Shown here: in pieces, positions 1-64,000 of the stretch
Position numbering within the stretch: position 1 is the stretch's first letter
Layout: every line of letters begins with the position of its first letter
From: Isoetes taiwanensis
Lineage: Eukaryota; Streptophyta; Lycopodiopsida; Isoetales; Isoetaceae
Assembly (NCBI GenBank): GCA_021234155.1
Contig: JAJEKV010000051.1
Span: 5,336,698 to 5,400,697 of the forward strand
Direction of reading: 5' to 3'
DNA length: 64,000 nt
Notes under the pieces: generated by a model
Seen by the model: the letters and a program-made list of their open reading frames with translations, nothing else
Told to the model about the DNA's origin: nothing
Database searches by the model: none
Translations under genes and position numbers: made by a program

Positions 1-514
1 ATAATATGTATTTGTAGAAGATAGGAAATTGATCAGCTGATATGCCATTCAAAGTCTTGGAAGATGGAAGAGATGATTTTATAATGATTATTTCTTAAAC
101 AATCTAGCCAGTCGTTTATGATAGGTGGTTATGCGGAATGGATGTAACAGAAGTTAATTGAGAATTTCACATCCAAAGGGCAAAGTTGATGGTGTTTCTA
201 TGACCTGTATCCAAGATAGTAGGATACTTTAAGCAAAAGAAAAGAGGCCCAAGGCAAATGGTTGCAGGTGCTAAGGAGAGAAATAGTGTCCTCCGTAAAT
301 TTGACTGAGTGCTCCAGAGATGTTTGATGAGGAAGAATTAAGAGGAGGGTTTCTAGGTGTTATATAAACTACCCTTGTGGGATTTTATGCTCTTTTAAGG
401 GTTGGTGCAATGCGAGGTGGTGGCTGTGAAAGCAGCGAAGTCCATTGCCGAGCCTTGCACTGCGCTTCTTACATATTTGCAATAGGTTTTGCAATAGACG
501 ATTCTCATCATTTT

Positions 515-660
515 TTTAAAGGTTGGGTTTTTTGTTTTAATATTTTGGGCTTTGTGTAGGCTAGCCTAACGTATTCTCAAAGGTTTATTTTAAGAGAGTC
601 CATGCGTGTCACATGGGCTTCCTTGTTTGGCCCAACCTTATTTTCCTGTTGAGCGATGCT
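515..660. repeat. Dispersed repeat, copy A (other copy at 32235-32360)
   Basis: The phrase around 580-625, which includes GTCCATGCGTGTCACATGGG, recurs near 32300-32330 in the same orientation with similar flanks (a run of T followed by AAAGGTTG upstream). This marks two diverged copies of one interspersed family. Neither copy shows a coding frame. Confidence 0.6.
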
Positions 661-665
661 AACAC

Positions 666-758
666 ATTTTATTGTTGAACGATGCGTTTCTTGTTTCCAC
701 AAATTTTTGAAACAAATTTTATTGTCGAACGATGCGTTTCTTATTTCCACAAATTTTT
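666..758. repeat. Two-copy 43-bp direct repeat
   Basis: A 43-bp unit containing GAACGATGCGTTTCTT and CCACAAATTTTT occurs at 666-708 and again at 716-758 with two differences and a 50-bp offset. A related GAGCGATGC phrase occurs just before and after. Confidence 0.7.
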
Positions 759-1646
759 GCCGAGGGTTCTTGTTGAGCGATGCCAGTAAATCTGCTGCAG
801 TGCTTATGGTTGATCACTGATCATTTCTGCCTTGGTCCCAAGTACATGCTTGCTCCAATTCGAGTACAGGTCTTCCTTCATCGAAAGCACTCTAATTCTT
901 ATTGGAAGATGTTGGAAATGTGAAAAATGAAAGAATTTGGGCCAATTTGTGACTAGTCCTTGCTTCTTAATCCTCCACAACATCAAGAATTAGGGGCAAT
1001 TTTGTTGAGTTGGTTGAGTTGCTGCTCTTACTTCGATTCAGCCTTCAATTCAGTCACCTTGGAGATGCGCCTGTGGCATATTGCAATGGATAGTTCAGCT
1101 TTACGGTTCCAAAACCCTAGTGGCCAATAGACTGGTTAGAATGGCCTTGGTAGATAGTCCTTGCTTCGGTCAAATCCTTGCTTTGGTTGCTGAATATTTC
1201 TAAAGAGCTTCCATTTCTCCTTCCTTCGATTGCTTCTATTGAATCCATGCTTCGATTTCAACGGATCTGGTATAGTCGAATCACTGATTTGTGCATGGAT
1301 TTGCACATTATGATGTATTTCTTGTTTATATTTAACAATTCAATGGTCTAACAATGGTCACAACTTAAAAAAAAAAAAAAAAAAAAAATACAAAAGAGCA
1401 CTTAGATGATAAGGATAAGGAAGCAAGGATTCTACCCCACAAGGGGCATTTTATAAAATGGACTTGTTGAAATCAAGTGCATTAGGCAGTAGTGTACTAT
1501 ACATGATTTAAAACATTGACTTAAAAAAATTGAAAAAGATGATGTAATTTGGTGGTAATTTTAAGAGAAGTGCTTCCATAGTTTATAAAAATAACTTTTA
1601 ATTCCAACAGTAACGACATTCCTAAACTTTTCAAACATCAAGTTAT

Positions 1647-1772
1647 GTGGAACAGCAATAAGGAGCTGATTCTTGCTTTGGAATGGGAGCCGGCTACTGT
1701 AGGCGCGACTGGCTGCTGCCAGTAGCCAGCTCCCATTCCAGAGCAAGAATCAACGACTTGTTGCTGCTCCAC
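1647..1772. other. 126-bp near-perfect hairpin (miRNA-precursor-like or young inverted duplication)
   Basis: Two 53-nt arms (1647-1699 and 1720-1772) are reverse complements with no gaps and about seven mismatches, around a 20-nt loop. The 3' arm contains CAGCTCCCATTCC and the 5' arm contains GGAATGGGAG. The core CCCATTCC is shared with the plant miR482/2118 family, whose mature strand also lies on the 3' arm, but the rest of that consensus does not match well. A MITE remnant or a simple inverted duplication is equally possible. Confidence 0.6.
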
Positions 1773-2359
1773 GACGTCAAGGAAAGCCAAGAACAAGCTG
1801 ACTTAAGCGATTTTAGATGCAAGAACAGAGATTTGGGCCAAGAACAGAGTGATTCGAAGAGATTTCAGATGTAAGAAGAGAGATTAAGGCCAAGAACAGA
1901 CAATTTATAGTAAAAAAACTGAGAGTTCAGGGCTTCACGCTTTGAGCTATGGTTTCGGCAGATGGTGCACATGCTTCAGATGCTTCAGTCGAGCTATGGT
2001 TTCGACAAATTATGCTTCAGGCTTCGAGTGCGATGGTGCAAGATGCTTTGCGATCTTTAGAGTTAGGGAACAGAAACTGGCTGTAACAGGTAATCGGGAG
2101 AATGCTTACCCATCTATCATTCTTGATTAGAATGGTCGCCACATGGTGGCCATTCATTGGTCTATAATCAAGAACGCGAATCCACTTTCCTTGACGTAAA
2201 TGTAAAATGTACTCGTAATAATTATCGTATTTAAATATAGTTTTATTGTTATGTAATACCTAAAATGCCATGATATCACGATAATTGGGAACACTATTCC
2301 CGTAAAGCAAACAAAGAAACATGAACGGAAATCTCTTTGACAAATGTAACATTGCCACT

Positions 2360-3051
2360 GCAATTCTTTTCAACGAGAGGAAGGCGTTTAATTTTCCATT
2401 TAAAGTTGGCTTTCTATTATAGATAGCAGTTTCTTTATGTTTTGGTTGTTAGTTTTTTGGGTTAGCAATTAGGAGGTCTTGTGTTTATGTCTCTCTTGAG
2501 ATACTTAGGGGAATGTCATATATCCCTATGAGATGCAACTTCGTTCTTTTTTCTTCGGCTTTTCGACAAGGTTAAGTCCTTGCTTTAACGTAAGCATGTT
2601 TGCCCTCTACTTTAATGACACATCTCACTTGAGTATTTCCTTTTGTGCAAGGCCATTCTCCTAAGCACATATATCAATAGACATAGCTCGTGTGCAATCC
2701 CATTGTGTTGGATCAACTCCATTGAAAAGGTAAGTTCTATATGACTACAAGTTACCATGAACATGGTGTTCGTAGGTAGAATATAAAAGATGTAAAGTTT
2801 TTGTAGATAAATACTCCCAAATTGATACGACCTCTGACTCACAAAATATAAAAGTCAGTAGTAATAATACATAGAGCTCCAACTATACCAACTGGTGGGC
2901 ATATCAATCTTAATCAATGGCACATCAACTTGATCCAAAACAGGCTACCAACCACCGGAGTTACATGGAACTCCTCTTGGAAGTTAATCAAAAGTGGGAA
3001 AGGAATTCAACAAGGGATTAAACTAACTCAACAATTTTTGTCATATAGAAA
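2360..3051. repeat. Duplicated segment, copy 1, left part
   Basis: Bases 2360-3051 match 44415-45106 with few differences, starting at GCAATTCTTTTCAACG. Copy 1 then breaks at GTCATATAGAAA and resumes at 15471, while copy 2 continues almost directly. Copy 1 therefore carries about 12.4 kb of extra DNA between these points. No gene is visible in this part. Confidence 0.9.
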
Positions 3052-3052
3052 C

Positions 3053-3255
3053 CAACACAAACCATTAACATCCAACATATAAAAATTAAACCCCCCAACA
3101 CATAACAACCATTGACATTAACAACCAACACATAACTACCATTGACATTAATTAACACAACCATTGGGTCCAACACATTTAAATTAAAATCCCCCTTAAA
3201 CCCCCTTTGGTTTGGGTGCATATTCACACGGGGGGTGACTCCGGGCAACGAGAGC
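3053..3255 (+). repeat. Left terminal inverted repeat, 203 bp
   Basis: This is the reverse complement of 14281-14483. It contains an internal near-duplication of a CCAACACATAAC-type phrase and ends inward with CGAGAGC. Confidence 0.85.
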
Positions 3256-3439
3256 TGTTGGATAGGCATATTCACCCCTTATTCCTTAATCTACACCGTA
3301 CGTAAAGTTCCTCGTTTGTGGGGTATGCAAGTACAAAATTTGCTATACTGTATAACAAGATTCGCAAAATACTATAAGATTTCAAGCAGAATACTATATA
3401 GTGTTGATTTCATACGTGCAAAATACAATTATGAGGGCT

Positions 3440-4016
3440 TGTTTGGGGTCTGGGTTCGGGAACTCCTGGAAGACAGCCCTCTGTGAGGACCCGTGGATCT
3501 TACAGGAGAGTCCGGGGGACTATGTCACGCGGGATTTGCTGAAAGAGAAGAAAAAGAAGAGAACAGAGCAAATGAGAGAAAGATGATAAGCTTCCTTGAT
3601 ATCAATGATGAAAATACATGAGCTCTCACAATGGAGAGAAAACTGAAAGGAGACAAGACTCAAAACTCATCTAAAAACTTATGAGCTAACTCTACTCATA
3701 TATATAGTACAATGGCCTTGGGCCCAATATAGACACTCGACCGATCGGTGCCGACTCTCGGAAGGAGGCCTGATTTGAGGAATGTTGGCGGTGCCTCTTG
3801 AAGTGCCTCGAATCACGCCGACGCCGACGCTGGGCGTGACGGGCCGTCACTTGTCCGAAGGGCGCCTCTTGTTGACAGCCAAAGGCTTTGACTGCGTGGG
3901 TCTGGCCGCTTGGTCTTCGTGGAGCCTTGGATGTCGACCCGCGGGTTGATCGAGGATCCTTGAGCTTGACCTGGTCTGTCATCGTATGCATGAATAGTCC
4001 CGCACTGTGAGGCACA
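3440..4016 (-). repeat. 3' LTR of the gypsy element
   Basis: On the minus strand it begins TGTGCCTCACAG and ends CCCCAAACA, giving the usual TG...CA ends at about 577 bp. It matches 13699-14268. The bases just inside (from 4017) read on the minus strand as GGTTTGGTGGGGGAGTG, a possible polypurine tract. Confidence 0.85.
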
Positions 4017-4029
4017 GACTAACACTCCC

Positions 4030-6930
4030 CCACCAAACCACACTCGAGTGAAGAAGAAAAGGAGGAAGTTGCCGGAGGGCGGGAAGCCATCGGCTCGAAA
4101 GTGATCCTCACGAGTGAGGACCGCACCATTATGGTAATCGGGCTTATGAGATCCCCGGGCGTGATTGAAGAGCTTGAGGAGTGTTTTGGCCAAGGGCAGG
4201 ATCGCATCTATGAGAAAGCGAGAGAGCGGACCATGTCTTCAAGGGCAAAGATGGGCGCCTCAAGAAATGTAACCGACATTCCATGAGGAGACAGTCCGAA
4301 GGCCAAAGGCACCGACGCCGGGCATTTGGATTGCAATGAAAATGGGACATTTGCCGATTTAAGGAGCTGAGCAAAATGCATTTGAGGGCAGCGCAAAATC
4401 CGGCTTGAAGATGGACAGAAGGATCAGGTGAGGTGGAGGCATTCTGCAAGAAGGTGTTGAGACCATGAAGCGCATCCGCGGGCTGTTGCCAACCACGCCA
4501 TTAGCAATGTAGATCCAATTGGTGGTGTTGTCCGTGAGTGGCACCTTCTTCCCAATGTGAGCGGCGAACAAAACGCGGATCCCACCGAGATCCGTCGAGA
4601 TCCGAGGTGGTGTCCACCGCATGACCATCCATGACCTTGGTCCAAAAAGGAAGGCGCCAATCGAAGTCAGAACCCGGGGCGTGGAGGTACGCCTGTGGAA
4701 GCATAGGGAGAAGGAACCATGCCCGTGGGTGGGGTTGGCCGATCTCCCCGAATTGATCGACAAGATCGGGATCAAGTGCCCGACACCAACGATCCCAAAG
4801 AGAAGCAGAGAGTCGAGAGTTGACAGAGGGCTATCCCATCCCGTGGGGACCGCTCTTGCTATCCAACGAGCTTGTAATCGATTGTAACCCCGAGGTGTTT
4901 GATATAAATTTGTGCATAGGGAAGATCTTTGGGATGTCCTAGATACTTCCTAATTTGTTGCAGCCGGGCTTCCGCCGCGAGAGATAAATGATTGGCAAGC
5001 TCGGGCATGTACTCCTCGATGAAGAGTTTGGGTCCGAGCAGATCCATAAGATATGGATTGTTATCCCGAAGCACCCATTGCACAATTGGGGTCACCCCGG
5101 AAAAGCCTGGCGTGGCCCATTTCCAAAGTTTTTCCGTATACCCGGATAGAAATCATGAAAGATGTAAGCCATGGGCTGAACCACTCAAGGTGAGAAAGTC
5201 CGGATCGGCACAAATGGATGAGATCAAAGGCGACAAGGGCACAAAGACAACCCTTTGTCTTCAATGGAGAGTTCTCGCCAAATCCAAGAAAATCAGACCG
5301 CTTAGTGGGATATCCACGGGACCATCGGCCGCGTGCCACTTTGAAAGGAAGAGGTGGCGCCGAGCAACTACATAATCATGATAAAGGAGGGAGCTGGGAA
5401 GTCAACTGGCATTCTGTGAAGAATTGCAGTCTGGGCGTCAAGTTTTGCTTGAGCCTCATCAGCAGACTGAATAGCTTGCTGCAGCTGTTGTTCGAGATCA
5501 CGGATCCGATTGTCCCTTTCGAGTAGCAGGCGTGACTGGTCACGGACCCGTTTCTGAGAAGGATTGACCTGGGAGGAAGATTTCCCCGGTGTATTGAGAC
5601 GAAGCACGGCAATCTCGCGTCATCTAGTATTTTTCGTTTCGCGACCTCCTCGTAAGCTGATCTTGAAGAGAGGTGAGCCGAGAGAGGTCTGTGGTAGAAA
5701 GCCGAGCCGCCAAGGAGGCTTAATTTGAGCGTCCCGGGCTGAAAGATTTTGAACTTGAGTGCTGAAATTTTCACACAGTTCCGAGTACAAGGCATTGAGT
5801 TTAGCAATATCTGCGTCCTTGGTACTCAGGAGAGCGGCTTTGGACTTGTTGTGCTCCAATAAAGTCTGAATTTCTGACCGAGCCGAGCCCGCTGACCGCG
5901 AAGTTGGCTGACTTGAGCTTGTGTACTTTTGAGATCTGCATGAGCCTGTAAGAGAGCTTCATGCTTGTCTTGAAGTTTGGCCTCCAAAGTTGCAACTTGG
6001 GCAGTTGCAGCTTGAAGGTCTTGGTGTACCGCGATCGGAGAGGCCTCGAAAGTGCTCGTTGAACCCCTCGGCTCATAAGAGCGCCTTGGGATTCTTGTAA
6101 CTTAAGAGCGGCAGCCTTGAGCATCCCGGGCGATATCGATACAACAACTGACGAGGGTGTTGTGGTGGTGGAGCTGGCTGTTGCCTGGTTTGGGAGGTCT
6201 GGGAAAAATGGTGTGAAGTGGATGGTGTAGCGGAGGAGGAGACAGTGACATGAGTGTGACTGTGGTCATGACCAGGGGAAGACGGGCGTGAAGTGCCAAC
6301 TTGGTGAGTGATTGGAAGGGAGCGCTGAGTGGAATTATGAGAATTTGGTGGTGTGGGAGGGAAGTAATGACGGATGAGGGCTTGAAAGTGCCCTCCCACA
6401 GAAACTTCAGAAATGGAAGTGGTACCCCGAAGGCGGTCCATTTCTTGGAGAAGACGATAGAACATCATTTGGGGCCAATCTATGTGGTGTTTGGAGTGTG
6501 TAGCAGTGAGGACCAGGTTATAGAAAGGCTTATTGATATGGGTGTTCTTGATAGAATACCCAAGGAATTTTCGCCACAGAAATTTAACAAAGGTCTCGTG
6601 AGGCTTGTCGATATTGGTCAGACGATGGACATTGGCATGATAAGCGGGTGCTCCAAACTCGCGGACATCAATATCCCCAGATAGCGCACCATGATACACA
6701 AGGAGTGTGCAAGGGAATATGAAATACCTCGTAAATCAAATGTTGAGTCAATGAAATAGTGGTGCCATCGACCACAAGTTGGTGTAACCTTATGGGCCGT
6801 TAACGATATTGGCGATGAACCGCCGCGAATCGGGTCGATTTGGAGCCGGAAGTTCCATTTGAGAGAATTCGTAAAAGCTGGTGTCGCTTCAAATGACTTC
6901 TTTATTTGGGCCAACAAGGGCTTCACGGAA
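4030..6930 (-). pseudogene. Extra ORF region after pol: globular domain, low-complexity linker, coiled coil
   Basis: Minus-strand frames between integrase and the 3' LTR look protein-coding but are broken by frameshifts. The best piece (6073-6699) has about 115 residues of globular character, including KFLWRKFLGY and WPQMMFYRLLQEMDRLRG, then a Pro/Ser/Thr/His/Gln-rich linker. Shifted frames at 5368-6124 are rich in Gln, Ala, Leu and charged residues with heptad-like spacing (RIRDLEQQLQQAIQ), suggesting a coiled coil. A further coding-like piece lies at 4859-5095. In plant gypsy elements this position holds envelope-like or unknown third ORFs. I see no clear membrane segment, so an envelope function is not supported. 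Confidence 0.5.
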
Positions 6931-7929
6931 AGTGGGCGTCAAGAAAGATACAGATGCAAAAAGGGCCGGATCCTTGGGAGTAGTAGCTTGAAGTGTAGAA
7001 AATCTTGGGGCAGCCATGGGAATGATGTGCGGAATGAAGAGGGATGCCAAAGGCGGAAGACGAAAGTCGAGCACGGAGGACGAAAGCGCAGAGGAACGAA
7101 AAGGTTTGTTTTAGGGCTTAATAACCGGAGGCTTAAGAGGTATGAAGAGTTCGAAACTGGAACCGTTGATGGTGCCAGGTGTCAAAAGATGCGAATAAGG
7201 GTATTGAGAGGCAAAAATTTGGCTAAGTCCCAAAAACGTAAGGGAGAAGCAATGAACGGTGAGGATGAGACGTGAAAGAACGATCGGATGTGACAGATGG
7301 CAAAGGACACCCATTAATGTTCAACGGGCGTGGAAAGAAGGAATGGCATTCAATGCTGGCAACTCGAAGTGGGATATCATTAAAAGGAATGTGTCAGAAG
7401 GTACCATGGCTAGATATGCTACGGAGAACAGATTCTCATTTTAGAAACAATTTTGCATTGCAAACACGTTGGCGATTTGTGTGATTGGTCCACGCCGACA
7501 AGGAGGTCCTCGATTGGCTATATAAGACTAACCGAGAGAAACGAAGGCATCCGATGGCGCCAAGATGGGTGTCGGCCGGGCTTGAACGAAGATTGCACCA
7601 TGCCCACTAACCGCCGTGAGTGGATCACTTGTAAGATGAATTGTTCGGATCTCGGGCGCCGCCACAACCGTGGCATTCGTGATGGACGGCTGGTGTGCCG
7701 GGATGGCTGAACATCCCGACCCAAGACCAATGGGATGGAGGTGGTTCGTGATCTTATTTGGGACCCGAGCAGAACCTCTACCATCTCTCCTCAAGATCAC
7801 CTCTGCTCCGAACCCGGAGTAGAGGGTTTTTCCTCGTAGGACTTAGTAAATAGGGCTCTGAGCCCGTTTTTGTATATAGGGCAGTGCCCATAGCGGAAAT
7901 AGCTGGGCTGCGCCCACATTTTGTAAAAA

Positions 7930-9150
7930 AATCTCCACTATAATATAATCTACCGCCTTTCTAGTCACTTTCTGTGGTGTTTGCTTCTTGAACTGTCTCT
8001 GTGTGTTGATGTTCACTTTCTGTGTGATGAAATGCTTTGAGACGAAAACCATTAACCAATGTAGGTAATGGAGTGCCATCTAACTCAGCTAGTTGGAAAA
8101 CGCTTGGTCTAACCACTTGAACAATTTGATAAGGGCCAAGCCAACGAAACTTGAGTTTACAGGAAAAAATTTTTTGTACTGAATCATAAAGAAGAACCAA
8201 ATCTCCTTCTTTGAATGTTTTTGTCTTCAAACGCGTTTGTCATGTAAAGATTTTTGCAATCAAGTTGTCCATGAAGAACACGAATATAAGCATCCCTTCG
8301 AAGTTCATCCAACTGTTCTAATTGATAGACCCGTTCTTTGAGAGCAGCTGGTGGATTATGAGCAGTAGCCAGTTGAAAACGGAGTGTTGGAAGGATGTAT
8401 TCAAATGGCATGAGAGCTTCCTGACCATAAACCAATTTAAAAGGAGTGTGACCCGTAGCAATCTTGAAACAAGTATTGTAGGCCCAAAGAACAAGAGGGA
8501 AGTTTTTGTCCGCCAACTGCAAGGGAAGCGCCACAAATTTTCTTGAGAATGGTGACCGAGTTTTGTTGGTGCTTTCTCGCCAACCCATTGCCTTGAGGAT
8601 AGTAAGGTGTGCTCTTGTGATGATGGATCGTGAGATAATCCGTCGGCTCTTTGATAGTATGATTGATGAAATGAACACCACGGCCACCGACCAGCCCGCG
8701 GGGCAGCCGAATCGCGTGATGATTTGTTGATAGAGGACTCTAGCCGTGCTTTTGCAGCAAGTTGTTGTTCGGAAGTGCACAAGATTCCGCCCATTTGGTG
8801 GCGAGTCGGTGAGAACTGAATGTATCGCACGAAAGTGTGCCTCGCAGAGGATCTATAGGTCCCACAAAGTCCATTCTCCATTTGTTGAAGGGAAGTGGCG
8901 TGGCGGCGACCGGGCCAAGGGAAGAGCGCCACGGGCCGTGGGGGCGCCCCACCCACGGGCAAGCGCCACACGCGGCGGGCGTGGGCGTGAGCATCTTTGA
9001 AGAGCGTGGGCCAATAATACCCCATGAGAAGGATTTTTTGCGGCCGTGGTGTCACCATGAAAATGACCACCACCTAGCCCTTGATGAGCTTCTCTAACAA
9101 TGTCCGAACTTCATGAGGTAGAACACAAATACGAAGGATGGTGTCCTTAC
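7930..9150 (-). pseudogene. Integrase remains of the gypsy element
   Basis: The zinc-finger neighbourhood reads as ILLMGYYWPTLFKDAHAHAR (near 9020), the typical segment between the His and Cys pairs of gypsy integrases. Further on, minus-strand frames hold PLVLWAYNTCFKIATGHTPF (near 8500), which lies after the catalytic core in this family. The C-terminal part at 7961-8230 contains GDLVLLYDS and WLGPYQIVQV, the GP(Y/F)-type DNA-binding segment. No chromodomain follows. The catalytic core is scattered over at least two frames and I cannot confirm all three acidic residues. Confidence 0.75.
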
Positions 9151-10330
9151 CCTTTTGTAGAGATGTCCCGCAACCATGGTGTAGTCACGGACCCTCCTGA
9201 GAAATTGATGGCGACGGGATTGGCGCTATGTGAGAGAGCCGCCTCGCCTTTCTTACGTGGAAGAGCACCGTGAGGAGGAACTGGCTGAAAATCATGGAAC
9301 CAATGTGGTGTTGCCGTGACTAAAAAGAGTTGAGCATCGTGGAAGGCGCCCCGAGACCCCTGTTGCGGGATCATCCCGGTGGATGCGTGAAAGATAATCC
9401 GGAACAACATGAGATTTGCCCTTTATGAACGATTTCAAAAGGAGCAAATTCTTGGAGAAGAAGGACCCAACGAGCAATGCGCCCGTGGGCGTGGACTTGT
9501 TGATCAAATAGAGGAGTGCTTGGTGGTCCACAAAGAACTTGATTTGACTGCCCAAAAGGTAATGACGGAAGCGTTGGACAGAGAAAATGAGACCCAAAGC
9601 TTCACGCCCGCGGGCGTAATAGTTGCGCCGCGAGTAATTGAGTTTTCTACCGGGCGAGCGATTTGGTTTATCAAGCAGCGATCATATTCTTGAGAAAGAA
9701 CAGCTCCAATAGCAAACGCCGGAGACATCGACATGAACGCGGAAAGGGCTTGTCCCATTGAGGAGGAACAAGAACCGGTGCGAAAGTAAGCAAAAGCTTG
9801 TTGTTGGAAAGCAACTTCACTGGGAATTCCAAACCCTGTGGATTCACACCGTGAGTTTATGAATGGGATCTGCAATGGCTGCCGATCCCGTATGAAGGTG
9901 GAGTAATAATTGACCTTTCCCGTGAAAGAGCGTGTCTCTTTGATATTGGCCGGTGCTTGAGCTTTGAGCACACAACCGATTTTGGCAGGATCGGTGGTGA
10001 CCTTGTAGGCAAAAAGTGACCTAAGGGGGTGGTGAAAGTGGTCTTGAGTTGATCAGATTCTTTGATGGAGATCTGATTGTAGCCGAAAAAACCATCCATA
10101 AAGGAGTACATCTCATGTCCACCACTTCTTCCGTAACTTGGTCCGTGAAGGGAAGTGGAAAATGATCACGCCCGCGGGCCCGATTGAGTTTCCGATAGTC
10201 TACAATGCACGCCGATCTTACCATTGTGCTTAAGGGCAATGACGATGGGGCTCACCCATTCGTAATGTTTGACCTCATAGATCAAACCTGCAGCAGAAGG
10301 AGTTTGTCAATTTCGCCTTGACGCGATCAC
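9150..10330 (-). pseudogene. Reverse transcriptase and RNase H remains of the gypsy element
   Basis: Minus-strand pieces keep the order of a gypsy RT. VDYRKLNRARGRDHFPLPF (near 10200) is the region before the finger/palm motif, MYSFMDGFFGYNQISIKES (near 10100) holds the first catalytic Asp, and ETRSFTGKVNYYSTFI (near 9930) is the region following the thumb. RNase H is represented by FFVDHQALLYLINK and GKSHVVPDYLSRI at 9292-9597. The FIDD-type catalytic box itself is not readable. The domain is non-functional as sequenced. Confidence 0.8.
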
Positions 10331-11810
10331 GGTAATTAGGGTTGAGCTCAGATCGCCGCGTTGCTAATCGGGTCGCATCGATTTGGTAGGAATGGTGAGT
10401 TCCCCAAGCTTTTGTTGATTCCCCCAAGATCTTTGTAACTCCAGCTTAAAATGTGTTTGAATTTTTGAACAGCCGCGGACGGCCCCGATACGATAAGGAG
10501 CCGGAAGGTTTGAAAGCAATGCGACACAGTTGATTGTTGCCAACATCCACAATCTCGACTTCGGAGTCCGAATATGGGGTATGACTTCAAGATCCCGACA
10601 ATGTGTGCAGGAGGTTGGAGCACAACCGATGCGTGGCACTTTGCGTGGTGAAAAGAGAGGTTGCTCAGTGTCATCTAGCAGTGGTTGCTTCATGACAGCG
10701 TGTACATCAACAGGAGTTGCAGGAGTGTCAGTATCTGAAAAGTGATCAACGCGTTGGATTCGATTGCAAGGAGCCAGATAGGGGTCAAGTAAGGCAGCCA
10801 CAGCCTGGTCCTGATCAAGAGTCATTTCTCCCCAAGGATCAGCATATTCAGGGTAGGATGACAGAGGCAGACTTGCAGGTGGAGCCTGAACTTGATAAAT
10901 ATTCTGAGCTTCTTCGTAATCGCTAATGAGAGAGAGGGTTCCGCATTGTCAACGTAAATGATCCCGCCGCTTGCAAGTCCATGGTGGCATTGAGATGACC
11001 ATCGCTGATGACTAACCGTCCGTGGCCCAGTAATGGATACTCTTTGCCTGGCGGAGAAAAGGTCTGCCTACCAGCATTTCATAGTCACCGGGATCTTCGC
11101 CAGCTTTCCACACTCCAAATTCCATGGGAAAGCGGAGATCACCTATGTTGATGTGAAGAATAGGTGTGACGCCTTGAGGTCTCGTGATGTGGCCATTAGC
11201 CAATTTGATGTCATATGGGGCACGAAAGAGTTGTGTGATGCCCATTTGTTTTGGAGTTTATCCGTGATGAGATTGACCGCACTACCTCCATCGATTTGAA
11301 CATGGTTGACTTGTTGATTTCCCACCGTGGCATGGACCGTGGGTGTAGAGGTAGCCACAGCCCCAACTAAAACAGTTGGGAGTGGTAACTGGTCCTTGAG
11401 AGCAGGACAGAGTTTTAAAATGGTTGCCAAGCTTAAAGGAATTTTGATCTTGGCGAGCTCCTCTTGAAGTTCGAGAGGTACATGAGAAAAAAGGATCTGG
11501 CTGGTTCCACCGGTGCGGAGGCGCGGGCGGTGGAAGCAAAGAACTTTTTTGAGTAAGTCAACCTCGGCTGCAATATTGGGATATGTCCGAGAGCGTGGAG
11601 GTTGAGATGTTGAAGGTGTATCTTGTCTTTGTTGAGCTCTAGTGGTGGCATGAACATTTGCCAATGTGCGGCCTTCAAAGCAATTTTGCATGAGGTTCAA
11701 AATGCTTTGGCTTAACTTTGGGCATGACATGTGGCATGAGCTTTTCCAAGTCAGGTGCAAAGTGAACCTTTTTTTCGTCCCCATGAGGAATGGTGTCAAC
11801 GGCAAAGGCG
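10330..11810 (-). pseudogene. Retroviral-type aspartic protease and linker of the gypsy element
   Basis: Minus-strand frames around 11143-11330 contain HVQIDGGSAVNLI, which matches the D-G-G/S-A-x-x-x-I active-site region of retropepsins in plant gypsy elements (usually a DTG or DSG variant). The following frame at 11012-11245 reads GDYEMLVGRPFL, the second hydrophobic protease segment before the C-terminal flap helix. The piece at 10364-10825 looks like the protease-RT linker. Frames are shifted at several points. Confidence 0.65.
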
Positions 11811-13560
11811 GGTTGCGTGCCCTTCCTCAATAATAGTCAAGGGACGGATGCCTTGGTCCGGGCGTGAAACTAAACCAACCCAATTTGACTACCGGACTGG
11901 AGGATTAAGTGCCCGAAAAATTTCCTCTTGGGCTTGTTGATCCAAACCGAGGTTGATTTGCCGGAGCTGGTTGATAGCGGGATTGCCGAGGCGCTCTTGG
12001 GGCTTCTTAAGAACGGTCGCTGGGCCTTGTTTGCCATTAGCGAGCCGAGTTGGTAAGCCGTGAGACGGACCAATGTGGTCCGATTTGTGCCGTGAAGCCG
12101 TGACTGAACTTGTGGAAGTTGAGGACACGCCGTGGTGGTATGACCCCATTCTTGGATGCTGATAACACCGAGCTTTAGAAGGATCAAAAGGAGGACGTTG
12201 GTTGGATCCCCCCGTGGTTGGTCCCCTGGTCGATAGAGTTGCGGGCTGCACCAAGAGGTGGTGCCGATAGTGCGATTGTTGCCGAGGTGTGGTTTGTACT
12301 TGATAAACCATTTTGTTGCGAACGGTGTGGGATGAGTGCGAAAGTGCACTCTTCCCGGGCATGATTGCACATGTTGCATCGCTGCAATGAGGCGGGCCAT
12401 TGGTGGAGTTGCACTCATTGGCCAAATGGCCTTGATATTTGCAAATATGGCACCGTGATTTGATCGCTACTGTGGATTAGCGGTTGAGGCTGAATGTACC
12501 GCTTGTGGAACCATGACAGTGGAATGAACGGGGAGCTCTTGAAGAGCCACGGAGGAAACATTGACGTGAGTGGTTGACAGAATCGATAGCCTGCTCCAAA
12601 GTTTTTGGACGCAGTATTCAAATCATGAGTCTAATAGCGGGAGGAAGTCCTTGGAGAAACCGCACCAAAATCTGGCTCGGGTAGGGTACTCCTTGAGCTT
12701 ACTTAGCGAATGTGAAGTCGATCCGCAAAATCCCGCGCGCACTCGTGGGGCTCTTGGCTGGGTTCATTGAGTTGCTTGAGATGAAGTTGATCATCATCCG
12801 TGGTCCCAGAATGAGACGTAAAAGCAAAGGCGCATTTGGACCAGTCTTGTTTCCAATGGCTTTGTTGGACATGAGCCATTGGTGAGGAGAGCCACGCAAA
12901 GGTGGTGGAAAAGATGTGGAATTTCAGTTGAGGTTGCGCTGTGACCATTTAGGACAGCTAGAGCCTCAAATTCTTCCATGTGGGCCCGAGCACTTTGGTC
13001 TAACGGTTTGCCTTTCGTGTTGCCAAAGGTGGGATAAGTCGCCAGAGTCCGAAAGGTAGATGTGAAAGTGCCGGGCTGGACAGAACAAAGATAGTGAGGA
13101 TATTGAGGTTGAGGTGGATGTGGCATTGTGCCCGACCGGACCCTCGATGAAGGGGTGATCGCGTTGAGAAACCGAAGTAGCCGAGCATTGGTTTTGAGAT
13201 CCGTAAGGTTGTAAACAGAAGAGCAAAGGGGAAACGAGGGAAAGGATATTCCCGGATAGGCTTAAAGGAGACATGTGGATAGCCGTGCCTCCACCGGGGA
13301 GATGATGGTTGGCGGGCGAAGAGGCGTATGGCCCAAGAATGATGGATGTAGGCATGTTCAGTGGGTGTGAAAGTACCGCTGGAGAAGGTTGAGTCCGATA
13401 AGGCTCCCCGATAGTGATGAGGAGACCGAGGTTGTGAGCAATGTTTGCACGCTTTGGGCGGGAACTCGACAGACCGACACGAGGGGTGGGTGGCGCCGAC
13501 CGAGCCCCTAGACCAAGATGGCCTCCCTCTATGTCATAAGCGCATCCATACATGTCGCTA
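11810..13560 (-). pseudogene. Gag remains of the gypsy element
   Basis: A retrotransposon gag core is visible in two overlapping frames near 12703-12948: FHIFSTTF, then AWLSSPMAH/WLMSNKAIGNK, then DDDQLHLKQLNEPSQEP and CARDFADRLHIR, matching the usual fold order with a conserved Trp and the Q-x-x-x-E region. Between 11889 and 12425 a Cys/His-rich piece (CNSTNGPPHCSDATC and neighbours) could be a damaged zinc knuckle. N-terminal Pro/Ser-rich sequence extends toward 13553. All frames are broken. Confidence 0.65.
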
Positions 13561-13698
13561 AACAGCTTTTCTCGACAACGATGGCGCTTCCAAGCAGATG
13601 CCGCCTCGAGAAAGGAGTTCTTCCGTGTGAAATTACTTTACGTACATGGCGCATGTAAGAAAAGTAGGAGAAAATCAGACCCGCAGCGGGCGACATGT

Positions 13699-14268
13699 TG
13701 TTTGGGGTCTGGTTCGAACTCCTCGAAGACAGCCCTCTGTGAGGACCCGTGGATCTTACAGGAGAGTCCGGGGGACTATGTCACGCGGGATTTGCTGAAA
13801 GAGAAGAAAAAGAAGAGAACAGAGCAAATGAGAGAAAGATGATAAGCTTCCTTGATATCAATGATGAAAATACATGAGCTCTCACAATGGAGAGAAAACT
13901 GAAAGGAGACAAGACTCAAAACTCATCTAAAAACTTATGAGCTAACTCTACTCATATATATAGTACAATGGCCTTGGGCCCAATATAGACACTCCGACCG
14001 ATCTCGTGCCGACTCGGAAGGAGGCCTGATTTGGTGAATGTTGGCGGTGCCTCTTGAAGTGCCTGGAATCACGCTGACGCTGACGCGGGCGGTGACGGGC
14101 CGTCACTTGTCTGAGCGGCGCCTCTTGTTGACAGCCAAAGGCTTTGACTGCGTGGTCTGCTGCTTGGTCTTCTGTGGAGCCTTGGATGTCTGACCCGTGG
14201 TTGACTGAGGATCCTTGAGCTTGACCTGGTCTGTCGTATGCATGAATAGTCCTGTACTGTGAGGCACT
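13699..14268 (-). repeat. 5' LTR of the gypsy element
   Basis: This is a direct repeat of 3440-4016 with many small differences, mostly where one copy has CTG or CAG and the other has CG-containing triplets. Just inside, the minus strand reads TGTCGCCCGCTGCGGGTCTG, the expected position of the primer binding site. I cannot match it confidently to a tRNA. Confidence 0.85.
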
Positions 14269-14280
14269 GGGACTACAGTG

Positions 14281-14483
14281 GCTCTCGCTGCCCTACGTCA
14301 CCCCCCGTGTGAATATGCACCCAAACCAAAGGGGGTTTAAGGGGGATTTTAATTTAAATGTGTTGGACCCAATGGTTGTGTTAATTAATGTCAATGGTAG
14401 TTATGTGTTGGTTGTTAATGTCAATGGTTGTTATGTGTTGGGGGGTTTAATTTTTATATGTTGGATGTTAATGGTTTGTGTTG
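14281..14483 (-). repeat. Right terminal inverted repeat, 203 bp
   Basis: This is the reverse complement of 3053-3255. It ends GGTTTGTGTTG, and an A-run follows at once (from 14485). Confidence 0.85.
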
Positions 14484-15470
14484 CAAAAAAAAAAATTTTG
14501 GCCCTTCGGGCCTTAGGAACATCACAGACCCCTCCCCAGGTGAGACAAAAAATTTTAGAATTCAAACCTAAAAAAACTAGAATTCATTTGAGGCTTTCAT
14601 CACTTGTAACTTTTGAATTTCATCACAATAAAACAAATAGAACATAAGTAAAAGTTACCATAAAGATAGAGCAGATTGATCCCATTATTCTGAAACTCAT
14701 AAAGTTTGCAACACCCATACACAAACATTTTTCAACTGGAATTTAACAGCAACCTTTGGCCTCCATGGATTCTTGTGGTGAGAAACCAAAGTGGGAAACT
14801 TTTCTGCTTGTTAGCACAAGGATCTAGAAGCCTCAAAATCTAAAAAAATGCATGGTAATTTTTGCAGGCTTCATTCGAATGAGCCATAAAACAATATCCA
14901 ATAGCTTAATCCTCAGATTAATCACTGGTAGGATGTAAAAGCCTACCAAACCCGGCCGGAAAATTGCTGTTTTAGCATAGATAACTTAACCAAACATATC
15001 CATATCATACACTATCAAAAAGATCTCGGAGAGAGCTTTCCAACGCAATAAAAATCATCTCAAACAGAGCTCTGGATCAAAAGTTATGATAAGAAATGTG
15101 TTGCCGGCGGGGAAACTGCACTACATGCGCCCTTCATGTGCCCATTATGCACCACACACACAAAAAGAGGGCTTTTGTTGTGAGCCATTGGTTGTTGACC
15201 ATTATGCACCACACACACAAAAAAAGAGCTTTTGTTGTGAGCCATTGGTTGTTGACCATTATGCACCACACGCACAAAAAAAAGGGCTTTTGTTGTGAGC
15301 CATTGGTTGTTGACCATTGGAAAAAAAAAGGCTAAAATCAATGGCTCAGAAATGATGCACTCTAGATGTACGCATTAGTACATCCATTTGAATACATCAC
15401 GAAATCATAGGAAAACCTTAGTGAAAAGCGTACAAAAACACAAAGAAAACCCCCTGTTATTATGCTACAT
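14484..15470. other. Copy-1-specific 1-kb stretch, no gene
   Basis: This stretch sits between the right TIR and the resumption of the duplicated segment, and has no counterpart in copy 2. It starts with an A-run and a GGCCCTTCGGGCC hairpin near 14511-14523 and contains a tandem repeat at 15144-15318. No coding frame is recognised. It may be part of another insertion, or sequence deleted from copy 2. Confidence 0.6.
15144..15318 (+). repeat. 57-bp tandem repeat, three copies
   Basis: Units start at 15144, 15201 and 15258 with ATTATGCACCACAC, followed by an A-run, GGCTTTTGTTGTGAGCC and ATTGGTTGTTGACC. The period is exactly 57 bp with one or two changes per unit. The open frames across it result from the period being divisible by three. 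Confidence 0.9.
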
Positions 15471-16489
15471 ATTCATGATAAAATTAGCTTTTTACAAGGA
15501 AATAGTAAAGTAAGACACAAGACAACCTCAAATTCAATCAAAAATTCAACAGCTGTTGTCATTTAATCAACATAGATGCATATGCACATTTCTGCTACAT
15601 CTCTCGAAAACTATAGATTTGGAATTTCTTTGTCAAAGTCTTAGGTCTACTTCATAGCTTTGATTATTTTCCATATTGTTCTATGAAAGGTGATTCCACC
15701 GTGCTAAAGATGCTTAACTCTGAGCATAAAAAAAAAAAACCAAGCACTAATCTGAGTACTAATCTATTTAGATTACGTACATCTATGTTATCAAATAAGT
15801 ACAAAATTCACATTTGGATACGTATATTTTTGTTAGAAATGCTCAATCGGAGCATTAGGTTTATGAAGAATGGTTTCATTAAGCTTCCACTGCGTCTAAG
15901 ATGGATGGCTAGTTTTCTCCCACTCTCCTCTTGATGGTGTTGCAAATGATTTGAATGGCTTGGCCTCTTCCCAAATTGCGCTAACATTATAGAAGAGTTG
16001 AACTCCTACTTAAATGATTAAAAAAAAACAATCAGCCTTGTTCCCAAGTTGCAACTTGCCAGCATGCATCACACACCAAATCATCTCGTGCCAAGTAAGA
16101 AAAATCTTAAACTGAACCTTCCTTCATAAAGGTCCACAGGGCAGATTCCAGTCTTAGAACAGACATATTCTGGCAGAACCTGTTAGCAGCATATGTAACT
16201 TATAAGCAAATATTGGTTATTCTTAGGTTTATACTTGTGGGTTCACACCTACTCCAGAAGATCAATGAGTAGCTCCTCATATTTGCTAACCATATCGTTG
16301 CATTCCTTGCTAATAATTCCAGATGCACTCATGGCCTTGTTAATTTCTGCAATTATTTCCCGATTGAAAATACAAAGGGTCAAATGCAGAAGGTCAAATT
16401 AAATACACTAATTTCCAAGCTCTTCGTATAGAGGGTTCTGCTATAGCAACTTGGACATAACTTGAAGAATTATGATAAGGCCCAATGTC
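15471..16489. repeat. Duplicated segment, copy 1, middle part
   Basis: This part matches 45110 to about 46130 with very few differences, starting at ATTCATGATAAA. It contains a probable terminal exon on the minus strand (16249-16346) and then runs into a LINE fragment on the plus strand. Confidence 0.9.
16249..16346 (-). CDS. Putative 3'-terminal exon of an unidentified host gene (copy 1)
   Basis: After the possible acceptor TTGCAG, a minus-strand frame encodes EINKAMSASGIISKECNDMV and then SKYEELLIDLLE followed by TAG (stop at 16249-16251). The helical, charged sequence has ordinary protein character and is preserved in the second copy at 45888-45985. The acceptor leaves two bases before the first full codon. 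The pyrimidine tract before the acceptor is weak. The gene family is not recognised. Upstream exons on the minus strand could be those at 40762-43561, beyond the transposon nest, but phase cannot be closed from what I see. Confidence 0.4.
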
Positions 16490-18433
16490 TTTGCATCAGT
16501 ACATTGCACGTCATCAAAGGGAAATGTTTTACATGTTGGAAAGCCACCCTAGAACCTTTTGGCGCAAGGTTCTTCGAAAGCCAGTCCAGCCTACGAGAAA
16601 CATCACTAATGAGCAGTGAGAACAATACTTGCAGCAACTCTATGATCCTCAAGAGACACGAGCACTCATACCCCCACAGAATGGTCCGACATTAGAAATC
16701 ACAGAGGATGATGTTACCCAGGGTCTGTAGCGCTTGGCCAATGGGAAAGCAAAGGACCTGGATGGTATGCAGGCAGAGTTGCTCAAGTGGGCAGGGGAGC
16801 CTATGGTACCAGTCCTAACCACTATGTTCAATGAGAGCGCCACAGAAGGATTCCCCAGCCAGTGGACCACAAGCGAGTTGTCCCCATTTACAAGGCAGGA
16901 GATCCACATAGTCCAATCAATTACCGAACAATCATGGTCAGTTCGGTGTTTGCCAAACTGCTAGCTGGCATTATTGAGCAACAGTTGACTAGGTGGGCAG
17001 AAGCAACAGGTGTGCGAGCTCTCACGCAAGCGTGGTTCGAGACCGGCATTCAACCATTGATCATATCTTCACATTGAGGACTTTGGTTGAGGATAGCGTA
17101 AAACCGCTTGGTGGGGAGCTATATTGTTGCTTTGTTGACTTTGGCGAAGGCTTTTTGACACCGTGCCTCGGGAAAACTTATGGGAAAGATTGCGGCAATC
17201 GGAGGTTCCCTGTGGATATGCAAAATGCAAAGATACAAAGTTGTACGAGAGTTGTTCAGTCGAATCGCGGATGATGGGGCAACCATTCACTAGCAAGTAT
17301 TGGGATCCGCCAGGGGATGTCCTCTTTTCCCAACATTGTTTGGTGCGTACATTGACCCGGTTGGAAACACCGCTCATGGACAATGGGGTGGCGGGACCCA
17401 ACTTTTGCATCAGTCATCGGGCAACTCATCTATGCGGATGATGTTGACCTCTTAGCTCACACTCCGGAGGATATGCGGATCTCACCTAGATGCTCGGATA
17501 CATTCCTCGCCAGCCACGGACATGAACGCCAATCCGCCAAGACTAAGGTGGTCCTAATCTTATCCCAAGGCCATCCAAGGCCCCCTTCATTCACTTATCG
17601 AGGGCAACAAGTGGAGGTGACACCCACCTACAAGTATCCGGGAGTGGAGTTTCCTTCTACACTATCTTTGGGACACTTCCATAAGATTGCGTGTAGCGCC
17701 AGGGCCGAAAGCACTTTATACAATAAACCACAGAGCAGAATTGTATGATTGGGGACATCAGGCACATCTGTTCAGGGTATTGGTAGAGCCCGTTCTTTTG
17801 TACGGGGTTGAAGTCTGGGGCCCGGTGGTGTTCCTTGCTACTTGGAGCGACTTAGAACAGGTGCAGAAGGCCTTCTTAGCACGGGCACTCGGAGTGAAAT
17901 CCACGGTTCCATATCAAATTTTGTTGCAGGAGACAGGTTTCCTGCCACTTCAGCGAGCGACCCTTGATAGACACGTCGTCTATTTCCAGAAGGTGGTAAA
18001 TATGGATGATAATCGTCTACCGCACTTGCCTTATGCAGTGACAATGGGACCACAACGACTCAAGAATTGTTGGAAGGATAAAAGAGTGCAGTGGCTAACT
18101 AGATGGAATGTCCAGGAGCACATGTGCATCCAGGTAGAAACAGAGGCAGATCGCGATAGCCTGAGATGTTACCTTGATGCTTGTTTCTCCATCAAGCTTT
18201 GGGATTCCAGGGCCCTGGAGCAAGTCAAAACAGCACATTACAGGCAGCACATAAATCCCACAATAGAACGAGGCCCACAGTGCTACCTACGTTCACATCT
18301 ACCCATGAAAAAGCGCAGGCATATCGCCTCCATTCGCACAGGTGCACACCATCTCCGGATTGAGACAGGTCGATGGATTGGGGAGCCACGTCAGGATAGG
18401 GTTTGTCGGTGCTGCCAGACGGGAGCTGTTGAG
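16490..18433 (+). pseudogene. LINE reverse transcriptase fragment, copy 1
   Basis: Plus-strand frames encode the non-LTR RT in pieces: GLDGMQAELLKWAGEP-type fingers (GKAKDLDGMQAELLKWAGE here), then INYRTIMVSSVFAKLL, the catalytic YADDVDLLAHTPEDM near 17440, and the thumb/C-terminal region at 17687-18448 ending in a Cys-rich CRCCQTGAVE. The 5' end is truncated and its exact boundary is not visible. The 3' part is missing because the chromovirus LTR begins at 18434, after target bases TTGAG. Between about 17000 and 17720 the frame is badly disrupted, with nearly all differences from copy 2 at CAG/CTG sites. From 17720 on, the copies are almost identical. Confidence 0.85.
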
Positions 18434-19998
18434 TGTGACGCTCCCTAAACATATACGACACTCGGACGTATACATACGGGGACTTTCCCCTCCCATGGCG
18501 ACCAACTCACCATGAGCAGGACCCTCCATCTAACTCGGGCCATCTATAAGAAGATGCTCAAGTGAAGGGCACAGAGGGGTCATTCGGCCCACGCCTTCAA
18601 TGGGCTCCTACGTCGCGGAAGCGTGAATACAAGGTTAGCACACAACATAATCATATCATAATTTACCACCACGAGGGGTGGCCCATCCATCCAAGTGACA
18701 ACAACAAAGAATATGCATTTAATACTAAGGAAAACACCCAAACCCATGGTTCTACCCCGGCTCAGATTCCAGTGAGGATCGACTGACGGCTAGGTCTCAA
18801 GAGATCAGCAGACCGAATCTTGACATGGCGTTGGCTGGCATAGAACATCGGCTAGGGTTGTCCACTCTATCCGCCCCTCCTGTGCACACTTTGCAGATGA
18901 GTCCAATCATGCTATGGCATCACTATAGCCTTCCGGACACGCAGACTCAAGGTATCACCCTTTGAGCCTACTACAGGGTTCATGAAGCCCCGTCCGATGA
19001 GGCAGGTCGGGGAAGCGTCCCCTTCCAGGATCACAGTGGTTCCATGGGTGAGCTAGAGAATACGTGCCGCATCAGCGACCCCCGAATCCGTACCCAACTT
19101 ACTCACCCTAAATCTACTCAAAGTGCAAGATGCTCCATACGGATCACACCTCTACACCCAGGGAGTGTCAGACCCATACCCGGCCCTCTACGTGACTGGC
19201 TATCAGGCCTAGCCCACTGTAGGAGTCTCAGGAGCCTTTTATGTTCGTGCAAGACCCCACCCCCACTTCACCACTGTGTCCCTTGTTTGGTGCTAAGTCA
19301 TTCCATAGGTGGTCTCTTGTACACAGGCCGCATCTAATGGGAAGTACAGGGATCAACCTAGGAGTATACTACTAACATGGCTCAGAGGTCTCTACCCCCC
19401 TCCTTAATTCCCCCATTTCCAGAGTAATACTATACAAAGAACTATCAATCCATCCTTTAAGAGCAAGACCAGAATCAGAATTAAAGAGAACTCAACTTTA
19501 CAATCAAGGGTTAGTTCTTATAAGTAAGACACAGAGAGAACAGACGAAGCAAACACAACAAGTGCCCAACAGGGGCGCTACCCTAGAATTCACAAGCTAT
19601 ACTAACCACCTACCTGAGTTCTTGCTGGACCCGTTGTCATTTGGTGCTTCCATCTTCCCTGGACTTGGCGCTCAGCTCTGGACACACAGGTAAAGGTGCT
19701 TGGCAAGGTGGGCGCTCAGCTCCTGCTCCTCTTGGGCGATTTTGGGAGTTAATCAGGCCTAGGGGTCAAGATGATGGCTCAATTTGGAATTCCCCATGAT
19801 GGCCAATCGAATTAGGCCAAGTGGTGCTCCCCTAAATAGCCAATTAGTCTACTTCAAGTAATTGGATAATTATCCTTTAATGGTTAATTTAACATAGCTA
19901 ATTAAATCCCTTTTAGATCAATGTCAAAATACCCCATGGTGGCGTACCTTTGTTGGTGACGTGTCAGCATATTACGTATAAATACATGGAACGTCACA
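18434..19998 (-). repeat. 3' LTR of the giant chromovirus, 1565 bp
   Basis: Ends are TGTGACG and CGTCACA, a perfect 7-bp terminal inverted repeat. Target bases TTGAG precede it at 18429-18433. It matches the solo LTR 48029-49605 and the partial LTR 39547-40376. On the plus strand a TATAAATA box lies near the inner edge (about 19979-19986), which could drive antisense transcription. This is a weak inference. Confidence 0.93.
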
Positions 19999-20012
19999 TT
20001 CTCCCCCCCTTA
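19999..20012 (-). promoter_or_regulatory. Polypurine tract of the giant chromovirus
   Basis: On the minus strand the bases directly before the 3' LTR are AAGGGGGGGAGAA followed by TGTGACG. A purine run abutting the LTR is the plus-strand priming site in LTR retroelements. Confidence 0.9.
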
Positions 20013-20611
20013 GAAATAATGCTGTCCTCAGCATTGGGATGAGTTAACTAAAATAGTTAATTGAAGAACTGAAATAGAAGTACTTAAGAAAGGAAGATAA
20101 TTCATTATTGTGGACTGTAATATATTGAAGTTCAAAATATAACAGAGGACAAGCACCAGGGTGCATTTTGCAGACTTATCATCAAAAAAAAGTTTAAGGA
20201 CTGATGTCCCATTTTAAAACATCATAACAAGGAAAATTAACACACGTAGACAAAACGGATCTGAGAAAGTTGGGTCATCAGTAACCCTCTATGCATGGGC
20301 AGGTCACGAACTGCTTACTGGCCTGCACATGTCAATATATATCAGTATATATGAATAATATAATTAGATTGTGGTTGAAGGGACCACCCCCTATAATAAC
20401 TAAAAGAAAACCCTATCTACAAGGGAACTTATCATGCCTAGGGTTCGCAATTCATTGCGGCGTAAGGAATGGTCAAGTTCCTATTATAGCCAAGATGAAT
20501 GCGGCCTATCAAATACATGCTTTTCAGGCAGTTCGCGGTCATGTCGACATTGACAGTACACCCCGTCCTAGGGAACACGAAGGTGATCCCATCATCGGTA
20601 ACTATTATCAA
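20013..20611 (-). other. Untranslated region between pol stop and polypurine tract
   Basis: About 600 bp downstream of the pol stop codon, with no coding character on either strand. It corresponds to the internal 3' untranslated segment of the chromovirus. Confidence 0.6.
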
Positions 20612-23546
20612 CTATGATGCATCTACCCCTCTAGTGCATGATTCTCGGCGAATCAAGCCTTCAAGCTTACCGCCGGGAGCGGGGTTGATAGCATCGTTGA
20701 TGGTGCGGCCTTGAGATTCGCGCATGAAGTCTGGATAGTGCTTCTCGAGGTCCGTTTCCATCACCCATGTAGCATCCTCGGCTGGCAAGTGTTTCCACTT
20801 GACCAAGTATTGCAGCATTTGGGTCCTTCTGGTTTGTTTATATGCTCGATCAAGAAGAGCTTCAGGCACTATATCTAAATGCTCTTCTGTCATTTCCAGT
20901 AGGGTGGGTGTATCCAAGATCTCCTCTGGATCTGGGGTGTGTTGCTTTAGAAGACTCACATGAAAGACCTTGTGGATCTTCAAGCGGGGTGGCAATTCCA
21001 GGTGATATGCTTGTTCCCCAACACGTTCAGTGATCTTGAACGGCCCAGCCCATCTGGGTGCCAACTTCTTGCAGTTACCAATTTTAAGCTTGGCTTGTTT
21101 TACCTTAATCTTAAGCCAGACCGTTTCACCCACCTGGAAAACTCGGGGGGTTCTGTGCTTATCCGCTACACTCTTTTGACGACTGCGTGCAGCCAATAGG
21201 TAACCACGAACTTCTTCAACCAAAGCTTGCATTTCCAAGAGGAGTTGCTGAGAAACCTCCACCTTAGACACGGGATTATGCCATGTGTCAGGAGTAAGAC
21301 ATTGATAACCATAATTTATCATGAAGGGAGACATTCTGGAGGACTCCTGTTTCATACTGTTATAGGCAAACTCAACTAGATAAATATAGTCAGCCCATTG
21401 TGATTGCTTACTCCATACATAACTACGTAGCATGTCCTCTATAATACGATTAATACGTTCTGTCTGACCATCCGTCTGAGGATGATATGCCGTACTCATA
21501 GCAAGCTTGGTCTGGATAGTGGCAAAGAAATCTTTCCAGAATGCACTTACAAATTTGGGATCCCTGTCGGAGACAATAACCCGTGGCATTCCATGCAACC
21601 TGAAGATCTCCTTTGCAAATAGCAGCGCGGTATCAAAGGCTGTGTCCGTGGTACGACATGGCAAGAAATGAGCCATTTTCGACAATTTGTCGACCACTAC
21701 CATTAATGCATCATATCCACGGAGAGTGCGTGGAAGGCCCACAATAAAATCCATGGTTATCACTTCCCACTTAGCATTGGGCACATCCAACGGTTGCAAC
21801 TCTCCTGGAATCCTTAGTTGCTCAGCCTTGGTCTGCTGACAGACTTGACACTGGTTAATGTATCTGGCAATGTCCTTCTTCATGGAGGGCCAAAAATAAC
21901 TGGAGCGGATCTTAAAGTAGGTCTTCATAAAACCTGCATGTCCAACTATAGAGCTGTTGTGCGTGTCATGGAGAATGAGCTTACGTACTCCTGAAGTCTC
22001 AGGTAAACACAACTTATCCTTGTAATATAACAAGTTGCCTTCTTTCTTATACGAACGGAAAGCTTCACGCTCTTTATCTGTGCGAGCTTCCTTAGCCAGA
22101 CTATCCCAAACATGACGGAACTCGGGATCCGTGGCCAAGGTCTGTTCTATCTGTTTCCCAAACTCACTGGTGAGTGTAGAAATTGCATTACAATGGGTTC
22201 GGGTTACCAAGGGATGGCGTGACAATGCATCCGCAACCACATTGTGTTTCCCAGGCTTATACATAATCTCAAAGTCGTACTCTTCCAGAAATTCCATCCA
22301 TCTTCTCTGACGGAGATTGAGATTTGGCTGGGTGGATAAGTAACGGAGGCTCTGATGATCCGTGTCCAGTTGGAATCTTCTACCAAGAAGGTAGTGTCTC
22401 CATATCCGCAGAGCACGGACAACGGCTAACAATTCCTGATCATGGGTAGGGTATCGCTGCTCCGTGTCGTTTATTTTCTTTGAATCATAGGCAATAACCC
22501 TCCCCTCCTGCATTAGGACTCCACCGGTAGCAATTTTACTGGCATCCGTTGCTACTAATTTATCCTTTTCAAGATCGGGCAATGTGAGGACTGGTGCTGA
22601 TGTTAAAGCGTCCTTAAGCTGCTGAAAACCTGTCTGGACTTTTGCTTTCCAATGTTCAATCCAATCCTTCACCTTCTCGTGCTTTGTGAGATCCGTAAGA
22701 GGTGCGGCAATCTTTGCAAAATTCCTAACAAATTTCCGATAATATCCCGCTAGTCCTAAGAAACTTCGGACCTCGGAAACATTACCTGGAATAGGCCATT
22801 CCCTTACTGCCTCGATCTTTGCCGGATCTGTAGCAATTCCCTCTGCTGAAATGACATGTCCCAAATATTCCACCTTCTGAGTGGCAAACTTGCACTTAGA
22901 GAACTTGGCAAAGAGTTGGTGACGTCTTAACTTTTGTAGGGCCAATCGAAGATGCTGCTCATGCTCCTCCAAAGTTTTACTATAGATGAGAATGTCATCA
23001 AAGAACATCATTCATCAATCGCATGAAGGTTGCGGGGGCATTAGTTAATCCAAAAGGCATAACAGTAAACTCATAATGCCCATATCTAGTGCGAAAGGCA
23101 GACTTATGAATGTCCTCCTCCTTAATCCTTATTTGATGATATCCGGAGCGTAAATCAATCTTTGAGAAATGCTTGGCCCCTTGCAACTGGTCCATTAGAT
23201 CATCTGCCCTAGGCAAAGCGTAACGGTTCTTGATGGTATGTTTATTGAGCTGCCTATAATCAATACACATCCTCAAGGAGCCATTCTTAACAAAAAGGAT
23301 AGGAGCGCCAAAAGGCAAAACACTAGGCCGAATAAAACCTAGGTTTAATAACTCCTGTAGTTGCTTCTTAAGCTCTGCCAACTCAGGGGGACTCATACGG
23401 TACGGGGCCTTACTGGTAGGCTTAGTACCGGGTTCTAAAACTAATTCGCATTCTACTCCTCTGAAAGGAAAGTTTCTGGATCTCATCTGGAAAAAGATCG
23501 GTAAATTCTCGGAGAAGATTAGCAATGCCCTCTGGCAAGGTATCAA
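20612..23546 (-). pseudogene. Chromovirus pol: RT, RNase H, integrase, chromodomain
   Basis: The long frame 20612-23011 (799 codons) and the overlapping piece 22998-23546 together make pol. RT begins with [20 protein letters not shown] and [15 protein letters not shown] (first catalytic Asp), then [12 protein letters not shown], then [10 protein letters not shown] with the paired Asp. RNase H has [27 protein letters not shown] and TDHQSL. The integrase has an HHCC finger (ending CQVCQQTK), then the D-D-E core seen in [15 protein letters not shown] and QTERINR, and [10 protein letters not shown]. The C-terminus is a chromodomain containing [17 protein letters not shown] (about 20720-20870). 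Two lesions: a frame change near 23460, and a short deletion at about 23005 joining RLMNDV directly to MFFDD, which removes about a dozen residues of the palm. Confidence 0.93.
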
Positions 23547-25380
23547 TTACTTGCTTCTGTTTGGCATCTGACTCAATGGATGCAAGTCTGATAATGCAAA
23601 GCAACTTATCCTTACGTACAGCCTTATCTAACTGCCTGATGGTGATAGACTGCATAATAGGGTTTAAGGAGTCACCTTTAATAGTCACGCGGGCTCCGTT
23701 AGCGGCGTTGAAGGTAACTTCCCGTTTCTCGCAGTCTATATTGGCTTTTGCAGAGGCCAAGAATTCCATACCAACAATCAGATCATATTTGCCAATATCC
23801 ATTATCTCGGCACCCAAGGCAACTGGCGCACCTGGCAACTGCATCTTAAGGTTAATGCGACGGCCATGAGTGTGTCTGATCTTACCACTGGCTAAAGTAA
23901 CGGGTTTCGGTCGGGATCTCAAAGTTTCAATCCGCAATACCTGGGCCATTCTAGGAGAAGCAAAATTATGTGTACTACCCGTATCCATCAGAATTATAAA
24001 AGGTTTGCTGTCTACTTGACCTATGGTGGAAATAACGGCAGGCTGACTTTCAGCATTGTCGGTTTCAATGGCTGCAAGGATATGGGACTCACCGTGAATG
24101 TATTCGGGAGCCTCCTCCTCGACAGGTAGTGTGGACTCGAGATCGTCCCAATTGAGGTCGGCCATGGCCAGCTGTGCAGTGTGTGTGACATAAGGGCAAT
24201 TCTGCATGAAGTGCCCGGGTCGCATACACCTGTAACATGCCTTATCTCGGCGGAGCTGTTCTCGGGCCTCTTTGGGAATCGACTGTAAGAGGTTCCGAAC
24301 TTCCTTACCGACATTGTTCTGTTTGTCGGACACGTTGAAGGTGACTTTCTTTTCCTGGCGGCCATAAGAGTTCTGCTGAGAGGGCCCTGGACTTGGTGAA
24401 CGGGGTTTGTACGGTGTGGACGGGTGTGGCTGTGAGTAAGGAGCAGGACGCGGGTACTGGTTCCTTGGTGTGTCCTCCTCGAGGCTCAATGCCTTAGCCT
24501 CAGCCTCTACAACTGATTTTGGGTCTATGGCCTTAACCATTCGTTTTATTGATGGGGCCAACCCTTCAATGTAGCCCTCCACCGCCCTCTTTTCATTCAT
24601 TCCTAGCACATACAGCCTCAAGCGCATGAATTCATCAGTGTAGGCCTGAACTGTCATACCCTTCTGCTCTAACCTGTAAAAGGTCTGGATTTGTTGGCAT
24701 TTGTGCGCACGAGGCACATAATGCGACTTAAAAGCTTTGGCAAACTTCCGGAATTTGCATCTGCTTCTATCCAGATGCTTGGCTCTGGCATAGCCCTTCC
24801 ACCAAATACGGGCAGCTCCTGTAAGGTTTGTGGTGGCAACCTTTCCCGTATCCTTTTCTGTCATGCCATAGGATTTCCCAAACTCCTTCATCTCGTCCAA
24901 CCAGGACTCTGCATTCAGGCCGCCTCGAGATTTCCCATCAAACTGGGCCAATTTCCTATTTTTCCATATGCTGGTTATGGCCGTATCAACCGTCTTACGG
25001 TACTCTTTGTCCCGACGCTTTGCATGGTCACCAGATGATCCAGACGTCTGAGAGGACACAGAAGTGGCTGATGGTGAAGATGTAGCACTATCCCTTGAAG
25101 AACTTCGATGGTGTTTGGAATGGTGCTTCCTTCGTGCGGGTACAGGGCTTGGTTCAGGTGCAAGTGGCTGCTGGGGTGGTGGACTTGGCAGTAAACGGGG
25201 GTAATTCCGGCCCATTCTCCTGCATAGGCTGCGGTGGGTTGGCATTCAACACATAAGTTTGTAACTCAACTAATTGCCTCTTCATCAACATAAGTTCCTG
25301 CTCAGGTGTTAATCGACTGGCATTCGAGGGTGTTTGCCAGACGGCGTTGCGTGCACCGTCTATATTGAGTATAAAAAGGT
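23422..25380 (-). pseudogene. Chromovirus gag and aspartic protease
   Basis: Frame 23422-25245 encodes a Ser/Pro-rich N-terminal stretch, a retrotransposon gag core (AESWLDEMKEF, ARIWWKGYA, AKAFKSHYVPRAH, LYVLGMNEKRAVEGYIEGL), a zinc knuckle CYRCMRPGHFMQNC of type CX2CX4HX4C near 24200-24240, and a retropepsin with active site ILMDTGSTHNF near 23975 followed by YDLIVGMEFL. The true N-terminus probably lies further upstream: a second minus-strand frame from about 25375 to 25200 encodes LTPEQELMLMKRQLVELQTY before a one-base shift near 25200. Another shift at 23460 separates it from RT. The product is the nucleocapsid and processing enzyme of the element. Confidence 0.9.
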
Positions 25381-25621
25381 ATAAGCAGAACTACAGTGAC
25401 ATGAAGTCTCACAAAGAATGTCATTTTGGATAGTATTCAGAGAAAAAATAGATAGAAGAGTACAATAGAGAAGGCATTTATTATCAGAGTCATTAGATTG
25501 AAAATCATTACATTGAAAGTCACTTACAACTTAAAGTTATATCATACAAGGGTAGACACTTTACATTGAGCAATTCTTCAAGTCACACATAGCATAGAAA
25601 ACAAAACTGAGTGGACCAGGC
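25381..25621 (-). other. Spacer between ORF C stop and gag
   Basis: This short AT-rich spacer on the coding strand of the chromovirus has no frame with protein character. A possible splice acceptor (CTTTTTATACTCAATATAG) lies at its downstream edge near 25362-25380. Confidence 0.4.
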
Positions 25622-25783
25622 CTAGGGGTTCGCGAAAGGGTACAAGATAGAGTAGCGAACGCTTTCGCGTACAGCTCTCACTAACTTGTAGCGAGCCCAG
25701 GCCTGGATGATAACAGGTTGGTAGTCGTACATGGGGCTGATGATAAGGAGATTAAAAAGCCTCACACACACCCCAACATTTGG
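25622..25783 (-). pseudogene. ORF C of the chromovirus, C-terminal part
   Basis: This frame reads VGVCVRLFNLL, then SPMYDYQPVIIQAWARYKLV, RAVRESVRYSILYPFANP and a TAG at 25622-25624. It has strong protein character but no recognised family. It resumes the frame of 35347-35720: both junctions carry CCAAC(A)TTTGG on the plus strand, and with one copy of that site removed the codons P-K-V-G-V run through without a shift. The gap is therefore an insertion with an approximately 10-bp target duplication. The predicted intact product would be about 175 residues, of unknown function. Confidence 0.7.
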
Positions 25784-25799
25784 TCCACAGCTGAAAACA

Positions 25800-26100
25800 A
25801 CAGTAAAAACAAAATACGAGTTGTTTTTTTTGAAGATTTGAAAAAACCCTATACGTAGTTATATGGGGGTGTGGTTTTCCAAGGATATGCTGTAGTTTTT
25901 CTTAAGGATATGTAGTTTTTTTTTTAAAGAATGGGTGGTTTCTTAAGGAGGTGTAGTCTCTTATTTAAGGATGTGTTGTTTTCACAGGCAGTATGGTTTT
26001 TTGAAGGGATTTTTTTTTAAGGTGTTGTTTTTTTAGGTAGTGTTTTTTTGAGGTGTGGTTTTTTAAGGTTTTCTAAGAATCCGTGTATGACCAAATTGTC
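25800..26100 (+). repeat. T-rich degenerate array at the left end of the insertion
   Basis: Motifs such as GTAGTTTTT, GTGTGGTTTT and GTGTTGTTTT recur every 25-40 bp. Similar motifs appear in complementary orientation at 34870-35340. No gene is present. Confidence 0.6.
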
Positions 26101-26183
26101 CACATGCCATTACTGCCACAAAATGGCAGCATACAAGAGTTATATATGCTTGACACACTTCACTAGCATTTGACTTCAAACAT

Positions 26184-28125
26184 GCTACCTAGGCTCCAAC
26201 ATGCAAGGTGGCTCAGACATGCCAAGGTGTCTCCAACATGGCAACTAGGCTTCAATATGCCAAGGTGGCTCAAACATGCCACCTAGGCTCCGACATGCCA
26301 AGGTGGCTCAAACATGCCAAGGTGGCTCAAACATGACACCTAGGTCTCGGGACATGCCAAGGTGGCTCGAACATGCCAAGGTTTCTCCAACATGGCACCT
26401 AGGCTCCGACATGCCACGGTGGCTCAAACATGCCACCTAGGCTCCAACATGCCAAGGTGACTCAAACATGCCATACGAGCTCCAACATGCCACCTAAGCC
26501 CAAACATGCCAAGGTGGATCAAACATGCCATGCGAGATCCAACATGCCAAGGTGGCTCCAACATGCCACCTAGGTACAAACATGCCAAGGTGGCTGAAAC
26601 ATGCCACCTAGGCTTCAACATATGCCATGTGGGCTCCAACATGCCACCTAGACTCCAACATGCCACCTAGGCTCCAACGTGCCACCTAGTCTCCAACATG
26701 CCAAGATGGCTCAAACATGCCACCTCGACTCCAACATGCCACCCAGAATCAAACATGCCAAGGTGGCTCAAACATGCCAGCAGGCTCTAACATGCTAAGG
26801 CGGCTCAAACATGCCACGTAGGCTCCAACATGCCACCTAGGCTCCATCATGCCAAGGTGGCTCAAACATGCCACCTAGGCTCAAACATGCCAAGGTGGAT
26901 CAAACATGCCACGCAGGCTCCAACATTCCACCTAGGTTCCAACATGCCAAGGTGGCTCAAACATGCCACGCTGGTTCGAACATGCCACCTAGGCTCAAAC
27001 ATGCCATGCGCGCTCCACGATGCCACCTTGGCTCCAACATGCCAAGGTGGCTCAAACATGCCACGCTGGCTCCAACATGCCATGGTGGCTTAAACATGCC
27101 GCCTAGGCTCAAACATGCCAAGATGGCTCAAACATGCCACACGGGCTCCAACATGCCACCTAGGCTCAAACATGCCAAGGTGGCTCAAACTTGCCACGTG
27201 GCAAACAACATGCCACCTAGGCTCAAACATGCCAAGGTGGCTCAAACATGCCACGCTGGCTCCAACATGCCAAGGTGGCTCAAACATGCCATGGCTCTAA
27301 CATGCCACCTAGGCTCCAATATGCCAAGGTGGCTCCAACATGCCACCTAGGCTCCAACGTGCCACCTAGGCTACAAACATGCCAAGGTGGCTCAAACATG
27401 CCACGAGGGCTCCAACATGCCACTGGCTCCAACATCCACCTAGGCTCAAACATGCCAAGGTGGCTCAAACATGCCATGCAGGCTCCAACATGTCAACTAG
27501 GCTCAAACATGCCAAGGTGGCTCAAACATGCCACGTGGACTCCAACATGCCACCTAGGTGGCTCAAACATGCCACCTAGGCTCCAACATCCACCTAGCCT
27601 CAAACATGTCAAGGTGGCTCAAACATGTCACGTGGGCTCCAAAATGCCACCTCGGCTCCAACATGCCATAGCTCAAACATGCCACCTAGGCTCTAATATC
27701 CACCTACGCTTAAACATGCCAAGATGGCTCAAACATGCCACCTAGGCTCAAACATGCCAAGGTGGCTCAAACATGCCACATGGACTCCAACATGCCAAGG
27801 TGGCTCAAACATGCCACGTGGGCTCCAACATGCCACCTGGGCTCCAACATGCCACTTAGGCTTCAACATGCGAAGGTGGCTCAAACATGCCACCCATGTC
27901 AAACATGCTAAGGTGGCTCAAACATGCCAAGGTGGCTCAAACATGCCCGCGGGCTCCAACACGCCAAGATGGCTCAAATATGCCACCTAGGCTCAAACAT
28001 GCCAGGGTGGTTGAAACATGCCATGTGGGCTCCAACATGCCACCAAGGCTCCAACATGCCAAGGTGCCTCAGGCATGCCACCTAGGCACCAATATGCCAC
28101 CTAGGCACTCCAAGCGGTGACATGG
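26184..28125 (+). repeat. 19-bp minisatellite, about 100 units
   Basis: The unit alternates between CAAACATGCCAAGGTGGCT and CAAACATGCCACCTAGGCT, both 19 bp, with variants and occasional deletions. Because 19 is not a multiple of three, all frames cycle with a 57-base period and give repetitive peptides every 19 residues. These are not genes. Confidence 0.95.
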
Positions 28126-28590
28126 CATGCCAACTAAGCAAGGCCAAGTTTTGACTAGGCCAAAAATGAAAAGATGTCCATCTTTGGTCCTTTCATTGGG
28201 TGATGTTGGCAAATTTTGGTTGACATGGCTAGATGGTGGTGATGTGGACATGATGACTAGGACTTTATGCAAGAAATATGATAACCTTTAAAAATTTTGG
28301 CAGAGGAGTTTGGCAAGGGATAGAATAGAGGGATCTTGAAGAACTTAAACGCTGACACCCTTCCCCAAATCGAACCAGGCCAGGACTTTGCCCTCACCAG
28401 AGGGGAGAGGTCAGACCCCAGGAGACGGACCTCAAAAAGGTTGCGGAGGTAGCCTTTCCTGCCAACGATCCTCCGGGAAGGCAAATGCCAATGCCCCGCC
28501 TCCTGGAGCTCGGTTTCCCTATCCGACTATTGAATCCACCATTCAAGTAACACACAGGGTTTCGGAGACCATATCCTAATCAGATTCGAC
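28126..28590 (+). repeat. Left inner arm of the foldback element
   Basis: This is the reverse complement of about 28920-29450. Shared landmarks include GGCCAAGTTTTGACTAGGCC, AGGACTTTATGCAAG and GGATAGAATAGAGGGATCTT. It carries about 100 bp (28380-28490) missing from the right arm. A diverged partial copy lies near 31375-31610. Confidence 0.85.
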
Positions 28591-28919
28591 CAGGATCTTG
28601 CACAATGTCATCACGTAGAGGGAGGGTGTTGATGCCAGAAGATGGACCCTTAAAACCTTTCAAAAGCAGTTCATCCCAAAGGTTTTCTCCCAAAGGCCCT
28701 TGGCCACGGACAGACAACTCTCCCACTCCGAAATTGTAAACTGACCCTGCCAATGGACTCAAAACATCGATATTACCCTCGGGACCAAGGTTTGTGGGCA
28801 GAGGACCACCCTTTCTCCAAGAAGCGCCAAAGTAGCTCATGTCCAATACGTTCCTAGTCAATTGGCATAAGAGATGGCTGCAGAATATTGTCATGTAGAG
28901 GGTTCGTGTTTCTTTCGTT
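28591..28919. other. Unique centre of the foldback element
   Basis: This is the single-copy spacer between the inverted arms. A minus-strand frame (28580-28894) contains NFGVGELSVRGQGPLGENLW and NTLPLRDDIVQDPGRI, which could be a captured gene fragment. I do not recognise it, and it could be chance. Related GTCATCACGTAGAGGG and GTCATGTAGAGGG phrases lie at its two edges. Confidence 0.4.
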
Positions 28920-29449
28920 GCAAAAAATGACCATATAACTTGGCCCCTAGGGTAATGTCACTATTCCGGATGACATGGCGAAGTCGAATCTCCATTTCGG
29001 AGCCTTTGTACTGCTCGAACGACAAAACACTTGGGTTTCTACATGGTCGAGCAGGACGCTTCACGGCTTGATAAGTTTCTCCGGACGGATCTTGGATTTT
29101 TTTGAACCTGCTCGAAGCAGGTTACTTGAACGGTGGATTCAACAGTCGGATAGAGAAATTGAGCTCCGAGAGGAAGCCGCGCAAAGTTCTGGCCTGGTTC
29201 GATTTGGGGAAGGGTGTCAGCGCAAGATCCCTCTATTCTATCCATTGCCAAACTCCTCTACCAAAAATTCCAAAGGTTATCATATTCCTTGCATAAAGTC
29301 CTAGTCATCATGTCTATGTCACCATCATCTAGCCATGTCACCCAAAATTTGCCAACATCGCCCAATGAAAAGACCAAAGATGGACATCTTTTCATTTTTG
29401 GCCTAGTCAAAACTTGGCCTTGCTTACTTGGCATGCCACATCACCATTT
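28920..29449 (-). repeat. Right inner arm of the foldback element
   Basis: This is the inverted counterpart of 28126-28590, with the same landmarks in reverse complement, including AAGATCCCTCTATTCTATCC near 29222-29241 and GGCCTAGTCAAAACTTGGCC near 29400-29419. Confidence 0.85.
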
Positions 29450-29745
29450 GGAGTGCCTAGATGGCATGCTTGAGCCTAGGTGGCATGCTTGAGCCACCTT
29501 GGCATGTTGGAGCCTAGGTGGCATGTTAGAGCCTCGGGTGGCATGTTTGAGCCACCTTGGCATGTTGGAGCCCACATGGCATCTTGGAGCCCACGTGGTA
29601 TGTTTGAGCCACCTTGGCATGTTGGAGCCCACGTGGCATGTTTGAGCCACCTTGACATGTTTGAGCCATCTTGTCATGTTGGAGCCTAGGTGGCATGTTT
29701 GAGCCCCGTTGGCATGTTGGAGCGACCTTGGCTCCAACATGAGGA
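29450..29745 (-). repeat. 19-bp minisatellite, inverted short arm
   Basis: About 15 units of the complement of the left array (GCATGTTTGAGCC and GAGCCTAGGTGG phrases). It ends near 29745, where a palindromic GAGCGACCTTGGCTCC junction appears. Confidence 0.9.
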
Positions 29746-30189
29746 GCCTCATCCCCATACCAAGTTGTAAACATGAGAGAACTCGTAACTATACCAAGCT
29801 TGCATCGCAAACTAGCCTTAATAAAGCATGCCCCTTAGCTATACACCGCAACCAATAAGGCCGGGTACCATGATAAATAATAATAAAATAGGATATAGCT
29901 AAGCACACAATGGGGGGAGTCATACATGCACCATGGAAAATACATAATATCATACAAGGGTCCCCAAAAAAAGAGGACACAAATGGCTCTCCCCTCCTTA
30001 ATCAAGTCGAAGTTTGAGTCGAAACATACCTATAGTAAGAACATGACCACTAACATGGGGGGACTCGTACCTCCATCAAGTGTGAAATACGTGACAAAGG
30101 GTAGGAACCCTTGACCGTCTAGCCTTGGGGCATGCCCCTTAGCTATATGCCACAACCAATAATGTTGGACATTATGCTATAAAAGAAAG
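29746..30189. other. Spacer with diverged duplicate phrases, no gene
   Basis: Phrases such as GCATGCCCCTTAGCTATA with a following CCGCAACCAATAA or CCACAACCAATAA occur near 29827 and near 30130, so this stretch is itself an old duplication. No coding frame is recognised. Confidence 0.5.
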
Positions 30190-30730
30190 AAGAAGGTACC
30201 TAAGTATCAAACACAAGGAGGGACTAATACCCCCACCATGTGAAAAAACACATCTATCGTAGAGCTTAAATAATCTCGAATGGCACAACCCTAAGAACAC
30301 CATCCCTCCCTCTAGATGAGACCAAGAAAGTACCTAAGTATCAGACACAAGGAGGGACTAATAACCCCACCATGTGAAAAAACACATCTATCATAGAGCT
30401 TAAATAATCTCGAATGGCATGACCCTAAGAACACCATCCCTCCCTCTAGATGAGACCAAGAAAGTACCTAAGTATCAGACACAAGGAGGGAACTAATAAC
30501 CCCACCATGTGAAAAAACACATCTATCATAGAGCTTAAATAATCTCGAATGGCACAGCCCTAAGAACACCATCCCTCCCTCTAGATGAGACCAAGAAAGT
30601 ACCTAAGTATCAGACACAAGGAGGGACTAATAACCCCACCATGTGAAAAAACACATCTATCATAGAGCTTAAATAATCTCGAATGGCACACTAAGAACAC
30701 CATCCCTCCTTCTAGATGAGACCAAGCGAA
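30190..30730 (+). repeat. 135-136-bp tandem repeat, four copies
   Basis: CCATCCCTCCCTCTAGATGAG recurs at about 30301, 30436, 30572 and 30703, with CACCATGTGAAAAAACACATC in each unit. Units differ by a few bases or short deletions. No gene is present. Confidence 0.9.
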
Positions 30731-32234
30731 CCTCATCTCCAAATAGACATACAAGCAAACGAGGGGGACTCATGCATCCAACATGAGCTCAATACAATAT
30801 GAGAATTCGAACTCTTGATCTCACATCCCAGGAAGAAACTCTAAACTTAACATCGTGACCATGAGAGCTAAGCTCAACAACCATAAATGAATATCTTCCC
30901 ATAGGAAATATCACCAACATAAGGAAGGCTCTTACTTTGCTACTTATTGAAATCAGTGTGAATCAACTCCATACAACATCAGATATTGAAACTACAGTAA
31001 TAGATTTATTGGCATAGGGTGTTCTTGAGCAGTAGCAAGAAATACCTTGGCTACATCATCAAGTTTTTGTGATTTGAGTTGTGTGATATTATACCTAAAC
31101 TTTAGGTGCTTATAGTACTTGGCTTATAGTACTAGAAGGAAGCAAATTAATGTACTGTCAAATCCCAATGGCATTTATGGACTTTTCAAAAAAAGGATTC
31201 AAGGCAAATGCAACTTATATAAGAAATAGTTGACATATGCCAATGACTTAGCAAATTGTTGTGATGACATGGCAAAAGTGGCATGATGATTTGGCAAAGT
31301 GTTATTCTTGCAATTTCTACAAGATAAGTGGAAGAAATAAAAATTTACAAAAGTTGACACGAAATATGATGACATGGCACTCCAAGTAGGTGACATGTCA
31401 TGCAAAGTAAGCAAGGGCAAACAAGAATGAAGTACAATCTTGGTCTTTCATGGGGTGGTGTGGCAATGTTTGGGCGATATATCAAGATAAGATGATGTGA
31501 ACATGATGACTAAGCATTTTTACAAGAAATATGACAACTTTTAACGTTTCATAAAGGAATTGGCAAGGGAATTTAGGGGCACTAAGAAAAACCTCTTATC
31601 TCACTAAAAAACCCCTTTTCAAAAAATTGGCCTAGTCATTTTCTATCTAAAGTGCATAAAATGCTTGGTCATCATGTGACATGTCACACCATCCAAAAAA
31701 ATGCCATGTCACCATGGAGAAATATGTTTTTTAAAAAGTTGTCAATTTGTCTATGCACATTCTTCATTTTTCTACACCTTCATATTTTGCCATCTCATCA
31801 CTCATCTTTGCCACCTCATCATACTCATGCCATGTCATCACCCATTGCATATAGTCACTTTCTCCCAAAAAAAAAGTTTGCTTGCTCTTTTTTATGCCAC
31901 CTCATTATTTCTAGTGCCATATCATTGCCATGTCACCTTGTGTGCCACTATTCCACTGCACCAACGAAGCAGATTTTAACAACCTCCCCAAACCTAAGGC
32001 AACGTTGGATTCGACCAGGAATTGGGCACCATGTCATCACGTTTGGGTTTTTTTTTTTTTTTTTGGGGGGGGGCATTAACATATGACCTTATGGAATATC
32101 AAAACCTATAGGTTATGCTAAAAGAAGCTATTACCTTAAGCATGACATCTCAGTGTATCCAAAACTCAAAGCATGTAGAATTGAAGTGTAGTTGAAAATT
32201 TGACTAGATGCCATAAGGTTTCCACTACACGTTT
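30731..32234. other. Non-coding stretch with a diverged foldback-arm copy
   Basis: Bases 31375-31610 resemble the inner foldback arm (ACATGATGACTAAGC, ACAAGAAATATGACAAC and GGCAAGGGAAT phrases against 28245-28320) with strong divergence. GGATTCGACCAGGAATTGGG near 32007 echoes the arm/centre boundary near 28580, and a T/G-run follows at 32050-32070. Nothing else is recognisable. Confidence 0.5.
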
Positions 32235-32360
32235 TTCATCCGTTTTTTAAAGGTTGAGAAGGGTTTTTAATATTCTAGGTAGTTTCAAAGGTTTATTTTT
32301 GGAAAGTCCATGCGTGTCACATGGGCTTCCTTTTTGACCAAACATTTTTCTTGCAGTGCG
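32235..32360. repeat. Dispersed repeat, copy B (other copy at 515-660)
   Basis: It shares AAAGGTTTATTTT and GTCCATGCGTGTCACATGGG with the copy near 515-660 in the same orientation. It belongs to an interspersed family. Confidence 0.6.
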
Positions 32361-32565
32361 ACGTTGATAACTGAGATTCCATGGCCAGAGGGGGCTTTGT
32401 TGAAGAGGAGCGATGGCGGTGAATTTGTTCTCTATAGGTTTTGGCAAATTCAATGCTAGAAAAATTAGTTTGAAAAACAAAATGAGCGATAAACATTCAA
32501 GAACTTGAATTCAAATTATCCCGCCCTCCCATGCAACAGGCGGGATAAATTTGAAATGCATTGTC

Positions 32566-33160
32566 GTAATGCACACCTAGGCAGAATTACTGCATTTTTC
32601 TGCTGATTTTATACCCCGCAATTCTCTCTCCGCCTGTGTACAGCGGCGCCGCCAGTATTTTGTGGCTATGGCGGATCAGAATACTGTGGCTATGGCGGAT
32701 CAGCTCTCCTGGCGACCCTTCCTTCACATCTCTTCTTCTGAAGCCAGCATAGCTAAGGAGAGCAAATCAAAGTGATGCACTCTTGCCGGATGTTTGAAGT
32801 AGAGCAGTTTGAATAGCAGAGAGCCAGAGGCAGAGGGTTTTTATAAGGCGAACAGAGCTTTCTTCTTTCTTGCCAGCGATCGGCATCGCCATAGCTGTTC
32901 TTGGTCGGTCTTCCAGGGTTGAGAAGGGATTCCATTTTCTTCGCTTTTTGGCTATGGCGGATTCAGAGCTTTCAATGTCTCCGGTGGTCCGTCTTTTGAA
33001 GCGCCTCCGATCCGCCGATCGCCTTGGAAAGCTTGGCCGTTCCGACGATGAAATTGATCCATAGCCGTTCAAGGGAAAAATGCCATAGCTGTTCTGGTCC
33101 TCTGTTCTCCTCCGTTCAGCAAATTTTTTCTTTTCGTAATTCTGCCTAGGTGTGCATTAC
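32566..33160. mobile_element. 595-bp MITE with perfect 25-bp terminal inverted repeats
   Basis: Bases 32566-32590 (GTAATGCACACCTAGGC and eight more) are the exact reverse complement of 33136-33160. The interior holds a directly repeated TGTGGCTATGGCGGATCAG near 32660-32710 and a variant at 32944. A plus-strand mini-frame from the ATG near 32954 (MADSELSMSPVV, stop at 33064) is present. I see no matching target-site duplication. It could be a non-autonomous DNA transposon that captured gene sequence. Confidence 0.75.
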
Positions 33161-33163
33161 GTA

Positions 33164-33316
33164 AGGGAAAGTTCTATGTCTTGGAATATTCCCTCGGGAA
33201 TATTCGGCTGGCCGCCCGGACTTCGGGCGCTTGTGGTTTCGGGCTTGGGCCGCCTCGTCTGGCGGCTCCGCCTCGAGAAATTCCCTCGTGGAATTTCCTC
33301 GACTAGAACTTTCCCT
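33164..33316. mobile_element. 153-bp GC-rich foldback MITE
   Basis: AGGGAAAGTTCT at 33164-33175 is the exact reverse complement of 33305-33316. Inside are further palindromes: GGAATATTCCCTCGGGAATATTC-type near 33182, GCCGCCCGGACTTCGGGCG-type near 33210, and a GAAATTCC...GGAATTTC pair near 33277. It lies directly beside the 595-bp MITE. Confidence 0.65.
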
Positions 33317-34869
33317 AGTACTTTATTCTTCAAACCCTTATTCGAAACCCTATTCTTCATGTTGAAACCCTATTCTCCACGTCCACTCCAGCGTCCAACT
33401 CCGACCTCTTGGCGGATCCAACTCCGGCCTCCTGATACCAGCGGCTCCCCTGTCGGAAAAAGATCTGGCTTTGGATACAAGATGAAGATTCCGGTATCTC
33501 CCTGTCCCGTTTGTATAACTCTGTTCCAATCCATCTTCTTTCAGCCATTTCTATTTGTATAACTCTGGGCAAATATGCTAAATGCCTGATCTTCAGGACG
33601 GATCTGCCTTTTCCTCCAGTAAAGATCTTGGCTTCTAAGATTATTCCATAAACCTGCAGGATTTAGCTCGATGGAGGTTGAGGTAATCTGGCTCTGCTAG
33701 TTCACAAAAGCCTGAGCTAGAGATTGACGTATAAAACAGGTGTAAAGAACTGAGCTACTGCAGTGTACACGGGATCAAACATCCAGAAAATACATATGAA
33801 CAAAACACTGTTCATTTGAATTCGTCACTGTTCATAGACCATTCTCCATGTGCTGTCTTTGCAAAAGCTGAGCGTCCAGACTGCAGCTACATTTCTGTAA
33901 GTATTTGTTATTTGCTTGAGGATGTGGGACCTCTGCCTGGAACTCAGTTGTCTTATTTATTTTTAGCTCCATATAAAGCATAGATCTATTATTATCAGTA
34001 TAATATTGTTTTTGCAGGTTGTGCTTATGCAGGTTTTGGTAGGCTTCTGTAGGTTGGAATCTTTGTAGCATAGTTGGGCCTGCAAGGATTGTCTAAATAA
34101 TCTCTAACACCCAAACAGGTACTCTGTTTTCCAGTTTTTTATTTATCTTTTTTGCGCTATTTTTCTAACCCGAGTTTGTTTTTGTTTTGTTACAGCTGTT
34201 GTATCTTGTTGAATCTTTTAAATCCCAACTATAGAATAGATAAACGTGTTGGCAGCGCCACTGGATCTCAGATAGCCCTTCCCTGGTATCAGATTTATCT
34301 CTTTATGCTATATTTTCTGCACCCTAATGTTGTAAAGGTTACACAATAGTGGTAAGGTTACACGACAGCAGTTGCTGGCAGTTTATTTTTTTTTCTAATC
34401 TTCTCTCTGCTATCAAAGAGACGATCTGGCAGTTAAAGATGGAACAAAGATGATCTGACAGGTAAAGACGGAAGGGAGAAGTGATCGATTTTAGCAAGCT
34501 GAAAATATTAAGTAATGTGTCACTATGACGACATCCTCCAGAAGTTGAATGCAATTCCGAGAACAATATGACCCACATTACCTGTTTTACCGTCAATTTC
34601 ATGGAGATCCGCCACAAAAATGCATGTGGCTGGGTTGCAAACTTGCAAGCATGCAGAAAATGTTTACTTTTCATTCAATAATACCAAGAATGATCATCTT
34701 ATTTTTCTCAATGCCTTTGTTTACAATCAAGAATTCAAAATATTTAAAATGTACAAAGTTGTATAGGAAATAAAATATGAATGTATTGACTATTCAATAA
34801 CATGTTAACCTATGGTTATTAATTTTTCTACAGTTATTACCCTTTCTTGATGACAACTGAAAACAACGT
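33317..34869. other. No gene recognised
   Basis: AT-rich sequence with short open frames of no protein character. No repeat beyond simple runs is apparent by eye. Confidence 0.5.
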
Positions 34870-35340
34870 TGTTCTTAAGTTTTATATATTTGTTGTTTTG
34901 TTTAAATTCACACATTGTTTAAAACTACACTAGAAAAAAAAACGTGTTATTATATAAAAAAAACAATGCATGGTTGCACTTCAAACAATGAAAACAACAC
35001 GTGGACATATGAAGGAAACCCATGCTAAAAAGTCTTACAAATGAAGACCATGCATTGTTTTTATGTGAATACCACACCTAAAAATCATGTGCAGTTTTTG
35101 TTTTTGAGCAAAAATCACACATAGAATTTACATGTTGTTTTTCTTGAGAACCATGGCAAAAACTACACATAAAAATTACGGGTCGTTTTTTGTCTAAAAA
35201 CCACGCATGAAAACTACACGTTCTTTTTGTGTGAGAAACTGCACTAAAAAACTACACATTGTTTCTAGCATTTTCGGAACATTACTATGGGTGATTTTTA
35301 AGTGTTGTTTTTTTGTAAAAAAGACAGCAAAAAACAACAC
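34870..35340 (-). repeat. A-rich degenerate array at the right end of the insertion
   Basis: AAAACTACAC, AAACCACGCATG and AAAATCACACATAG motifs recur every 30-45 bp. Read on the minus strand they are the same GTGTAGTTTT class as the left array, giving the insertion imperfect inverted ends. Confidence 0.6.
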
Positions 35341-35346
35341 ATAGAG

Positions 35347-35720
35347 CCAACTTTGGGGTTATAGTGCCTCCTTAGCGCATAGAAGATCTGCCACAAGTGA
35401 TCGTTGGCGTCAGCAAATGCTTCATGCCTTGTCATATCCCAATAGTCCCATGTGCGACGAAGAGTTTGCTTCAGGTTCTCAAAGGCCCGTTCTCTGAGAA
35501 TGTTAATTACTTCCAACCCCTTTTCTGGATCATAGGGCTCTCCTGGCTCTACGGGTTCCCCTACCTCGTAACCTTCATCCCATTCCGGGTACTCCCCATA
35601 CCGCTGGCCATAATCCTGGTCAGGCGGTCCTGGATCATCCCTTCGTATCTGGTTGGTAATTCTTTCTTCATATTCTTCGAGTCCCTCGTCTGCAAGACGG
35701 TAGGAATGAATATAGAACAT
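35347..35720 (-). pseudogene. ORF C of the chromovirus, N-terminal part (acidic)
   Basis: From the ATG at 35720 the frame encodes a very acidic, Pro/Tyr/Gly-rich half (QIRRDDPGPPDQDYGQRYGE, EWDEGYEVGEPVEPGEPYDP) followed by a helical half (LRERAFENLKQTLRRTWDYW, ANDHLWQIFYALRRHYNPK). Translation then enters the 9.56-kb insertion and stops soon after. The frame resumes at 25783. A pyrimidine-rich TACCGTCTTGCAG at about 35690-35702 could be a splice acceptor, so the true start may be spliced in. No family is recognised. It lies 189 bp downstream of the ORF B stop. Confidence 0.7.
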
Positions 35721-35909
35721 TGCACAATTTTCTTATACTCTAAACTGTACTAGATACAAGGAAGTATCATGGAAGAAAACGATTTAATTGTAGTCATTAA
35801 CACAATAATGGATCATAAGAAAATGGCACATATATTGTAAATGTGTAACGAAGATGCCAAGTCCAAAATTTTACAACTATACGTAGTAAAATATGCGTAA
35901 TACAAATGT

Positions 35910-37310
35910 CTAGGAACTAGGTCCCTCCCCTTCGTCCATAGGCCGAGGACGTGGTGGCGGCGGTCGATGTCGTAACAGAGTCACCCCTGGGTCTACGGTG
36001 GCAGCCGCAATGGAGGCAACCTCTGGCGGATAGGCAACAGCCAATGGGGCCGCCGTAAGGAGTTTCATACTCATCCAGGGTGCAATATCCTGTCCCAAGG
36101 CCGTCAGGGCAAGATCCCGTCGTACGAGTACATAAGTGAACGTACGATAGGGAAGCTTCTTGTGCCCTGCCAGTGTGGAAAGAGCACGGAGGGTCCACCA
36201 TGAAGCCTCGGCCTCCGGCCCTAAGTCCCGGGCTATAAAAAGAACTTGCCCCTGCCGAAAAGCTGATAGGAAGAAGCGAGTAAGGTGGTTTCCCAATACC
36301 TTCCCTTGCGGGGTCTCTGATGTGGCAACCTCCTTGTCCAAGTCCATAGGGACTTCTTCTTCCTTGAGTTCTTGCTGCTCTTCCTTCAAATGAGCAGGAT
36401 TATGGTATAGATCCTCTCCCTCCTCATCCGAACCGGAGGGAACTTCGACCATATTAATATTTGGGACATGAGGTCCCATAGCTGTAAAGGCATCCGGTGA
36501 AGGCTGAGATGGCGGATCCTGCATCACCAATTCCCGAAGCCGTAGCAAGGTCTCAGCTGGCTCTATGGTCTCCTGGTGGAATTGGAGTAGCTGCTGTACC
36601 TCCTGGGGCAGATCCATAGGAGCAAAGTCGATGAAGTCATCCATACAGTACTCCGCTAACTCATAGAGTACATGGTCCTTGCGCTGGCGCTTAAACCCGT
36701 CCACCATGTGATAGGTCCAGATGATATCATCCAAGAGAAGATATTCTTGGCCTTGGTGATACACAACTGGAAGGGCGTCTAGCCCGGACAAGCGTGCAGC
36801 TTGTTCGCGACGCGGTGGCATCTCCTCTGCCAACTGCTTCCAACGGGTGAAGTCACCCATGCCTATGTGCTCATCGTCTTCCTCCTCGGAAGACTCAGGA
36901 AGTTTGCCTTTCTCTACTGGCAATGTCTCATCCTCAACGTACTGATCCATGAGGATGGCTAGGGCAAAGGCAACTTCAAGATATTGTCGCCCCTGATGCT
37001 GCACAACTGGCAGCTGCTTGCCCCATCTAAGCTTTCCCTTCAACACATCATATGCGTGGGTGTCACCCCCTAGCATATCCCGGACCACATCCCGTTCTAA
37101 ATACAACTGGGGAGGTTCCCCAAGAGGAATGCACAGAGGAAGCATCTCCTCCGTATAAAACTCTAAGAATCCGGCATAATCTGGGTGCCGCTGCATATTG
37201 GTGATGAGGTCAAGGCGCTGACATAAAAGGGGTCGTAACAGGTCGAAGGGCACCTGTGGATCCCAATGCTCTCCATCCTGGTACCATGCAAGTAGGTCGG
37301 TGGTAGCCAT
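35910..37310 (-). CDS. ORF B of the chromovirus: 466-residue acidic protein with an internal repeat
   Basis: The start MATTDLLAWYQ at 37310 is chosen over an upstream in-frame ATG because it follows a strong possible splice acceptor (TTTCTCTTCCTTCCTCCTTCCAG, ending at 37316) and has a good context (GCCCATGGC). The protein is intact to its stop. Residues 100-111 (LPVVQHQGRQYL) and 180-191 (LPVVYHQGQEYL) form a repeat with an 80-residue period. Acidic tracts lie at about 139-148 (ESSEEEDDEH) and 292-330, and the C-terminus is proline-rich (PPPPRPRP). No signal peptide or membrane segment is visible. The family is unknown. Acidic tracts next to a histone-fold protein would fit a histone-binding or chaperone role, but this is inference from charge only. 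Confidence 0.75.
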   Translation of the reverse strand: MATTDLLAWYQDGEHWDPQVPFDLLRPLLCQRLDLITNMQRHPDYAGFLEFYTEEMLPLCIPLGEPPQLYLERDVVRDMLGGDTHAYDVLKGKLRWGKQLPVVQHQGRQYLEVAFALAILMDQYVEDETLPVEKGKLPESSEEEDDEHIGMGDFTRWKQLAEEMPPRREQAARLSGLDALPVVYHQGQEYLLLDDIIWTYHMVDGFKRQRKDHVLYELAEYCMDDFIDFAPMDLPQEVQQLLQFHQETIEPAETLLRLRELVMQDPPSQPSPDAFTAMGPHVPNINMVEVPSGSDEEGEDLYHNPAHLKEEQQELKEEEVPMDLDKEVATSETPQGKVLGNHLTRFFLSAFRQGQVLFIARDLGPEAEASWWTLRALSTLAGHKKLPYRTFTYVLVRRDLALTALGQDIAPWMSMKLLTAAPLAVAYPPEVASIAAATVDPGVTLLRHRPPPPRPRPMDEGEGPSS

Positions 37311-37494
37311 GGGCGCTGGAAGGAAGGAGGAAGGAAGAGAAACAGATATGAACAATTGAAATGAAACTTTGAAGATCCTTTTTATCCCTTTTATTTATGC
37401 TGACGTCAGCATTTTCGTACTCAATACAAAACAAAAAGTAAATTTTTATTTAATATAAGAAAATATTTACATTGCAAATATCCTGCAACTTTTG

Positions 37495-38541
37495 CTAAGG
37501 ACGCTCTCCCCGAATCCTGCGGGCGAGGGCTAAATCCTTTGGCATTATGGTGACCCTCTTTGCGTGGATAGCGCAAAGATTGGCATCACCAAAGAGTGCC
37601 ACCAGGTAGGCCTCCGCAGCCTCTTGGAGCGCTAGGATGGCAAAAGTCTGGAAGCGGAGGTCGGTTTTAAACTCTTGGGCGATCTCCCGAACCAACCTTT
37701 GAAAGGGAAGCTTCCGTATCAGAAGTTGCGTGGACTTATGAAATTTACGGATCTCCCGTAAGGCCACAGTACCAGGTCTATACCGGTGGGGCTTCCTTTG
37801 TGGAGCAGGGTTAGGAGGCGGCCCCTTGTGCCCCGGGATCGTCTTGGCCCCTACAACTGGACGGGGCCGAGAGGCATCCACCCGCTCCTGCCTCCGGCTG
37901 GAACTGGCGTTCTTCCCAAAGGCTCCGACAGTCTTCAGCTTTTCCTTGTACTGGCTGCCGGCCTTTCGGGCTACGGATTTCCTCCGGTGCTTAACGGTCG
38001 CATGCTCCGTTTGGTTTGGGCCCTGCCCATTCCCTGATCCCCCATCGCCCTGCTGATCCGGCTGCTCTTGCCGGGCCTTCTCCTCCTTTTCCTTTTGGAT
38101 CCTTTCCTGCTCCTCCTCGTACTCCCGAGCTCTCCTGATGTCTTCTTCAATCTCATTGTATCGTCGCTCTACGATGCGGCGAAGGAGTTCGGCATGGTAT
38201 CGATCGGGCCACTGGTTCATATCGATCTGGATTGTCGTTAGATAATCTATGCTGATGTCAGGAATCTCTCCCCACGTGAAGCTCTGAGAAGCTTCATGCC
38301 ATTGGTATGGGGGAATCTCGATGGCCCTGCCATCTATAACGGCAACTCCATCTCCAAGATACCGGTATTCCCTACCTCGAGCCGCGGTATCGGCTCGTTC
38401 TATCTCTCTGCGGTCATCCTCCCTGGCCAAGTTCCTAATGCGGTCGGCCTCTGTTCTTATGTCCTCCTCTTCAGTGTGGCCTTCACATTCGGGAGGGTAA
38501 AATTTTATTAGCATCATGACCAAGTCAGGTTGCTCGGCCAT
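37495..38541 (-). CDS. ORF A of the chromovirus: histone H3 fold fused to a novel N-terminal region
   Basis: From [10 protein letters not shown] (ATG at 38541) the frame gives 348 residues. Residues 1-115 are an unknown region ([20 protein letters not shown]), 115-160 a charged helical/coiled-coil stretch, 161-249 a low-complexity basic linker with ARKAG at 191-195, and 250-348 a full H3 histone fold from [18 protein letters not shown] to RRIRGERP, ending exactly where H3 ends. I count 13 substitutions in 99 residues against plant H3.3. Kept: Y41, K56, K79, L90, C110, H113, K115, K122 (H3 numbering). Changed: S86T, H87F, V89I, G102A, E105G, T107A, I124L, Q125A, A135P. The normal tail with K4, K9 and K27 is absent. 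Loop 1 is of normal length, so this is not CENH3. An in-frame stop separates it from an upstream 54-codon ORF. Confidence 0.88.
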
Positions 38542-38595
38542 GGTGTAAGGAAGCTTTCGGAGATTCAGCCTGACCAAAAACGGCTCCGAGTAATG

Positions 38596-38760
38596 TTAAA
38601 TTGGATAGGGGATCCTATCGTTGTTCTCAAATCTGTTTACCAACTCGTCCAAAAGTATATCTATCAAGGCAGGGTCAGTAGCCATGTGCTTGGCGATGAA
38701 GGCATAGATCTGAGCTATGGTAAGGGTAGCGGGGTCCACAATACTCTTGGTGTTGGCCAT
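38596..38760 (-). CDS. 54-codon ORF upstream of and in frame with ORF A
   Basis: The ATG at 38760 (context AGTATGGCC, with an in-frame TGA just upstream) opens MANTKSIVDPATLTIAQIYA, then FIAKHMATDPALIDILLDEL, and ends at TAA 38596-38598. After the TAA the same frame continues without another stop through [18 protein letters not shown] into ORF A. Either the element once had a 420-odd-residue ORF A that gained a stop, or the stop is read through, or ORF A restarts at 38541. A pyrimidine-rich CTCCTTCCCGCAG at about 38784-38796 is a possible splice acceptor. Confidence 0.6.
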   Translation of the reverse strand: MANTKSIVDPATLTIAQIYAFIAKHMATDPALIDILLDELVNRFENNDRIPYPI

Positions 38761-39532
38761 ACTATGGCGCTGGGGTCAACAGACTGCGGGAAGGAGGCGC
38801 TGGTGGTTAAGGCGACGGTAAGGAAGGCGCTAGGGTCGGAGAAGGCGGTAGGGATAAAGCAAGGTGGGTAGGCAAGATCGGGTCCGGTAGCTATGGCGGT
38901 CGTCTGGCTTAGTGGGCGGAGGTGCAGAAGGCAAGGCGGACATAATAATTTTAACGGCCGCCTAACTTTTAAATTTTAAATTTTTTTCTTGTTAACTTTT
39001 TATTTTATAAAAGAAATATTTATACGGCGGAAATACGCGAAAAATTACGGTCGGGCGCCGACGGCATTCTACGCGCTCCCACCGCGACTGGGGGTCGACG
39101 AAAAGCAAGCGGCGCCCGGGTTGACTTTCGCGCCCGAAATTCACGCGATGGTACGGTCGGGCGCCGACTGCATTCCACGCACTCCTACCACCCCTGTAAA
39201 TCACTAAAAAGCAAGCGGCGCCCGATTGACTTTCGGGGCCCCTCCGTCGCCATTTTTCGCCAGCGACGACTGTTCTAGGGTATTTGGGGTACGCCCGATC
39301 CAATGGAGCCGTTTCCGCCTTCGTCCAAGCTACCTACAAGAAGTTATATCCCCTCCAAACTTGGGTCTTCTAGTCGCCCTAACTTCTTTAAACCTACTAT
39401 TTCTTACTTTAACCTACCACAAAGCCAAACATCAAAGAAAACTAAGCAACACACTAGATTAGGCTCCTACCTAACTGCCGAAATACGAGTTAGGGTTTGG
39501 CCAGTGCTATGGTTTCGAGCGATCGAAATCAC
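38761..39532 (-). other. Leader between PBS and ORF A
   Basis: This is the untranslated leader of the chromovirus. It holds two copies of a GC-rich 106-bp repeat and two possible splice donors on the minus strand: TTAG/GTAGGAG at about 39470 and TGTAG/GTAGCT at about 39333. No protein-coding frame is recognised. Confidence 0.55.
39046..39240. repeat. 106-bp GC-rich leader repeat, two copies
   Basis: TACGGTCGGGCGCCGAC begins at 39046 and again at 39152. Each unit ends with AAGCAAGCGGCGCCCG and TTGACTTTCG. GC content is far above that of the surroundings. Confidence 0.85.
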
Positions 39533-39545
39533 GGCTCTGATACCA
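39533..39545 (-). promoter_or_regulatory. Primer binding site, initiator Met-tRNA type
   Basis: The minus strand reads TGGTATCAGAGCC one base inside the LTR end CGTCACA. This is the usual plant PBS complementary to the 3' end of initiator methionine tRNA, and it fixes the direction of the element. Confidence 0.95.
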
Positions 39546-39546
39546 C

Positions 39547-40376
39547 TGTGACGCTCCCTGAACATATACGACACTCGGACGTATACATACGGGGACTTTC
39601 CCCACCCATGGCGACCAACTCACCATGAGCAGGGCCCTCCGTCTAACTCGGGCCATCTATAAGAAGATGCTCAAGTGAAGGACACAGAGGGGTCATTCGG
39701 CCCACGCCTTCAATGGGCTCCTACGTCGCGGAAGCATGAATACAAGGTTAGCACACAACATAATCATATCATAATTTACCACCAGAGGGGTGGCCCATCC
39801 ATCCAAGTGCCAACAACAAAGAATATGCATTTAATACTAAGGAAAACACCCAAACCCATGGTTCTACCCCGGCTCAGACTCCAGTGAGGATCGACTGACG
39901 GCTAGGTCTCAAGAGATCAGCAGACCGAATCTTGACATGGCGTTGGCTGGCATAGAACATCGGCTAGGGTTGTCCACTCCACCCGCCCCTCCTGTGCACA
40001 CTTTGCAGATGAGTCCAATCATGCTATGGCATCACTATAGCCTTCCGGACACGCAGACTCAAGGTATCACCCTTTGAGCCTACTACAGGGTTCATGAAGC
40101 CCCGTCCGATGAGGCAGGTCGGGGAAGCGTCCCCTTCCAGGATCACAGTGGTTCCATGGGTGAGCTAGAGAATACGTGCCGCATCAGTGACCCCCGCATC
40201 CGTACCCAACTTACTCACCCTAAATCTACTCAAAGTGCAAGATGCTCCATACGGATCACACCTCTACACCCAAGGAGTGTCAGACCCATACCCGGCCCTC
40301 TACGTGACCGGCTATCAGGCCTGACCCACTGTAGGAGTCTCAGGAGCCTTTTATGTTCGTGCAAGACCCCACCCCC
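39547..40376 (-). repeat. 5' LTR of the giant chromovirus, truncated to 830 bp
   Basis: It matches the first 830 bp (plus orientation) of 18434-19998, starting TGTGACGCTCCC and breaking off after GCAAGACCCCACCCCC at about 40376. The outer 735 bp, which contain the start of U3, and the right-hand target site are gone. This copy therefore probably lacks its own promoter. Confidence 0.92.
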
Positions 40377-40615
40377 CATGGATAGGTTCTGAACGTATTT
40401 AAACCTCGCCCACGGAAAAAAAAAAAGACGCCGAAAACAACGCGAAAAAGCGTGACGCAAAAAAAAATTTCGGCAGTGAAAACCGCGTCAGACGCAAAAA
40501 AAAAAAAAACACACACAAAAAAAAACGGCGACGCGAAACCTTCAGATCGCAGACGCGAACGCTGATATCTAAGAATTCGCGTACGCAAAATTCAATTTTT
40601 TTTTTTTTTTTAAAT
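40377..40615. other. Low-complexity junction: A-runs with GACGC motifs
   Basis: Several A-runs of 9-14 bases alternate with GACGC, GCGTGACGC and GCGACGCG phrases, ending with a T-run at about 40597-40612. It marks the breakpoint that removed the outer half of the LTR. Confidence 0.6.
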
Positions 40616-40761
40616 CCGTAAAAACAAGTTCTAGCAAATAAGACGGCCTCCATCTCAGCATAAACTTTGGAAATCACAGTCTTGCAAACTTCCAGTTTAA
40701 AATTTGCAATTTTCATCTTTTGAAATGCGGCAAACCATCCGTTAAAGCCAAAGTAACTTAC

Positions 40762-40959
40762 AGGTGATTTTTCCTTGTCAATCAGGCTCTTTTCTTTGAA
40801 AATAATGAATTCATGCACCTCCTTGTTCCTAATACATGCGATCAGGGACTGAACAGCAAGATTCGGGCTTGAAATGTTGCATTGATCATAGTTTAAAACC
40901 AGAAGCTCTTTCATCCATACATTGTGCAGACCAGTATTACTATCATCGGGTTGAAAATT
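40762..40959 (-). CDS. Putative internal exon of an unidentified host gene
   Basis: It is flanked on the minus strand by a good acceptor (TTATCTTTTGTTGTGCAG) and a good donor (CACCT/GTAAGT). The 198-bp exon is open in phase 0 and encodes 66 residues beginning NFQPDDSNTGLHNVWMKELL and ending LIDKEKSP. Helical, mixed-charge sequence with protein character; no family recognised. The frame also stays open past the donor for about 50 codons. A further candidate exon, after TTCTTGTGGTGCAG near 41900, would read VTGLNPPYVCLVFFGAK. Confidence 0.45.
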
Positions 40960-43237
40960 CTGCACAACAAAAGATAACAGAATAAGTATAAAAAGAAGAA
41001 AGGAGCACCATAACCCAATACAAGGTCCCAAGTTAAACTTGGAAGCTGGGATAACATTAAAAAACCCCAAAAGCCTGAAATATACTAGCCTAGACTAGAT
41101 ATACAGACATTTAAGACTTCAGATCCCTTTTGGAATAAAAAGCCTTTGAAATGCAGCCTTAGATAAGATTAGGTGCACAATCCAATCCAAGCCTTGTGAA
41201 GGGTCAAAAAATAGATGGTAAAAATACATTTAAGAAATCAAAACTTAAGAAAGATCAATTAAGACAAATGAACTAAATAAACAGGAGATGAGTGAACAAA
41301 TATTGACCAAAACCTTTTGACACTATAAAGAACAATGAAAGCATCAAGATAATTAAGCCAAAAGATATGCAACCGAGTGAAAGCGAAAGATTATCATAAA
41401 GAATTGAGTTGATTTGAGCAGAATCATTGTAAAAGATAACAAAAGCAAACATGGATGAAATACTAGATATCATACACAAATATGGAACCTAGATAAATTA
41501 AGAATCATGGAAATGAAACATCATAGGAATATAACTTAGACATAGCCCAAAAGATATTTTAAAGAAGTACAGTAGTATATCAAGACAAGCAAAGCAAAAA
41601 ACAGAGTAAGACTTGCGTGAAGAAAGGAATACTATTAATTAAATATATGTTCATAGACAACAATAGTACAAATATATCAAATATTTAAAAGTTAAAGTCA
41701 GGATAAATCCACTGTAAACGTCAAAATAGATAAAACAGAATTTACTTTAACTCAACCAGAGAGATTGCAGAATATCACCAAATAGGAAGTTCATAGCAAA
41801 AGACTTGCAGATCCACTTAGAGTCGATTCTCATATAATTAAGCAAAACCTTTGCTCCGAAAAACACCAAGCAAACGTATGGAGGGTTCAGTCCGGTTACC
41901 TGCACCACAAGAAATTAGACAAGCATTAAAATGGTTGCCAACAACAGGGTAACAGGTAAGCAATGGACAAAACTGGCTTATCGCCTTTCACCACAATAAC
42001 GCGGCCAATAATATCTTTCAGAAATAAGTTAAACAATATATGCACTTAGAGGAATTAAGGTTCTTAGTACAGGGCATAATTAAGAGGATCCAATAGGCCC
42101 GAATACTGACAACATTACCAAAACAAAAAACAAACCACATGTTTTACTAAGTGAGACTTATTCAAGCCATCAGAAGTATGGACAACTGCATCAAAAGCCT
42201 AGAGTAGTTAAGAAATGGATAGTTTAACATGTAAGAGTAGTCTACAATTTGAAAAAGAGGGCTAACTTAAAGAAACATGAGTAGTACTAGTGTTTAAAGC
42301 ATGATACTGCAACATTATGCCTACTGACTGTGCCAATTCTTCTAAATGCGATAGACCAGGCAAGAAATTTTCTTGTTTTAGATGCCATAGCTAATTTTGG
42401 GCAGAATGATAGCTGGAGCCACTGGCCGTCAGTTACGCAGTGCAATCAGTATTGTACGGGTCTCATTCTATAACTTATTCAGCAGGGAAGAAGTAAACTA
42501 AGCACTCTAGAATAGCAAAGGATCTTTGTATGCATTCAACACAATTTTATCTTATCTGGTAGCTTTTATAACGAATTGAGCCAGCTTGAAGATGCAAAAA
42601 ACGACCAAAGCAATCTAAAAGAACTGGTTCTCTAATGGAGGAATGTTGGAACCCTGATGAAGACATATGCGAGACCTCTGATGAACATCTGCAGAGACTA
42701 TTATATCAAGCCATCAAAAGTATGGACAGTTGCATCCAAAGCTTAGAGTAGTTAAGAAATGGATAGTTTAACATGCAAGAGCAGTCTACAGCTTGACAAA
42801 GAGGGCTAACTTAAAGAATCAATCAAAAAAATGTACATAAGCATAAGAACCCCAAGTGAAATTTTAAACAAAGACCAAGCCATTATACGCATGTATAACA
42901 TAATCCTAAGCTTAGAGCAGCAGAGAATATAGTAAATAGAGATGTAGGAGCAGCCGAAGCTTAGAGAGACTAAGCTTAAAAAACCGGGTGTTCAGATGTG
43001 CAGCCAAAGTTCTAAGTATACCAGTAACATAATGATCCAAACATTAACAGCGGCAGGAAAAGGGAAATATTATGAAGAGAGATCCAAACAATAACAACAG
43101 CAGTAAAAAGCAAAGACAAGCTATAAGAGGAATACACAAGAACATGGACCTATCGGAAGATCAAGAGTCTGAATCCGGGGAAACTTCAACATCAGGGTAG
43201 AAAACAGAAACAAGGAAAATTAAGATAACTCTAAAAC
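40960..43237. other. Probable intron sequence
   Basis: AT-rich, with no repeat or frame of note apart from a possible 51-bp exon near 41850-41900. The phrase AAGAAATGGATAGTTTAACATG with surroundings occurs near 42208 and 42754, an internal short duplication. Confidence 0.4.
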
Positions 43238-43561
43238 CTGAGTGGAAGCCTTGGCAGGTTCCGAATCGTCAATTAGATCAGCATCATGAGAGTGAGCATC
43301 CGTAGAAGTAGCTTGTTCATCCGAACTAATGACAATGGGAGAATTCACAGCAGAAACAAGGTTTTTAATAGCTGAAAGTTGCTGATTCTGGGCAGAACTG
43401 CTCTCGCCTTCAAGATTAGGCACCTCTTTAGAAACAAGCTTGGTCATTGCTTTTGCAGGTTTATGATAATCAAACAAGCTTTTCCTCTTTTCAGCTAGGC
43501 TCTTTTCCATTTGTAACTTGAGAATAGTGGCTTTGTTTAAGCCACCCTTCTTCCTTCCCAT
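43238..43561 (-). CDS. Putative first coding exon of an unidentified host gene
   Basis: The ATG at 43561 opens MGRKKGGLNKATILKLQMEK, then SLAEKRKSLFDYHKPAKAM, a basic N-terminus, followed by a Ser/Asp/Glu-rich part (INLVS-like helices, SSDEQATSTDAHSHDADLID). The exon ends at CAG/GTTTTAG after 108 codons in phase 0, matching the phase of the exon at 40959. The composition suggests a nuclear protein, but no family is recognised. Confidence 0.45.
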
Positions 43562-44414
43562 ACACAGGAACCAGGTACAAGATTGGGTGACGGTGAAAAG
43601 GAGAATCAAGGAAAAACTAGAGACAACCAACCGGTTTATATGAGGTACTAGGAAGTCGGTCAGGATTCTGCCAAAGGAGATCCGTCCGTTGATCTCACCA
43701 CCTTGCAAGAGCCAGCCTGTGTGTGCATGCAGAAAAGACATCTCCGGCCATCACTAGCCCGATAAGATTAGAGGAAAACCCTAACGTGGTCATAAGGCCA
43801 AAGGTTTTACAAAAAAGGAAAATTAAGAAATAGATAAAAGAAAACATTAAAAGGCTTATAATAAAGGAGATAGCAATAGTTTAAGATCCAGCAACCAATG
43901 GGGCAAAAAACTAACGGAAGGATTACAAGTAGTAGAGTCAATACAAGAAACCAAGAGAAAAAAAAAAAAAAAAAAAACCTTTTAATCTGGTTATCCAGAT
44001 CATTAATCTTGATCCAAGACCAAGACCCAATTTGCAGCCTTTGATACATTCAGGTGTTACTGTACCAAAGCTTAGACATGGTTTATATTTCCATTTCATC
44101 CAAGATCCAGTACAATAGCCAAACTCATAACTACTACAAAGTATAAACAAACTTCGTAGCACAAAGTAATGATTATAAATTCTTGCTGTGGAAAAGTAGC
44201 AATCTTTACAGCATGAAACTTACCACTTAACAGAGTAGTATATTTGCACAAACAGTCATTCCAAAATCTGATCATAGTATACCTTTGTAGTCATATACTT
44301 AGAATATCCAAAGTACTGAAAAATCATTTTCCAAACCAATGTAGGAAGTAAACTCCAAGTGGAACGCTAAATCAAATATTGAATAAAGATGAAAACCAAA
44401 CAGAGAGCAGAGGA
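43562..44414. other. Upstream flank, no gene recognised
   Basis: AT-rich with an A-run at about 43959-43977. It would be the promoter side of the putative gene on the minus strand. No motif is clear enough to call. Confidence 0.4.
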
Positions 44415-46130
44415 GCAATTCTTTTCAACGAGAGGAAGGCGTTTAGTTTTCCATTTAAAGTTGGCTTTCTATTATAGATAGCAGTTTCTTTGTGTTTTGG
44501 TTGTTAGTTTTTTGGGTTAGCAATTAGGAGGTCTTGTGTTTATGTCTCTCTTGAGATACTTAGGGGAATGTCATATATCCCTATGAGATGCAACTTCGTT
44601 CTTTTTTCTTCGGCTTTTCGACAAGGTTAAGTCCTTGCTTTAATATAAGCATGTTTGCCCTCTACTTTAATGACACATCTCACTTGAGTATTTCCTTTTG
44701 TGCAAGGCCATTCTCCTAAGCACATATATCAATAGACATAGCTCGTGTGCAATCCCATTGTGTTGGATCAACTCCATTGAAAAGGTAAGTTCTATATGAC
44801 TACAAGTTACCATGAACATGGTGTTTGTAGGTATAATATAAAAGATGTAAAGTTTTTGTAGATAAATACTCCCAAATTGATACGACCTCTGACTCACAAA
44901 ATATAAAAGTCAGTAGTAATAATACATAGAGCTCCAACTATACCAACTGGTGGGCATATCAATCTTAATCAATGGCACATCAACTTGATCCAAAACAAGC
45001 CACCAACCACCGGAGTTACATGGAACTCCTCTTGGAAGTTAATCAAAAGTGGGAAAGGAATTCAACAAGGGATTAAACTAACTCAACAATTTTTGTCATA
45101 TAGAAAGGAATTCATGATAAAGTTAGCTTTTTACAAGGAAATAGTAAAGTAAGACACAAGACAACCTCAAATTCAATAAAAAATTCAACAGCTGTTGTCA
45201 TTTAATCAACATAGATGCATATGCACATTTCTGCTACATCTCTCGAAAACTATAGATTTGGATTTCTTTGTCAAAGTCTTAGGTCTACTTCATAGCTTTG
45301 ATTATTTTCCATATTGTTCTATGAAAGGTGATTCCACCGTGCTAAAGATGCTTAAATTTGAGCATAAAAAAAAAATAACCAAGCATTAATCTGAGTACTA
45401 ATCTATTTAGATTACGTACATCTATGTTATCAAATAAGTACAAAATTCACATTTGGATACGTATATTTTTGTTAGAAATGCTCAATCGGAGCATTAGGTT
45501 TATGAAGAATGGTTTCATTAAGCTTCCACTGCATCTAAGATGGATGGCTAGTTTTCTCCCACTCTCCTCTTGACGGTGTTGCAAATGATTTGAATGGCTT
45601 GGCCTCTTCCCAAATTGCGCTAACATTATAGAAGAGTTGAACTCCTACTTAAATGATTAAAAAAAAACAATCAGCCTTGTTCCCAAGTTGCAACTTGCCA
45701 GCATGCATCACACACCAAATCATCTCGTGCCAAGTAAGAAAAATCTTAAACTGAGCCTTCCTTCATAAAGGTCCACAGGGCAGATTCCAGTATTAGAACA
45801 GACATATTCTGGCAGAACCTGTTAGCAGCATATGTAACTTATAAGCAAATATTGGTTATTCTTAGGTTTATACTTGTGGGTTCACACCTACTCCAGAAGA
45901 TCAATGAGTAGCTCCTCATATTTGCTAACCATATCGTTGCATTCCTTGCTAATAATTCCAGATGCACTCATGGCCTTGTTAATTTCTGCAATTATTTCCC
46001 GATTGAAAATACAAAGGGTCAAATGCAGAAGGTCAAATTAAATACACTAATTTCCAAGCCCTTCGTATAGAGGGTTCTGCTATAGCAACTTGGACATAAC
46101 TTGAAGAATTATGATAAGGCCCAATGTCTT
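44415..46130. repeat. Duplicated segment, copy 2
   Basis: Bases 44415-45106 match 2360-3051, and 45110 onward match 15471 onward, with only GGA between. Copy 2 therefore lacks the 12.4-kb nest. Divergence between copies is low, a few substitutions per hundred bases at most. Confidence 0.92.
45888..45985 (-). CDS. Putative 3'-terminal exon of an unidentified host gene (copy 2)
   Basis: Same 98-bp exon as 16249-16346, with acceptor AATTGCAG and stop TAG at 45888-45890. The reading frame is unchanged, which mildly supports it being coding, but the copies are too similar for this to weigh much. Confidence 0.4.
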
Positions 46131-48028
46131 TGCATTAGTACATTGCACGTCATAAAGGGAAATGTTTTACATGTTGGAAAGCCATCCTAGAACCTTTTGG
46201 CGCAAGGTTCTTCGAAAGCCAGCCCAGCCTACGAGAAACATCACTAATGAGCAGTGGGAACAATACTTGCAGCAACTCTATGATCCTCAAGAGACACGAG
46301 CACTCATACCCCCACAGAATGGTCCGACATTAGAAATCACAGAGGATGATGTTACCCAGGGTCTGCAGCACTTGGCCAATGGGAAAGCAAAGGGCCTGGA
46401 TGGTATGCAGGCAGAGTTGCTCAAGTGGGCAGGGGAGCCTATGGTACCAGTCCTAACCACTATGTTCAACAGAGCGCTACAGTAAGGATTCCCCCAGCAG
46501 TGGACCACAAGCAGAGTTGTCCCCATTTACAAGGCAGGAGATCCACATAGTCCAATCAATTACCGAACAATCATGGTCAGTTCGGTGTTTGCCAAACTGC
46601 TAGCTGGCATTATTGAGCAACAGTTGACTAGGTGGGCAGAAGCAACAGGTGTGCGAGCTCTCACGCAAGCATCTTCACATTGAGGACTTTGGTTAAGGAT
46701 AGCAGAAACCGTCGGCGGGACCTGTATTGTTGCTTTGTTGACTTTGCGAAGGCTTTTGACACTGTGCCTCGGGACAAGTTATGGGAAAGATTGCGGCAAC
46801 TGGAGGTCCCTGTGGATATGCAAAATGCAGTATACAGGTTGTACGAGAGTTGTTCAGGTCAGTTGCGGATGACGGGGCAACCATTCACTAGCAGTATTGG
46901 GATCCGCCAGGGATGTCCTCTTTTCCCAACATTGTTTGGTCTGTACATTGACCAGTTGGAACACTGGCTCATGGACAATGGGGGTGGCGGGACCCAACTT
47001 TTGCATCAGGTCATCAGGCAACTCATCTATGCAGATGATGTTGACCTCTTAGCTCACACTCCAGAGGATATGCAGTCTCACCTAGATGCTCTGGATACAT
47101 TCTGCCAGGCCACAGACATGAACGTCAATCTGGCCAAGACTAAGGTGGTCCTAATCTCATCCTCGCGCCATCCAAGGCCCCCTTCATTCACTTATCGAGG
47201 GCAACAAGTGGAGGTGACACCCACCTACAAGTATCTGGGAGTGGAGTTTCCTTCTACACTATGCTGGGACACTTCCATAAGATTGCGTGTAGCAGCAGGC
47301 TGGAAAGCACTTTATACAATAACCACAGAGCAGAATTGTATGATTGGGGACATCAGGCACATCTGTTCAGGGTATTGGTAGAGCCCGTTATTTTGTATGG
47401 GGTTGAAGTCTGGGGCCCGGTGGTGTTCCTTGCTACTTGGAGCGACTTAGAACAGGTGCAGAAGGCCTTCTTAGCACGGGCACTCGGAGTGAAATCCACG
47501 GTCCCATATCAAATTTTGTTGCAGGAGACAGGTTTCCTGCCACTTCAGCGAGCGACCCTTGATAGACACATCGTCTATTTCCAGAAGGTGGTAAATATGG
47601 ATGATAATCGTCTACCGCACTTGGCTTATGCAGTGGCAATGGGACCACAACGACTCAAGAATTGTTGGAAGGATAAAAGAGTGCAGTGGCTAACTAGATG
47701 GAATGTCCAGGAGCACATGTGCATCCAGGTAGAAACAGAGGTAGATCGCGATAGCCTGAGATGTTACCTTGATGCTTGTTTCTCCAGCAAGCTTTGGGAT
47801 TCCAGGGCCCTGGAGCAAGTCAAAATAGCACATTACAAGCAGCACATAAATCCCACAATAGAACGAGGCCCACAGCGCTACCTACGTTCACATCTACCCA
47901 TGAAAAAGCGCAGGCATATCGCCTCCATTCGCACAGGTGCCCACCATCTCCGGATTGAGACAGGTCGATGGATTGGGGAGCCACGTCAGGATAGGGTTTG
48001 TCAGTGCTGCCAGACGGGAGCTGTTGAG
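46131..48028 (+). pseudogene. LINE reverse transcriptase, copy 2, 5' part
   Basis: The frame is largely preserved: FWRKVLRKPAQPTRNITNEQ, GKAKGLDGMQAELLKWAGEP, then a frame break at about 46485, INYRTIMVSSVFAKLLAG, DLYCCFVDFAKAFDTVPRD (first catalytic Asp), GIRQGCPLFPTLFGLYIDQL, YADDVDLLAHTPEDM (catalytic pair) and NVNLAKTKVVLISS. A 34-base gap near 46673 and a shift near 47300 break it. The C-terminal part at 47261-48028 ends CQCCQTGAVE at the solo LTR. Non-LTR RT without recognisable endonuclease, so 5'-truncated. Confidence 0.88.
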
Positions 48029-49610
48029 TGTGACGCTCCCTTAACATATACGACACTCGGACGTATACATATGGGGACTTTCCCCTCCCATGGCGACCAA
48101 CTCACCATGAGCAGGGCCCTCCGTCTAACTCGGGCCATCTATAAGAAGATGCTCAAGTGAAGGACACAGAGGGGTCATTCGGCCCACGCCTTCAATGGGC
48201 TCCTACATCATGGAAGCGTGAATACAAGGTTAGCACACAACATAATCATATCATAATTTATCACCACGAGGGGTGGCCCATCCATCCAAGTGACAACAAC
48301 AAAGAATATGCATTTAATACTAAGGAAAACACCCAAACCCATGGTTCTACCCCGGCTCCGACTCCAGTGAGGATCGACTGACGGCTAGGTCTCAAGAGAT
48401 CAGCAGACCGAATCTTGACATGGCGTTGGCTGGCATAGAACATCGGCTAGGGTTGTCCACTCCATCCGCCCCTCCTGTGCACACTTTGCAGATGAGTCCA
48501 ATCATGCTATGGCATCACTATAGCCTTCCGGACACGCAGACTCAAGGTATCACCCTTTGAGCCTACTACAGGGTTCATGAAGCCCCGTCCGATGAGGCAG
48601 GTCGGGGAAGCGTCCCCTTCCAGGATCACAGTGGTTCCATGGGTGAGCTAGAGAATACGTGCCGCATCAGCGACCCCCGCATCCGTACCCAACTTACTCA
48701 CCCTAAATCTACTCAAAGTGCAAGATGCTCCATACGGATCACACCTCTACACCCAGGGAGTGTCAGACCCATACCCGGCCCTCTACGTGACCGGCTATCA
48801 GGCCTAGCCCACTGTAGGAGTCTCAGGAGCCTTTTATGTTCGTGCAAGACCCCACCCCCACTTCACCACTGTGTCCCTTGTTTGGTGCTAAGTCATTCCA
48901 TAGCATCCACGACTCGGTGGTCTCTTGTACACAGGCCGCATCTAATGGGAAGTACAGGGATCAACCTAGGAGTATACTACTAACATGGCTCAGAGGTCTC
49001 TACCCCCTCCTTAATTCCCCCATTTCCAGAGTAATACTATACAAAGAACTATCAATCCATCCTTTAAGAGCAAGACCAGAATCAGAATTAAAGAGAACTC
49101 AACTTTACAATCAAGGGTTAGTTCTTATAAGTAAGACACAGAGAGAACAGACGAAGCAAACACAACAAGTGCCCAACAGGGGCGCTACCCTAGAATTCAC
49201 AAGCTATACTAACCACCTACCTGAGTTCCTGCTGGACCTGTTGTCATTTGGTGCTTCCATCTTCCCTGGACTTGGCGCTCAGCTCTGGACACACAGGTAA
49301 AAGTGCTTGGCAAGGTGGGCGCTCAGCTCCTGCTCCTCTTGGGCGATTTTGGGAGTTAATCAGGCCTAGGGGTCAAGGTGATGGCTCAATTTGGAATTCC
49401 CCATGATGGCCAATCGAATTAGGCCAAGTGGCGCTCCCCTAAATAGCCAATTAGTCTACTTCAAGTAATTGGATAATTATCCTTTAATGGTTAATTTAAC
49501 ATAGCTAATTAAATCCCTTTTAGATCAATGTCAAAATACCCCATGGTGGCGTACCTTTGTTGGTGACGTGTCATCATATTACGTATAAATACATGGAACG
49601 TCACATTGAG
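48024..49610. other. 5-bp target-site duplication TTGAG around the solo LTR
   Basis: TTGAG at 48024-48028 and at 49606-49610 flank the LTR exactly. Removing the LTR and one TTGAG restores the LINE frame across the site (GAVE followed by DECHTF). Confidence 0.95.
48029..49605 (-). mobile_element. Solo LTR of the giant chromovirus, 1577 bp
   Basis: TGTGACG and CGTCACA ends with a perfect TTGAG target duplication. It is nearly identical to 18434-19998 and lies at the same position of the same LINE, so it is the product of recombination between the two LTRs of the insertion also present in copy 1. No internal sequence remains. Confidence 0.95.
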
Positions 49611-49967
49611 GATGAGTGTCACACTTTCCAGCACTGCCCGGCATATGATCAGATTCGGACACGCTATGCTCAGTTGAGTAGACCTGATGAGCCGCTACAT
49701 ATGATACTGGGCACGACTTTGGTGCGCTCACTCGGATCATACATTCAAGAAGTACTGGACTTGAGGGCTCAGATATGCCCCCAGTCAACCATTTAATCGT
49801 TGTCAGCAGTCTTATTGCTGCCATGGTTTTTCCCTCGAAAACCCTTCGGGGCGGGGTTTTTTTTAATCCGGGCAGTAATGTGACTGCTGCGCTTTTTGTA
49901 TTGGGTCCCATAGGCCGATTGGTCTCCGTGGACGATAAAAACAATTCTATTCTATTCTATTATTTTA
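49611..49967 (+). pseudogene. LINE copy 2, 3' end with short-repeat tail
   Basis: The frame DECHTFQHCPAYDQIRTRYA continues the Cys/His-rich C-terminus broken by the solo LTR and ends LRAQICPQSTI with a stop at 49796. A 3' untranslated region with a CCCTTCGGGGCGGGG hairpin follows, then an (ATTCT)n tail at about 49943-49960 instead of poly-A. Short-repeat tails are known in several LINE clades, such as RTE-like ones. Confidence 0.8.
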
Positions 49968-52900
49968 TTTCACATTCTATTTCATACAACAGCTACAAAG
50001 AAAGTCAAATTGAGACAAGGTCATTGAAATGGAGCGTTAAAATGGAACACTCATTGGAAAAATCAAGATTGCCAAAGTATTTTATAGATATACATGGAAG
50101 ATGAAGCTATAAACTATACACTCATATATAGAAGATAATTCTTTGTATGCACAGGTAACAATAATGATACTTGTTAGGTACTATAGTTTCTAGCCTAATG
50201 ATCTTTAACTTAAGGCCTAGAGGTCAAATAAATAATATTAACAAGACCTCAAAATCAACTTGCCTAAACAAATGGCAACTACCTAAAAAGATTAAGTGTG
50301 AAAGGAGTATGGCAAGGAAAGATTTTGTATGAAAGCACTATAGCAAAAGAAAGAAATATACTATGCTTCTAGCTACTATGTGATTTCCATGTCTCTTTTT
50401 TATTTTCTACTTCCCCCTCGCCTTCATTCTCGATATGGCAAACTTTCTTTTCTACCCTCGCCTGCATTTGGAATGGCAAGCTCGTATTTGATCACTATGG
50501 ATAAATCCAGCGAGTGTATAGCACGGAAAATAGTAGCACCTCTATAACCCCAAGATTTGCTACAATCTCTTACAACATGGCAAAAACAGTCAGACTTGAC
50601 TTGCAGCCCATATTTGCATAAATATTTCCACCAACTCATGCTAGCATATCCTCTAGTATTCCATGCCTTCTCATTCCATTCTTGTTCAATTTGTTGCTGC
50701 TCCTTGGAGCACACACAGAGCAATGCAATAGCAACACGGTGTGTTCTAATAATCTGTTCTACAACTAATATAGCTGGTGTGGCTCCACTTCTGATTATGG
50801 TGGTACACAATGTCAGAAGGTTCTTCTGGAAGTGGTGTAGGCAGCAGAATTAGTAGCAGTACGTTACTTTCGTACAAGAAACTCCTTTACACTTATAGTT
50901 GTAGCAACAATGTTGCTAATGAGTTTACTTCATTTGGCGAGTCTGGGAGTAGTGATGATAAGAAAGAAATTGCTCCTTAAAAACTGGAGGAAAGATGCTT
51001 AGTTCCTCCATCATTATTTAAGTCCAATTGAAGTTAGCAGAAGAAAACTTTACTGGTCCTAATCTTTACAAATGCTAGATTCATTTATTCATGATACAAG
51101 CCTGGTGTATATGAAGCCCCTCTTCTAATTACTGTGATATTAGCAATACCTATAAGAGCTATTATGGAAGAGGACCTATGCATTATCCTAATATGTTATT
51201 ATATTTCGGAGCTATTATGGAAGAGGACCTATAAATTATCCTACTATGTTGTTAAACTTTGAAAACTAGTATGATGTTATGGATTTGCTAACCCTAGTTT
51301 TGTAATAGCAATTACAACTACGATATGCTGGAAGTTATCTAGGTTTGGATTTGCTTAACAACCCAGATTTTGGAGCAGAATGTAGATAATTCAATCGAAT
51401 CGGCATTGTGGTTCTGGACCCAGAGCCCACCCATTCAAGTTCATGTCGATTGGGATAAAAAGAGTATGTGATACTGTGTGGGAAACATGAACACCAACTT
51501 GGGACCTTTTTACACAACCACATCTTAAAAGAAAAGAGCATCGTTTTGTGGGTCGTTCACATGAGAGCTTTTTGTATCAGCGGTTGTAAGCCGCTGATTC
51601 AGTGCTTAGACAATTACCTCCAGCTTATTCAGCCACGTGTGGTTTATCCAGCATGAGCTGAGATTCAAAATTTCCCTTGGCTGGTCAAATTTTGGATCAA
51701 CGCTGATTCAGCCGAAGTCCATTCACATTCAACAAATTACTATCCTTTTCACAACCCAAAATAATTATGAAAAAAGCTCATGTACCATTCTTCTGATCCA
51801 TCCTTCACCATTTTTGCTGCCGGATTTGTCCTTAAAATCCTTTCTTTTATTCTTCCCTTGCAGACTCCATTCAAATTCGTCCATTCTTTTAATTTTTTTT
51901 TAATCCTTTGGTTTTCTTCGCATTTGCTCTCAAGGATCTGAACCCCTTTCTAGAAGATGACTTCACAAAATTTGATGAGGAAGGTGACATAGTTCCATAG
52001 TTAATTCATGGTCATAAGAAGCATCCAACATAGATAGATCACTGTAAAAACAAAGGTAGATACATTGAATGGTTTTTCCTGAGAACTTTCTGCCAGATTT
52101 TATACGACTGATTAATTTTCAGCAAGGGGGCACCTGGAAGCGGAGCATGCCATGTGAACGCGTTGCTGATGCATTGGGTTAGTGCTGACATAGCCAGCTG
52201 GAATAAGTGATGAAGAAAATTAGTCATGTGAATCCAGCATTATTATGTACAACCTTGCAAACATAGACCTTTCTAAGGGTGGAGAAGCAATTTTAACGTC
52301 ATGCCACAATTGGCAGCATCCTATGAGACATATGACATACACATGCACCAATAAAGTGCTAAAGTTGGAATTCAATCTCAACAACGATAGCAAAAATAAG
52401 CTCAAAGTTCTATAAAGTCTTAGAATAAATTCTCAATAGCAAAAATAGGGCTCTCAAGTTGAGCTGCCATCATGAGATTCAAACATAGGAATTAAAACTA
52501 CGTTGATCTTTTGCCATAAGCTTGATGGACTAGAAGATCCAACTTCTGGGTGCCAATCACATGCTTTTTGACGATCATCACAATGTCTAGGTAATCAGAA
52601 TTCTAGGCATTTCAGATCCAGGAGTTCTAATGAATTGGTAAACAAACCGAGGATACAATCAACTACTCCACATGATACCATAATCTTCATGACTAGTTTG
52701 TAGTACCGATGCTTACTCTAAGATTGGTGAAACTCTTGTACCTCAAAAGAAGTCCCCTTTATCAGAAGCTAGACAAACATCCATAGAATCATACTAGGAT
52801 GCCATTTTCTTTTTAATGTTATTTACCTTAGTTGAAGTGGCAATTAGATGAACGTTAGGAGGTCACTATATCATAAGATCTTTAAGGAATAGAGATGGAT

Positions 52901-54522
52901 ATAGGTGGATGGATATAAACGAAAGTGCAACAAGGAAGTCATATAAGGTTGACGGGGAGGTAGTGGAAAAGTCTTTATACCGAGGTTCCATGCGCAACCC
53001 AAAAGATATCACTCGCCTAGAAGAACCTCCATTATGCATCAGATTATGCACTTCCAATTTATGTTGAAAGAGCAGCATGTGCATAGGAACCTTCAAAAAA
53101 TGTTGAGCGCGATGGTCTTCCAATACATGTCGGAGGCTCAAGAGAAAATAATTATTAAGGAGAAGCTCCACATGACAGGTATAACATTTTGAGGAAAATA
53201 TGCCATTCACCTACTTATATATTCTCTATAATGCACGAATTCATTAATTTGAAAAAAAATGCCATTCTCATTTTGCTCCAAATAGCTTCCAACATGTGGT
53301 TTGAAGCATGTTTTTCGCGTGGCGTTAGGCTCCATCGAAGCTAGGGGCCCACATATATGGCTCATATTCTGCAAATCAATCCCAACCGAGTATGGGTTAG
53401 GTTTTGTGTCTGCCTTTCTGAGTAAGAATCATGTTACAATTGGAGATCTTCTTGTGGAGAATGAGATTTTACTTTCTTAATCTCAAAAATCAAAATCTAC
53501 ATAGATGTTGTCTAGTATTCCTTTTTTATTTATGTCTTTGCTTAGGCAACAAGCAAGCCATGGCATCACATTCTTGACTGCAAAATTTGATGGGATTCTT
53601 GGTCTTAGTTTTAAAGCTATTGCTCAAGCTAAAATAGCTCAAATATGGTTGGCCTCTTATCATACCCTTAAATTTTGATGATGCCAATAATGTCTTTGCA
53701 ATGCATAATTCAATAGGTTTATAAATAGAAAATTTTGTTGTTTTTGTTATTTTCTTCTTTTTGTATTGGAAATAGGGGATATTAGAATAGAAATTAAGGC
53801 AAAACAGATAAGCCAAGGTTTTAAGGCTTTACATATAATCCAAGACTTGTATTTAGCAGGTTTGCCTAAGGCCCAAATCACACTTCTGCCCAAACCCAAA
53901 GATTTTTTTGTTTAGGCTAATAATAACTTGGCATGTGGATAAAAGAAGCACCCAACATATCACACCATGTTGCCTAAAGTATGACGTGGCATTTGGCGTG
54001 CATTAAAGTTTTGGACAGGCAATGTCGCCTGTCTAAACTTCATGCATTATTTTTTTGCTACGTGGACGCTTGCCCATTAAATTCAAATCTTGGCTATTTA
54101 ATCCAAATTTCTTTTTTGGTTTGGATGGGCTCTAGTTCTTGACGAGGAGAAGGCTTGCGTTCATCGTTTGGGCATCAATATTATTCCGATAATAGAAGTT
54201 CGTTGCGTGACACTTCATTTCTGCCATGGAGCACTATGTCTTTCGGATCTGAGCTTGATCAAATTTCAATTTGGTTTCTAGTCCCTTCAAACGGGATTTT
54301 CATATCGTTGCATGCTGTTTTGAAAATTGCAAAACCGTGTAGAAATGTGCTAAAGAATTAAAAGAAAACGTGTGTTTGTTTATCTAGTTTGCAAGGGGCG
54401 AGAGGCACATATAAAATTGTCAGATACATAGTGGTGTCAAACTTTGTTGATGGATAAAATCTCAGCTTAGAGGCCAAGGAGGATATTACAAGCATATGTT
54501 TTATGACGTTGAAAGCCACTGG
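49968..54522. other. No gene recognised
   Basis: 4.5 kb of AT-rich DNA. The longest minus-strand frame (50424-50810) has a piece reading EQEWNEKAWNTRGYASMSWW but no flanking signals or known family. A GGAGCTATTATGGAAGAGGACCTAT-type phrase is duplicated near 51160 and 51210. Nothing else can be supported. Confidence 0.5.
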
Positions 54523-54683
54523 TATTTATTTATTTATTTTTTAACGAAGGCTAGGAGTATTATATTATTAAATATAGTTAAATATGTACAATAGTGGTGC
54601 CCCTAAGGGCTTGAGCACAAATGCTCTCGTTTTAGCCAAGACCCTATGCTGAAGACTTGAGACTAAACCCTTTTAGTCCCCTT

Positions 54684-55556
54684 TTAGTCCCCTAGTGCCC
54701 ATGAACATTTGAAGTACATATAAAACCCCTGAATTGAGCCAAGTCTGTCCATGGGTTTGTCGTACTTGATTCCATACTTCCTCCTACGTGAAATCGCCAT
54801 CAGTGCTACTGCATGGTTGAAGAAGTTCCTGATTTTGCTAACCGATGGTTCATGCCCCCCTGGAGCTACTGTGCATCTGTGCTTCCTCACTGCCCATAAT
54901 GCTATAAAAATCATTGTGTAGCCTAGAGTATCAGACCGTGTTCTTACGATGTTGGGCCACTGTAGGTACCTTGTATCTACCTGGAGTAATGGAGCGACCC
55001 AATGCAAGAATTCCCATATTCGAGGGCAAAAAAATAGATGCTCTGTGTTCTCACGGTTGCCACATTGCATCGGGCAATCCATATTATCTGTAATCTTTCG
55101 TCTGTGAAGCCATGTCTTAGTGGCCACGCCATTCCTCCAACTCAACCATATGAAAAATTGGATCTTCCTTGGGCAGTACGAGGTCCAGCACTTTTTCAAG
55201 TGTGTTGCTAGTTTCTTGGCTGGATATGTTGATTCCACTTTGGCAGCTAGGCAGCTCATCGTCTGCTAGCAACTTATATGCTTCCCTAACCTTGAAAATT
55301 GGCTTATTATTGAGAAGCCATCTCTCTTCCTCTCCTTCATTGCCAGAAATCATATCGACCTCCTTCATTATTTTTTTATAGACTGCTTGTCTGAGTGACT
55401 GCCAGATATCCTTCTCTTAAGCTTGGTCCATGACCACCATATTTCATTGTCTGTGTCCCAGATGTCCTTTAGTTTTACAATTCCTGCTGCCTCCCATTTT
55501 CTACAGATCCGTGGGTGCATAAGAGCCAAGGGATAATCTTCCTGTGGGCTGAACAT
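54684..55556 (-). pseudogene. LINE ORF2 C-terminus with zf-RVT domain
   Basis: The piece 54684-55259 contains CWTSYCPRKIQFFIWLSWRN, TKTWLHRRKI, CPMQCGNRENTEHLFFCP and WPNIVRTRSDTLGY, the zinc-binding domain found after reverse transcriptase in plant LINEs (Cys pair, then H-x-x-x-x-C). Shifted frames upstream (55117-55556) give the preceding linker: NNKPIFKVREAYKLL and WDTDNEIWWSW. Two or more frameshifts are present. Confidence 0.85.
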
Positions 55557-55591
55557 TGGACTCTTATTTCCTCCTTGCTTCTCATTTTTTA

Positions 55592-57106
55592 GGATGGATC
55601 CCTAGCAATCTCTTGCTGCTGATCCAGTTCAGCTGAACACTCTAGTCCTGATGCCTCTGTTGTGGTCTTTTGGATTAGAGCCCAATCTCCATTTATTGCT
55701 TCCCCTTTGTCCTTACTGGTTCGACTGGGTTCCCTTGCCTTAGCAGGACAAGGATTGCCCTCAACACGACTGGGAACATCCTCTTTACCCTTGGACCTCA
55801 TTACCAACGAGGAGGTAAGGCTTTTCTCATGGATGCTGTGAACATTTGTCTCCTATCTAGTTATGTCTGCCTGCGTGTCTTGCATAGTCATCTGAATGTC
55901 CTGCATAGCTGCCCCTGTTTGATTAACCTCCACATGGCCCAGGGCATTAGGTGCCACATGGTGTGGGAGTGCCACATCATCCTCATGATGGTTTTCAACT
56001 CCCAGTCCCATGTCAACATCCACGGGTAGGATGGCAGTTGGGGCTGGCCCTTCTCCATCAACATCCTGGGGGAGTGCGATTGAAGTAACAACGTTGGCAG
56101 GTGGTTGCTCCATGACTAACTGCTGCCTTGAGGGTTGTTCTAAAACAGAATTTGGTTGTACTGGAAATGGTACAACGGGCTGTCTTTGATTTGAACATTC
56201 ACCAACCTCAAATTGGCGGGAAGAGGCATATGGAAAGGCGTAACCACGTCCCCTGCCGTGGACTCTACTAGCCAGACCTGCTCTGCCACCTCGACCACGG
56301 CCTCTAACTTGTGTCCAACCAGCTTCTGCTCCAGCTTGTGCACCAATAATTTCCTCAACGTTCTGTAGTGGCGGGGCGTGGGCACACTTATCTTTGTGTA
56401 GTCTGGATTGACAGATTGCACATATTGGAGGAAGCCCATCAAGCTTAAGGGGGAACCAGATTGGCTTCCCATTATAACCCAAGAAGAAGAGACCCTCAGG
56501 GATGCTTTTGAGCAAATCCAGAGTAAGCCGAATACGGGGAGTGGCATCTGGCTTAACTTCCAATAGAAGGAATTCCCCTACTGTGGAGCAAATAGCTTTT
56601 AGAGCAGTTTCTGTCCAATATTCTGCACTTAACCCCCTGAGCGAAGCCCATACTAGGTAAGGGACAGAGAGAGGATTATCACACTCAAAATCAGGCTGCC
56701 ACCTTTGCAAATAGACTTGCCCACAGTTGATCATTCCTTTCCGCAAGAGAATGTCCACCTCTTTGGATGAGTTTAACTCAACTATGAAATGAGGTGAACC
56801 CAGCCAGTATATTCTGGGGATGATAGGAGTCCTGCAAACCCTTTCCAGGGTTCTTCTCGCTTCTGCTAGAGTGACCACACCTCTGACCACTCTTCCTATT
56901 ACTACTTCCCTTTCCATCCTTCTAATTTTGTCTGCAACTGCTGGAATGCGCAGGGAAATGGCCCAAGGAGGGGAGCTGCTTACTTCCGGCTTCATTACCT
57001 CAACTGGGATATCACTTGAACTAGCCTCCATAGGATTGCTATTAGAGGTGACTTCTGCAAACGTTCTGGGATCAGCAGGCAGATCCACAATGGTAGTCTT
57101 CTCCAT
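55592..57106 (-). CDS. LINE ORF1: DUF4283-type RNA-binding protein with zinc knuckle
   Basis: The intact frame 57106-55853 (417 codons) starts MEKTTIVDLPADPRTFAEVT. A DUF4283-like domain spans about residues 60-170 (PRIYWLGSPHFIVELNSSKE, INCGQVYLQRWQPDFE, LVWASLRGLS), followed by a segment ending PLKLDGLPPICAICQSRLHK with a CX2CX4HX3C knuckle. Arg/Gly-rich RGRGRGGRAG and VHGRGRGY repeats come next. A stop at 55853 is followed by a further frame to about 55592 that may be the original C-terminus. Such proteins coat LINE RNA. The ATG overlaps the TAA of an upstream open frame (TAATG). Confidence 0.85.
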
Positions 57107-57450
57107 TAAGCTTGAAAAAGAACCAGCTGAATATTGCTTCGCAAAATATTACAACGAATAAGGACAGAAAGATCTTCCTGAGGTTCATTCACCAGCAGAT
57201 AATTATGCAGCACTACTGCCCTGATTAGTTCAAAAAGATCTCTAGTGGCAGAGCCCTGTTCTTGGAAAAGGTGGGAGGGGAACTCCCGATCAACTACTAA
57301 AGGGACCCAAAGCTCCTCAACAAAGGCACTTAACCAGCCCCTAATCACTCTATTAGGAGTAAAGATCTCCAAGAGAAGGGGAAACTCGAGCAGACAAACC
57401 CAGAACCATCAGGGGAACTATATAAAAAGAAGGAATGCTGAGTGCCCTCC

Positions 57451-57986
57451 CTTTAATTAAACCGAGTAAAGCTTGACGTTGATCTTCCCATCAGCCCATT
57501 CACAGAAGACATTGAAAATGCCCACAGCTGGGGCGTCTCTATCACCAACGTGCTCACCAAGCCAGCTTTCTACCAGGTCAATGGGGATTTCTGGTGTAAG
57601 AGCAGCTACAGCCGAGAACAGGTGGTCTGTAAAGACTTGCTGCACCAATAGAGCTTCCCAAAGATCAAGAATGGGCCCTCAAGCCAGCCCCCGATGTAAT
57701 GCAATCCCTTAGTCAGAATGGCAAAACTCTTGTCTGCTTGGCTCCAGAGGGCGCAGGTGAGCAGGGAACGGCAAGCCCATCGATTATTTTTTAATGCTTG
57801 AGACTTCAGATTATTCTTTCTAGAAATAATGAATCTGATTGGAAAAATCATGGGTGGTCGTATGTCTTGAAAGGAACATAAAATAAAACGTAAAATTGCA
57901 TTGTATTCCAGAATATTCACGGATATCTTACATGACTGGCCTAAACTTGCTGCAGCCAGTCATTCTGCCCATCGCCCCTATTGCAG
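57451..57986. other. Spacer with a possible minus-strand coding piece
   Basis: A minus-strand frame at 57457-57680 reads PILDLWEALLVQQVFTDHLF, IPIDLVESWLGEHVGD and FNVFCEWADGKINVKLYSV before a stop. It has protein-like composition, lacks an ATG near its start and matches nothing I recognise. It could be an exon remnant. Confidence 0.3.
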
Positions 57987-58141
57987 GTCGATACCGCAGT
58001 TTCAAACCGGCAAACCGGACAGGATCAGGGAACCTTCGATGTTGGTCAGAAGAGGAGCTCAGGGTATGGATGACGTGTGAAAAATATGGTCTTGATTCTG
58101 TGTTTTGTGCTGCTAGGTGGAGAGCATATGTTCGCTTTTAG
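57987..58141 (+). pseudogene. Possible exon of a plant methyltransferase-like gene
   Basis: After CCCCTATTGCAG (a possible acceptor), the frame reads GRYRSFKPANRTGSGNLRCW, SEEELRVWMTCEKYGLDSV and then ARWRAYVRF with a stop. The (W/L)(S/T)EEEL...C..(Y/C)GL pattern followed by a basic strand resembles the last part of chloroplast SAM-dependent methyltransferases such as Arabidopsis At1g78140/At2g41040. The usual end FIMFSA is not present, and no other exon is seen nearby, so this is a fragment at best. Confidence 0.3.
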
Positions 58142-59550
58142 CAGATGCCCACTTTGGTTCAGTCGATTCCTTTCTTACATTTGTTGAAATATAGGAGAAT
58201 CATGCAGATGCATCAGAGAGAAGGAGTCAAGCATCTCAGACGCCATGTCCCGAATAGAGCTCGGGACCACACCCAGACTGGAGAACAAGAGCTCACATCA
58301 TGATAGGCGCAGGAAAAGAGGGGAAGAAGGTGTCTACTACTGATCCAAGAAGGCCTTCATATAGTGCATGAAGTCAGTGGAGATTTGGCCAACTATAGGA
58401 ACAATGAGTAATGATATAACGGCTCTCTCCTACACGTCATATATTCCAACACATTTATGGATTTGGATAGGTCTGTCAGCTTGGCCTTTCTTCTTGATTC
58501 GAGATTCCATGCACAAGTAAGTATGCATCCTTTGCAGTCTTATTTAAGGATTGGGTTGTGATGGACATTATCCCAATGCTCAAGCAATGAATCTTGAACA
58601 TCGTCACTTGCACTAGGTAATTTAGATAGAGATGACACCTTGATAGCTAAATCAATGTCTTGCATGTTCATTTTTTATTTGCAGGTGCTTGGGGAACAAC
58701 AAGGCTCAGATCTAGAAAGAGGCTCTGAGCTTGAAAACGTATGGTCTGTTGCTTCATTTATGTTTGTTTTTAAATCAGGCCTACACTTTGAATGACATGC
58801 CAAATATGCAAGTTTGTAGATCAAGGTGGAAAGTTGGTGTAAGAAAAGGACTTAAAAGAAAGTGTGTTCAAAGGGATTGAAGATGAAAATGTGCGCAAGA
58901 AGCTTGGTGATGGTGGCTTTGGAGATATATTGCAGCGTGCAAGTAAAGATATAAGGAGAAAACAAAAGGAAAGTGTTTGGGAAGAAGAAATAGAATGCAG
59001 TACTGAAGTGCTTTTCAATCGGGGAGCTGTTGTTTCTCCACCATAGATTGCTTTAGCAGTCGGAATCGAATGACATGCCGAATGTACAGGTTTGTAGATC
59101 AAGGTAGAAAGCAACATATGCAGAGCTCTTTCTTGCTTGTGCTTGCAGTATGTATTTCCTTTCTAGTTACCAAGAGAAATACCTCATGCCACCATGCCTG
59201 ACCAAATATGAAGTTCTTAGAAAGAATAAAGTTGCACCAAGGGTATTTTAGTGCAAGCAATAAAGGAAAACCAAGTCTCAATATTGTACATCAAAGTCTA
59301 GAAGCTATGGTTTGCCAAGGGTAACAAAGTAGCCTGCTTGTTTCTCATAGGTATCCAGTACTTATGGAAAGCTACATCAATCAATATTAGGTTGATGCTT
59401 AATGGAATGTCACAGACCTCTGTCTACACATAAAATCGTGAGTACAGACCTATTAAACCTTCGTCTCAATTTGGCGACGAATAGATTTGGACCTGAATGC
59501 TCGTGGAAGGGTTGTGATCCCCTCTTCTCCACCCCCCTTCCCTCCCAAAT
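58142..59550. other. No gene recognised
   Basis: A plus-strand frame 58864-59046 (GDGGFGDILQRASKDIRRKQ, stop at 59046) has protein-like composition but no partner exons or known family. The rest is non-coding. ACTTTGAATGACATGCCAAAT near 58785 and TCGAATGACATGCCGAATGT near 59066, each followed by GTTTGTAGATCAAGG, are a short duplicated phrase. Confidence 0.4.
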
Positions 59551-59632
59551 AAAAAATAAAAATAAAAAAATAAAAATAAAAAATAAAAAATAAAAAATAA
59601 AAAATAAAAAACAAAAAAAACAAAAAAAAAAA
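59551..59632. repeat. A-rich microsatellite (AAATAAAAAT-like)
   Basis: Repeated AAAAATAAAAAT-type units, then A-runs with C interruptions. Simple repeat. Confidence 0.95.
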
Positions 59633-59931
59633 ACCACAGGCAAACCTAGAATCCTAGGTCAGACATCAATCCTCGGTCAATCCCAAGGATTGTATTATCA
59701 AATTGAGTTCCATTTTCATGTGAACCAATGGTACTTAATCCCCCTTAGCCTTTGGGATCTTTATACAATTAGACTGTTACTTAGAAAGATAATTTACAGA
59801 GCACTTGAAGTCTTTACACATCTATGCACAAGTCATGCAGCTTCCCTTTCATATTTATCTCTCAATGTACATGAGCAATTACTATATTAAAGTCACAAGA
59901 CCTATATACATACCATCACCCATTAAGCTTT

Positions 59932-60050
59932 AAGTCACGTCTTTTAAATCAAAGACAAAGACTAGTCACATCTTTTAAATCAAAAGAAAAGACTAGTCAC
60001 ATCTTTTAAATCAAAGACAAAGACTAGTCACATCTTTTAAATCAAAAGAA
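59932..60050 (+). repeat. 31-bp tandem repeat, four copies
   Basis: CTTTTAAATCAAA starts at 59941, 59972, 60003 and 60034, each followed by AGACAAAGACTAGTCACAT or a close variant. The period is 31 bp. Confidence 0.92.
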
Positions 60051-60995
60051 TGACACGTATTGTGCCACTTTAGACTTTATGCATGTTACATATGCACTAC
60101 TTAAATTCTTTTTAACCACTTGCATGTTAGGCATGCGACACTTAGAATCATTTTGCATTTTTGCATGTTAATTCTGCATACACCATAATTTTTGCACGCC
60201 AACTTCTCTAACTTTGTCCTTTTCTCTAAAAAAAAAAAAACCTTAACCTCATATGTCATATCCATGCTTTATCTTATTTCAGTTTTGATACATGCATGCA
60301 TTTTCCCACAGTTCTTTTTGACAAATTTGAAGTCTTTACAAATCAATGCACAAGCAAATGCAATTTCCCTTTCTTATTTTCCTTTTAATGTATATGAACA
60401 AGGGTTAAATCCTTTTTCTCAAAACAGCAAGACCACTATTCATATAACCATCTTTATAGTTTTAAGCCATAACTTTTTAAAGGGTCAAAGACAGGTTTGT
60501 GCCTCTTTTGACCTTTTGCATGTTATGCATGCATAAACAAGAGTCATTGCATGCAAACATTTCTGACTTTTTTCCTTTACTGCTATAGATTTATATGTCT
60601 TTAATTATGCAGTTCAGTCACAGTAACATGCAGGCCTTTGCATACGTCCCTTAGTCCTATTATTCTCATAAATGACTGACACATGTTTTACGTCAATGGG
60701 CTCCTATATCTTATGGTTTAACGCTACACCATAGATCTATTGATTCCTTATGCAGACCATTTCATAGACGTTCTGGGTCACCATAAATGAAAATTCATAA
60801 CGTAAACTTCCTTTAAATATAACAGTCATGTACATACAGTCATAAAGCATTTCATGTTTGTATCCCAGTTTTGTTACTTTGGATGCTAGCAAAAATGCTT
60901 CATTAAACAAAAAAAGCAAGTAGTTACCTCTATTTCAGATAGAGCTTCACTCGCAAATGTTTATCCACAATAAATCAAATTTATACAACCTGTTT
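60051..60995. other. No gene recognised
   Basis: AT-rich DNA with repeated GCATGTTA and TTTGCATG phrases. It is the 3' flank of the host gene that ends at 60996. Confidence 0.4.
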
Positions 60996-61052
60996 TTATC
61001 TGTGGGAAGAGCTTGATACAGCATCTTCTGCTTGTATATCTTCAAAAATTTG
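60996..61052 (-). CDS. Putative terminal exon of an interrupted host gene
   Basis: After acceptor GGACTTGGATTTCAG, phase 0 encodes QIFEDIQAEDAVSSSSHR and TAA (60996-60998). Phase matches the donor of the preceding exon at 61131. No family recognised. Confidence 0.5.
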   Translation of the reverse strand, partial: QIFEDIQAEDAVSSSSHR

Positions 61053-61130
61053 CTGAAATCCAAGTCCAGATCAATCACATTCATCCAACAAAAAGCAAGA
61101 AAAAAGACAAGGGCGGAAGAGGTCCAGTAC

Positions 61131-61232
61131 CTGAAGCCAATCATCGAACTTTAGCATGATAATGGTAAAGAATGAAGGGCCAAAAGGTACAATGGAGCCT
61201 CTCAATTTATAGCCGATCAGCTCTTTATCCTT
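61131..61232 (-). CDS. Putative penultimate exon of an interrupted host gene
   Basis: Acceptor ACTAACAGGGTAG, donor CTTCAG/GTACTG. The 102-bp exon is open in phase 0 and encodes 34 residues, KDKELIGYKLRGSIVPFGPS followed by FFTIIMLKFDDWLQ. Using the nearer AACAG as acceptor would put stop codons in frame, so the GTAG site is preferred. The gene family is not recognised. Confidence 0.5.
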
Positions 61233-61475
61233 CTACCCTGTTAGTAAAACATAATAGATCTGCTTAAAAAAAATGTAGACAATGTAGACAACGAATTTAT
61301 TGTAAGCTTTCAGACCTGCTGTTCAATGCAATAGTAATGATTATTTGATCAATTTAATCAGCAGGGCACTGTTATTATTTCTTTTAAACCCTAAGATACC
61401 TGAACTTCATCTTGGTCTGAAGTATAATCCTCAGCTTGTTGTGTCTCAGGAATGGTAATTTCTCCCTTATCCTTA

Positions 61476-62569
61476 TTTTTTTTTTTTTTTTTTTTTTTTT
61501 TTGAAGGTAAGAAAATTTTTATTAAAGATAGGAAGAATTACATCATAGGTCTCACATAGACCAGAAAGAATTTAAGCACAAAGATCTCATGTAGATCAGA
61601 TTTCATATCCATAATTTCTGTACTAATCTGCCTTTCTCAACATCTTCTTCTATCTAACCAGTACTACATGATTAAAACCAATCTTCCTGTTTAGATAAAA
61701 TACTACAGGAGCTTAGCACAAGCTTTCTAGAAACTGCAGATAAGTCGTGAATGCTCCAAAAAAACCTCTTGCAAAACTAAAAATGAAGAGAAAAGAGCTG
61801 AAGAGTAATCTGATCAATTCTCCCGCACTGCTCAGAGAAGCCCAACTGCTTCAAACTATGATCTGATTCAGCAATTTTTTCTGAACGCGAAATTAAAAGG
61901 AGATCTTTGATTGTCGGGATGTGCCGGTCACCTACGTAAAGCTAGACACAGACCCAAAGACCAAAACCTCCCTAAATTTTGGTTCATGATATCTGGATCG
62001 ATATGGAAGCGTCTTCCTGGACACAGTTATCTCCCTAGCTCGGCAATCTCAGAAAAATTAAGCATTCTGTTCCTAAACTGTGAAATCAAAATCAAGAATT
62101 TACCCTGACTCCTTCCAGAACAACATTCTTAGATCTTTCCACTAGAAAGAAAGAGCAAGAGGAAAGGGGAAAAAGCCAGTATTCAGAAGATCCACCATAG
62201 ATTAGACTGCCTAGAATATATTTACATGAGAACTGCTCTCTTTATGTTTCTGCTAAAATCTGCTACCTTATAGGTTGTATGCCTTTTCGGATCTTGATAA
62301 ACAAGAAAATGGTAAATTCCAGAAAACTTACATGATCTTGCTCATCCATTAGCAAATCGGGCCACATTAGTGGCATCAGGCAAAAACATTAGGACCGCCT
62401 TGAAGCAGTTTCAGGCAAGCACTCCGGAACATTCTTTAAAGAAAAGAAAGATCCACCTGAAATTGATGGCAAAACCCCGCTAGTATCCAGTTCAATCTCT
62501 GATCTGCAAGGAGTGCTGAGGCAGTGCCGGAATCAGGGAAGAGGAGGGCGGCGTCCTCTCCCCTTGCCG
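61476..62569 (-). mobile_element. 1.09-kb poly-A retroposon (minus), with 13-bp target duplication
   Basis: CCCTTATCCTTAT at 61463-61475 and again at 62570-62582 flanks it. The minus strand ends with an AATAAA near 61530 and a poly-A tail (T-run 61476-61502). No RT or other domain is recognised. It may be a LINE 3' end, a SINE-like retroposon or a processed transcript. Confidence 0.85.
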
Positions 62570-62628
62570 CCCTTATCCTTATCAGAGCTACTGTTATATG
62601 CACTTCTGGTCCCAGAATTCCCCTTCTT

Positions 62629-63690
62629 TGCGTCTGGTGGTTTAGTCTAGTGGTAATACACTAGGTCTAGCAACTATTCGAGTTTGAGACTGCCCAGAAT
62701 CGCACTTTGAACTGTTGGGTGTCAAAACCCACAGACGCAATGTAAAGTGGTTGGGGGCAGGGCCAACAAAGCAATGTAGTGTGGTCACATGTCCAGTTGG
62801 ATGCTGCCTAGTGGTGTGACGTTAAAATACTATCTATCTATCTATTATTGGGGCGATGGGATAGAGTTCTTTGGCAAAAAGTTGCTGATTTTCTACAGCC
62901 TATTCTGCCACACCAAGAAGATATTTTGGTATGGGTTTGTCATGAAGAAATTAAGGAGTGCAAACTTGTGAACTCTATGTATCAGTTGTTGCTTGATACT
63001 GATATTCTTCCTCCGTCTAATAAGTGGTCTCTTCAACTTCCTCCTCCTCAATGGCAGAAGGTGTGGTCTTGGGCATGGGACAAGCTACTTCATCCTAAAG
63101 TGGCAGTTCTTTGGTGGCAGATTCTTCATAGGTGTCTGCGGGTTAATGTGCTTATCCATAAGTTTAACCCTAGAATATCAAATCGTCCGGTATGCAAGCG
63201 TGGATCCGAGACCATTGAGCATTGCTTTTTCATGTGTGAACACCTTAGACGGTGTATGGGATTGGTTGTTTCCCTTTTTCGGGTTTCACTAACAAGTCAA
63301 CAACCGCTTTTGGCAATTTACCCAAGTACACGGACAGAGTTACAAGGCCGGGCTTTTCATCTAGCAAAGCGGGATGGTTGCTTTGGACTATCTGGAAAAG
63401 ACGAAGATTGGTAATCTTCAAAGGTCTGGATGTGGCAGATAATCGTGTTCTCCAAGAAGCTCAAGGTTACATTGTAAAGTCATATCATTGTTCTTCACTT
63501 GCCTCTCGCAAGAGGCAATTGATTTTTGAGGAGTTTTTGGATGTGCACTCTTATGCTTAGGCAGGTTGCTTCACTCGGTGGGTCTCCGCTTATCCGCTGA
63601 GATTTTATTCCTGTCTCTGCATTTATACTTGTATTTGACTCTTTGATTGAATAAAGTCTGACGTCCTTCAACAAAAAAAAAAAAAAAAAA
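62629..63690 (+). mobile_element. Chimeric retroposon: tRNA-like SINE head joined to a LINE 3' end, 14-bp target duplication
   Basis: GAATTCCCCTTCTT at 62615-62628 and 63691-63704 flanks a unit that starts with a tRNA-like head (A-box-like TAGTCTAGTGG at 62643, B-box-like ATTCGAGTT at 62677) and has a CTATCTATCTATCTATT simple repeat at about 62830-62846. LINE sequence follows, with AATAAA near 63650 and a poly-A tail at 63673-63690. One target duplication bounds the whole, so it inserted as a single unit. Confidence 0.8.
62847..63560 (+). pseudogene. LINE ORF2 C-terminus with zf-RVT domain, inside the chimeric retroposon
   Basis: The frame 62848-63414 contains VWSWAWDKLLHPKVAVLWWQ, ILHRCLRVNVLIHKF and CKRGSETIEHCFFMCEHLRR, the zinc-binding domain that follows RT in plant LINEs. 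A shifted frame to 63560 (WLLWTIWKRRRLVIFKG) is the usual C-terminal end. The RT core is absent, as expected for a 5'-truncated copy. Confidence 0.9.
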
Positions 63691-64000
63691 GAATTCCCCT
63701 TCTTATTTCCAAATGCAGTCTTATTATGGCTAGCCTCCCTCTTAAGGCTAGCAGCATTTTTCTGCTCACCCATATTGTGGTGAAACTGGAAGCTATCAGG
63801 CAGATCAAGGCAAGCTAAAAATTCGTCTTCAAGCCACTTCTCATGAAGCGTTTCTTCTTCAGAGCTGGAGCCACAAGGTCGGTCGTATGAATCAAACTCC
63901 CCTTCCATAATATGGGAAGGACTTAGTGTTTTAAATCTATTTTTCCAGTGAATCCAAAGTCTGCCATGCCTTGTGCTGGGCATCCTTTCTACGACCAAGT

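Follow-up and report, generated by a model that had tools for sequence, protein, structure and literature searches.

A histone H3 fold under purifying selection in a Ty3 chromovirus family of Isoetes taiwanensis

How does an almost complete histone H3 fold come to lie inside a retrotransposon, and does the element make any use of it? The question is raised by an open reading frame, ORF A, in the stretch of 64,000 nucleotides of Isoetes taiwanensis DNA analysed here (hereafter the window), where all features of the element are read on the minus strand. In the window copy, ORF A is open from stop to stop over 366 codons (38595..37495), with an ATG at 38541; another ATG, at 38760, lies upstream in the same frame, with an in-frame TAA at codon 55 (38598-38596) intervening. 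Codon 55 is a sense codon in 37 of the 39 other copies that were aligned and falls in a gap in two, and the full frame as it exists in other copies, judged by frame reading and alignment, is 37495..38760. An earlier, sequence-only reading of the locus had let ORF A reach 38760, which is correct as to the in-frame ATG and the frame of the other copies but does not hold for the window copy, given its stop.

The C-terminal part of ORF A leaves little room for argument. The H3 fold, 99 residues running KPHRYRPG...RIRGERP (37498..37794), is delineated by Pfam and PDB matches and by codon counts: the Pfam Histone family matches residues 252-362 (1.5e-40), residues 267-365 align without gaps to H3s of solved structure, with H3.3 at the top (7ux9_E, 2e-52), and a profile search with the fold likewise has H3.3 as its top match (1.6e-59). 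The Pfam and profile values rule out a chance resemblance to the histone fold. The match of about 99 residues was already perceived in the sequence-only reading, together with 13 substitutions counted by eye; the same number is obtained against a plant H3.3 fold, and the 15 H3 genes of the same genome differ from the fold by 12 (14 genes) or 13 substitutions (one gene), that is, 87 of the 99 residues are identical to those of 14 of the 15 genes. The fold is gap-free relative to ordinary H3 and lacks a long loop 1; loop 1 of CENH3 is longer than that of H3, and a CENH3 identity was rejected on these grounds.

The approximately 320 residues that precede the fold show no histone similarity. An acidic N-terminal part (pI 4.6) comes first, in which an AlphaFold model of ORF A (21 rows; mean pLDDT 43.8) places helices and strands at low confidence. 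A basic linker (37795..37992), recognised by its pI and in the aligned copies, leads to the fold; its pI is 11.7 over window residues 178-249, and that of the fold is 10.9. The canonical H3 tail with K4, K9, K27 and K36 is absent, and the only resemblance to a tail is a linker motif like ARKS, the motif around K9 and K27 that is seen in host H3. ARKS is present exactly in the linker of 28 of 40 copies; it may be left over from the tail, may mimic it or may be a coincidence.

What is the element in which this frame resides? ORF A sits between the primer binding site (PBS) and gag of a chromodomain-bearing Ty3 element, the place assigned to it in the sequence-only reading, with the amendments that the distance to gag is inflated by an insertion and that the 5' LTR is truncated. 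Of the 5' LTR, the 3' part is present and the U3-side part is missing (39547..40376; 831 bp, 98.0% identical to 18434-19264), and the compared parts of the two LTRs differ at 16 of 830 sites, 13 of the differences being transitions. Directly after the LTR we read the PBS TGGTATCAGAGCC (39533..39545), which we take to be of the tRNA-Met type; TGGTATCAGAG likewise adjoins the LTR on its inner side in 15 of the 20 copies for which 10 kb was fetched. Between the PBS and ORF A extends a non-coding 5' leader (38761..39532). Over the roughly 790 nt that precede ORF A, the window copy has five ATGs, and those in the leader leave room for more than one way in which ORF A might be translated.

Downstream of ORF A comes ORF B (35910..37310; 466 aa), which is acidic as well (pI 4.7); Pfam and PDB searches with it gave no match to known domains, and the AlphaFold model of ORF B alone has a mean pLDDT of 36.2. 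Two internal stretches of ORF B look alike by eye (LPVV.HQG..YL). The first part of ORF C (35367..35690), delimited in aligned copies, is preceded by an acceptor-like CAG at the 35690 boundary. Twelve of 13 aligned copies, counting the window copy, retain its AG, a hint that the gag message may be spliced. ORF C is then interrupted by a 9.6-kb insertion foreign to the family (25763..35366), which is CACTA-like by its ends, CACTATAACCCCAA and CACACACACCCCAA, and by a 3-bp duplication, AGG; it contains arrays of a 19-bp repeat at 26176-28106 and, inverted, at 29455-29732. The fetched copies that span ORF C to gag run straight across without this insertion, and it is because of its presence that gag lies about 12 kb from ORF A in the window copy. 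The gag-protease frame (23422..25245) matches Ty3_capsid, Retrotrans_gag and RVP_2, along with a zinc-knuckle match that is weak and below the Pfam cut-off; by Pfam, the remainder of pol (20612..23011) comprises the end of the reverse transcriptase (RT), RNase H, integrase and chromodomain. By eye, the gag frame near its start and the RT are broken in the window copy. A polypurine tract read as AAGGGGGGGAGAA (19999..20011) stands ahead of the 3' LTR, which repeat comparison delimits at 18434..19998 (TGTGACG...CGTCACA, outer flank TTGAG). The domain order gag, protease, RT, RNase H, integrase, found by Pfam both in the window ORFs and in copy L018, is the Ty3 order, and a chromodomain, of type II by eye, lies C-terminal of the integrase (PF00385, 2e-09); because of this set of domains, we classify the element as a Ty3 chromovirus.

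The surroundings of the element hold other repeats. A segmental duplication with 96-99% identity pairs 2360-3051 plus 15471-20000 with 44415-49607; the duplicated segment is LINE-like by eye, and in one of its copies sits the 3' LTR of the H3-bearing element and in the other, at the same site, a solo LTR (48029-49605) with TTGAG on both sides. Direct repeats at 3439-4015 and 13698-14267, 94% identical, flank frames at 8184-11826 that by eye resemble another Ty3-type element, and LINE-like fragments at 55853-57148 and 62812-63414 contain DUF4283 and zf-RVT domains.

Is the window copy a solitary accident? The sequence-only reading had set out beforehand a genome-wide search for other element copies with an H3 ORF, and at least 112 such copies emerged: in an assembly of 1,658,258,908 bases in 1110 pieces, the best 112 of 16,374 candidates for ORF A, window copy included, were scored and are 77-100% identical. 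The matched stretch is free of internal stops in 68 of these 112 copies and contains at least one in 44; among 39 aligned copies, 28 have no indels or only indels that are multiples of three, and 11 have some other indel. Premature stops in copies L014-L052 are mostly TAG, several of them at shared codons; TAG stops are expected from cytosine deamination in the CHG context. The architecture was examined in the 20 nearest copies (ranks 2-21), fetched with 10 kb. An LTR end lies directly upstream of ORF A in 15 of them, the flanks of four (L016, L022, L029, L030) have no LTR match, and that of L021 has a piece only. ORF B follows downstream in 19 of the 20 (in L029 as a mere 65 bp, in L024 and L031 displaced by about 5 kb), and gag is reached in 13. 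Searching the genome with an H3 fold alone gave, among the best 150 of 9,015 matches, 15 host-type genes at 94-95% identity, all of them ordinary H3 loci with full tails, and 135 places at 83-86% that are not host-type. When the RT was used as the query, 27 of the best 150 of 25,569 matches were near an H3 fold already found. The remaining 123 were sampled by taking 16 at random: eight show an H3 fold where the spacing predicts it (L077, L078, L079 and L082 of these being broken), one has ORF B only and seven have neither ORF A nor ORF B in the 1.1 kb examined.

Conservation of a frame across copies could still be passive, and we therefore turned to codon-level comparison. The sample comprised 40 copies: the window copy, ranks 2-21 and, from ranks 22-112, one copy in five. 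All were aligned to the window ORF, with gapped codons dropped and Nei-Gojobori counts applied; of the 780 H3-fold pairs, 39 had less than 60% coverage and were excluded, leaving 741. Values of dS above about 1 are read as 'large' only. The pooled pN/pS comes to 0.056 over the 741 pairs of the H3 fold; codons 56-322 give 0.198 and codons 1-54 give 0.155. When the H3 stretch is read out of frame, the two ratios are 2.07 and 4.64, so that a neutrally evolving frame is rejected. By the terms of the sequence-only reading, an H3 ORF confined to one copy or a dN/dS near 1 would have been its refutation; other copies do carry the ORF, and dN/dS is far below 1. In the 10-kb set plus the window copy, where each stretch is represented by 11 to 21 copies, pN/pS is 0.069 for H3, 0.107 for RT, 0.142 for gag, 0.145 for ORF B (pooled, 17 copies), 0.156 for ORF C, 0.173 for the N-terminal part of ORF A and 0.233 for protease: of the seven coding stretches measured (the two parts of ORF A, ORF B, ORF C, gag, protease and RT), the H3 fold is the most constrained. 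Mean divergence is 0.160 in the leader (pairwise p, 18 copies), 0.114 in the gap between ORF A and ORF B, 0.099 at the LTR end and 0.082 in the fold over all positions; the case for selection therefore rests on the codon positions rather than on conservation as a whole, positions 1 and 2 of the fold diverging by 0.030 between copies and position 3 by 0.185. Strong purifying selection on the H3 fold is thus shown. Furthermore, across divergence classes (the lowest class, a single pair, left out), pS of the fold climbs from 0.11 to 0.50 while pN moves from 0.015 to 0.024, and we infer that the transposing lineages have hardly changed in the fold, most differences representing damage after insertion. 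As the most constrained of the stretches measured, the fold is probably close to essential for the spread of the element.

The synonymous distances of ORF A also indicate with what the frame has travelled. The correlations, given for the N-terminal part and the fold, respectively, are 0.76 and 0.78 with ORF B, 0.63 and 0.70 with gag, 0.55 and 0.61 with protease, and 0.34 and 0.28 with RT; because RT is tracked so weakly, recombination between the halves of the element is possible.

Which H3 was captured, and what has happened to its residues? The window subfamily departs from host H3 by eleven changes that are fixed or almost fixed (54F, 59Q, 86T, 87F, 89I, 102A, 105G, 107A, 124L, 125A, 135P), and 55H is found in the window copy alone. 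Residues 87-90 read FAIL; position 90 holds no residue other than L in the 40 copies, A88 is kept in 39 of them and Y41 in 26, and E77, Y41 and L90 are common to the host H3s and the window ORF A. Position 87 is F in the window subfamily and H in the deeper copies L073 and L080, as in the host H3.3 gene L067, which has T31, H87 and L90, with L90 also in the other 14 host H3s; H87 and L90 are presumably plant H3.3-type residues. At C110, H113, K115, R116, D123, K64, R69 and R83, positions that we assume to be central to H3-H3' contact or DNA binding, no other residue is found in the 40 rows (a few rows being gapped). Among the residues that we take to be DNA contacts in H3, R49 varies in one of 40 rows, R63 in two, R72 in three and T118 in one; R134 is variable. 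The deeper copies have further changes, L60P and H113Y in L070 and R69C in L080.

The sequence-only reading had offered very recent capture or selection as explanations of the good conservation of the fold. Selection stands, whereas recent capture is excluded by the saturation of synonymous sites relative to host H3: over the 40 copies, mean pS against each of the 15 host genes is 0.90-1.00, with mean pN of 0.105-0.119. Recent gene conversion with a host H3 was rejected as well, the lowest pS for any of the 15 genes and 40 copies being 0.797. Because these synonymous sites are saturated and eleven differences are fixed or nearly so, the capture must be considered ancient. Two deeper subfamilies, L073/L080 and L070/L078, are known from four fetched copies, one of which is broken. 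A search with the L073 fold placed, among the best 150 of 8,699 matches, 87 places at 90-100% identity, candidate members of that subfamily, above the first copy of the window type. Ahead of the fold, identity has dwindled to 31% (96/312) between L016, of the window type, and the L073 copy L084, 34% (67/197) between L016 and the L070 copy L085, and 29% (61/208) between L084 and L085; in the fold the same pairs are 87% (86/99), 82% (81/99) and 78% (77/99) identical. A protein tree of the fold puts 37 retroelement rows (three of 40 were dropped for gaps) on one side of a branch (100/100, with the bootstrap unsettled), and in a second tree 15 retroelement rows from three subfamilies, namely 12 of the 40 window-type rows picked by hand plus L070, L073 and L080, fall on one side, opposite host and other H3s (100/98). 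The other H3s in the trees include five eukaryotic H3 fragments from prokaryote bins; L001-L005 are H3 genes of eukaryotes whose contigs have been assigned to prokaryotic genome bins. Because the 15 rows of three subfamilies share one side of a branch, a single capture suffices, and a common origin of the H3 of the three subfamilies is supported by this topology, with repeated capture not strictly excluded.

Does anything similar exist? The element shares with plant Ty3 chromoviruses a PBS of the tRNA-Met type and a 5-bp duplication, seen here around the solo LTR in the duplicated segment. In common with them is also the order gag-protease-RT-RNase H-integrase-chromodomain (Neumann et al. 2019, PMC6317226). 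According to the accessible text of that survey, the extra ORFs of plant Ty3 elements are heterogeneous, with plant mobile domain, Transposase_28 and Athila ORF-1 among those named; 'histone' occurs there once, for H3K9 binding by chromodomains, and the supplementary lists of eORF domains might hold a histone-like eORF (PMC6317226). Elements of the Ogre/Tat/Athila group resemble the present one in large additional ORFs outside gag-pol but are non-chromoviruses, and no histone domain is named for their extra ORFs in the same accessible text (PMC6317226). The closest parallels are the single H3s of DNA viruses, those of Manila clam xenomavirus, Dishui Lake phycodnavirus and Sylvanvirus, which, in the available part of a review, are 73-87% identical to host H3 in the fold, have an extended or divergent N-terminal tail in some cases, contain the chaperone site A88-I89-L90 within TAIL or SAIL at residues 87-90, and are considered, by similar reasoning, to become part of host nucleosomes (PMC9145170). 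Like them, ORF A supplies a lone host-like H3, and its 87 of 99 residues shared with host H3 fall within the 73-89% fold identity to the eukaryotic counterpart that marks single viral H3s; unlike these sporadic single genes of DNA viruses, it belongs to a high-copy LTR retroelement in the genome, with measurable selection and with the tail replaced by some 320 residues. The Bracovirus histone, as described in the available part of the same review, is an H4, not an H3, carried on virus DNA circles injected by wasps (PMC9145170). Compared with plant H3.3 itself, the fold is 87/99 identical to the host H3.3 L067 and to 13 other host H3s, but the canonical tail is missing. The word 'retrotransposon' does not occur in the main text of the viral histone review, as far as accessible (PMC9145170), nor does 'histone' in the accessible main texts of the genome papers on I. 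taiwanensis (PMC8566536) and I. sinensis (PMC10541799). In the open-licence literature of PubMed Central, judged by titles and the beginnings of abstracts, no retrotransposon with a histone ORF was found, in agreement with the sequence-only reading, which knew of no plant retrotransposon described with an H3 ORF. Scans of viral contigs with ORF A and ORF B and a PHROGs search yielded no lead.

We are nearly certain of the histone fold, of its place in the element, of its conservation over many copies under purifying selection and of its saturated divergence from host H3; so what could the protein do? In the scenario that we favour, a Ty3 chromovirus family would long ago have captured an H3.3-like gene from the lineage of its host, most simply in a single event, and the captured H3 would have been joined to a new N-terminal part of about 320 residues and since then kept by selection on the transposing lineages. 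The ORF A protein would pair with host H4, would be taken up by H3.3-type (replication-independent) chaperones and would enter nucleosomes at active or newly integrated copies. That the protein acts as a histone together with H4 appears probable to us. That the Ty3-encoded H3 and host H4 form element-specific nucleosomes, in which the regulated H3 tail is swapped for a domain made by the element, is a more demanding proposition, to which we assign a probability of roughly 0.4. The acidic N-terminal domain might anchor cDNA or proteins of the element on chromatin and so serve integration, a tentative suggestion; equally tentatively, it might stand in for the H3 tail such that the nucleosome cannot carry the ordinary silencing marks. 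ORF B, acidic and co-inherited, may be a partner or chaperone of the ORF A protein. If the proposition of element-specific nucleosomes is true, copies of the element would bear a mark, be targeted or be protected against silencing that acts through the H3 tail, and a retroelement would write part of the chromatin of its host.

Several other explanations have to be weighed. Captured pieces of genes are common in plant transposons, and the window copy does have a stop at codon 55, as would befit a one-off or recent host H3 fragment decaying in one copy of an element; against at least 112 copies, a pN/pS of 0.056, synonymous saturation relative to host H3 and a fold shared by three subfamilies, this explanation retains next to no plausibility. 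Could the selected unit instead be a host gene, with the element copies as mere derivatives? Exaptation of transposable element ORFs by hosts is a known phenomenon, and the four copies of the 20 with no recognisable LTR in the flank would fit it, but low pN/pS is observed between copies scattered over many contigs, and in synonymous distance ORF A is correlated both with ORF B (r 0.76) and with gag (r 0.63), which makes a host gene very improbable.

The remaining rivals accept that the element uses the protein and deny it a place in nucleosomes. The H3 fold might serve as a module for chaperone binding, import or H4 binding, entering the nucleus with histone carriers or sequestering H4 and never becoming nucleosomal. 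The whole fold is kept, including the surface that binds H4, and manipulation of host chromatin by captured viral histones has been described in the accessible part of the viral histone review (PMC9145170). Only weakly opposed to this is the observation that several of the DNA-contact and H3-H3' residues are as invariant as the rest of the fold in the 40 copies, which exceeds what import by itself ought to require, others varying in single copies; on balance, we hold a purely non-nucleosomal module to be rather unlikely. A role in the particle, with the basic fold and linker condensing element RNA or cDNA in the manner of a nucleocapsid, would suit the pI values of 11.7 and 10.9, and the available part of the same review has giant-virus histones packaging genomes (PMC9145170). 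But a generic basic protein does not need near-invariance, gag already has its zinc-knuckle match, weak and below the Pfam cut-off as it is, and the packaging histones of Marseillevirus lack the conserved chaperone site, by the accessible account (PMC9145170), whereas A88 (39/40) and L90 are kept here, all of which renders such a role distinctly improbable.

To return to element-specific nucleosomes, a histone that stays nearly unchanged through many rounds of copying suggests that the element uses it, and whether it would tether integration complexes, mark the element's own copies or prevent their silencing are options that sequence cannot tell apart. In evolutionary terms, the H3-bearing element might be viewed as a cross between an eORF-bearing chromovirus and the host-derived histones of viruses, and the range of host-derived single histones, known from DNA viruses, would extend to LTR retrotransposons. 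Some retroelements read histone marks by means of integrase chromodomains; a retroelement that supplies its own histone would engage in the same contest from the opposite side. The family would also represent a natural experiment on which parts of H3 are indispensable once the tail has been replaced, and a directly testable case of nucleosomes made by a parasite.
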